Assembly (NCBI RefSeq): GCF_018986435.1
Contig: NZ_JAHMIN010000043.1
Coordinates: 13,303 to 49,113, forward strand
From: Hahella sp. HN01
Lineage (GTDB): Bacteria; Pseudomonadota; Gammaproteobacteria; Pseudomonadales; Oleiphilaceae
DNA length: 35,811 nucleotides
Reading direction: 5' to 3'
Shown: in pieces, positions 1-35,811 of the stretch
Layout: the number at the start of each line of letters is the position of its first letter
Position numbering within the stretch: the stretch's first letter is position 1
Position numbers and translations under genes: made by a program
Notes under the pieces: model-generated
Seen by the model: the letters and a program-made list of their open reading frames with translations, nothing else
What the model was told of the DNA's origin: nothing
Databases searched by the model: none

Positions 1-170
1 CCCGTGCCCGCCAGTCCGACGACCAGTCCATAACCAAACAATGAGTTTTCTCTCACGCCTTCGATTCGAGCCAACTCTTTCAGGCGCACAGATGAGGCGC
101 TGGCAGTTTGGGCTACGACAAAACATATCAACGCCAGCGACCAATAAAGTCGTCTAATAACGCGACTCAT
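1..170 (-). CDS. flgI: FlgI, flagellar P-ring protein (N-terminal part only)
   Basis: FlgI builds the periplasmic P ring that bushes the flagellar rod in the peptidoglycan layer. The reverse-strand reading from ATG at 170 gives 56 codons: a signal peptide (MSRVIRRLYWSLALICFVVA) followed by VRLKELARIEGVRENSLFGY and GLVVGLAGTG, which is the characteristic N-terminus of mature FlgI. The start overlaps the flgH stop as ATGA (167-170), so translation is probably coupled. The gene runs off the left edge of the window and about 300 further residues are expected. It closes the visible part of the flagellar operon. The identity is firm; nothing can be said about its C-terminus. Confidence 0.93.
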   Translation of the reverse strand, partial: MSRVIRRLYWSLALICFVVAQTASASSVRLKELARIEGVRENSLFGYGLVVGLAGT

Positions 171-745
171 ATCAAGCCCACCTTGGTAAGGAACCAGTGA
201 ATAAAGCCTCTATCATCGGAATCTCCCAAGATGCCTTTTCCGTTGTATTCGATTTGCGCGTCGGAAATTCTGGTTGAGAGAATCGTGTTTTGCGCTGTGA
301 TGTCCTCTTCCCTTACCCAACCAGTTAACTTAATCGTCTGTTTTTCGCCGTTAACCGTAATTTTCTGCTCGCCAGAGATCAGCAGTCTGCCCACATCGTC
401 CTTATCGATAACATCAACACTGACGCGGGCTCGCAACTCACCTTCACGTTGCGTGCTGGCGCCGCTGTTTCTACCTAGTCCAAGTTCAAGGCTGCCCACT
501 TCCGTACGATTGGTTTGCCCAAATGAACCGGAAGCCTCTAGTGACTGATTAACCTTCGAGTCGCTGCTCGCACCGGCTTTAGATACTTCTACAATCAGAA
601 CCGTCAGGTTATCGCCTACCCGATATGCCTTCTTATCTGACGTCAAAGGCCGAAAGCTGGCCTCATCAAACAGGCTCTCGGCAAGTACCAGGTTAGGCAG
701 CGCCAGCACGCTTAACAAACAAAATGCTCGTATTAACCACTTCAC
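167..745 (-). CDS. flgH: FlgH, flagellar L-ring protein, short form lacking a lipobox
   Basis: FlgH forms the L ring in the outer membrane around the rod. The C-terminal half has the family pattern: GEQKITVNGEKQTIKLTGWV, then VREEDI..NTILSTRISDAQIEYNGKG..GFIHWFL. Two starts are possible. GTG at 763 gives 198 residues. GTG at 745 gives 192 residues, has AGGAAG seven bases upstream, lies two bases after the flgA stop and yields a clean signal peptide (MKWLIRAFCLLSVLALPNLVLA); I chose 745. Canonical FlgH is a lipoprotein with an L-x-G-C lipobox, about 230 residues long. Here the cleavage region reads VLAES with no cysteine, and the linker before the AYRVGDNLTVLI segment is short. The protein is therefore probably an unlipidated, short FlgH. 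The gene lies between flgA and flgI. Confidence 0.9.
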   Translation of the reverse strand: MKWLIRAFCLLSVLALPNLVLAESLFDEASFRPLTSDKKAYRVGDNLTVLIVEVSKAGASSDSKVNQSLEASGSFGQTNRTEVGSLELGLGRNSGASTQREGELRARVSVDVIDKDDVGRLLISGEQKITVNGEKQTIKLTGWVREEDITAQNTILSTRISDAQIEYNGKGILGDSDDRGFIHWFLTKVGLI

Positions 746-747
746 AA

Positions 748-1746
748 TTAACTTCCTATCCACACTCGACCAGCTGACAAAACCACGCCCAACATGGTTT
801 CTCCACTGCTAACCGACTTTAATTTGACTCGATCGCCCACGTAAGCGTCATGCATGGCCTCAGCTCGACTGCGCAGATAAACCGTGCCAACACGCACTTC
901 AACAGAAACAACGTCGCCGTTCTTAACTTCCGGAACCGCCCTTAGCATATCCTTGGTAATCGGCTGGCCCGCCCCGACCCGTTTTGAGAACTCTTTACCT
1001 TCAAAGTCCTTTTTCAATGCAGGCTCAATTCCCGCCGCAGCGACATCAATCAGCTCTCTCTTCAAAGGATGAGAGCCCACAGACATCCCCCTATCCGCGT
1101 CTACTGAGGGCGTCCAAACTTCCCCCATAGCTGATACTTCAAACCACACTGGCGCACTATTAAGCACTGCGCCAGAAGCGTCGACGATATCCATCCAAAC
1201 ACATATGCGGCGAGACAAAACACCCATTTCCAGAGGGCGAACCTGTATTCCCGCCATCTGTTTAGAAACCAGAATGTTTCTTTTCCTGGCGCTTACCGGC
1301 GTTACCTCAACCTCTTGAAAGCCGGCTTCGACAAGCCAACGCTTTAAATAAGCGCCAGCCTTTTCTTCTAGAGCATCCGGGTCAATCTTTGCAGCTGCAA
1401 CCTTAAGCTGGATATGATCCGGCCCTTCCAATCTCCATGAAGGCATGCTTGCATTTGAACTCCAACGCGCAAGTTGCTTTTCTATTTCCACCTTGGAAAT
1501 AGACTCCGCACTAAGCTGACGTGGTGAAAGTTCAATAGTCGGCAACTTATTTTCATCCTGAGCCGGGTCCAATCGAACCGCCCCGAGACGACTTAACTCG
1601 ACTTGCATGACCTGCTTTCTCGCCCCTGGTTCGTTTACACCTATCAAGGTTGCATATGGGCTTAGCATCAGGCGATTTTCAGCCACACACGGCAGGCTGC
1701 ATATTCCTATCGCCAGGCACCCAAATAAGCGTATCAGTACTGACAT
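748..1746 (-). CDS. flgA: FlgA, P-ring assembly chaperone, with long N-terminal region
   Basis: FlgA is the periplasmic chaperone that helps FlgI assemble into the P ring. A signal peptide is visible (MSVLIRLFGCLAIGICSLPCVAEN). The C-terminal part, roughly residues 180-332, reads as a FlgA/SAF-type domain: APVWFEVSAMGEVWTPSVDA, then ISKDM-like PITKDMLRAVPEVKNGDVVS, and AEAMHDAYVGDRVKLKSVSS followed by a V-x-S-A-G-R-V-W-I end. At 332 residues it is about 100 longer than typical FlgA, the extra length being upstream of that domain. ATG at 1746 is the start; no strong ribosome site precedes it, so coupling from flgG (stop 18 bases upstream) is likely. Position between flgG and flgH supports the call. 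Confidence 0.87.
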   Translation of the reverse strand: MSVLIRLFGCLAIGICSLPCVAENRLMLSPYATLIGVNEPGARKQVMQVELSRLGAVRLDPAQDENKLPTIELSPRQLSAESISKVEIEKQLARWSSNASMPSWRLEGPDHIQLKVAAAKIDPDALEEKAGAYLKRWLVEAGFQEVEVTPVSARKRNILVSKQMAGIQVRPLEMGVLSRRICVWMDIVDASGAVLNSAPVWFEVSAMGEVWTPSVDADRGMSVGSHPLKRELIDVAAAGIEPALKKDFEGKEFSKRVGAGQPITKDMLRAVPEVKNGDVVSVEVRVGTVYLRSRAEAMHDAYVGDRVKLKSVSSGETMLGVVLSAGRVWIGS

Positions 1747-1764
1747 CAGAAGCCGCGCAAGAGA

Positions 1765-2529
1765 TTAACCACGAAGGTCGTTTGTAATCTGCATGATTTC
1801 ATCCGCCGCTCTGATGACATGAGAGTTAGCTTGATAGCCTCGCTGAGCGGTCACCAGCTCCACCAACTCTTTCACCAGATCAACGTTCGAACTCTCCAGA
1901 AACCCTTGTTGAATCATTCCCAGCCCATTGGAGCCTGCTTGCGAATAGAGAGGCGCTCCAGCGTCATCCGCCGGAATGTAAAGCCCTTGCCCGGCTGATT
2001 CCAAAGCCTGATCATTGATGAACTTGGCCAGCTGTATTTCGCCGACTTCAAGAACATCTTCGCCAATCTGTACCTTCACCACGCCGTCAGTGGAAATCTG
2101 CATTTTTGCGGCATCAGGCGGAATCTGAATCTGATCTGAAAGACGCAGTCCTGTAAGTGTGGACAGGTAGCCGTCCTCATCGATCTTGAGCGCGCCGTTT
2201 CGGGTATAGCCGTACTCGCCGTTTTCCAGCATGACCTCAAAGAAACCGTCTCCGCGTATCGCCAGATCCAGTTGATTTTCAGTAGCTTTCAGGTCTCCAG
2301 AATCAAATTGCATGGTGACTTCAGCGACCTTTGTTCCCATTCCGACGGAGTTAACCCCTTTTCTTCCCGCCGCTGACGTTGCGGGTTGACGGCTGATCAA
2401 GTCGCCAAACGCCACCCGACTTTTCTTGTATGCGACGGTGTTAAGGTTCGCCATATTATTTGAGATGGTTTCAATCTGCTTCTGACCGGCTTGTAGACCA
2501 GTTTCAGCTACATACAACGCATCAATCAT
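1765..2529 (-). CDS. flgG: FlgG, distal rod protein
   Basis: FlgG is the main distal-rod subunit of the flagellar axle, exported by the flagellar type III apparatus. The 254-residue protein has the standard rod/hook N-terminus with heptad-like helix (ALYVAETGLQAGQKQIETIS, then NNMANLNTVAYKKSRVAFGD) and the C-terminal helix LVELVTAQRGYQANSHVIRA. The middle holds the FlgG signature DLAIRGDGFFEV. Length matches the family (about 260). ATG at 2529 is preceded by AGGAGAT at good spacing. flgF lies 12 bases upstream and flgA 18 bases downstream, consistent with one transcript. Confidence 0.95.
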   Translation of the reverse strand: MIDALYVAETGLQAGQKQIETISNNMANLNTVAYKKSRVAFGDLISRQPATSAAGRKGVNSVGMGTKVAEVTMQFDSGDLKATENQLDLAIRGDGFFEVMLENGEYGYTRNGALKIDEDGYLSTLTGLRLSDQIQIPPDAAKMQISTDGVVKVQIGEDVLEVGEIQLAKFINDQALESAGQGLYIPADDAGAPLYSQAGSNGLGMIQQGFLESSNVDLVKELVELVTAQRGYQANSHVIRAADEIMQITNDLRG

Positions 2530-2541
2530 GAACCGTATCTC

Positions 2542-3249
2542 CTAAAATTTTCCTAAGGTGCTAATGGCGCTATCTATAGAGCCGTCATAGGCTTTCAGCA
2601 CGTTATGCGACAATTGATAATGACGTGTGAGTTCAACCAGCCTTACGATCTCTTCCATTGTATTGACGTTGGACATTTCCAAATAAGACTGCATAACCTG
2701 GGTATCTGACGCCTCAGTTGAAGCCTGCATAGACGGATTTTCGAAAAGCCCTTCGCCGGCGTAGCTCAGCTGTTCGGAATTCTGAAATACGGCTATCGCC
2801 AGCTTGTCCAATACAACACCGTCCTGAACAATTGAGCCGTCTGGCTGCACTTCAAAATCAGCATCACTCAGCGCAACAGGTCCACTACGCCCTAATACTC
2901 GCTCCCCGGTGACCAGCCCCAGATAGCCGTCTGGATTCAGGCGCAGTTGACCTTTACGAGTGAAGAACGTTTTATCGCCGGAAGAAGCCATAAGAAAACC
3001 CTCTCCATCCAAAGCGATGTCCATGGCGTTCCCAGTCATCTTGAAAGCGCCCTGTGTAAAGTCTTTCTGCAGCGTCAAATCTGGCTCTAGTTTCGCTTCA
3101 TTCATAAATGCAGTTTGAAACTTATCCACGATCAATTGGTCACGCTTATATGCTGGAGCGCCTTGATTAGATAAGTTCTGACTAATAGTCCGTAAACGTT
3201 CCAAATCAGCATTCAAGGTAAGCTGAATTGCACTTACTACGTCAGCCAT
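2542..3249 (-). CDS. flgF: FlgF, proximal rod protein
   Basis: FlgF is a rod subunit below FlgG. The 235-residue sequence begins VVSAIQLTLNADLERLRTIS followed by QNLSNQGAPAYKRDQL and ends with VRLVELTRHYQLSHNVLKAY, the paired terminal helices of axial proteins. The central MDIALDGEGFLMASSGDKTF matches the FlgF/FlgG core. It is more divergent than the neighbouring FlgG: the usual NNxAN at the N-terminus is QNLSN, and the C-terminal MI.xxRxyexx pattern reads VRLVELTRHYQL. ATG at 3249 has AGGAAGGAAA upstream. It starts two bases after the flhA stop, so it is read from the same message as the export genes. Confidence 0.88.
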   Translation of the reverse strand: MADVVSAIQLTLNADLERLRTISQNLSNQGAPAYKRDQLIVDKFQTAFMNEAKLEPDLTLQKDFTQGAFKMTGNAMDIALDGEGFLMASSGDKTFFTRKGQLRLNPDGYLGLVTGERVLGRSGPVALSDADFEVQPDGSIVQDGVVLDKLAIAVFQNSEQLSYAGEGLFENPSMQASTEASDTQVMQSYLEMSNVNTMEEIVRLVELTRHYQLSHNVLKAYDGSIDSAISTLGKF

Positions 3250-3250
3250 A

Positions 3251-5344
3251 TTAACTTTCCTTCCTTTCTTTATTCGTCGCGCGGTTAATCAAGCCACGAT
3301 CGACTTCCACAATAGAAAAAGATTTGATGTTCATACCGACAGGAACCTCGGTTAACGCCAACACAGTAAGATGAGGCAATAGTCGACCTGACAGTTTTCT
3401 TATATGCCGGCGAATACCAGGTGAGGTAATCAGCACAGGCTTCAAGCCGGCTGACATCATTTTCTCAACCTGACGAGCCATGCTGCTTAACACCTGCTCC
3501 GTCAACTTCGGATCGATATATAAAGACGCACCTTGTTCCGTCACTCTGATGCCGGACTGCATCAGCTGCTCAACTCCCGGATCCAAACTCATAACATGAA
3601 GGTAACGGTCCTGCGCAACCAAATCCTGGCAGATTTCGGCGCCGAGTTTTTGCCGCACTTGGTCCGCTAACTGCTCATGGTCCTTACTCACTTTGCCTGC
3701 ATCGACCAACGCCTCCGCGATAAGCTCAATGTTCCTGATAGACACTTTTTCCTGTAGCAGTTGCTGCAGCACTTTTTGAATATCAGAGAGCGTCAATGTA
3801 TTGGGAACCAGCTCTTCATACAGAGAGGACTGCGCAGTACGTACCCTTCCCATCAGTTTTTCTGTTTCTGATCGAGTCAAAAGGGCCGGCGCTTGAGACC
3901 TGACCGTTTCATTTACATGAGTCAGCATCACGGTTAGCGGGTCAACCAAGGTACAGTTAAACTGCCGCGCTTTTTCTTTTAAATTCTCCTCAATCCAGAC
4001 CGCAGGCAGCCCATAGGTAGGGTCTTTCACCGACACCCCGGGCAATTTATCCGTCAGGTCCTGCGCACTGATCGCTAATATTCGATCGGAGTACAACTCG
4101 CCTTCAGCAACTTGAGCGCCATGTACGCAGACTTTATATTCGCGTTCATTATTGCGATCTGTCTGATATATCTTCACATTCGGTAAAACGAATCCCAGCT
4201 CGAGCGCCAGCTGCTTGCGGAGCCTCTTGATCTCTTCCATCAAAGCGCCTTCACTCGCCCCTAGATATCCAGCGATAGCGGGCCCAAGAGAAATTTCCAA
4301 AGGTTCTACTTTCAGCTCTTGATAGATGTCCTTTTCTGCATCTTCCTGATCTTCGACGTTATCCTCAGCTTCCTGGTACTTGTTCTGTTTGAAGGCGTAC
4401 ACCACCAACGCAGCCATCAGTGAAGCGACAATAAAAATCGGGAGCGCCGGGATTCCTGGCAGAAGCAATAATGAAAGCAACCCAAGAGTAACGATGACAA
4501 GGCTCTTTGGATAACGAGTGACCTGCCTGGATATTTCATCGCCCAGGAATGCGTCTGTCGCTGCGCGGGTGATGATAATGCCTGTTGCAGTGGAAATAAC
4601 CAGTGCGGGGATCTGAGTGACAATGCCGTCGCCAACTGTCAGCAAAGTATAGTTGTGAAGCGCTTCACCCCAGCTAAGGCCTCGCTGCGCAATCCCAACG
4701 GTTAACCCGCCAATTATGTCGATCAGGATTATTAAAATACCCGCAATAGCGTCGCCTTTCACAAACTTACTGGCGCCGTCCATTGCCCCATAAAAGCTGG
4801 CTTCACGCTCAATATTCTGACGCCTCTCACGAGCTTCTTTTTCATCAATGAGCCCCATGTTCATGTCGGCGTCGATACTCATTTGTTTACCCGGCATGCT
4901 ATCCAGGGTAAATCGAGCGGCTACTTCAGCCACCCTTTGGGCGCCATTGGTGACCACCACATACTGAACGACAATCAATATGAGAAAAACGACAAGTCCT
5001 ATAACGTAGTTACCGCCCACAACATAAGTGCCGATGGCGTTAATCACATCGCCAGCATCGCCATCGGACAAAATAAGTCGTGTTGCGGCGATATTTAGAG
5101 ACAGCCGAAAAAGCGTTGCGATAAGCAACAAGGAAGGAAAGGTTGAGAATCCCAGTGGTTTATCAACAAAGAAAGTTAATAAAAGGATCAACAAACCAAA
5201 ACTGAAATTGATAATGAGCAGCACATCCAATAGCTGCGAGGGAATAGGTGTAAAAAGCACCAGCAGTATGCCCACCATTCCCAATACAAGCGCAAGCTCG
5301 CTGCGTGTTCCCAGCAATGAAGCCATCGACGGTCTATTCATCAT
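3251..5344 (-). CDS. flhA: FlhA, flagellar export-gate protein
   Basis: FlhA is the nonameric inner-membrane export gate that receives substrate-chaperone complexes. The 697-residue length is normal. The N-terminal half is a chain of hydrophobic segments. The FHIPEP-family signature stands at about residues 137-175 (QRVAEVAARFTLDSMPGKQM, followed by SIDADMNMG and the charged DEKEARERR loop). The C-terminal half is the cytosolic domain, with acidic linker VEDQEDAEKD near residue 330. ATG at 5344 overlaps the flhB stop as ATGA; a second ATG follows at 5341. GGGG lies about nine bases upstream. The gene is flanked by flhB and flgF in one operon. Confidence 0.96.
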   Translation of the reverse strand: MMNRPSMASLLGTRSELALVLGMVGILLVLFTPIPSQLLDVLLIINFSFGLLILLLTFFVDKPLGFSTFPSLLLIATLFRLSLNIAATRLILSDGDAGDVINAIGTYVVGGNYVIGLVVFLILIVVQYVVVTNGAQRVAEVAARFTLDSMPGKQMSIDADMNMGLIDEKEARERRQNIEREASFYGAMDGASKFVKGDAIAGILIILIDIIGGLTVGIAQRGLSWGEALHNYTLLTVGDGIVTQIPALVISTATGIIITRAATDAFLGDEISRQVTRYPKSLVIVTLGLLSLLLLPGIPALPIFIVASLMAALVVYAFKQNKYQEAEDNVEDQEDAEKDIYQELKVEPLEISLGPAIAGYLGASEGALMEEIKRLRKQLALELGFVLPNVKIYQTDRNNEREYKVCVHGAQVAEGELYSDRILAISAQDLTDKLPGVSVKDPTYGLPAVWIEENLKEKARQFNCTLVDPLTVMLTHVNETVRSQAPALLTRSETEKLMGRVRTAQSSLYEELVPNTLTLSDIQKVLQQLLQEKVSIRNIELIAEALVDAGKVSKDHEQLADQVRQKLGAEICQDLVAQDRYLHVMSLDPGVEQLMQSGIRVTEQGASLYIDPKLTEQVLSSMARQVEKMMSAGLKPVLITSPGIRRHIRKLSGRLLPHLTVLALTEVPVGMNIKSFSIVEVDRGLINRATNKERKES

Positions 5345-6453
5345 GTAGCGGCCCCTTTCACGCTAAACTGATCTCTCCCCTGCCGTTCTCTTTTGATTTG
5401 ATAAGCGCGGCGTAAAGCCCTTGCCACCCCCACAAACGCATCCTCTGGAATCATCGAGCCAATCTCAGTTTTCTTGAACAAATAACGGGCCAGCGGCGGA
5501 TCTTGAATAATGGGCACCTGATGCTGACGCGCCAGGTCCCTTAAGTGTTTCGCCATGGCGTCCACGCCTTTCCCCGTCACTGTCGGCGCAGCCATTCTTT
5601 TTGCGTCATACTTTACAACCACTGCGTAGTGTTCCGGGTTAGTGATAATCAGGTCCGCCTCAGGAACACTGGCTGCGGAGCCAGCGCGCTTACGCAGCTC
5701 CCTTTCCAACTCTTTCCTTTTCGCCCTGATGTGAGGATCGCCTTCGCGCCTCTTTATTTCATCTTTGACTTCTTTCTTAGTCATACGCATGTTGCGCATG
5801 AACTCCCAACGGGTGAACAACATATCAATGACTGCAATCAGCAATAGCGCCGCCGTCAGTTTGAAAATAATGCCCGCAGCATATCCGATGAATGACGGCA
5901 ACGCCGTCGCCGCCGACTTGGCGGTTAGCCCAAAAAATTCCGGCATCAGGTCAGCCAAAGTCCAGTACAACACACTCCCCAACAACGCCAGTTTGATCAG
6001 GTTTTTCCCCAGCTCAAACAATATCTTGACTGAGAACAAACGCTTAAAGCCTGCGATTGGATTGATACGCTTAATGTCAGGTTTGATTGGATGGAAAGAA
6101 AATACAGGACCTGTTTGAGCCATTGAGCACAACACGCCGATAACCATCATTACAACCAGCAACGGACTCAATATCCAGCCTATCTCCGAGATAATCCAGA
6201 CGCCCCAGGTTCTGACCGTCATAATGTCAAAGTCAACAGACGCCGCATCTGCAAACAGCTTTTGACACAAGCTGAAGAAACGCGTGGCGAGATCCTGCGA
6301 TACTGACCACAATAGCAGCGCACCGGCGGCGAGAGCGAAGACATGATTGACTTCCTGACTCTTTGCCACATTCCCTTTCTTCTTCGCCTCTTGGAGTTTA
6401 AAGGGCGAAGGGGGTTCGGTCTTTTCAGACTTATCCGGTTGCGACTCTGCCAT
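5341..6453 (-). CDS. flhB: FlhB, export switch protein with NPEH cleavage site
   Basis: FlhB sits beside the FliPQR pore and switches export specificity after autocleavage in its cytosolic domain. The 370-residue protein starts with the usual charged leader (SEKTEPPSPFKLQEAKKKGN), has four hydrophobic segments (about residues 37-52, 88-112, 150-168, 185-213), then the basic linker MTKKEVKDEIKRREGDPHIR. The autocleavage motif, NPTH in most of the family, is N272-P273-E274-H275 here (bases 5629-5640), followed by YAVVVKYD. The Asn-Pro bond is intact, so cleavage should still be possible; what the Thr-to-Glu change does is unknown to me. ATG at 6453 is seven bases after the fliR stop. Confidence 0.96.
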   Translation of the reverse strand: MAESQPDKSEKTEPPSPFKLQEAKKKGNVAKSQEVNHVFALAAGALLLWSVSQDLATRFFSLCQKLFADAASVDFDIMTVRTWGVWIISEIGWILSPLLVVMMVIGVLCSMAQTGPVFSFHPIKPDIKRINPIAGFKRLFSVKILFELGKNLIKLALLGSVLYWTLADLMPEFFGLTAKSAATALPSFIGYAAGIIFKLTAALLLIAVIDMLFTRWEFMRNMRMTKKEVKDEIKRREGDPHIRAKRKELERELRKRAGSAASVPEADLIITNPEHYAVVVKYDAKRMAAPTVTGKGVDAMAKHLRDLARQHQVPIIQDPPLARYLFKKTEIGSMIPEDAFVGVARALRRAYQIKRERQGRDQFSVKGAAT

Positions 6454-6460
6454 AATTACT

Positions 6461-7231
6461 TCAGACGACTGTCAGCATTCCGCTCCAGTAGCGGAATATA
6501 GAAATAAACACTTCTCCAATTAATGGAGTCAGGTATTTGAGTGAAAGCGCCGTCACTCCGATCCCTAACGCCACTTTTAATGGCAGAAAGAGAAAGTAGA
6601 CATTCATTTGCGGCATCGTCCTCGCCATGACCGCTACGCCTACATCCAATAAAAACAACACCGCCAGGACCGGCGCCGCAAGCACCATTGCGAATGAGAA
6701 CATCAGTCCCACCTGCTTCATAGCGCCATTAAAATCCATTCTTGCTAAACCAGAGCCCGGAGGCACTTGGGCGACACTATACGCAAGCCCTTTAATCACC
6801 ATGTGATGCGCATCCATGCTAAAAAAAACGAAGGTGGCGAAAAACAGCAGTATTGTTCCCATCAACGGCTCCGCCGAGTTTGTTGCGGGATTCATTATAT
6901 TCGCCGCGCCGAAGCCTGACTGAAAGTCAATCAGCCTGCCAGCTATCTGAAAGACGGTAAAGGCCGCATGAAGACCTAAAGCCATCGCCAACCCTAGTAC
7001 CAACTCATTCGCACAGGCTAACGCCATCTCGACTATTGAAGATGGCATTTGCGCCCCCGCAGTCGGCGAGAAACGCACCATCAACAAAGCCAGGGCACAA
7101 ACCAGGAAAAACCTGATACGCCCAGGTAAACGTCCAAACATATCAAAAGGAGAAGCCATCACCACTAACGCCAGACGTATGGACAGGAGCCACCAGGCCC
7201 ATGCCCAAGAGAGATCAATGGTGAAGTGCAT
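6461..7231 (-). CDS. fliR: FliR, flagellar export-pore protein
   Basis: FliR is an inner-membrane component of the FliP5-FliQ4-FliR1 export pore. The 256-residue protein has several hydrophobic segments and the family core: MASPFDMFGRLPGRIRFFLV near the N-terminus, ALACANELVLGLAMALGLHA, then IDFQSGFGAANIMNPAT. The C-terminal region (MPQMNVYFLFLPLKVALGIG) matches FliR's conserved Q-x-N-v-f-f-x-g-p-l-k pattern. It begins three bases after fliQ and ends seven bases before flhB. Length and order (fliQ-fliR-flhB) are the normal arrangement. Confidence 0.94.
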   Translation of the reverse strand: MHFTIDLSWAWAWWLLSIRLALVVMASPFDMFGRLPGRIRFFLVCALALLMVRFSPTAGAQMPSSIVEMALACANELVLGLAMALGLHAAFTVFQIAGRLIDFQSGFGAANIMNPATNSAEPLMGTILLFFATFVFFSMDAHHMVIKGLAYSVAQVPPGSGLARMDFNGAMKQVGLMFSFAMVLAAPVLAVLFLLDVGVAVMARTMPQMNVYFLFLPLKVALGIGVTALSLKYLTPLIGEVFISIFRYWSGMLTVV

Positions 7232-7234
7232 CGT

Positions 7235-7501
7235 CTAAAAGTATGCCGGTATATTCCCGATTACGTTTTTTGCGTAAAGGGTCAGTGTCGCCAGCATCCA
7301 TGACCCCATAACAAATATGATCGCCACGACAGCACCAATTTTTGGTACAAACGTTAACGTCATTTCCTGTATCTGGGTGACTACCTGCAATATGCTGATA
7401 ATCAACCCTACGATCAGACTGACTATTAAAATAGGCGCAGCGACCAAAACTGCCGTCCATAACATGTCTTCGGTAAGCATCATCGCCAGATCGGCATTCA
7501 T
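7235..7501 (-). CDS. fliQ: FliQ, flagellar export-pore protein
   Basis: FliQ is the small two-helix subunit of the export pore. From ATG at 7501 the product is 88 residues, the family length (about 89), starting MNADLAMMLTEDMLWTAVLV. Two hydrophobic helices surround the family core ISILQVVTQIQEMTLTFVPK. GGAGAT eight bases upstream of 7501 decides this start; a TTG eight codons earlier (7525) would add MRLDGDKS but overlaps the upstream stop and has no ribosome site of its own. Unusually, fliP is not upstream: the preceding gene is a TPR protein. The pore must get FliP from elsewhere in the genome. Confidence 0.94.
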   Translation of the reverse strand: MNADLAMMLTEDMLWTAVLVAAPILIVSLIVGLIISILQVVTQIQEMTLTFVPKIGAVVAIIFVMGSWMLATLTLYAKNVIGNIPAYF

Positions 7502-7521
7502 AGATTTATCTCCATCTAATC

Positions 7522-8658
7522 TCAATGACGGATAAACTGAGGAAGAATATCGATCAGCTTACGCCCTTTATCATCAATAGGAGCATTCATAAGGCGATGC
7601 ATAATCTGTTGCGCCTGCTCTGGATTATTTTCGCCTTGGTCACATAAAGCGCGGGCAAAGTGTCCGGAGAAGGAGTCTTTATCCAGTCGAGTCGCCTTGC
7701 GCGCCAGTAAGCGAGCTTCCGCATAATCCTGTGTTAGCGCTTTAATAACCGCCAGGGCGCCGTAGGTTTCGCCAAAACGGTCATCGATTTCGCTGGCGCG
7801 GCCTAAACTTTCTTCCGCTTCCTGCATCCGCCCCTGTAAAATCTGGCACCAAGCCAGTACGTTCCAAGAGCCAATGTGACCAGGCATATTTTCAAGCCCT
7901 TTTTTTAACGCGCCCTCAGCGGCGGCCAAATCACCCTGCTGCATTTCCAGGAGACCTTTGCCAACCCATCCGCGCCCACTTTTCGGCTTGGCCTGAATCA
8001 TTGCGTCAAAGCTTTGCGCTGCTGTACTTAGATCCAACACGTTGAGGGAGCAATAAGCCTTAACGCCCAATGCTTCCGCATTGTCTGGGTCCTGGGCCAA
8101 CACTTCCTCTGCCATGCCTATCGCTTTATCAAAGTCTTCGTTGTCTTGCAGACACATTGCTAAAACAGCTTTGGCTTCTAAGAAGTCCGGCTGGAGAGAC
8201 AGCGCTAAATTTACAAAGCGCTCCACCTCTGGCAGGTCGCCCATGGCGTAATAGGCGCGCGCGAGGACTAATGCGTAACCGGAATTCTTTGCAGGCTCTT
8301 CAATATGCTCGCTCAGTTCAACGACCGCCTTATCCGGCGCTGATTGCAGGAGGTAACAGTAACCTAGATTGTAGCTGATGCTCGGGTGAGACAGCCCTGC
8401 TGTTTTAAGCTGGGAGAAGCCCGCTACCGCTTCTTCAACTCGTCCCAATGTGATCATGACCATCGAGCGTTCATAAATCGCCTGGGGGTGGTCCGCCGCA
8501 ATTTTTAATGCGCGGTCAAAGAGAGAAACAGCGTCTTCAGGCTGGCCGCTTTCATGCAACGCGCGCCCCAAGTCCAATAACAGATTCAGGTTGTTTTCAT
8601 CTTGTTCGAGAAAACGCTTGAGGCGCGCGATTTTTTCCGCCAAGTCGGAGACTGACAT
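7522..8658 (-). CDS. TPR-repeat protein of the flagellar operon
   Basis: A 378-residue soluble protein with no signal peptide, built almost wholly of tetratricopeptide-like helix pairs (for example LNLLLDLGRALHESGQPEDA, HPSISYNLGYCYLLQSAPDK, then NAEALGVKAYCSLN). About nine to ten TPR units fit the length. TPR arrays bind other proteins; no enzyme domain is visible. It ends 20 bases before the fliQ ATG and starts 16 bases after a second TPR gene, so it is almost certainly cotranscribed with the export genes. A role as assembly or export accessory factor of this flagellum is inference. I do not recognise a named family. Confidence 0.8.
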   Translation of the reverse strand: MSVSDLAEKIARLKRFLEQDENNLNLLLDLGRALHESGQPEDAVSLFDRALKIAADHPQAIYERSMVMITLGRVEEAVAGFSQLKTAGLSHPSISYNLGYCYLLQSAPDKAVVELSEHIEEPAKNSGYALVLARAYYAMGDLPEVERFVNLALSLQPDFLEAKAVLAMCLQDNEDFDKAIGMAEEVLAQDPDNAEALGVKAYCSLNVLDLSTAAQSFDAMIQAKPKSGRGWVGKGLLEMQQGDLAAAEGALKKGLENMPGHIGSWNVLAWCQILQGRMQEAEESLGRASEIDDRFGETYGALAVIKALTQDYAEARLLARKATRLDKDSFSGHFARALCDQGENNPEQAQQIMHRLMNAPIDDKGRKLIDILPQFIRH

Positions 8659-8674
8659 GTGTCCGTCCGTAGTA

Positions 8675-9214
8675 TCAGTTGTATAGATGGTCCGCTTCTT
8701 TCAAATCACTAATGGACTCAGCCTGGGAGCGTCGCCCGTCAAGGTCCTGAAGAAGGGTTTTAGCCCGATTAAAATAAAGGTTATCGACGGGGGCGGACTT
8801 TAGCAGAATATCGATCAGACGCCGAGCTTCATTTTCATTCCCCAACTCAACATTCGCCAATGACGCGTAAAACAATGAAGGCGGATGGGTGGGTTCGTCC
8901 TCAAGCACTTCGGCCCAAACCTGCAGGGCGCGGTCCTTAATGCCTTGTTCAAATTGCACCATGCCGTACTGAAAACGCTCTAGAACCGCTTTGGTTTCTC
9001 TGGCGAGAAAGCTCTCATAGTGGAAGGATGCACGCTCTAACAAATCCAGCTGAGCGTAAATTTTAGCTAATAAAGATTCTACTTCGGGGGGGAATTCGGG
9101 GAGCTGATATGCTCTCTTCAGTTTGGCCAATGCTTCGTCAATCCGCTTTGCGTCAACATCCAACCTGGCCAAGGCAAGCAACTCATCGCCTTCAAAGAGA
9201 CTTAGGTCCATCAT
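8675..9214 (-). CDS. Small TPR-like protein, first gene of the flagellar operon
   Basis: A 179-residue, acidic, helical protein with TPR-like pairs: LLALARLDVDAKRIDEALAK, SLLAKIYAQLDLLERASFHY and SLFYASLANVELGNENEARR. No signal peptide or membrane segment. Two adjacent ATGs (9214 and 9211) follow CAGGTG, a reasonable ribosome site. It is the first gene after the promoter-like sequence at 9317-9345 and is followed after 16 bases by the larger TPR gene. Function unknown; cotranscription with fliQ-fliR-flhB-flhA suggests a role in that flagellum. Confidence 0.75.
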   Translation of the reverse strand: MMDLSLFEGDELLALARLDVDAKRIDEALAKLKRAYQLPEFPPEVESLLAKIYAQLDLLERASFHYESFLARETKAVLERFQYGMVQFEQGIKDRALQVWAEVLEDEPTHPPSLFYASLANVELGNENEARRLIDILLKSAPVDNLYFNRAKTLLQDLDGRRSQAESISDLKEADHLYN

Positions 9215-9693
9215 TCTTACACCTGAAAATGACTACTAACAACAATCCGGAGCGGCCCGTAGCCCAAAGTTTTTGATACTTCATCCCTAAGGAACACACC
9301 TCCGATGGAGGCGGCAATTCTAACAACCTGTTACTTCTTGATCAATTTAAAAAAGGTGAAATATTGTGGATTGAGCGTCCAAAATTGAAGTTGAATAACC
9401 CTCTCGAAGACCCAATAAACGCACTCTGATTTGCTGAGTCGTTATGCGCTCAAAAATAAGCGCATCACTTTCGCATACCACAAATTCCCGCAGAACAAAA
9501 GGGATTTCGCTTTCCCATAAATGCAATTCGTCCTTCTCACAGAAACATGGGATGGCGCGCGCCCTTCTACTTACGTGGTTAAGGCAACTACAGAATACTG
9601 ATTTATTAACCACTTACAGAAACGAGCTAATTTTCAGATCAGTATCGCATACTCAGCTATAAGTGTATATTTTCTTCCCTGAAATAATATCAA
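9215..9693. other. Divergent intergenic region between flagellar operon and toxin module
   Basis: A 479-base non-coding stretch between the first flagellar TPR gene (minus) and the ADP-ribosylglycohydrolase gene (plus). It holds the promoter-like element at 9317-9345. Base composition falls toward its right end: 9661-9720 is about 35% G+C against about 50% in the rhs core, marking the approach to the toxin/immunity module. Two short open frames here (9347-9613 minus and 9444-9662 plus) overlap each other, lack ribosome sites and resemble nothing I know. No hairpin terminator was seen. Confidence 0.5.
9317..9345 (-). promoter_or_regulatory. Sigma-70-like promoter of the flagellar operon
   Basis: On the minus strand TTGATC (9340-9345) and TAGAAT (9317-9322) are separated by exactly 17 bases, four and five matches to the consensus hexamers. 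It lies about 100 bases upstream of the first TPR gene. No sigma-54 GG-N10-GC pair was found here. Immediately downstream is a small perfect inverted repeat, CCTCC-gat-GGAGG (9299-9311), near the expected transcription start and possibly an operator or leader hairpin. Confidence 0.45.
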
Positions 9694-10641
9694 GTGAGAA
9701 TCCAGCAAATGTTGCCTCCAAATCATAAAACTAGAATATATCACGCTTATCGTTCTCTAGAGGGACTATCCGTAGGTGATGCGCTTGGTCAATGTTTTTT
9801 TATTGATGAGGAGCTAGCGCTTGAGCAGATAGTTGCCCGCAAAGAACCCCCTTCTATCTGGCATTTCACAGACGACACAATAATGGCGATAAGTGTTTTT
9901 GAGACCCTCTGTAAATTTGGGCATATAGATCAGGATTTTTTGGCGGAGCGGTTCGTATATAGATATAAAGAACAGCCAGATCGAGGGTATGGTGGGACCG
10001 CTCACAAAATACTCAGAGACATAGGTAATGGCATTCATTGGTCTGAATCCGCAACAAATGCATTTAGTGGAATGGGCTCTATGGGGAACGGAGCAGCTAT
10101 GCGTGCCGGCCCTATCGGCGCTTACTACTATGACGACTTTGATCGAGCAGCAATAGAAGCCAAAGCGTCTGCAGAGGTCACACATGCCCATTATGACGCC
10201 CAGGCAGGGGCAATTGCCGTTGCCATAGCAGCTGCATATTGCACCAGACATACATCTAGCGAAGCAATTAACTCTATAGACTTCTTAAAGACTATAATTA
10301 ACCACACCCCCGACAGTGATACAAAATCGAGGATTATCAGAGGACTAAGCTTACCAATAGACACTAGACTTTATACCGTAGTTAAGCAGCTAGGGAACGG
10401 GATCGAATTATGCTCCTTTGATACAGTCCCTATTTCTCTTTGGTTTTCCTCACATTACATTAACTGCTTCAGTGATGCGATTTGGGAAACTTTATCAGCT
10501 CTGGGAGACAGGGATACTACCTGTGCTATAACAGGCAGCATTGTCTCCTTAAATCATTTAAATGTAATCCCTCATCATTGGATTGAGAAGCGAGAACCGC
10601 TATCACAATTCCTCAACATTGACCACCAATTGCGCTGGTGA
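9694..10641 (+). CDS. ADP-ribosylglycohydrolase (DraG/ARH family), probable immunity enzyme
   Basis: Enzymes of this family remove ADP-ribose from modified proteins, classically from arginine, using two Mg ions. The 315-residue protein has the family motifs in order: GDALG (28-32), metal-binding F-T-D-D-T (58-62), GNGAAMR (131-137), an H-x-H patch (164-166), and GDRDTTCAITG (271-281), which stands for the usual GGDTDTxAAIxG with both aspartates kept. It has no long N-terminal extension. GTG at 9694 is used; ATG at 9709 is an alternative and neither has a strong ribosome site. It converges on the toxin's small partner gene and overlaps its 3' end by 29 bases. G+C is about 37% at 10261-10320. 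Since the rhs tip reads as an ADP-ribosyltransferase, a toxin-reversing immunity role is likely; DraG-like immunity has a precedent in the Tre1/Tri1 pair. Confidence 0.88.
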   Translation: MRIQQMLPPNHKTRIYHAYRSLEGLSVGDALGQCFFIDEELALEQIVARKEPPSIWHFTDDTIMAISVFETLCKFGHIDQDFLAERFVYRYKEQPDRGYGGTAHKILRDIGNGIHWSESATNAFSGMGSMGNGAAMRAGPIGAYYYDDFDRAAIEAKASAEVTHAHYDAQAGAIAVAIAAAYCTRHTSSEAINSIDFLKTIINHTPDSDTKSRIIRGLSLPIDTRLYTVVKQLGNGIELCSFDTVPISLWFSSHYINCFSDAIWETLSALGDRDTTCAITGSIVSLNHLNVIPHHWIEKREPLSQFLNIDHQLRW

Positions 10642-10939
10642 TCAATTTACCGGCTTTTAGGTCTACAACACTATCTCCGGTTAATTGTATTGCACCACTA
10701 TATCCGTCAACAATTTCGGGAACGTCCATTCGAAGACACTGAATACCTACCACTGTCAGCTGCACACGCTCAACCTCAGAAAAAACTACAGACTTGCAAT
10801 CATCATCATGCTTTTCAAAAATCGGCTTATATTGATACAAAAAAACATCGCCGATTGCTATTGGTCCATTTATGCAACGTCCAGCAACAGTAACACTATC
10901 ATCCCCCCTATAAATATCATCCACTTCAAAAGTAATCAT
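10613..10939 (-). CDS. Small EF-Tu domain-2-like protein, candidate immunity partner
   Basis: From ATG at 10939 (GGAAAA nine bases before it) the product is 108 residues; a TTG at 10951 would add four. No signal peptide or membrane segment. The sequence MITFEVDDIYRGDDSVTVAG, then RCINGPIAIGDVF, VERVQLTVVGIQ, and SGAIQLTGDSVVDLKAGKLI follows the beta-barrel pattern of translation-factor domain 2 (F-x-V-x-D-v-f, v-v-t-G-r-v, G-x-i-x-v-G-D, G-x-n-x-g-l-x-l-x-G, v-x-x-G). It starts 29 bases after the rhs stop on the same strand, the usual immunity-gene position. Whether it binds the toxin, acts as a decoy or does something else is unknown. The resemblance is mine by eye. Confidence 0.7.
   Translation of the reverse strand: MITFEVDDIYRGDDSVTVAGRCINGPIAIGDVFLYQYKPIFEKHDDDCKSVVFSEVERVQLTVVGIQCLRMDVPEIVDGYSGAIQLTGDSVVDLKAGKLITSAIGGQC
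10619..10645. terminator. Hairpin at the overlapping 3' ends, possible bidirectional terminator
   Basis: TTGA-c-CACCA, a seven-base loop, then TGGTG-a-TCAA form an inverted repeat with one mismatch, covering the hydrolase stop codon and the last codons of the small convergent gene. The T-run on the plus side is weak (TTT), so efficiency is doubtful. Confidence 0.3.
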
Positions 10940-10968
10940 TTTATTTTCCAAAACTGTATACCTTATGA

Positions 10969-13900
10969 TTATTGCGTCAACAATTTAGCACGTCGAATAT
11001 ATTCTGCAATTTGCTGTGCCGTCATATTAGGCGACTCACGTAATGTATCAGAAATAATAGTCTTGTCTCCACTCAACCTCTGTGGAACAGAAAACCCCAT
11101 ATCCCGTAGTATTTGGGAAGACTGCTCTACAGATATCTTATAGGGAGCCCTCCGAGCAAGCTCACTTGCTTTTAGCGGAGCAAACACTTCTCGCTCTAAC
11201 TGAATTAGTGTTGTTGTTTCTTGCCCCTCATGAACCATGCCCAACTCTACCTCAATCTCCAAATCAGTTCTTGAGCCAAAATATACTGAAGTACTTATTC
11301 TTTCCGATGTTTTCCTTTCGACTGCAAAAATAGTAGCCCGGAGTGGGTCTAAGGAAGTGGGAGTTTTACCCCATACTTCCGAGCCCTCGCCTCCTGGAAT
11401 ATGTGCATCAGAACGTGTTCCACGAAATACATACAAATCACCAGTAGTTTCCATAAGCTCATCAATCTCCTTACGACTCAAACCGGTGGCGCTTATCCCT
11501 TTGTACTCTTCATTAGTTAGTGGTCGTACTCTACCACTAAATAACCGAACACGAAGCTCACTACTACGACTCAGGGCTCTTTCCATAGTAAAGACCTGCG
11601 ACTCAGCAGAGAGCGCCAATTCCGCCACAGCGCCCTTACCCACCCCAACTGCCTTAGGTAGACCAAGCGCACCTAGGATTCCTTCTCCAAACATCTCCAG
11701 CACACTACTGGCCCGTTCAGAGCCACCAGCAAGCCTTAGACTTTGATAATCCCTAAAATAGGCCGCACCTTCATCGCCAACTACCCCACCGTCCTCTGCT
11801 ATTTGTCCAACTAAACCTATCATAAGGTCTCGGCCAAACTTATCCCCCAGTACTCCTGGGCCTCGTGGGTCCATCGGATAAACATCCTTAACCCACCTTG
11901 TGTACCCGTCTCTCATCTCCCGGGTAAACTGAGTCTCAGAGAATAGGCTTACCTGTAGCGCCAAATGCTCTGGCTGGTATTTGGCGTCTAAAGCTGCTTG
12001 ATAGAATTCTTCTTCCGTGGCTGTATCGTAATATTCTCTCCACTCATCAAGTTCGGCGTCTTCGCCAGGTTGATAGTGAACCCAGTTTGCAGGCAACGAG
12101 CCGCCATTTTCCGCAATGATTGAATCATAATCATCGCGACGAATCATATCGTAGGACTCGCCATCCATCAGCCCTCCACTATTTAGAGACGCGGACAGCA
12201 GTGGATCTGAGTATAGGTCAGTAACATGTTCCTTTATGGAGAACATTTTAAACAGCGCACCTTTGGCCTGCTCAGTCCATTCAGTTACCTTGCCTCCTAG
12301 TGGGCTCGCGATCGCGGCGCCAAGTGGGTTGCCGAAGACATCTGCGGCGACTTGCATATAGTTGAACTTGCCATGACCATAGGCCGCTTTATTGGCGACA
12401 CTGCTGGCGGCGCCATTGATGAACGCACCACCCAAATCAAAGTTCATGTCGCCGACAGAGTAGTTCAGCTTGTCGGTATATTTACCAAGATCAGAACCTC
12501 CCAGTATGTTGCCTACGCCCGCAGTCAGAACGCTGGCGGACAGAGCGCGCCAATTGAAATGCTCTTGTCTGCCTACCGCCATGGAAACCGCTTGACGGGT
12601 AACCGACTTAACCGCCGCATGCCCAGCCGCCTGGTAGAGACTCAAAGTCTTCCTGGCTTTATCCGCCTCTCCAAGAAGCTCATAACCAACCGCCGTGGAA
12701 ATACCGTCAATCGCCACGTCTTTCCATGAGAAGTGCAGGCCTTTCTGTTGACCCGTAATAATGGATCCCATCTGAGTGATCGCAGAGCTGACGACGCCCG
12801 CCGCCAACACACCTGCGCCAACACCTGCAACAGCTCCAAGGGAGCCTCCTATAGTGGTCGCGACTGAAGCGCTCACCGCCCCATAGGCGGCCAACCCAAC
12901 CCCCGCCGAGACAACAGCCACCGCCACAGCGACGATCAACATAAATGCAGAGCCGCATTTACCGCCATGTTTGGGCGGTGGAGGCTCCGGCATAGTAGGC
13001 GTTGTATCCCCGATAATGGCTCGTGGATTGTATGGCTTGAAGGTATCCGCCGTGTTATGCAAGTTGGATATCATGTTGGGAATGCGCAGCGGCATTCCCT
13101 CTTGCAGGTCATCCACCCCGCGCAAACCATTGGCGTCAGCAATCACATACCATAGGCTTGCATCGCCATATACCGCAGCCGAAATGGTCTGAAGCGTATC
13201 GCCTGGGTTAACGACGTAAGAGCTTGGCGTACTGCTGGGATACTGCTCGCTGACCGGCGTATAGTTCAGATCAAAATCATCCGTCTCCTTACCGCCCGCC
13301 TTGCCAGCCATACCAACTTGTTTGCCATTGGCGTAGAACAGATATTGATTCTGTTCAGATTGTTTACGGACGAGTATCTTTCCTTCTGCGTCGTTGATCA
13401 TGCTGCGGTTATTACCAGAGTCTTTCTTATCTTCGACTCTGACTAAGTTACCGTTAACGTCATAGAAGCTGTAACTGTTTCCGCGCTGGAAGTAAGTTGA
13501 GTTCCCCCACACTTCCGTCTCTTTGTAACCGTCATATTTGTTGGTATACAAATAGGAAATCGTGTTGGTGTATTTCGTTCCAGTGAACGTCTGCACCTGG
13601 TACTGATCGACGTTCCCGTTAGCGTCATACCAATAGAAGTCAGAATTATCTACATCGAAATAGCGCACTTCAGAGATACGCTGGCCATCTTTGTTATAAG
13701 TAACCGTCTTATGCTGCAGCCCCCAGTCATTGTAGGCGGTGCTTCGAGTTTCTTTCTTACTGCCGCTCTTGGCGTCATAGTCGACAAATTTAATTTGGCG
13801 CCCTGCGCTATCGTATTCCCTGGAATTCACCAGAACGTTATTAACTTTGGTTTGCGCCAGACGGTTCTCTGCGTTGTAAAGATACTGCTCCGTCACCTCT

Positions 13901-16900
13901 TCTTTTCTGGACTTATCATATTGAATTGAGCGTGCGCGCGAGCCGTTCAACAGATAGTTGATATAAATACCCTGTTGCTGAGTCTTAACTATCTTGCCGT
14001 TGACCAGACTGCCCTGACTGACTGTGATCTGATTTGTTTTATTGTAGTTGTACCAATAATCGTAAGACTTCCACTCTTTGTTTGCGGTAGACGCTCCCGG
14101 TGCATAGTCCTTGATATACTTGGCGAAGGTATGTCGACGATTGCCCACGGCATCGTACTGATACTGGATTTCCACCATATCGTCTTTGACGCTAACTATT
14201 CGGTTTTCACTGTCATAGCCGATAACGCTGTTTTTATACTGAACGCCATTCTGCCAGAAGCCCTCGAATACCCGATTGCCAACCGCGTCGTAGCGATAGC
14301 TGGTTTTACTATTTACGCCACTGTCGACAATGTCCTTCTGCTTACCGTCGTCATAGTAGCTATACGTCCGGTTCATCCCATTGCCGTTAGTCTCTTTCTG
14401 CAACAGTCCGAGCTTGTTGTAAGCGTATTTAGTGACAACGCCTCCCAGGTTTTTATAGCTATCAGCGCGGCCGAAATAGCGTGAGGCCCTAGATTCGAAT
14501 AACCATTCACGCTTGGCTTCAAGTCCGTCAACTTCCATTGTCTTGTTGCCCCGCTCGTCATATTCGTATGCGTAATAGCGGAACTTATTGCTGCCAGTGT
14601 CAGCGGTTTTCTTATTAATCCCCCGGGTTTCAATCAAGTCGCCGCGAGCATTATATATGTAACGGGTCCCCATCCCTTCCGAGTCCCGCTCAATGATACG
14701 GTGGCCCAGCTCATCATACGAATAACGTCTGACCTCTTTGCCGTTGCGCTCGACCAGGACATTGCCAACTTTGTCGTACTCACGATAAGTGACATGATCA
14801 ATGGCGTCCGTCACGCTCAACTGATTGCCGAACATGTCGTAGTTATAACGAGTTACCGCCTGATTGCCGTCCATGGTTAACAAGAGCTGGCCCGCTGCAC
14901 TGAAAACCTGATGCGTGCGATTACCATTGTCGTCAATAGTTCTTAACAGGTTGCCTTGGTAGTCATAAGCATGTTGCGTCGTTACTTCACGAGTTACCGT
15001 CACACCATTGGCGCCAGTGACCTGAATTCCAGTCTTCCGTTGCCGAATCATTCGATTGCCGGCGTCGTAATCAAAATACGTTTTGTTCGAGGCATTGCCT
15101 GCCAGGACAGCCTCTTTGACATTGCCCCAGCGATCCAGACGCTGCTCTACTGCGGCAACGTCGCCGGAGCGAGCATTCCAGTTGGCGATTGCACGGCCTG
15201 CGTAGTCTGTCTTGGTAATCTGAAAATCCAGCCCACTCCAGTTTGCTTTCGCCACTATTTCACTCAATCTTTTAGATCGGATGTCGACCGAAAGGCTTTT
15301 GAATAAGGCGCTGGAGGCTCCAGCCAGGGTATAACCATAGAGTTTGTCGACACCGTCTTGATCATTGGAATGCGACAGGCGACCTGCGCGATCATACTCG
15401 TAATATTCATATCGATGACTTCCCGTTCCGCGGGCAATAACCTCGCCAAAGGCGTTGTAATCCACCTGCACACTGGAAATACGCTCTGCCTCATAGCCGT
15501 ATCGAGAGCGGGTTTCAATTTGATTTCCGCTTCTGTCGTAGCGATACCACTTCGCCGCCGCCAGCGTGCGATCAACATTCGTCAGGTTGTGCCACTCCTT
15601 AACGACATTGCCAAAAGCATCGTAGGCCGTATTAAAGCGACGACCTTCGGCATCCACTTTCTGAACTTCTTTGCCCCATGCGTCAAAAAATGTGTGGCTG
15701 ACGTGATCGTTCGAGTTCGCCTGAGGCGCAGACTCTAGCGCCTTCGACAGGTCCCCGACATTCGATATGTCTCCCACAAAGCCAACGCTATGCTTCACTT
15801 CTTTCACAACATTTCCAAAAGCGTCGCGAAGAAACTCCGTCACAGGCCTTACAGCGGTAGAATCGGTGGAGGACAAAGTCTGAGGGGACTCCACCACCAT
15901 GACTTCTCTGCCTAATGCATCAAAGAACGTATAAGCCTTCGCCCCACTGGGATCAGTAATGCTTATCCGATTGCCAAGCGCATCGTATTCATAGGTTTCA
16001 ACCAGATCGGTCTTAAATGCATGCAGCGTCTGCACGCTTGAAGGTGTATTTGAATAGTGCGTTACCCCCACTTTGGCGGACCGCACCAAGCGGTTCATAC
16101 TGTCGTAGCTGAACCTGGTAATTTGATCCGAGCCATGTTCGCCAATCTCTGATGAACTCGCGATCATCGCTTCCAGGAGCGTTGAAAAGTCTTTCGCTTT
16201 GCTAACATCCCCTGCGTACGGCGTCGCATAGTCATATTTTTCGATCACGTTGTCATAAGCGTCATATTTGTACGCCGTGACATAGCCTCCGGCATCAACT
16301 TCGCCAATAACTCGACCTTTAACATCGTAAAACTTAAAGGAGTTCCCCCAACCTTGCTGCCCCAAGCGAGACGACTTAAGTACGGATGTTTTCACTATCT
16401 CGCCAAAGCCGTTATAGGTGGTGGAGGTAGTGGGGCTATCTCGGAATGTTTCAGTTCGGCTTACTGAAACATCAAACACTTCCACTTCATTTTGCTTGAC
16501 CAGAACCGCTCGGTTCAGTTTGTCATATTGAGTCGTCAGAGTGCGATCATTCGCCGCCGATGCTTTCAGGGCGGCGCGAACCTGACTCTCACTCAAAGGC
16601 GCTCCTGCGGAATGGCCGGAGACACTCAGTTTATTGGCGTAGCGAATAACGAAGCGTCGGTTTCCAAATGCATCGTATGCGTATTCAGTTACATGATTCT
16701 CGCCATCGATGTCGAAAATCAGCTGATTACGATCGTCATACACCTTGTAAGTGATCGACAACGTTCTATCCGCGGCTGGAAGCGATTGGTCCGTCGTAAC
16801 GCGATTAACAACCGCACGCCCCATGGCGTCATACGTCACTTCATCCAAAATCTGAACGGAGCTGTCGACCCGATCATAATACTGATTAAACAGCTCAGAC

Positions 16901-19900
16901 TTAGGACGGTAGGTGCGAATCTGGCGCCCCTCACTGTCGTACTCGTAACGAGTCGTCCTGGCGAAAGCAGAGCCATCTGCTTCTGTCGAAGCGACTAAGT
17001 TGCCTAAGCCATCATATTCATTACGCTTAACGATATTAGTAAGCTGTGTAGTTTCCGACAGGCTGGAACGATCCACCTGGGTGACGCTGACTTTGGGAGT
17101 CGTCTCCTTGATCATGCGACCGTTGGCGTCATACTCATATGTCCACACGGAGCCGATCTTGTTTTCAAGCTGAGTCAGGTTGCCCTTCGCATCATAGACA
17201 TAACGCTCCACATGCCCTTCTGCATCTGTCGCCGCCGTCTTGCGACCCAGTGCGTCAAACACAAAGCTGGTGCTTTGCCCGGCGACTTTGTGCAACCTTC
17301 CAAGCGTTGACGGCAAAGAGGCGGCCGTGTGCGACTGCTCTAAACTAACGGGAACGCGCCACCGTATGGTTTGAACTTCCCGGCCGAGATCGTCATAGCG
17401 AGACTCAAAAACCTGCCCTGCATTATCAATGGTGAAATGCAAACGGTTTCCGCTACCAAAGATAAATTGCGTACGCCGTTGATCTCCGCGTGCAATACCT
17501 TGCAATTGAGCCTGAATATCTGCAGCAGTCGCCCCTTTAGCGAAAGACTGTTTTACGCCATACTTTATCTGCGCAACCACATTGCCCAGATCGTCATATT
17601 GCTTTTCAGTTGCATAACCCAACGCATCGACACTAAAGCGCTGCCGACCTAAATTGTCATAGAAGAAGCGCTGGGTCTGATCGCCATTATCAGCAACCGG
17701 CTGTATCTCTTTTAAAATTAACGCCAATTTATCGATAGAGGCTACCGGTTTAGCGAAGACCGTTTTGGCCGCCAAACGCCCCGCTCTATCGTATTCCGAC
17801 TTGGTCACAACCCCTTTGGCGTCGATCTCATACTGAGGTCTGCCTAAAGCGTCATAGACTACGCGACTAACCGCTTTCTCACTATTTGAAACGTTAGCAA
17901 CCAATGCCGACAAACTGACTCGATCCAACGCAACAGAGGCTGGAACGGGCTTTTTGAGCATGACTGTCGCCGCGATACGCCCGTTCGCATCGTAGTATTT
18001 AGCAACGACTTGACGTTCGTTATTTACATCAAACAAGACGCGACCGTCTTTGTCGTACACAAACGTATGCGCTTTGTTTTTTGCGTTGTCGACGCCATGA
18101 CGCTGGTTTAGCGCATTTTGCACAGCGGTCGCTGCGCCCATTGTGGAAACGCCATTCAGATAAAGAGATACATCTATCGCCTTGGCGTATCCAACGGTCG
18201 CAATAACACGACCAGATGCGTCATAACGGCTTTCTGTGACGCCCCCTAGCGGATCAATCGCATAAACCTGGCGCCCATTTTTGTCGTAAACAAAGTGAGA
18301 CTCATTATTCAGCGCATCAGTTTTACTAATGACATTGCCATTACTGTCGTAGTGAAATTTAGTAACAACCTTCAGGCCGTCCGGGTCCTCCACCTGACTG
18401 ACCAGTTGATCAAACCCGTCGTAATGATATTCCGTCACCTTCTGATTAGGATTGACCACGCTACCGCGACTTTCCCGAACGCGATTGCCTCCTTCGTCGT
18501 ACTGATAGCTGGTCGCCAACTGCAATCCGCCATCCTGGGCATCCGTCACAATTCGTGTCTGCTTGCCCGACTTATCGTATTCGATATGCGTTTCGCCGCC
18601 AGCGGCGTCGATCGCAACGACCTTGCGCCCCAAGGCGTCATACTTATAGCGTGTGGATAATGCCGCGCCTTCAGGATCCACTGTACGGATGAGTTCACGA
18701 CCCTCAACATCATAGCTGTGAATCGTTGTCAGGCCGGAAGCGTCTGTAGTGGAAATAACTCGTCCAGCCATGTCGTACTGCTGCTGACTTTCAAGGCCGA
18801 GGCTTACGCCAGCGGAGTCCAGCTTTTCAACCTGCAGCAGCGCGCCATTCTGATCGTATTGATAGCGCGTGATATTTCCGACGCCATCGATAATCTCACG
18901 CTTTTCTCCAAACTGGTTACTTTCAGTCCGCACCCGAACGCCTTCGGGCGAAATGACTTCAATAGTTTTAGCCTGGTCGTTGTAGACATATTGTGTCTTG
19001 TGGCCCAACGCATCCGTTTGTGTAGCAATGCGTCCAAAAGCGTCATAGCTGGTTTTAGTCTCTTCGCCCAGCGCGTTGCGGGTCACAATAACCTGACCAC
19101 AGCGGTCATATTCCATATGCTTGGCGTTACCCAGAGCATCCGTCGATTGAGTCAATCTGCCGAAGGCGTCGTAAGCATTAGAAAGCTTGCGAATGTCAGA
19201 ACCGGATTTGGCGACCTGACTGAGGACATTGCCTCTGGCGTCATAAGCATACTCAACGCTTGTAGCGAGGCCAGTCTGGGTCCTTGCGCCCTGCATAACG
19301 GACTTCAGATTGCCGTACTGATCGTAGGTAAAGGACTCTGCTACGTTAAGGGCGTTAATTTCCTTCACTTTCCGGCCTAGACGGTCGAACTGGAAGTAAT
19401 GATGAACGTCCTTTTCGCCCGCCACGCTATTCAGACGCTTTTCAAGCACAGAGGAGTCGCCGCCATTAAGTCCAAGCGTAGAGACTCGTGAGCCGTACTT
19501 TATCGTCTCAATAACCTGCCCGAATACGTTATAGCGCTGCTCTACAACCTCTCCTGAGCCATTGACGGTAAACCTCAGATTTCCCGCCTGATCATAAAAG
19601 AGGAAGCTTTCCTGTCTGGCGCTAACCTTACCGCCAGCCTCACTCAAGACCTCAGCCAACGACCCTTCCGACTTGATTAAGCGGCCTGCCGCATCGTAAG
19701 TGTAGCGAGTTGCATGCTGTCCCCAGACAGCCTCCTTTTGCTCCGCCGTAGCAGCCTGCTCAAGTAAGGCGCCGCCCTTTCCATTCAACTCAGCGATAAC
19801 CCGACCAAAACCATCGTATCGCTTATAGGCGCTTCTCGCAGACTCGCCACTTTTTGACTCTCCCGCAATCTGCTTAATAAGGCGACCTGTTGAGTCGTAA

Positions 19901-22900
19901 ACATAAGTCGTCAGCAAACCTTCCATAGAACGGTGAGAGGAAATGCGCCCTAGCTTGTCATAAGAGAATGTTTCAGTTCGAGATGAACCGCTTTCTGCAG
20001 CATGTATCTTCAGTTCAGAAAGCGGCTGCCCTTGATAGTTGATTGCAGAGCCGTAACGGACGCGACTGAGTACTGAGCCAGAGGAGTCATAGACCACTTC
20101 GGTCAAATACCCTTCTCCGTCCACCTCTCCTACAAGAAGTCCGCGCCCGTCGTATATCTGATAGGCATGCAGGTCAGAAACATTCGCTTGCGGACGAATA
20201 TCCTCCAAGCTCAGATTTTCGAGATGTCCGGCTTTCTCATAGCCGGTATAAGTCGCATAGCGAATGGTTTCTACTTTACGCCCGGCCCCATCATAGCGAT
20301 GCTCTGTCAAATATCCGTTCGCATCCAGTTCTCCCACAACCAAGCTGTCTTTATTGTAAAAAACGCGACTGACCTGCCCCTCTGGTTGCTTGGTTATCGC
20401 GCCTTTCCATTGAATGTCATAGTCGCGAGCGACCCCTTGTTCTGCTGTGATCCGGACTTCGGCCTCGCCTATGACTTGTCCTTGCGTGTTTCTGTACTGA
20501 ATTTTAATGTCGTACGCGCCCTTGGGCGCATTTTCCAGAACCATTTTAAATTCGTTATTGGCGCCCGCTTCCGCCTTCACAAACGTCTTCCGCCCGAGTT
20601 GCGGCACGGCATAATAAGCAACCGCATTGGCAGGAACATCTTTGGCTCGGAAGCTAAAAACGGTTTTACGGACTTCAGTGACCTGCTCACCCATTTCATA
20701 GGTGCAGGTTTTATCCCCGATGGAGCCATCCAACTTGTAAATGGTCATACTGATACGATAGCGACCATGCTCCAGCGCTTTTTCCGTATTCAGATTGACT
20801 TGTCCAGCGTAATCAGCGTACGCGCCGGGATAGGTATAGGCGCTACTGACCAGTCGCCCTGTCGACTCATCAAAAACATCCGCCAGCACATATGCGATTG
20901 ACGCTGCTTCCGTCTTCGTAAACACACCTTGCAGACCAAAGCCGGAAGCCGACTGCTGCGATACATCCGCATAATCAAAACGGGCGTTCAGGCCAATTAA
21001 CTCGCCCTCATTCGCTTTAAATATCCCAACTCCATTACGTTCGCCACCTGGCGCAGAGGATACTTTTACACCTGGCGTTTTGTGACTAATGCGAAACTCG
21101 TAGTATTCCCCAGCTTTCAAGCTGTTAAGCGTTACCTGATACGAGCCGTTCTTTACAGATACCGACGCCGATTGGTAATCCCCTTCACTTCCTGCTATTC
21201 GATATTGAAATGAATGCACTGCACCGCTGCGATTAGCGTATACATTCGCCGGCCATGTCAGTGTTTGACTTATCTTGTCTTTTTGGCGACCGACCTGATA
21301 TTCAAATTTGGGCGTGTGCTCAACCGTTCCGTCTTTATAGTATTTCGTCAAATAGATGTGATAGCGCCCGGCCTCCAACAACCGCCCTGCAGTCAGGTTA
21401 ATTTCACCTTGATAGTCAGAATACGCCACCGGATAAGTATCAGCCTGCCCCACAAAAGTGTTCGTCCCAATGTCAAACACTCTGGCGCGCACAAAGCTGA
21501 TCCGAGCTGCTTCATCCTTGGAGAGATAATGGAGTAAGGAAGCGCCTTCAATAGCATGTGTTTCGACAATATCTTCCGCTATTTCAAATACACCGGTATT
21601 CAGACTATCCGCAGAGACACTGAAACTGCCCCGCCCTTGAGCCAGTAGTTCGCTCTGGGCGCCTTTATAAAGAAGGCTGAACTCATAGTTCTCCGCAACT
21701 GCGGAAGGGATGGTTGCGTAATAAACGCCATTGAGATATTTAACATCGACAGTTTTGTATGCATCGCCACTGTTTAACGGTCGATACTCAAAAACTATGG
21801 ACTTACCTTTGTAATCAAATCCCGAAGGACCTATCCCTGACCAACTCAACGTTTGCTCAATGTTTGAGTTTGTATCGCCAACGTCGTAGTTAAAGACAGG
21901 CTTAGAGACTGTATGACCGTCTTTATAATTTATTGTAAGCCCGACCTGATACATTCCGGCGGCTAATGCGCCTTTGGAACTTAGATTAACAAAGCCGTTA
22001 TAACCGGTGTGCGCTGCCGGAATAGTCAGCGCCCTTGCCACTTCCGCACCATTCTTGAGCACAACAGCTTCAATAGTGCTGACCTTATCGTATTCAGAGG
22101 ACGGCAGATAATTCTTGAGGGCAGCGCCATTAACGCTGTTAATTACCGGTTTGTGAACACTAAAAGAAACAGAAGACTCACCAACTCCCAAACTGCTTGC
22201 AGCGCTTTTACTGGAGTAACCGTTGACTCCCTCCTGAACAATAATAAGGTCTAGCGCTTCGCTTGGAGAGACATCAGCAATATCAACCTGATAAGCGCCA
22301 TCAACGAAGTTCGCCACTGCCGTTTGATAGCTGTCGCCGCTCGACTTTCGATAGCGAACTTCGGTCTGAACGCCGGAGGCGTGGCCGTGCATTTCAATAT
22401 TGTCTACGAGGACGTAATTTTCGCTTAGCGTGCCAGACCCACGTGTTTCGAAAAAGCTGCGTGTATTTTCCCAGCCGGAAATAGCCTGCTCATCTTTCCA
22501 TGCCGAGGAGGCTGGTTGTCCTTTTTCATAGACGCTAATAACACTCTTGGACTCAGCGCCGCTGAACTCAATGACGTAAGTTGTATTGTCTTTTAATGTT
22601 CCAAGATTACTATTTTGCAGCGAGCCACCTGAGCGGTACTGAGCCATAAGCGCATCGGGCGTAAAGAATAAGTAATGCTCGCTCTCTGCGGAGCCACTGC
22701 TCAGTCCCACCTTAAAGTAGCGTTGGGTGGAGCCAGGCCCGGTTGTGACCTCCAGACGATATTTACCATCTTCGGCATATTCAAAGGCGAAGCCGCTATC
22801 AATTCGTTTTACAACGTTTTCACCTGAGGTTTTTACCGTCTTGACCTTCAACGCTCCATTCTGAAGCGAGTAGTAACCGCTATCGCCACTCAGGCCATCG

Positions 22901-25620
22901 GTTGTTTCAGCGAAGTTTTGAGTCCAGCCATCAGAATTCCAGCTCAAGCGACGACTGCTTCCGTTCTGTGTAGAGGTGATGCTCCTTACCTCTGTTGAAT
23001 CAACAAAACGGTCGGACCATGCCGATGTCGTCAACGGATATAGATGCTCTGGATTTCCGATGACATCAAACGCTTGCCTGCTTTCCTGCGATTTGGGCTG
23101 CTGCAGGAATGCTGAATCCACATATCCATATGGCTGAAGAGGATCGCGATAACTGGCGACGCCGATCCCTGTCATACCCACGTAATCACTGCGCTGATAT
23201 TCCAGCTGCGTCAACACATCATAGGTATGCTCATAGGGCTGCGCGGGAGCGCTGATCACTTTATCCACGCGGTTTTCCACTCTCGCGTGAATGGGAGTGG
23301 CGCGTACTTTTTCAGCGACATTGACGTATGTCAGTTGCACTGGATCGGAAACATCCAGATGCTCCAAATAACGGAAAGATGTGGTTAGTCGGCCAGAGCC
23401 ATCGTAGACAAATTCAGTGACAGCCCCTTCGCCATCAATTTGAAAGCGCTTACGGCCTACTTCGTCATACAGTTTATAGGACACTCTGTCGCCATCACCC
23501 GTAGCAATCCGCCTCAAGCCATCCAAGCTCAATGCGTCACTGACCAGTTGGCCTTCGTTGGTGACGAAGCCACGTGTATTTATCGCGTTTTGATACTGTA
23601 TTTCAGCAACTTCTCGACCAGACTGATCGAATCGCTTCTCCGCCAACACGCCCAATCCATCGATACTCCCAACCTGACGCCCTGTGGAGTCGTAAATACG
23701 ATAAGTGCGAACGCCATTAGCATCTTCAATAACGCTCAAGCGACCCGCTTTATCATATATATAACGGGTTGCGCCTGTCGTTTCAGAGCTCACCGCAGAC
23801 TTAACAATACTGATCAGCCTGCCAGACCGATCGAATACGGATGTTTCCACTACACCATCTGCCGCAGTAGACACAACCGTGCGATTTAAGTCGTCATATA
23901 GCGCGGTGGAGATTCTTTTCTCAGCGTCAACTGATTGAACCAGACGACCAAGCCCATCATATTTAAATGTCGTCGCTTCACCTTTCTCATTGCTGGACTG
24001 CAGCAAACGCCCATTTTCGTCGTAGATAAAAAGCTTCCGCCCAGCTCCCGTTACTGATGGAGAGTCAAACTTGGTGTCTGAGTAGGAGATCGTCTCCAGC
24101 AACTGCCCCCGAAAGTCATAGCGATTGCTGGTGCGCTGCACACTTTTGTCCTGCGCTGAAACCAGCCATTGACTCATATCAGAGAGATTGAGCGACCGAT
24201 CCTGGGGTAATGCGGACAAGTCGAAACGCGCATTAATAAACTGAAGTGTTTCGGTTAAAAGGCCTGCCGTATCGTATCGATATTCAGCAACGCGGCCTTC
24301 CGCTGATATCTCAAATCGTAGCCTTCCGTTCACATCGTAAACAAAACGAGAAGTCATTGGCTTGGATGGAGCGCTTGCGCCATCTCCATCAGGGTCAGGT
24401 ACAGCGTAGGCTGTTTTTAGAAGCAACCTATTGTCCGATGAATAGACGTATTTTATCGCACCGCCAAGGGCATCCTGCTCTTCGACCAAGTTGCCATTAG
24501 CGTCATATTGATAGCGGACCGAATTTCCAAACGCATCCTCAACTCGGACGATATTGCCATCCTCATCATATTGGTAGCGCGTTACGGAGCGTTGCCCTTC
24601 GACGGGAGGCGCAATAACTTCACTTAAGCGTTTAGCGTCATCATAGCGATAGGTGATGGTATGGCCCAACGCATTTTTCACATGGGTTGCATTCTGCGAT
24701 AGGTCATAAGAAAACTGAGTAACTCGATTTTCGCCATCCGTAACGGACGCTACTCTGTATTCTCCATTTATTTGTGTGTAGGTAATGGCGACAGATGAAC
24801 CATCAGATTGCCTGATCTGAGCGACTCGCTGGCTGGTTCCGTCATAGGCGTAACCGGTTGTATAAACTTTTCCATCCTTGATATCGCCGTCTTCGGGCGT
24901 TAAGTCCAGTGTCACTTTATTAAGCCGGCCCACCGCGTCATAACCGTAGCGAACGGTAGTCGCCGAAAACGCAATCCCCTGACCATTTAGCTGAACAGTG
25001 CGAATAGCGCTTATTTTTTTATCTTTGTATTCAAAGTAGGTAGTCTGGCCAGAAGCGTCTTTGACGCTACTTAAAAGATTTTTAGCGTTGTAGGTATAAA
25101 GGGCCTGATTGCCATGACGATCCAAAGACTTCAGCAGGCGTCCGGAAGCATCATATACATCCTGAACCTTTGATGAACCCTCTGTCCAAGTCCATTGAGC
25201 GCTAGATTTATCGTATCTAACCAGATCATGGGCGCCTTCGCCGTCTGTGGAGCGATACGCCCCCAGGGCGGCAATATATTGATAGGTGGTTTCACTGCCG
25301 TCACCGTTTACCCTGGTCAATTCAGATCCTGACGCATTAGGTGGTTCAGGCAGCTTTATAAGCCTGCGATCAAGCCCGAGAAACCAACTGCTGTCGTGAC
25401 TCCCACTCAACGCGCCTTGACTGTTGTAAGTGCGTACAACGGAAGTATCCAGTCCTTTGCCAACAATTAGCTCATCCTGGTGGCGTATAATCAGGTTTCC
25501 TGTGGCGGCGTTTACTATCGCCTGTTCCTTGGCCTGCCCAATGACTCCAGATCCTGCTCCATCCAGAGCCTGACCACCGTTGAATATCCCTAAACCCTGA
25601 CTGCTAATCACCGCCACCAT
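10969..25620 (-). CDS. Giant RHS/YD-repeat polymorphic toxin with ADP-ribosyltransferase tip
   Basis: A 4,883-residue protein from ATG at 25620, which has GGGTGAG six bases upstream and gives MVAVISSQGLGIFNGG, a common start for such proteins; GTG at 25668 would add 16 residues. No Sec signal or PAAR domain is visible. Domains: YD repeats about 100-780; a non-YD insert about 790-1740 with a lectin-like stretch and three related modules; YD repeats about 1745-4115; LysM about 4131-4180 (VVNPGDTLQTIS..IPN); a glycine/alanine-rich hydrophobic stretch about 4220-4290; a linker; then the tip. The tip carries YVF-R4733-GTR, T4755-S4756-LDP and E4809-R-E4811-VFAP, the R-S-E, E-x-E pattern of arginine-type ADP-ribosyltransferases. 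The usual DPxGL end of the RHS shell is not seen. The tip is about 38% G+C, the core about 50%. Likely an interbacterial or insecticidal-type toxin; the export route is unknown. Confidence 0.9.
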   Translation of the reverse strand: MVAVISSQGLGIFNGGQALDGAGSGVIGQAKEQAIVNAATGNLIIRHQDELIVGKGLDTSVVRTYNSQGALSGSHDSSWFLGLDRRLIKLPEPPNASGSELTRVNGDGSETTYQYIAALGAYRSTDGEGAHDLVRYDKSSAQWTWTEGSSKVQDVYDASGRLLKSLDRHGNQALYTYNAKNLLSSVKDASGQTTYFEYKDKKISAIRTVQLNGQGIAFSATTVRYGYDAVGRLNKVTLDLTPEDGDIKDGKVYTTGYAYDGTSQRVAQIRQSDGSSVAITYTQINGEYRVASVTDGENRVTQFSYDLSQNATHVKNALGHTITYRYDDAKRLSEVIAPPVEGQRSVTRYQYDEDGNIVRVEDAFGNSVRYQYDANGNLVEEQDALGGAIKYVYSSDNRLLLKTAYAVPDPDGDGASAPSKPMTSRFVYDVNGRLRFEISAEGRVAEYRYDTAGLLTETLQFINARFDLSALPQDRSLNLSDMSQWLVSAQDKSVQRTSNRYDFRGQLLETISYSDTKFDSPSVTGAGRKLFIYDENGRLLQSSNEKGEATTFKYDGLGRLVQSVDAEKRISTALYDDLNRTVVSTAADGVVETSVFDRSGRLISIVKSAVSSETTGATRYIYDKAGRLSVIEDANGVRTYRIYDSTGRQVGSIDGLGVLAEKRFDQSGREVAEIQYQNAINTRGFVTNEGQLVSDALSLDGLRRIATGDGDRVSYKLYDEVGRKRFQIDGEGAVTEFVYDGSGRLTTSFRYLEHLDVSDPVQLTYVNVAEKVRATPIHARVENRVDKVISAPAQPYEHTYDVLTQLEYQRSDYVGMTGIGVASYRDPLQPYGYVDSAFLQQPKSQESRQAFDVIGNPEHLYPLTTSAWSDRFVDSTEVRSITSTQNGSSRRLSWNSDGWTQNFAETTDGLSGDSGYYSLQNGALKVKTVKTSGENVVKRIDSGFAFEYAEDGKYRLEVTTGPGSTQRYFKVGLSSGSAESEHYLFFTPDALMAQYRSGGSLQNSNLGTLKDNTTYVIEFSGAESKSVISVYEKGQPASSAWKDEQAISGWENTRSFFETRGSGTLSENYVLVDNIEMHGHASGVQTEVRYRKSSGDSYQTAVANFVDGAYQVDIADVSPSEALDLIIVQEGVNGYSSKSAASSLGVGESSVSFSVHKPVINSVNGAALKNYLPSSEYDKVSTIEAVVLKNGAEVARALTIPAAHTGYNGFVNLSSKGALAAGMYQVGLTINYKDGHTVSKPVFNYDVGDTNSNIEQTLSWSGIGPSGFDYKGKSIVFEYRPLNSGDAYKTVDVKYLNGVYYATIPSAVAENYEFSLLYKGAQSELLAQGRGSFSVSADSLNTGVFEIAEDIVETHAIEGASLLHYLSKDEAARISFVRARVFDIGTNTFVGQADTYPVAYSDYQGEINLTAGRLLEAGRYHIYLTKYYKDGTVEHTPKFEYQVGRQKDKISQTLTWPANVYANRSGAVHSFQYRIAGSEGDYQSASVSVKNGSYQVTLNSLKAGEYYEFRISHKTPGVKVSSAPGGERNGVGIFKANEGELIGLNARFDYADVSQQSASGFGLQGVFTKTEAASIAYVLADVFDESTGRLVSSAYTYPGAYADYAGQVNLNTEKALEHGRYRISMTIYKLDGSIGDKTCTYEMGEQVTEVRKTVFSFRAKDVPANAVAYYAVPQLGRKTFVKAEAGANNEFKMVLENAPKGAYDIKIQYRNTQGQVIGEAEVRITAEQGVARDYDIQWKGAITKQPEGQVSRVFYNKDSLVVGELDANGYLTEHRYDGAGRKVETIRYATYTGYEKAGHLENLSLEDIRPQANVSDLHAYQIYDGRGLLVGEVDGEGYLTEVVYDSSGSVLSRVRYGSAINYQGQPLSELKIHAAESGSSRTETFSYDKLGRISSHRSMEGLLTTYVYDSTGRLIKQIAGESKSGESARSAYKRYDGFGRVIAELNGKGGALLEQAATAEQKEAVWGQHATRYTYDAAGRLIKSEGSLAEVLSEAGGKVSARQESFLFYDQAGNLRFTVNGSGEVVEQRYNVFGQVIETIKYGSRVSTLGLNGGDSSVLEKRLNSVAGEKDVHHYFQFDRLGRKVKEINALNVAESFTYDQYGNLKSVMQGARTQTGLATSVEYAYDARGNVLSQVAKSGSDIRKLSNAYDAFGRLTQSTDALGNAKHMEYDRCGQVIVTRNALGEETKTSYDAFGRIATQTDALGHKTQYVYNDQAKTIEVISPEGVRVRTESNQFGEKREIIDGVGNITRYQYDQNGALLQVEKLDSAGVSLGLESQQQYDMAGRVISTTDASGLTTIHSYDVEGRELIRTVDPEGAALSTRYKYDALGRKVVAIDAAGGETHIEYDKSGKQTRIVTDAQDGGLQLATSYQYDEGGNRVRESRGSVVNPNQKVTEYHYDGFDQLVSQVEDPDGLKVVTKFHYDSNGNVISKTDALNNESHFVYDKNGRQVYAIDPLGGVTESRYDASGRVIATVGYAKAIDVSLYLNGVSTMGAATAVQNALNQRHGVDNAKNKAHTFVYDKDGRVLFDVNNERQVVAKYYDANGRIAATVMLKKPVPASVALDRVSLSALVANVSNSEKAVSRVVYDALGRPQYEIDAKGVVTKSEYDRAGRLAAKTVFAKPVASIDKLALILKEIQPVADNGDQTQRFFYDNLGRQRFSVDALGYATEKQYDDLGNVVAQIKYGVKQSFAKGATAADIQAQLQGIARGDQRRTQFIFGSGNRLHFTIDNAGQVFESRYDDLGREVQTIRWRVPVSLEQSHTAASLPSTLGRLHKVAGQSTSFVFDALGRKTAATDAEGHVERYVYDAKGNLTQLENKIGSVWTYEYDANGRMIKETTPKVSVTQVDRSSLSETTQLTNIVKRNEYDGLGNLVASTEADGSAFARTTRYEYDSEGRQIRTYRPKSELFNQYYDRVDSSVQILDEVTYDAMGRAVVNRVTTDQSLPAADRTLSITYKVYDDRNQLIFDIDGENHVTEYAYDAFGNRRFVIRYANKLSVSGHSAGAPLSESQVRAALKASAANDRTLTTQYDKLNRAVLVKQNEVEVFDVSVSRTETFRDSPTTSTTYNGFGEIVKTSVLKSSRLGQQGWGNSFKFYDVKGRVIGEVDAGGYVTAYKYDAYDNVIEKYDYATPYAGDVSKAKDFSTLLEAMIASSSEIGEHGSDQITRFSYDSMNRLVRSAKVGVTHYSNTPSSVQTLHAFKTDLVETYEYDALGNRISITDPSGAKAYTFFDALGREVMVVESPQTLSSTDSTAVRPVTEFLRDAFGNVVKEVKHSVGFVGDISNVGDLSKALESAPQANSNDHVSHTFFDAWGKEVQKVDAEGRRFNTAYDAFGNVVKEWHNLTNVDRTLAAAKWYRYDRSGNQIETRSRYGYEAERISSVQVDYNAFGEVIARGTGSHRYEYYEYDRAGRLSHSNDQDGVDKLYGYTLAGASSALFKSLSVDIRSKRLSEIVAKANWSGLDFQITKTDYAGRAIANWNARSGDVAAVEQRLDRWGNVKEAVLAGNASNKTYFDYDAGNRMIRQRKTGIQVTGANGVTVTREVTTQHAYDYQGNLLRTIDDNGNRTHQVFSAAGQLLLTMDGNQAVTRYNYDMFGNQLSVTDAIDHVTYREYDKVGNVLVERNGKEVRRYSYDELGHRIIERDSEGMGTRYIYNARGDLIETRGINKKTADTGSNKFRYYAYEYDERGNKTMEVDGLEAKREWLFESRASRYFGRADSYKNLGGVVTKYAYNKLGLLQKETNGNGMNRTYSYYDDGKQKDIVDSGVNSKTSYRYDAVGNRVFEGFWQNGVQYKNSVIGYDSENRIVSVKDDMVEIQYQYDAVGNRRHTFAKYIKDYAPGASTANKEWKSYDYWYNYNKTNQITVSQGSLVNGKIVKTQQQGIYINYLLNGSRARSIQYDKSRKEEVTEQYLYNAENRLAQTKVNNVLVNSREYDSAGRQIKFVDYDAKSGSKKETRSTAYNDWGLQHKTVTYNKDGQRISEVRYFDVDNSDFYWYDANGNVDQYQVQTFTGTKYTNTISYLYTNKYDGYKETEVWGNSTYFQRGNSYSFYDVNGNLVRVEDKKDSGNNRSMINDAEGKILVRKQSEQNQYLFYANGKQVGMAGKAGGKETDDFDLNYTPVSEQYPSSTPSSYVVNPGDTLQTISAAVYGDASLWYVIADANGLRGVDDLQEGMPLRIPNMISNLHNTADTFKPYNPRAIIGDTTPTMPEPPPPKHGGKCGSAFMLIVAVAVAVVSAGVGLAAYGAVSASVATTIGGSLGAVAGVGAGVLAAGVVSSAITQMGSIITGQQKGLHFSWKDVAIDGISTAVGYELLGEADKARKTLSLYQAAGHAAVKSVTRQAVSMAVGRQEHFNWRALSASVLTAGVGNILGGSDLGKYTDKLNYSVGDMNFDLGGAFINGAASSVANKAAYGHGKFNYMQVAADVFGNPLGAAIASPLGGKVTEWTEQAKGALFKMFSIKEHVTDLYSDPLLSASLNSGGLMDGESYDMIRRDDYDSIIAENGGSLPANWVHYQPGEDAELDEWREYYDTATEEEFYQAALDAKYQPEHLALQVSLFSETQFTREMRDGYTRWVKDVYPMDPRGPGVLGDKFGRDLMIGLVGQIAEDGGVVGDEGAAYFRDYQSLRLAGGSERASSVLEMFGEGILGALGLPKAVGVGKGAVAELALSAESQVFTMERALSRSSELRVRLFSGRVRPLTNEEYKGISATGLSRKEIDELMETTGDLYVFRGTRSDAHIPGGEGSEVWGKTPTSLDPLRATIFAVERKTSERISTSVYFGSRTDLEIEVELGMVHEGQETTTLIQLEREVFAPLKASELARRAPYKISVEQSSQILRDMGFSVPQRLSGDKTIISDTLRESPNMTAQQIAEYIRRAKLLTQ
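20690..22160 (-). repeat. Three tandem divergent modules inside the RHS protein
   Basis: Three stretches about 195-200 residues apart share a core: (A/V)-x-VF-D..., a proline/alanine turn, D/GY-x-G-x-(V/I)-NL, then L-x-x-G-x-Y-x-(I/V)-x-x-T-x-Y-K-D-G and a Y-x-(V/M)-G end. Copies are centred near 22000 (HTGYNGFVNL), 21410 (YSDYQGEINL) and 20800 (YADYAGQVNL). They look like beta-sandwich modules and interrupt the YD-repeat shell. Confidence 0.75.
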
Positions 25621-25702
25621 ATACTCACCCAACAAAAATAAGGATAACAATTCGTTCCGATGCCTCACTCGCGTTCCTGAGTTGAGGTCTTACTTACCAG
25701 TA

Positions 25703-25729
25703 ATATCCAGAGATTGGGTAAAAGGTTTA
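25703..25729 (-). promoter_or_regulatory. Candidate sigma-28-like promoter of rhs
   Basis: On the minus strand TAAA (25726-25729), 15 bases, then CTGGATAT (25703-25710). The spacing matches the FliA consensus TAAA-N15-GCCGATAA and the GATA core is kept, but the first bases of the second box differ. It lies about 80 bases before the rhs start. The same CTGGATA box with TTAA at the same spacing precedes both collagen-like genes. Confidence 0.3.
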
Positions 25730-25856
25730 GTATCTATTTGATTTGATGTAGATAATCAGTACTTCTGCGGCTTGATGCAGACTAGCGGAATAATAGCCGG
25801 GATTAGTGGTGGGAATGACTCTTTGGCTGCTACCCTTATGTAACAAGGAAAAATCA

Positions 25857-25895
25857 ATGTTTGGAGTAAGCGCAACGACACCGTTAAAGATATGA
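25857..25895 (+). CDS. 12-codon leader peptide coupled to the next gene
   Basis: ATG at 25857 with AAGGAA six bases upstream opens a 12-codon frame (MFGVSATTPLKI) whose TGA overlaps the ATG of the 130-residue gene as ATGA. The larger gene has only a weak ribosome site of its own, so re-initiation after this leader is a reasonable way for it to be translated. Small size makes the call uncertain; it could equally be an accidental frame. Confidence 0.4.
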   Translation: MFGVSATTPLKI

Positions 25896-26284
25896 AAAAG
25901 AATTCAAAGATAGAGCTCCTGCTTGCTCAGTTGGCGGAATCTGAACTTAGCGCGCCTCATCCCTGGCGCACAGACTACCCGTTATCACAGGATGAACTCA
26001 CTCAACTCGACCGAGAAGAGTTACAACGCTATTTGAAGCATCACTTAGCTCAGTTAATGCTAAGCTGCGCCTCTGACGCCGACAATGACAGCTTCTATAC
26101 CCAGGCTCGCGATTCATTAGTAGAACTGATTATCTACTGGGGGCTTGGACATAAAATCAAAGATCCTCAAGTGCTCGCAAAAATTTCTCATCAGACCACT
26201 GAAAGCTTTATGCGAACCAAGGAGCTGGATAGTAAGTTTGAGCAATTACTCACAGATTTTTTCGAGGAATCACTTCGCCAATAA
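25892..26284 (+). CDS. Unknown 130-residue soluble protein
   Basis: The product starts MKKNSKIELLLAQLAESELS and is hydrophilic and mostly helical, with no signal peptide, membrane segment or motif I recognise. A Trp-Arg-Thr-Asp segment follows residue 23, and QLDREELQRYLKHHLAQLML could form an amphipathic helix. It is divergent from rhs (272 bases between starts) and converges on the FliA-like sigma gene, nine bases apart. The start lies inside an ATGA overlap with a short leader frame. Base composition resembles the flagellar genes rather than the AT-rich toxin tip. A regulatory partner of the sigma factor or a flagellar accessory role is possible from position only. Confidence 0.6.
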   Translation: MKKNSKIELLLAQLAESELSAPHPWRTDYPLSQDELTQLDREELQRYLKHHLAQLMLSCASDADNDSFYTQARDSLVELIIYWGLGHKIKDPQVLAKISHQTTESFMRTKELDSKFEQLLTDFFEESLRQ

Positions 26285-26293
26285 ACAAGGCGT

Positions 26294-26989
26294 TCACCAT
26301 GATTTGGCGACGCCTGCGCGCAATTTTTTAATCGCCACAGAATGAATCTGGGACACTCGCGACTTCGTCACTCCCATTACTTCAGCGATATCCACCATAG
26401 TCATTTCAAAGAAGTAATGATTGGTGACCACAAATCTTTCTACGTCCGACAATTCCGTCAAGAGATCTGCAACCGCCTTTGACTCGAAGATATCATCCAG
26501 TTTTTCATTAGGTGGAGAGCACTCTTCTCTGGCCGTACTCAGGCTATCGTCAACAACATGACTGACCGCCACCTCCAAGACCAGGTTTACCATAGCGTCA
26601 AAGGCATTGTCAGACGCTCCGCCAACAGAGGAGATAGACTCTATACGTTCTTTCGCCAGATCCCTTCGGTATGCAGCCTGACGGCTCCGCTCGGAGTAAC
26701 GATCAAGATTATTAAGGATGTTTCCACGAATACGATAAGTAGAGAATGTCTCGAATGAAGCATCTCCATTCGAATCATATCGCTCTAATGACTCCAGCAA
26801 GCCTATATAGCCAAAATGCAAGCAGTCCGCATATTCAATCCCCAGAGACATATACTGGCGATATGTATTCGCAGCCACCGCATTCGCATAAGGCAAGTAG
26901 ATTTCGATAAGTTTATGTTTGGCATCATTGCATCGTTCTTCCCGATACCGACTCCATAGTTCAACAACAGAATCCTTACTACTATCCAT
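26294..26989 (-). CDS. FliA-like (sigma-28 family) RNA polymerase sigma factor
   Basis: A sigma-70-family factor of the FliA type, which normally drives late flagellar genes. From ATG at 26989 the product has 231 residues; GTG at 26998 would add three but has no room for a ribosome site. Region 2 lies at about 25-95 (LIEIYLPYANAVAANTYRQY, then CLHFGYIGLLESLERYD and FETFSTYRIRGNILNNLDRY). Region 4 with its helix-turn-helix is at about 175-226 (MVDIAEVMGVTKSRVSQIHS followed by VAIKKLRA). The part between is acidic and poorly conserved, so region 3 is weak or missing. Its neighbour set suggests the specific sigma factor of the second flagellum encoded at 1-9214, now separated from it by the toxin locus. 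Confidence 0.87.
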   Translation of the reverse strand: MDSSKDSVVELWSRYREERCNDAKHKLIEIYLPYANAVAANTYRQYMSLGIEYADCLHFGYIGLLESLERYDSNGDASFETFSTYRIRGNILNNLDRYSERSRQAAYRRDLAKERIESISSVGGASDNAFDAMVNLVLEVAVSHVVDDSLSTAREECSPPNEKLDDIFESKAVADLLTELSDVERFVVTNHYFFEMTMVDIAEVMGVTKSRVSQIHSVAIKKLRAGVAKSW

Positions 26990-27076
26990 CAACACCACGC
27001 CTTACTAGGCAAAATCCACTGGAAACGCCCGGCTCACGCCAGACCACCCGAATCCAATACAGGATGACTCTTCCGA

Positions 27077-27103
27077 GTAAGCGATTGCCGCTTACACTTT
27101 TTT
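27077..27103 (+). terminator. Intrinsic terminator on the plus strand
   Basis: GTAAGCG, a five-base loop (ATTGC), CGCTTAC, then a T-run at 27098-27103. The stem is a perfect seven pairs. It faces plus-strand transcription although the nearest plus-strand gene ends at 26284, so any transcript ending here would cross the sigma gene in antisense. Confidence 0.5.
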
Positions 27104-27167
27104 ATTATGCAGGGTTAAAACGACTAAAAAATCATGTAGGAGAACAGCTTCAATCCTGGGTCAGATA

Positions 27168-27191
27168 ACGAGACGCGCTATCGCGTCTCGT
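27168..27191 (-). terminator. Strong hairpin downstream of the collagen-like gene
   Basis: A perfect ten-pair stem, ACGAGACGCG with its complement, around a four-base CTAT loop, 80 bases beyond the stop of the first collagen-like gene. No T-run follows on either strand, so it may be an RNA-stability element or a weak terminator separating that gene from the sigma gene. Confidence 0.5.
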
Positions 27192-27273
27192 CAGCAAATA
27201 CTATACCGAATTTGCAAAAAGTAGAAGCTTGCGGCACTCAACTCAATCTAAAGATAATTTGCGCTAATTTCGG

Positions 27274-28845
27274 TCAGCGACGACACAAAATAACATAAGT
27301 TATCTGTTTGTTTGCTGACTTATAGCGATCTTGACTTGGACGATCCCCGCTTTCAAACACGTATCCCTTAGTCCTCCATTTATAGAGCCCATTATCACTA
27401 AACTCCACTCGCCAAGATTTATTCGACGCGATCACGCCATTTGCTCCGTTTATGACTCCTGCCCCATTTACAAGTATACTGCACTGATTAATATTGAACC
27501 CTGGAGGAGCCCCCAAATCAGTACCATAGGCGCCAGCTACATGTTCTCCCATACTATAGCTGAAGGTGTCTGAAAAGCTCCTTCCAGGCGCTCCTGGATC
27601 ACCTTTGTCACCCTTGTCACCTCTATCACCCTTGTCACCTCTATCACCCTTGTGACCAGTAGGGCCTTGAATGCCTTGAGGGCCAATTGGGCCTTCACTT
27701 CCTCTATCCCCTCTCGGACCTGTAGCGCCTTTATCCCCTTTATCACCCTTGGGACCCGCCGGGCCAACACCTCCTTGATCCCCCTTCTCTCCCTTAACCC
27801 CCTGCAAACCGCGATCCCCCTGATCGCCCTTAGGACCTTGCAAGCCTTGTGGCCCGACCTCCCCTTTTTCACCTTTATCGCCTTTCGGACCCGCTACGCC
27901 TTCCGGGCCTGTTTTTCCAGCCGGTCCCGGCAGACCGCGCGGACCAGTTGCGCCTGTATCCCCCTTATCTCCCTTCTCCCCTTTCGCGCCTTCAGGACCT
28001 TGCGGTCCCTGCTCTCCCGGCGTCCCGGACAAACCTCCACGCTGCACGCACATCAGGCCATTTTCACTGACGCACTGAACCTCCAGGCTTCCTAACGCCA
28101 AATTGAATAGCCTCACTTCATCCAATACACCCCGAAATTCATCCGTATACGCAAAGTCCGTCCCCGACGCTCCCACTACCAAGGTGGCGTTATTAGTGGT
28201 GACTCCTGTCAGATTATCCTGCTCTATACGTGTCGGCAGCCTGCCGTATTTGTTCCACATAACAAAATTCACGCCACCGGCTTTGCCGCTCCCGTCGTAT
28301 ACCGCCGCGACGCCTACGCCCTTAGAATAGTCAAACGGCTCTACGGTTTTAACTTCAATTCCTGAGCCGCCCACACTCCGCAAACTCAACGTTAACCGGC
28401 CGGAACCATCAAGCCCCAACATAACGCCTTGCCCACTTTCTGGAGACATTTTGGAAATCAACGTTTGGCTTTGCGTCACAGGCTCGCCCTTCATCCACAG
28501 CATCAGCGTAAATGGGCCATCGCTGTTAAAACTCCCGCCCAGACTGTCGACCGTGAGCGGATCTCCCGCCACCATCAAGGCGGATTGATTGCCATAACCC
28601 GCTTCTCCGCCGGAGTGAACATAGTACTGACCGCCTGCCGTTGAACCGGGAGCGCCTGTGTAAGGAAAATAGCCGTCAAAGCCATTGCCCGAATCGTCTT
28701 TTCCGCCGCTCGCTAACGCGCCTTCAAACGACCAATAAGCCACTTGGCCTGTTTCGCCAGCCTGAACGGAAAATGATAAAGGAAGAAGCAGAAACGAAGC
28801 TGCGCACGTTTTGCGCAGCTTGTTCAAAAAGAAGGAATGGGACAT
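27274..28845 (-). CDS. Secreted collagen-like protein with LamG-like domain (copy 1)
   Basis: From ATG at 28845 (AGAGAG upstream) a 523-residue protein; an earlier in-frame start at 28869 would spoil the signal peptide. Layout: signal peptide ending [10 protein letters not shown]; a LamG/concanavalin-like domain about 25-260 ([20 protein letters not shown], then FTLMLWMKG and [20 protein letters not shown]); two cysteines bracketing SENGLM; 51 uninterrupted Gly-X-Y triplets at bases 27577-28035, rich in GDK, GEK, GPK and GPQ; and a 100-residue C-terminal head ending YVILCRR. Bacterial collagen-like proteins form surface or secreted trimers and the head may nucleate trimerisation. No cell-wall anchor is seen. 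It is the downstream member of a tandem pair. Partner or target is unknown. Confidence 0.88.
28797..28821 (-). promoter_or_regulatory. Hairpin inside the 5' coding region of collagen-like copy 1
   Basis: AAGCTGCGCA and TGCGCAGCTT form a perfect ten-pair stem with a five-base loop, 24 bases into the coding region. The same stem occurs in copy 2 with a different loop base. It could modulate translation or simply reflect the conserved signal-peptide codons. Confidence 0.35.
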
Positions 28846-28911
28846 CGTAATTCTCTCTGGATTGAACAAAGTTTATGGCGATCACTTCTGATGCTCGCCA
28901 GCCTTATTTGG

Positions 28912-28938
28912 TTATCCAGAGAATGAACAAATTGTTAA
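28912..28938 (-). promoter_or_regulatory. Candidate promoter of collagen-like copy 1
   Basis: TTAA (28935-28938), 15 bases, CTGGATAA (28912-28919) on the minus strand, about 66 bases before the start. It fits a degenerate FliA-type site; read as sigma-70 it would be TTAACA-N16-GATAAC. The element is conserved upstream of copy 2. Confidence 0.4.
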
Positions 28939-29001
28939 GTTATGACGTTTTTTGTCTACCCAGTACATCGTCGGGTACTAATTACAATGTCCCTTCGCAA
29001 G

Positions 29002-30597
29002 CTATCGCCGACACAGAACAATGTAGCTAAGTATTACGTCATCATGTCTAACAGTGTGATTCGTTGCACGCCCAAAAGACGTCGTATTAGTAATTAGTGT
29101 ATTCCATTTGTACAGCCCATTAGGCTTGATCTCGATTCCCTTAACAACTTGATTACCTTTTCGGGCGTCACGCTCCAAAGGCAACAAACCCGTCGCCGCA
29201 CCACTAATTGCCAAGTCTCCTAATTGAAGACTACACTGCGTAATATTGAACCCAGCCGGAACGTTGATATCGCTGCCAACGCCATATCTACCCATTGCCG
29301 TATGATTTCCCATTGCGTAGTTGAAAGTGTCACTAAAGTCTCTCCCTTTTTGACCATCCCTTCCATCTCTTCCCGGAGAGCCTGTATCTCCTTTGGGCCC
29401 AGCCACTCCAGGGGGGCCTTGCAGTCCCTGGAGCCCCCTGAGACCAGTTTCACCTCTATCTCCTTTAACCCCCTGTGGACCTATAACTCCGTTATCTCCT
29501 TTATCCCCCTTGGGACCCGCCGGGCCAACACTTCCTTGATCGCCCTTCTCTCCCTTAGCTCCCTGCAAACCGCGGTCTCCCTTATCTCCTTTGGGACCTT
29601 GCACGCCCTGTGGTCCTACCGTCCCTTGTTCACCTTTATCGCCTTGTGGGCCAGCCGCGCCTTCCGGTCCTGTTTTTCCAGCTGGCCCTGTCAGGCCCCG
29701 TGGGCCAGCCACGCCTGTATCACCCTTATCTCCTTTTGCTCCTTCCGGTCCTTGGGCTCCTCTCTCTCCGGGAATGCCTGTCCCGCTTGGCGCTTTCACA
29801 CACTTCAAGCCATTCTCAGAGACACACTGAATTTCGATACTTCCCAGCTCCAAGTTGAAGAGCCTTACTTCATCCAATACGCCCTGAAATTCATCCGTAT
29901 ACGCAAAGTCCGTCCCCGATGCGCCCACTACCAAGGTGGCGGCACTCGTGGTGATTCCTGTCAGATTATCCTGCTCTATACGTGTCGGCAGCCTACCGTA
30001 TTTGTTCCACATGACGAAATTCACGCCACCGGCCTTGCCGCTCCCGTCGTATACCGCCGCGACGCCTACGCCCTTGGAATAGTCAAACGGCTCTGCGGTT
30101 TTAACTACGATTCCTGAGCCGTCCACACTCCGCAAACTCAGCGTTAACCGGCCGGAACCATCCAGACCCAACATAACGCCTTGCCCACTTTCCGGGGACA
30201 TTTTGGAAACCAACGTTTGGCTGTGCGTCACAGGTTCGCCCTTCATCCACAGCATCAGCGTAAACGGACCATCGCTGTTAAAATTCTCGCCCAGGCTGTC
30301 AACCGTCAGCGGATCTCCCGCAACGACCAACGCGGATTGATTACCATAACCCGCTTCTCCGCCGGAGTGAACATAGTACTGACCGCCTGCCGTTGAACCG
30401 GGAGCGCCTGTGTAAGGGAAATAGCCGTCAAAGCCATTGCCCGAATCGTCTTTTCCGCCGCTCGCTAACGCGCCTTCAAATGACCAATATGCCACCTGAC
30501 CTGTTTCGCCAGCCTGAACGGAAAATGATAAGGGAAGAAGCAAAAGCGAAGCTGCGCACGCTTTGCGCAGCTTGTTCAAAAGGAAGATATGGGACAT
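29002..30597 (-). CDS. Secreted collagen-like protein with LamG-like domain (copy 2)
   Basis: A 531-residue paralogue of copy 1, starting MSHIFLLNKLRKACAASLLL with the same signal peptide and an almost identical N-terminal LamG-like domain for about 270 residues. The Gly-X-Y stretch has 49 uninterrupted triplets (bases 29338-29778) and shares its first 30 or so triplets with copy 1 before diverging into GVK-GDR-GET-GLR and ending GRD-GRD-GQK-GRD. The C-terminal head differs more (FSDTFNYAMGNHTAMGRYGV) but keeps FSDTF, the PAGFNI-TQCS core, NGLYKW and the YIVLCRR end. ATG at 30597 has GAGAG upstream. The pair probably makes related but distinct surface trimers or heterotrimers (inference). Confidence 0.88.
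   Translation of the reverse strand: MSHIFLLNKLRKACAASLLLLPLSFSVQAGETGQVAYWSFEGALASGGKDDSGNGFDGYFPYTGAPGSTAGGQYYVHSGGEAGYGNQSALVVAGDPLTVDSLGENFNSDGPFTLMLWMKGEPVTHSQTLVSKMSPESGQGVMLGLDGSGRLTLSLRSVDGSGIVVKTAEPFDYSKGVGVAAVYDGSGKAGGVNFVMWNKYGRLPTRIEQDNLTGITTSAATLVVGASGTDFAYTDEFQGVLDEVRLFNLELGSIEIQCVSENGLKCVKAPSGTGIPGERGAQGPEGAKGDKGDTGVAGPRGLTGPAGKTGPEGAAGPQGDKGEQGTVGPQGVQGPKGDKGDRGLQGAKGEKGDQGSVGPAGPKGDKGDNGVIGPQGVKGDRGETGLRGLQGLQGPPGVAGPKGDTGSPGRDGRDGQKGRDFSDTFNYAMGNHTAMGRYGVGSDINVPAGFNITQCSLQLGDLAISGAATGLLPLERDARKGNQVVKGIEIKPNGLYKWNTLITNTTSFGRATNHTVRHDDVILSYIVLCRR
30549..30573 (-). promoter_or_regulatory. Hairpin inside the 5' coding region of collagen-like copy 2
   Basis: Same ten-pair stem as in copy 1 (AAGCTGCGCA / TGCGCAGCTT); the loop is CGCTT instead of CGTTT on the plus strand. 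Both arms are unchanged between copies, so there is no compensatory change to prove selection. Confidence 0.35.
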
Positions 30598-30669
30598 CGT
30601 AACTCTCTCTAGATCTGATTAAAGCCGCCTGGATATCACAGCCAGCAAAAACTCGCTCAACAAATGGAG

Positions 30670-30696
30670 TTATCCAGAGAGAAAGCAAATAGTTAA
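30670..30696 (-). promoter_or_regulatory. Candidate promoter of collagen-like copy 2
   Basis: TTAA (30693-30696), 15 bases, CTGGATAA (30670-30677) on the minus strand, about 73 bases before the start. Both boxes are identical to those of copy 1 while the spacer has several differences, which suggests the boxes are under selection. Confidence 0.4.
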
Positions 30697-30745
30697 GTCT
30701 CCTAATCGCAGAGAAGTTAAAACTTTGACGTGACTCCACTCCCCC

Positions 30746-31543
30746 TCAAACACCACCAGAGCCATCAACAGGCCGGTCGGATAACAACTCCTGCATTAGT
30801 TTGATAGCCAGGTCCAGGTTGGATTCCATCTCGGCGCCGTCCAAAGCATTTTCTTTCCATGATTCGGGGGCTTCCGGGTGCGGGCCGGATACTGCTACTT
30901 TGCCTTTCCCGTAGGAGCTTATGAGTGCGGCGATTTGTTGGTTTTCAAAGTAGGCGATGTTGCGAACCTGCTCCTTGCTTTGCGTCAGTTTGAATGCAGG
31001 GCCAGCCTGATAGTACATCTGACGTTCTTCCCCAGACCAAGTAACAGGGTAGATTTTCGGAGCGAAGTCACTGTCGTAATTATCGGACTCCGCTGGTGCG
31101 ATGCCTAACGCATCCACAAACCGATTTTCTTCAGCCCACCCCACTGACGCAACGTAGGCGCCGCCACAAATACCCAGGTAACGCCCGCCATTGTTCAGGT
31201 AAGCCTTTAATGAAGCGGAGAGATCCGGCGTAAAGGCGTCAACCAGGGGCTCAACGTCGTCTTCCGTACCGCCGATGATGAAAACTTTCGCCCCACTCAG
31301 CATGTCCGGCAGCGCTTTCAGGTTCGTGATATACCTCACTGTCAGGCCCGCCTGGACGGCGACGTCCGCGATGGCTTCAGAGCTTTCAGCATCTGATATA
31401 GGTCCGTTATATATCAACGCATATTCCGCTTCCCTGACGGGACTCGTCTGCATATCAGAGACCGACTCCACAGCCGACACATACGGCGTCGCGCCAACGA
31501 TCAGAATGACGCCGCTTAGCGCCGTTAAGCTAAATTTATTCAT
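30746..31543 (-). CDS. Exported BPL_N / class I glutamine amidotransferase-like protein
   Basis: A 265-residue protein with a signal peptide (MNKFSLTALSGVILIVGATP, cleavage near YVSA). The rest matches the BPL_N (biotin-protein-ligase N-terminal-like) branch of the glutamine-amidotransferase/DJ-1 superfamily: VFIIGGTEDDVEPLVD, then YLNNGGRYLGICGGAYVASV with the nucleophile-elbow cysteine at 126, and GKVAVSGPHPEAPESW near the C-terminus, where a conserved histidine is expected. Exported proteins of this type are of unknown function; no biotin ligase domain is attached. It follows the HD-hydrolase gene after 44 bases on the same strand and may be cotranscribed with it. ATG at 31543 lacks a strong ribosome site. 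Confidence 0.82.
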   Translation of the reverse strand: MNKFSLTALSGVILIVGATPYVSAVESVSDMQTSPVREAEYALIYNGPISDAESSEAIADVAVQAGLTVRYITNLKALPDMLSGAKVFIIGGTEDDVEPLVDAFTPDLSASLKAYLNNGGRYLGICGGAYVASVGWAEENRFVDALGIAPAESDNYDSDFAPKIYPVTWSGEERQMYYQAGPAFKLTQSKEQVRNIAYFENQQIAALISSYGKGKVAVSGPHPEAPESWKENALDGAEMESNLDLAIKLMQELLSDRPVDGSGGV

Positions 31544-31587
31544 ACAAAAAGAAGCGCCAAAATAGCCGAAATCATCCGGCCGCTGAT

Positions 31588-32142
31588 TTAAACGTCTTGC
31601 TCGCTGCTTCTTAACAACCGGCGAGCTTCCCTTTCCGCATAATACTCACTGACGATGTTCTGAGCTCTTTGATACAGGCTTGAATCCCCTTCGCCAAGCA
31701 CTTCCAACAGGAGCTTTTTCTCCTGCATATAGACTTTGGCGAACCAGCGGTCATGTTGAATGATATTGGTTGAGTTGCTGATCAAGTCCGCCAGCTTGAT
31801 GGTTTTTGCTCGTGGGGAGGCGGTGGCGAGGTGCTGTCGGTCTATTTCCTTGCGAGCCTGACGATTACCGTCTTGCGGCCGACTCACGTCAGTCACCTCC
31901 TCCACCAGTTTCGCAACAGAAGGGCCAAAGAACTCCAGGATCAGTTCTTGTGTGACCTGGGTGTCTTCGACGATGTCATGCAGGTAGGCGGCGGCGATCA
32001 TTTCCTCGTCTCCCCCCACTGACGCAACGATTCCCGCCACTTCGGCGGGATGAACGATATAGGGTTCATCGGTATAACGTCTTCGTTGACCGATAGCAGC
32101 ATGGGCGGCGCTGGCGAATACCTTCGCCTTCTCGACAAGCAT
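31588..32142 (-). CDS. MESH1-like HD-domain phosphohydrolase (RelA/SpoT hydrolase type)
   Basis: A 184-residue HD-superfamily hydrolase from ATG at 32142, chosen for GAGG nine bases upstream; ATG at 32181 would add 13 unlikely residues and has no ribosome site. Metal-site residues are visible: H31 in YIVHP, H55-D56 and E59-D60 in AAYLHDIVEDT, and D119 in TIKLADLISN. Together with RRRYTDEPYIVHPAEVAGIV and VEEVTD this is the pattern of the hydrolase domain of SpoT and of small MESH1 proteins, which remove pyrophosphate from ppGpp or dephosphorylate NADPH. No synthetase or ACT/TGS domain is present. Substrate is inferred, not shown. It is followed by the BPL_N gene. Confidence 0.85.
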   Translation of the reverse strand: MLVEKAKVFASAAHAAIGQRRRYTDEPYIVHPAEVAGIVASVGGDEEMIAAAYLHDIVEDTQVTQELILEFFGPSVAKLVEEVTDVSRPQDGNRQARKEIDRQHLATASPRAKTIKLADLISNSTNIIQHDRWFAKVYMQEKKLLLEVLGEGDSSLYQRAQNIVSEYYAEREARRLLRSSEQDV

Positions 32143-32292
32143 GAAATCAAACCTCGTTTCACAGATGTACAACCACACCATAATGCAGCATCAACCCAGC
32201 CCCGTCCAATACTTGGAAGGCGCAAGAGCAGACTACAAATACAGCAAGATCGTCACTCTCATCATGTCAGAACATATTGCGCCATCGTTGTC

Positions 32293-33111
32293 TCACAACC
32301 CTTCGGGAAACCGCTCATCTAAAGGCAAGTCTTCGTTAATCTCTTCCAGCGCCGCCATTGCGTGTTTAGGAAAATCCACAATGATGTCCTCCATCTCCAC
32401 TCCACCCAAATAAAGAGCCGCGCTAAGCAGGAAATTGTCGGAGTTATCCGAGTAGCCGACCGCGGACTTAATAACCTCAATCAGACGGGACACGGTCTCG
32501 GGTGAGAGCTTCTTAACATCCGCCTTTTTCCTCACGATTGTCTCAATAAAGTGGCATAGAATGACCGCATTGGCGTCGTAGTAAGAAACCTCGGTGTAAT
32601 CTTTAAAGCGCTCGCTACGTACATCCTCACGACTGAAATAGTCCAACAACACATCAAATACCTGCGGCAATCGCTCCTCGCTCCATGTATGCCATGGGGT
32701 CAGCTTTACTCTAGGTCCCTGTTGGATTAGGCACAAGGAGACCGGAAAGGTCTGATGAATTTCCTGCACCGTAAGTTGAAAATCATAATAAAAGTGCGCC
32801 AGCCGTTGCTGTATGTCGTTCAACTTGCTCTGAACCAAACCAAAGGTCTTATAGATCTCCGGGTCGTCGAGCATCTGCGGGTTGTCGCTATAGGTAGGGT
32901 CATACTTCATGGCGCCTTTTATCTGGCGATCAGACACACAGAAAGAAGCGCTGTTGCCGCTCCAGCGAATTTCCCCATGCCCCTGAAGCTTTACTTGAAT
33001 ATCCGCCATGGCTTGCTCATCCGGTCGCTCAGCAAAAAGAATATGTGCATCAAAACCGCTAGATAAGTTACCAACGCCATGGCCAAGAAATAAGAACGGA
33101 TAGCTCTCCAT
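32293..33111 (-). CDS. Unknown 272-residue cytoplasmic protein
   Basis: The product starts MESYPFLFLGHGVGNLSSGF and has no signal peptide, clear membrane segment or motif I recognise. AAGGA eight bases upstream supports the ATG at 33111. The sequence is mixed alpha/beta in feel, with GFDAHILFAE and GEIRWSGNSASFCVSD early, a helical middle (QSKLNDIQQRLAHFYYDFQL) and an acidic end (EEINEDLPLDERFPEGL). It sits alone, 150 bases before the HD hydrolase and 130 bases after a binding-protein gene, all on the minus strand. No function can be assigned. Confidence 0.7.
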   Translation of the reverse strand: MESYPFLFLGHGVGNLSSGFDAHILFAERPDEQAMADIQVKLQGHGEIRWSGNSASFCVSDRQIKGAMKYDPTYSDNPQMLDDPEIYKTFGLVQSKLNDIQQRLAHFYYDFQLTVQEIHQTFPVSLCLIQQGPRVKLTPWHTWSEERLPQVFDVLLDYFSREDVRSERFKDYTEVSYYDANAVILCHFIETIVRKKADVKKLSPETVSRLIEVIKSAVGYSDNSDNFLLSAALYLGGVEMEDIIVDFPKHAMAALEEINEDLPLDERFPEGL

Positions 33112-33241
33112 CGTGATTCCTTAAGTAGGTATTTGTGGTCAATCGATAAGTCAGAGGACTGATTTTTGGCGTTCACTGAGACGCCTCGCCAACGCCAGAG
33201 TTTATGGCCAACCTTGTTAGACCGGGGAGCTTATGAATAGT

Positions 33242-34024
33242 TCAATGCAAATATTGATGACGGATATCTTCGATGGCCCCTGCTTGTAAAAGTTGCGCAA
33301 GAGCCTGCGAAAACTCATCCTTTTTGTCGCGAAAGGAGGATTTTTTGGATATGGCGAAATATAAGTCAACACTGTTGCCGGGGCGATATTCGGCTTTGTC
33401 GAATTGGCCTTTATAGGGTGACTGGGCGATTTCATAGTCCGCCTGGCAGTCTGTCCCGACTATTGCCGTCAAACGCAAACGCCCCAACATTTCCACTAAC
33501 TGCTTTTCGGTGCTGACGCCAATCTTGTTAATCTTTTCATCTTCATCGAAGGTCTGAAAATAAGCCGACCCCGTGACGATGCCGACATCAATGCGATAGA
33601 GGTCTTCATAGTCCTGAAGTATTCCACCACGCCCTTTTCTGACATAAAACACCGTTGAACAGCTGTAATAAGCCGGCTCCAGATAGTCCATGTATAACGC
33701 CCGGTCAGGTCTTAGCGCCAAGCCGCTCATGGCGTCAACGGCACCGTCCTCCATCATTTTCAGGCAACGCACCCATGGGCAGCGCACGTAATCGATATCG
33801 AGCTTTAATTCGCTGGCGAGTCGGGCCCACAAGTCAAAATCGATCCCGCTGTAGCCCTCTTCATTGTCCAAAATACGAAAAGGCGGCCAAGCGTCTATAG
33901 CGACGCGGATCTCGGCTTTACTTTGCTTGGCGTCAGGCGAATCGACGGAGTTGGCAGCCAAGGGCGCAATACTCCACACCAGCAACGAAAGCGCGCCAAT
34001 ACAACGCAATGAAGCAAGCGTCAT
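33242..34024 (-). CDS. Periplasmic solute-binding protein, family 3
   Basis: From ATG at 34024, preceded by a perfect GGAGG seven bases away, a 260-residue exported protein; a TTG at 34045 would add seven residues. The signal peptide covers about residues 1-24 (LSLLVWSIAPLAA). The mature part begins IRVAIDAWPPFRIL and has the family-3 signature GYSGIDFDLWARLASELKLD, then a D-G-x-V-D-A-M-S-G repeat of the type that lines the ligand cleft. Such proteins bind amino acids or other small molecules, but no permease or ATPase gene is near, so it may be a stand-alone sensor or scavenger. The ligand cannot be read from the sequence. A second binding-like gene lies 194 bases upstream. Confidence 0.85.
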   Translation of the reverse strand: MTLASLRCIGALSLLVWSIAPLAANSVDSPDAKQSKAEIRVAIDAWPPFRILDNEEGYSGIDFDLWARLASELKLDIDYVRCPWVRCLKMMEDGAVDAMSGLALRPDRALYMDYLEPAYYSCSTVFYVRKGRGGILQDYEDLYRIDVGIVTGSAYFQTFDEDEKINKIGVSTEKQLVEMLGRLRLTAIVGTDCQADYEIAQSPYKGQFDKAEYRPGNSVDLYFAISKKSSFRDKKDEFSQALAQLLQAGAIEDIRHQYLH

Positions 34025-34218
34025 GCGACAACCTCCAGGCGTCAAAAACGAATGGAGACAACCATGCGGCGACTATCGCCCCAATGATCAGGTTTCTGGA
34101 AACGTATTTAGTATAGTTCAATTGCCGAGCGGGCTTGGTCCCTGCAAATGCGGGCGTTTCACCGACTGGGAGGTCCCCAAACGCGAAGCTGGGAATGGGA
34201 GGTTAGCGGAAGTCTAAG

Positions 34219-35109
34219 CTATTGAGACGCCGCCAACTGCTTTTGAAATTTCTCCGGGAGCCACCAGCTGGTGTCGATAGCCGGGCTGTTTTCAGGCACA
34301 ACGGGATTTTTCAATATAATGAGCTTCCTGGACGATAGATTTCCCTTCGCCAAATAGCCTTTCATCTCCTCTGTAAAAAGCGTTTTAAAAGAGCCATCGG
34401 CAATAGCGATATTCAATCCCTCCTCCAGCTTCCTCGCCAATTCAGGCTCATTTCTGGAAATGAAAAAATACACGGGATGCGGATAAAACAGCATGATGTT
34501 ATCCGCGACGACAAGCCGATCCTGATTCCTGTCCAGCTCATCCCAAATTTCCAGGAAACCGCGGTGGAAATAGTCAAACCTATTATTTCTCAGCAGAGTA
34601 AATAAGGTTTCGTACTGGGAGCTTGTGGCAACCTTTAATCCATTTGCGCTGTAGACAGGCAAATCTCCCCAGTGCACGCCATGTCCGCCGACAAACTGCC
34701 TGAGATCATCAATGTCGTCTATTTTGCTGAAAATCTCGCTCTTTTCCTGGGTCACCAATAAAAGTCTGAGCCCCAGGATTCCTCGATAAATAGGAATCCT
34801 TATAGGGATCATCTTTTCTTCGCGCTCCAGGTTTGTAGACATGAACTCAAGATTCAATACTCCTTTTGTCACCATGAGCTCGCCCCTGGCCTCATTGATG
34901 CTGACATCCAAAAATTCAGGGAATTGTATTTTGTAGGGGACGTTCAGTTTGCTCAGCGCAAGATCCAATACTTTAAGGCCGTATTTGTATCTATCTTGAT
35001 GCTGGTAGTGCTTGACAATAATCTCCCCTCTCGCTTGGGGAGCCAAACTGAAAGTAAACAAAGAAAAAAGAGGAATCACTAGAGATATCAGCGACTTAAA
35101 ATGTAACAC
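34219..35109 (-). CDS. Divergent periplasmic solute-binding-like protein
   Basis: A 296-residue exported protein with signal peptide LISLVIPLFSLFTFSLAPQA followed by RGE. GTG at 35109 has GAGGTGG upstream. The mature part has the alternating helix/strand pattern of type 2 periplasmic binding proteins: KYGLKVLDLALSKLNVPYKI, ARGELMVTKGVLNLEFMST, DDLRQFVGGHGVHWGDLPVY, then LFTLLRNNRFDYFHRGFLEI and PHPVYFFISRNEPELARKLE followed by EGLNIAIADGSF. The ending SFKTLF resembles the last helix of family 3. The classic family-3 signature is weak, so the assignment is by fold pattern. No transport genes adjoin it. Confidence 0.7.
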   Translation of the reverse strand: MLHFKSLISLVIPLFSLFTFSLAPQARGEIIVKHYQHQDRYKYGLKVLDLALSKLNVPYKIQFPEFLDVSINEARGELMVTKGVLNLEFMSTNLEREEKMIPIRIPIYRGILGLRLLLVTQEKSEIFSKIDDIDDLRQFVGGHGVHWGDLPVYSANGLKVATSSQYETLFTLLRNNRFDYFHRGFLEIWDELDRNQDRLVVADNIMLFYPHPVYFFISRNEPELARKLEEGLNIAIADGSFKTLFTEEMKGYLAKGNLSSRKLIILKNPVVPENSPAIDTSWWLPEKFQKQLAASQ

Positions 35110-35706
35110 AACACCACCTCTTACCGCCGAAAATTATGTTAATTACATCAGTGTTCGCCAATTCCACATCACAAAAACGCCAGCCCTCCTTCGCCTAGTT
35201 ATCCCCGAGCGGATGACGACAAAGACAGAGATTCAATGCTCATATATTAAATTTAGACGACTTATTCTGAATCGACAGAAGATTTAGGGAATGGGAAAGA
35301 TCTAGTTCAGCGGGATTGAGACGGAAATCGTAAAAATCTTGTTAATTCAATGCATTAAATAGGCCTCTCTTCCAGCTTTGTCTCAGGCGCTCATGTTTTT
35401 TTCTCCGAACAAAACCATAAAGCAACGGCCAAAAGCTTGCGATGCCGGTTCACATAGTGAGGACTCATCAACGAAAGCCGACTTACGAATTCTGTGTATA
35501 GCTAAGGGCGTTAACTCTGAGTCCCCATCCCCTACTCTACTCCCGCCGATCAAGCCATTCTGGAGCGATTGAACCCTTTGCACTATCTTTGTTATTGATA
35601 AATTACAACTATGAAGGGAATTTTTCTCCTCCGCCGCTTACCGAATCAGATGCGTTCAACTCATGTTATTAACCTGGCATCGATATAGGTATGATACACT
35701 ACCCAT
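35110..35706. other. Intergenic region before the transposase
   Basis: A 597-base stretch without a convincing gene. Frames at 35378-35572 (plus) and 35383-35583 (minus) overlap each other and have no ribosome site. A TATGAT box at 35689-35694, 13 bases before the transposase ATG, may be its -10 element. The left terminal repeat of the IS should lie in the last tens of bases, but it cannot be fixed without the other end. Confidence 0.5.
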
Positions 35707-35811
35707 ATGATTATAGAAGACGCTCGCTCATTACCTGCCGCAGCGCAGGAAGAAAAAAGAAAACAGGCCGTGCGACTGCGCAAGCAGGGGTATAGCTATC
35801 AGGAAATAGCC
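35707..35811 (+). mobile_element. IS630-family transposase, first 35 codons, at window edge
   Basis: The frame from ATG at 35707 reads MIIEDARSLPAAAQEEKRKQ, then AVRLRKQGYSYQEIA, and is still open at the end of the window. This is the usual beginning of IS630-type transposases: a leader with alternating charges and then a helix-turn-helix in which A-V-x-L-x-x-x-G-x-S-x-x-x-I-A packs against DNA. The catalytic DDE part lies outside. Whether the element is intact is unknown. Its presence beside the stand-alone genes shows that this flank has been open to insertion. Confidence 0.7.

Follow-up and report, generated by a model that had tools for sequence, protein, structure and literature searches.

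The DNA analysed here (the window) is a stretch of 35,811 nucleotides from Hahella sp. HN01, in which the following features lie side by side:

9694 to 10641, forward strand: convergent ADP-ribosylglycohydrolase gene of an atypical subtype (315 aa; PF03747, E = 1.1e-43)
10613 to 10939, reverse strand: small partner gene for a candidate immunity protein of 108 aa (ATG at 10939, stop at 10613), with relatives behind related tips
10969 to 11565, reverse strand: C-terminal toxin tip of the Rhs protein, by motifs and profile match a probable R-S-E, E-x-E ADP-ribosyltransferase
11566 to 25668, reverse strand: body of the giant Rhs protein, the carrier (RHS repeats, DUF6531 and LysM, by Pfam matches)

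The complete rhs reading frame (10969–25668, reverse strand) encodes 4899 aa counted from its GTG start, and its body matches PF05593 (RHS_repeat; E 2e-165), PF20148 (E 2.8e-6) and PF01476 (E 1.1e-4). The small gene starts 29 bp past the rhs stop, is codirectional with rhs and overlaps the hydrolase gene tail to tail by 29 bp; an earlier note on this DNA had correctly described the hydrolase as convergent, free of a long N-terminal extension and separated from rhs by a third gene. As read from the sequence, this is the layout of an Rhs polymorphic toxin—RHS repeats, an exchangeable tip and a small gene behind it—in which the partner would serve for immunity.

Numbered from the GTG, the tip carries its motifs in the order of an ADP-ribosyltransferase (ART): R4749, T4769-P-T-S4772-x-D-P and E4825-x-E4827. 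The order and spacing of R, T-S and E-x-E are as the earlier note had claimed and are conserved in relatives, while its residue numbers, counted from M17, shift from R4733, T4755-S4756 and E4809/E4811 to R4749, T4771-S4772 and E4825/E4827. These relatives are eight actinomycete tips, 27–36% identical to the window tip and carried by Rhs-type proteins with a partner gene behind; six of the eight tips are preceded by DP(L/F)GL, a characteristic Rhs-protein ending (by eye). Few positions are invariant or nearly so when the nine tips are aligned, and the motifs are among them (R, within F-R-G, in 8/9; TPTSxDP and E-x-E each in 9/9). A profile of the eight actinomycete tips, with the window left out, picked the window tip out of 7538 ORFs (E = 2.7e-17), the next best match lying at 0.41. 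Because this window-free profile recovers the window tip and the motif columns are conserved across the alignment, the motifs are more than chance. The tip is a probable ART-type toxin, its ART fold and its toxicity being inferred.

Other searches for the tip were largely empty. It matched its own genome alone among 97 relatives and nothing in 35 other genomes or in the plasmids and phages searched, and a peptide-pattern search of genome contigs and viral contigs gave no confirmed relative. The class sample yielded 8 of 369 under E 0.1, one being the window itself; the other seven (≤15.5 bits) were judged to be chance matches, the tblastn alignments having been read for five. Five of 188 passed E 0.05 in the actinomycete sample, two of them real tips; the remaining three were discarded, L123 and L124 by alignment and L122 because profile-searching its pieces turned up nothing.

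A relative of the small gene lies directly behind the tip in all eight actinomycete loci, and a profile of those eight partners, again without the window, placed the window partner first of 7538 ORFs (E 1.5e-5, next best 0.54). By sequence comparison, tip and small gene are thus homologous to, and arranged like, eight actinomycete tip-plus-partner pairs, and by this 8/8 placement the small gene is the regular partner of the tip and hence its likely immunity gene. Searched as a single sequence, the small protein passed E 0.001 only with the window itself among 398 phylum genomes and had no relatives in the plasmids or viral contigs searched; the class sample gave 4 of 274 under E 0.01, namely the window and three weak matches (≤18.2 bits). 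An assignment to Imm41 was dropped, as the protein contains no W.

The convergent gene scores 150.4 bits against PF03747 (cut-off 26.2), which places its product in the ADP-ribosylglycohydrolase family. Of the full DraG/ARH motif set previously ascribed to it, the metal-site motifs TDDT and GDRDT are both present, but the glutamate of GDxxGxxxE—whose last residue we take to be the catalytic one—is replaced by Phe. An acid occupies this position in 1 of 82 clade members, while a further three hydrolases were found in this genome, all with the canonical glutamate. Among solved structures, ARH3 enzymes match best; DraG entries and 6dre, which we take to be Tri1, come after them. Against the NCBIfam model of Tri1 (NF041672) the hydrolase reaches 42.2 bits (cut-off 490), in a match that begins at model position 66. 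The suggested link to arginine is not upheld by these ARH3 matches, and since the subtype lacks the canonical catalytic glutamate, cleavage of arginine-ADP-ribose should not be assumed. This flags a widespread clade of ADP-ribosylglycohydrolases from which the usual catalytic glutamate is absent.

On balance, we favour reading the locus as an exchangeable toxin cassette on an Rhs carrier, composed of an ART-type tip, a small immunity protein and an optional hydrolase layer. Specifically, the last ~150–200 residues of the Rhs protein would act as an ART-type toxin, consuming NAD+ in order to modify a target in a competitor—or possibly just hydrolysing NAD+ there. The small codirectional gene would supply the cognate immunity protein, most likely acting by directly binding the tip, and the convergent hydrolase would form an optional second layer, removing ADP-ribose marks that escape the first.

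It is quite possible, however, that the hydrolase is an unrelated bystander, a widespread enzyme beside a toxin–immunity pair that consists of the tip and the small gene alone. Among the eight actinomycete tip loci, one (L139) has a hydrolase, in a similarly convergent place and of the same Phe subtype, 37% identical to that of the window; the order there is tip (reverse), partner (reverse), pieces of an IS4/5-type transposase and hydrolase (forward). The trio sought in other genomes thus recurs in L139, but the other seven loci have no hydrolase within 16.5–19.5 kb, which favours the bystander. So do the surroundings of the hydrolase's own relatives: neither this tip nor this partner occurs in flanks of ≤8 kb around the best 80 of 545 (39–53% identity), one of these 80 lying near a Rhs-like gene with a different tip, and the nearest two relatives from the class sample adjoin unrelated genes, e.g., GTPases or a CAAX protease (by eye). 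A Rhs-like gene beside a hydrolase in Nannocystis (L042) was dropped as a precedent, its tip being deaminase-like by eye. The hydrolase gene is, moreover, not codirectional with the toxin, and the presence of one hydrolase is not significant by itself because finding one anywhere in the 137.6 kb round the eight tips has a chance probability of 0.07–0.21. For a hydrolase within 2 kb after a pair, p is about 0.01–0.03; this figure was estimated post hoc, on the assumption of a hydrolase density one to three times that of the window's genome.

Against the bystander, in turn, stand the L139 recurrence, the fit of ADP-ribose chemistry to an ART tip, and base composition. Hydrolase, partner and tip genes share an unusually low G+C (third-position G+C of 0.40, 0.28 and 0.33 vs 0.47–0.57 in eight other segments tested), and no other stretch of equal length in the window matches this low G+C (0 of 1194); an AT-rich composition is, in general, common among tips and immunity genes. 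A close relative of the hydrolase is likewise missing, as is the tip, from the six congeners searched; one of them (G003) has a 34% hydrolase match of the canonical-glutamate type. In congener G001, two transposase genes on about 2.2 kb stand in place of segment 9373–30743. Of the two neighbours in the two-layer module that had been proposed, the third gene is the conserved partner (8/8 loci); the hydrolase (1/8) is facultative and possibly a second antidote.

Less probable is a tip that acts as an NAD(P) glycohydrolase with an ART-like fold, draining the cofactor and leaving its target unmodified, so that the hydrolase would have nothing to repair and the small protein would be the sole protector. 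E-x-E, which favours transferase activity, is invariant in the nine tips, and an ADP-ribosylglycohydrolase lies nearby in 2/9 loci, both of which speak for a transferase. On the other side, the present data identify no target, and ART-fold Rhs tips with such glycohydrolase activity are described, as in the account of Tne5 (PMC13285283).

The small protein matches no family in Pfam or NCBIfam, its profile finds nothing significant in the PDB, and its structure model is poor (pLDDT 38). As a single sequence searched against the PDB it ranked an EF1A-like chain first (E 0.6), and hhalign probabilities were ≤4.5%. In a rank test, eight proteins of the translational-GTPase type had a mean rank of 19 of 148, vs 35–75 when the profile columns were permuted (nine profiles) and 91 when the profile was reversed, which weakly suggests a resemblance to the domain 2 beta barrel of EF-Tu. 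We consider it distinctly improbable that the small protein is a stand-alone translational-GTPase domain-2 fold serving as a decoy, the toxin's target being EF-Tu or a similar factor, ADP-ribosylated in or close to domain 2, with the hydrolase as backup; if true, this would be immunity by a substrate mimic plus repair.

For the tip, too, fold searches returned little: no Pfam or NCBIfam model matched, a PDB sequence search with the tip profile gave nothing below E 0.7 and no solved structure, and the phage T4 ARTs ModA and ModB were reached at probabilities ≤0.8% (ranks 11 and 16 of 148, without a permutation control). The structure prediction called for earlier gave a poor single-sequence AlphaFold2 model (pLDDT 48.8), which does not confirm the fold. 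Despite this lack of a family, fold or structure match, the least probable reading is that the tip is no ART and carries R, TS and E-x-E by coincidence, since these positions are among the few (nearly) invariant ones at 27–36% identity to the window tip.

What is new, then, is the tip/immunity family, common to a gammaproteobacterium and actinomycetes and lying outside the libraries searched, together with its convergent hydrolase add-on; the regular partner of the tip can now be told apart from its other neighbour. Tre1/Tri1 is an ART toxin whose immunity protein is an ADP-ribosylglycohydrolase. The window resembles it in pairing an ART toxin with such an enzyme, and differs in that the hydrolase gene is convergent, its product scores far under the NF041672 cut-off and a separate small partner is present. 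A 2012 table lists, as a class-level prediction, Tox-ART-RSE with Imm-ADP-RGHD or Imm41, i.e., R-S-E ART tips, some of them Rhs-borne and gammaproteobacteria included, paired with an ADP-ribosylglycohydrolase (PMC3482391). The window tip, by contrast, matches no Pfam or NCBIfam model. Imm41 is described in the table as alpha+beta with SF and W; the window partner lacks a W and, by the weak rank test, is more like the all-beta EF-Tu domain 2. RhsP2/RhsI2, as described, likewise joins an Rhs-borne ART tip to an immunity protein, which neutralises it by occlusion, and leaves a mark that an ADP-ribosylhydrolase can reverse, but the enzyme in that case is a PARG macrodomain of other bacteria, and ARH-like enzymes were inactive on the RhsP2 mark (PMC11833690). 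Two-layer immunity to an ART toxin already has a precedent, published in 2024, in Bxa, a MuF ART toxin of a Bacteroides stercoris prophage with two adjacent antidotes, the ADP-ribosyl hydrolase BAH and the small binding protein Bsi (PMC11699363). The likeness is drawn from the published description; there, BAH is ARH1-like and was shown to need its catalytic glutamate E15, whereas the window hydrolase has no glutamate at the canonical place, and the carrier is a MuF phage protein rather than Rhs. If the window hydrolase protects, Rhs would join MuF as a carrier type on which ART toxins meet immunity in two layers.

The Rhs tip and its conserved partner gene are real features of this part of a 7.1-Mb genome, and the locus is most likely a toxin–immunity cassette with a probable ADP-ribosyltransferase (ART) tip, in which the small gene is the best candidate for the antidote and the unusually built hydrolase may help out occasionally. 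The features are as follows:

10969-25668, minus strand: Rhs protein of 4,899 aa from a GTG start, with RHS repeats, DUF6531 and LysM
R4749, T4771-S4772, E4825-x-E4827 (GTG numbering): motif residues of the tip
10613-10939, minus strand, as rhs: partner gene, 108 aa
9694-10641, plus strand, convergent to rhs and partner: hydrolase gene, PF03747 member

The partner gene lies 29 bp downstream of the rhs stop and overlaps the hydrolase gene tail to tail by 29 bp. The motifs that an earlier note placed at the Rhs C-terminus are indeed present, its residue numbers being 16 lower because they were counted from M17.

Among 97 related genomes the tip matched the window's own genome alone; plasmids and phages gave no relative, and peptide-pattern scans of genome_contigs and viral_contigs confirmed none. 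Among 188 sampled genomes from the class of Dactylosporangium, five matches emerged, two of them real relatives (at the extreme end of Rhs proteins, directly after DPLGL), and searching 200 genomes of one order with a tip profile brought up seven, six of them new. Out of 7538 ORFs, a profile of the eight actinomycete tips, built with the window left out, picked out the window tip with E 2.7e-17. Across the nine aligned tips, TPTSxDP and E-x-E are invariant and eight have the Arg (replaced by Cys in the actinomycete locus L135), a conservation pattern to be expected for an R-S-E, E-x-E ADP-ribosyltransferase; we regard the tip as a probable ART. For the predicted ART fold, the AlphaFold2 model made without an alignment was of low confidence (pLDDT 48.8). 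Pfam and NCBIfam gave no model at cut-off for the window tip or two actinomycete tips, PHROGs and PADLOC nothing for the window tip (the sole query), and the tip profile had no significant sequence match in the PDB; by hhalign, T4 ModA and ModB reached at most 0.8% (rank 11 and rank 16 among 148, without a permutation baseline).

A partner relative is encoded directly behind the tip in all eight actinomycete loci, and the eight-member partner profile, again without the window, put the window partner at the top of 7538 ORFs (E 1.5e-5, with 0.54 for the runner-up). Tip and small gene thus travel together across phyla, the behavior of toxin–immunity pairs. No Pfam or NCBIfam family matched the small protein (window and two actinomycete members). 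Because its pattern resembled EF-Tu domain 2 by eye, this likeness was tested with hhalign against 148 proteins of E. coli K-12 and T4 (42 of them long), a set in which we take eight proteins to carry a domain of that type. The mean rank of these presumed carriers was 19 in the whole set of 148 and 7.4 within the 42 long ones. With nine column-permuted profiles the mean rank in the whole set was 35–75 and with the reversed profile 91. The aligned EF-Tu stretch, 213–294, is presumably domain 2. Each single match was weak (probability ≤4.5%), the top five included the unrelated cysC (first), truB (third), glnL (fourth) and rnc (fifth), and two presumed carriers ranked low (bipA 27, infB 71). The profile found nothing significant in the PDB, and the structure model was poor (pLDDT 38). 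The possible resemblance to EF-Tu domain 2 is a lead.

The earlier note credited the hydrolase with the full metal-binding motif set of DraG/ARH enzymes, a class that usually undoes arginine ADP-ribosylation. TDDT and GDRDT are kept, but Phe replaces the GDxxGxxxE glutamate, a position that we take to be common to DraG/ARH enzymes. An acid occupies this place in 1 of 82 members of the hydrolase clade, and the three other hydrolases detected in the window's genome have the glutamate. Among solved structures the hydrolase matches ARH3 enzymes best (E 1.4e-19 in a sequence search, 3e-32 with a profile), and DraG entries and 6dre, presumably Tri1, come behind them; with these matches and the Phe, arginine specificity is not inferable. 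In most members of the clade, which is found in many phyla (L030–L109), GDxxGxxxE is replaced by GDAFG-(E/Q/D)-x-FF.

We lean, not strongly, toward the hydrolase being a facultative second layer and against its being a bystander. Consistent with a bystander, neither this tip nor the partner occurs in the fetched flanks (≤8 kb) of the best 80 of 545 hydrolase relatives in genome_contigs, one of which has, by motif count, a Rhs-like gene nearby, with a different tip, and the hydrolase is absent from seven of the eight actinomycete tip loci (16.5–19.5 kb each). Among the eight actinomycete tip loci the trio recurs in one, L139; this locus argues against a bystander, since its hydrolase is also of the Phe subtype (37% identity) and convergent to tip and partner, with an IS4/5-type transposase region between. 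If hydrolases are taken to be one to three times as dense as in the window's genome, finding one somewhere in all 137.6 kb of fetched DNA is not significant (p 0.07–0.21); for one ≤2 kb behind any of the eight pairs, p is about 0.01–0.03, a post hoc estimate. The hydrolase relative with the Rhs-like gene is that of Nannocystis pusilla (L042, 8001-13302), a member of the same clade that is convergent with this gene, whose tip is deaminase-like by eye.

Composition and strain variability also speak against a bystander. Third-position G+C is low in hydrolase (0.40), partner (0.28) and tip (0.33) compared with eight other window segments (0.47–0.57), and all three lie within a strain-variable segment (9373-30743) for which the congener G001 instead carries two transposase genes on about 2.2 kb (L116, 15235-17434); the alignment with a second congener, G002, breaks off there too, to within a base. 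Neither the tip nor the Rhs end region is present in any of six congeners, and the hydrolase has one match there (G003, 34%), of the canonical-glutamate type. This distribution, with the L139 recurrence, the shared composition and the location in a replaced segment, is why we lean slightly toward a facultative second layer. The segment also holds a FliA/WhiG-like sigma factor (26294-26998) and, beside rhs, a tandem pair of similar collagen-like proteins with G-x-y repeats, 531 aa each, apparently a duplication by eye (27274-30597, minus strand). The segment is flanked on the minus strand (748-7231) by a cluster for flagellar or type III export (FHIPEP, Bac_export_2, Bac_export_1, Flg_bbr_C, ChapFlgA) with TPR genes.

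The literature searched, whose coverage excludes most subscription papers, yielded no description of the tip and partner family in the portions available. Published accounts do describe related systems. R-S-E ART tips paired with ADP-ribosylglycohydrolases were tabulated in 2012 (PMC3482391), two-layer immunity was shown for Bxa, where BAH takes off the mark and Bsi binds the toxin (PMC11699363), and one nuclease toxin with two disparate binding antidotes is known (PMC13392607). RhsP2, an RNA-modifying Rhs ART, is neutralized by the occluding RhsI2; PARG can take off the RhsP2 mark, but ARH-like enzymes cannot (PMC11833690). RhsF, another Rhs tip with an ART fold, is held by a small partner located at its active site (PMC13324451). 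Given the published two-layer immunity and ART/hydrolase pairings, the concept is not new.
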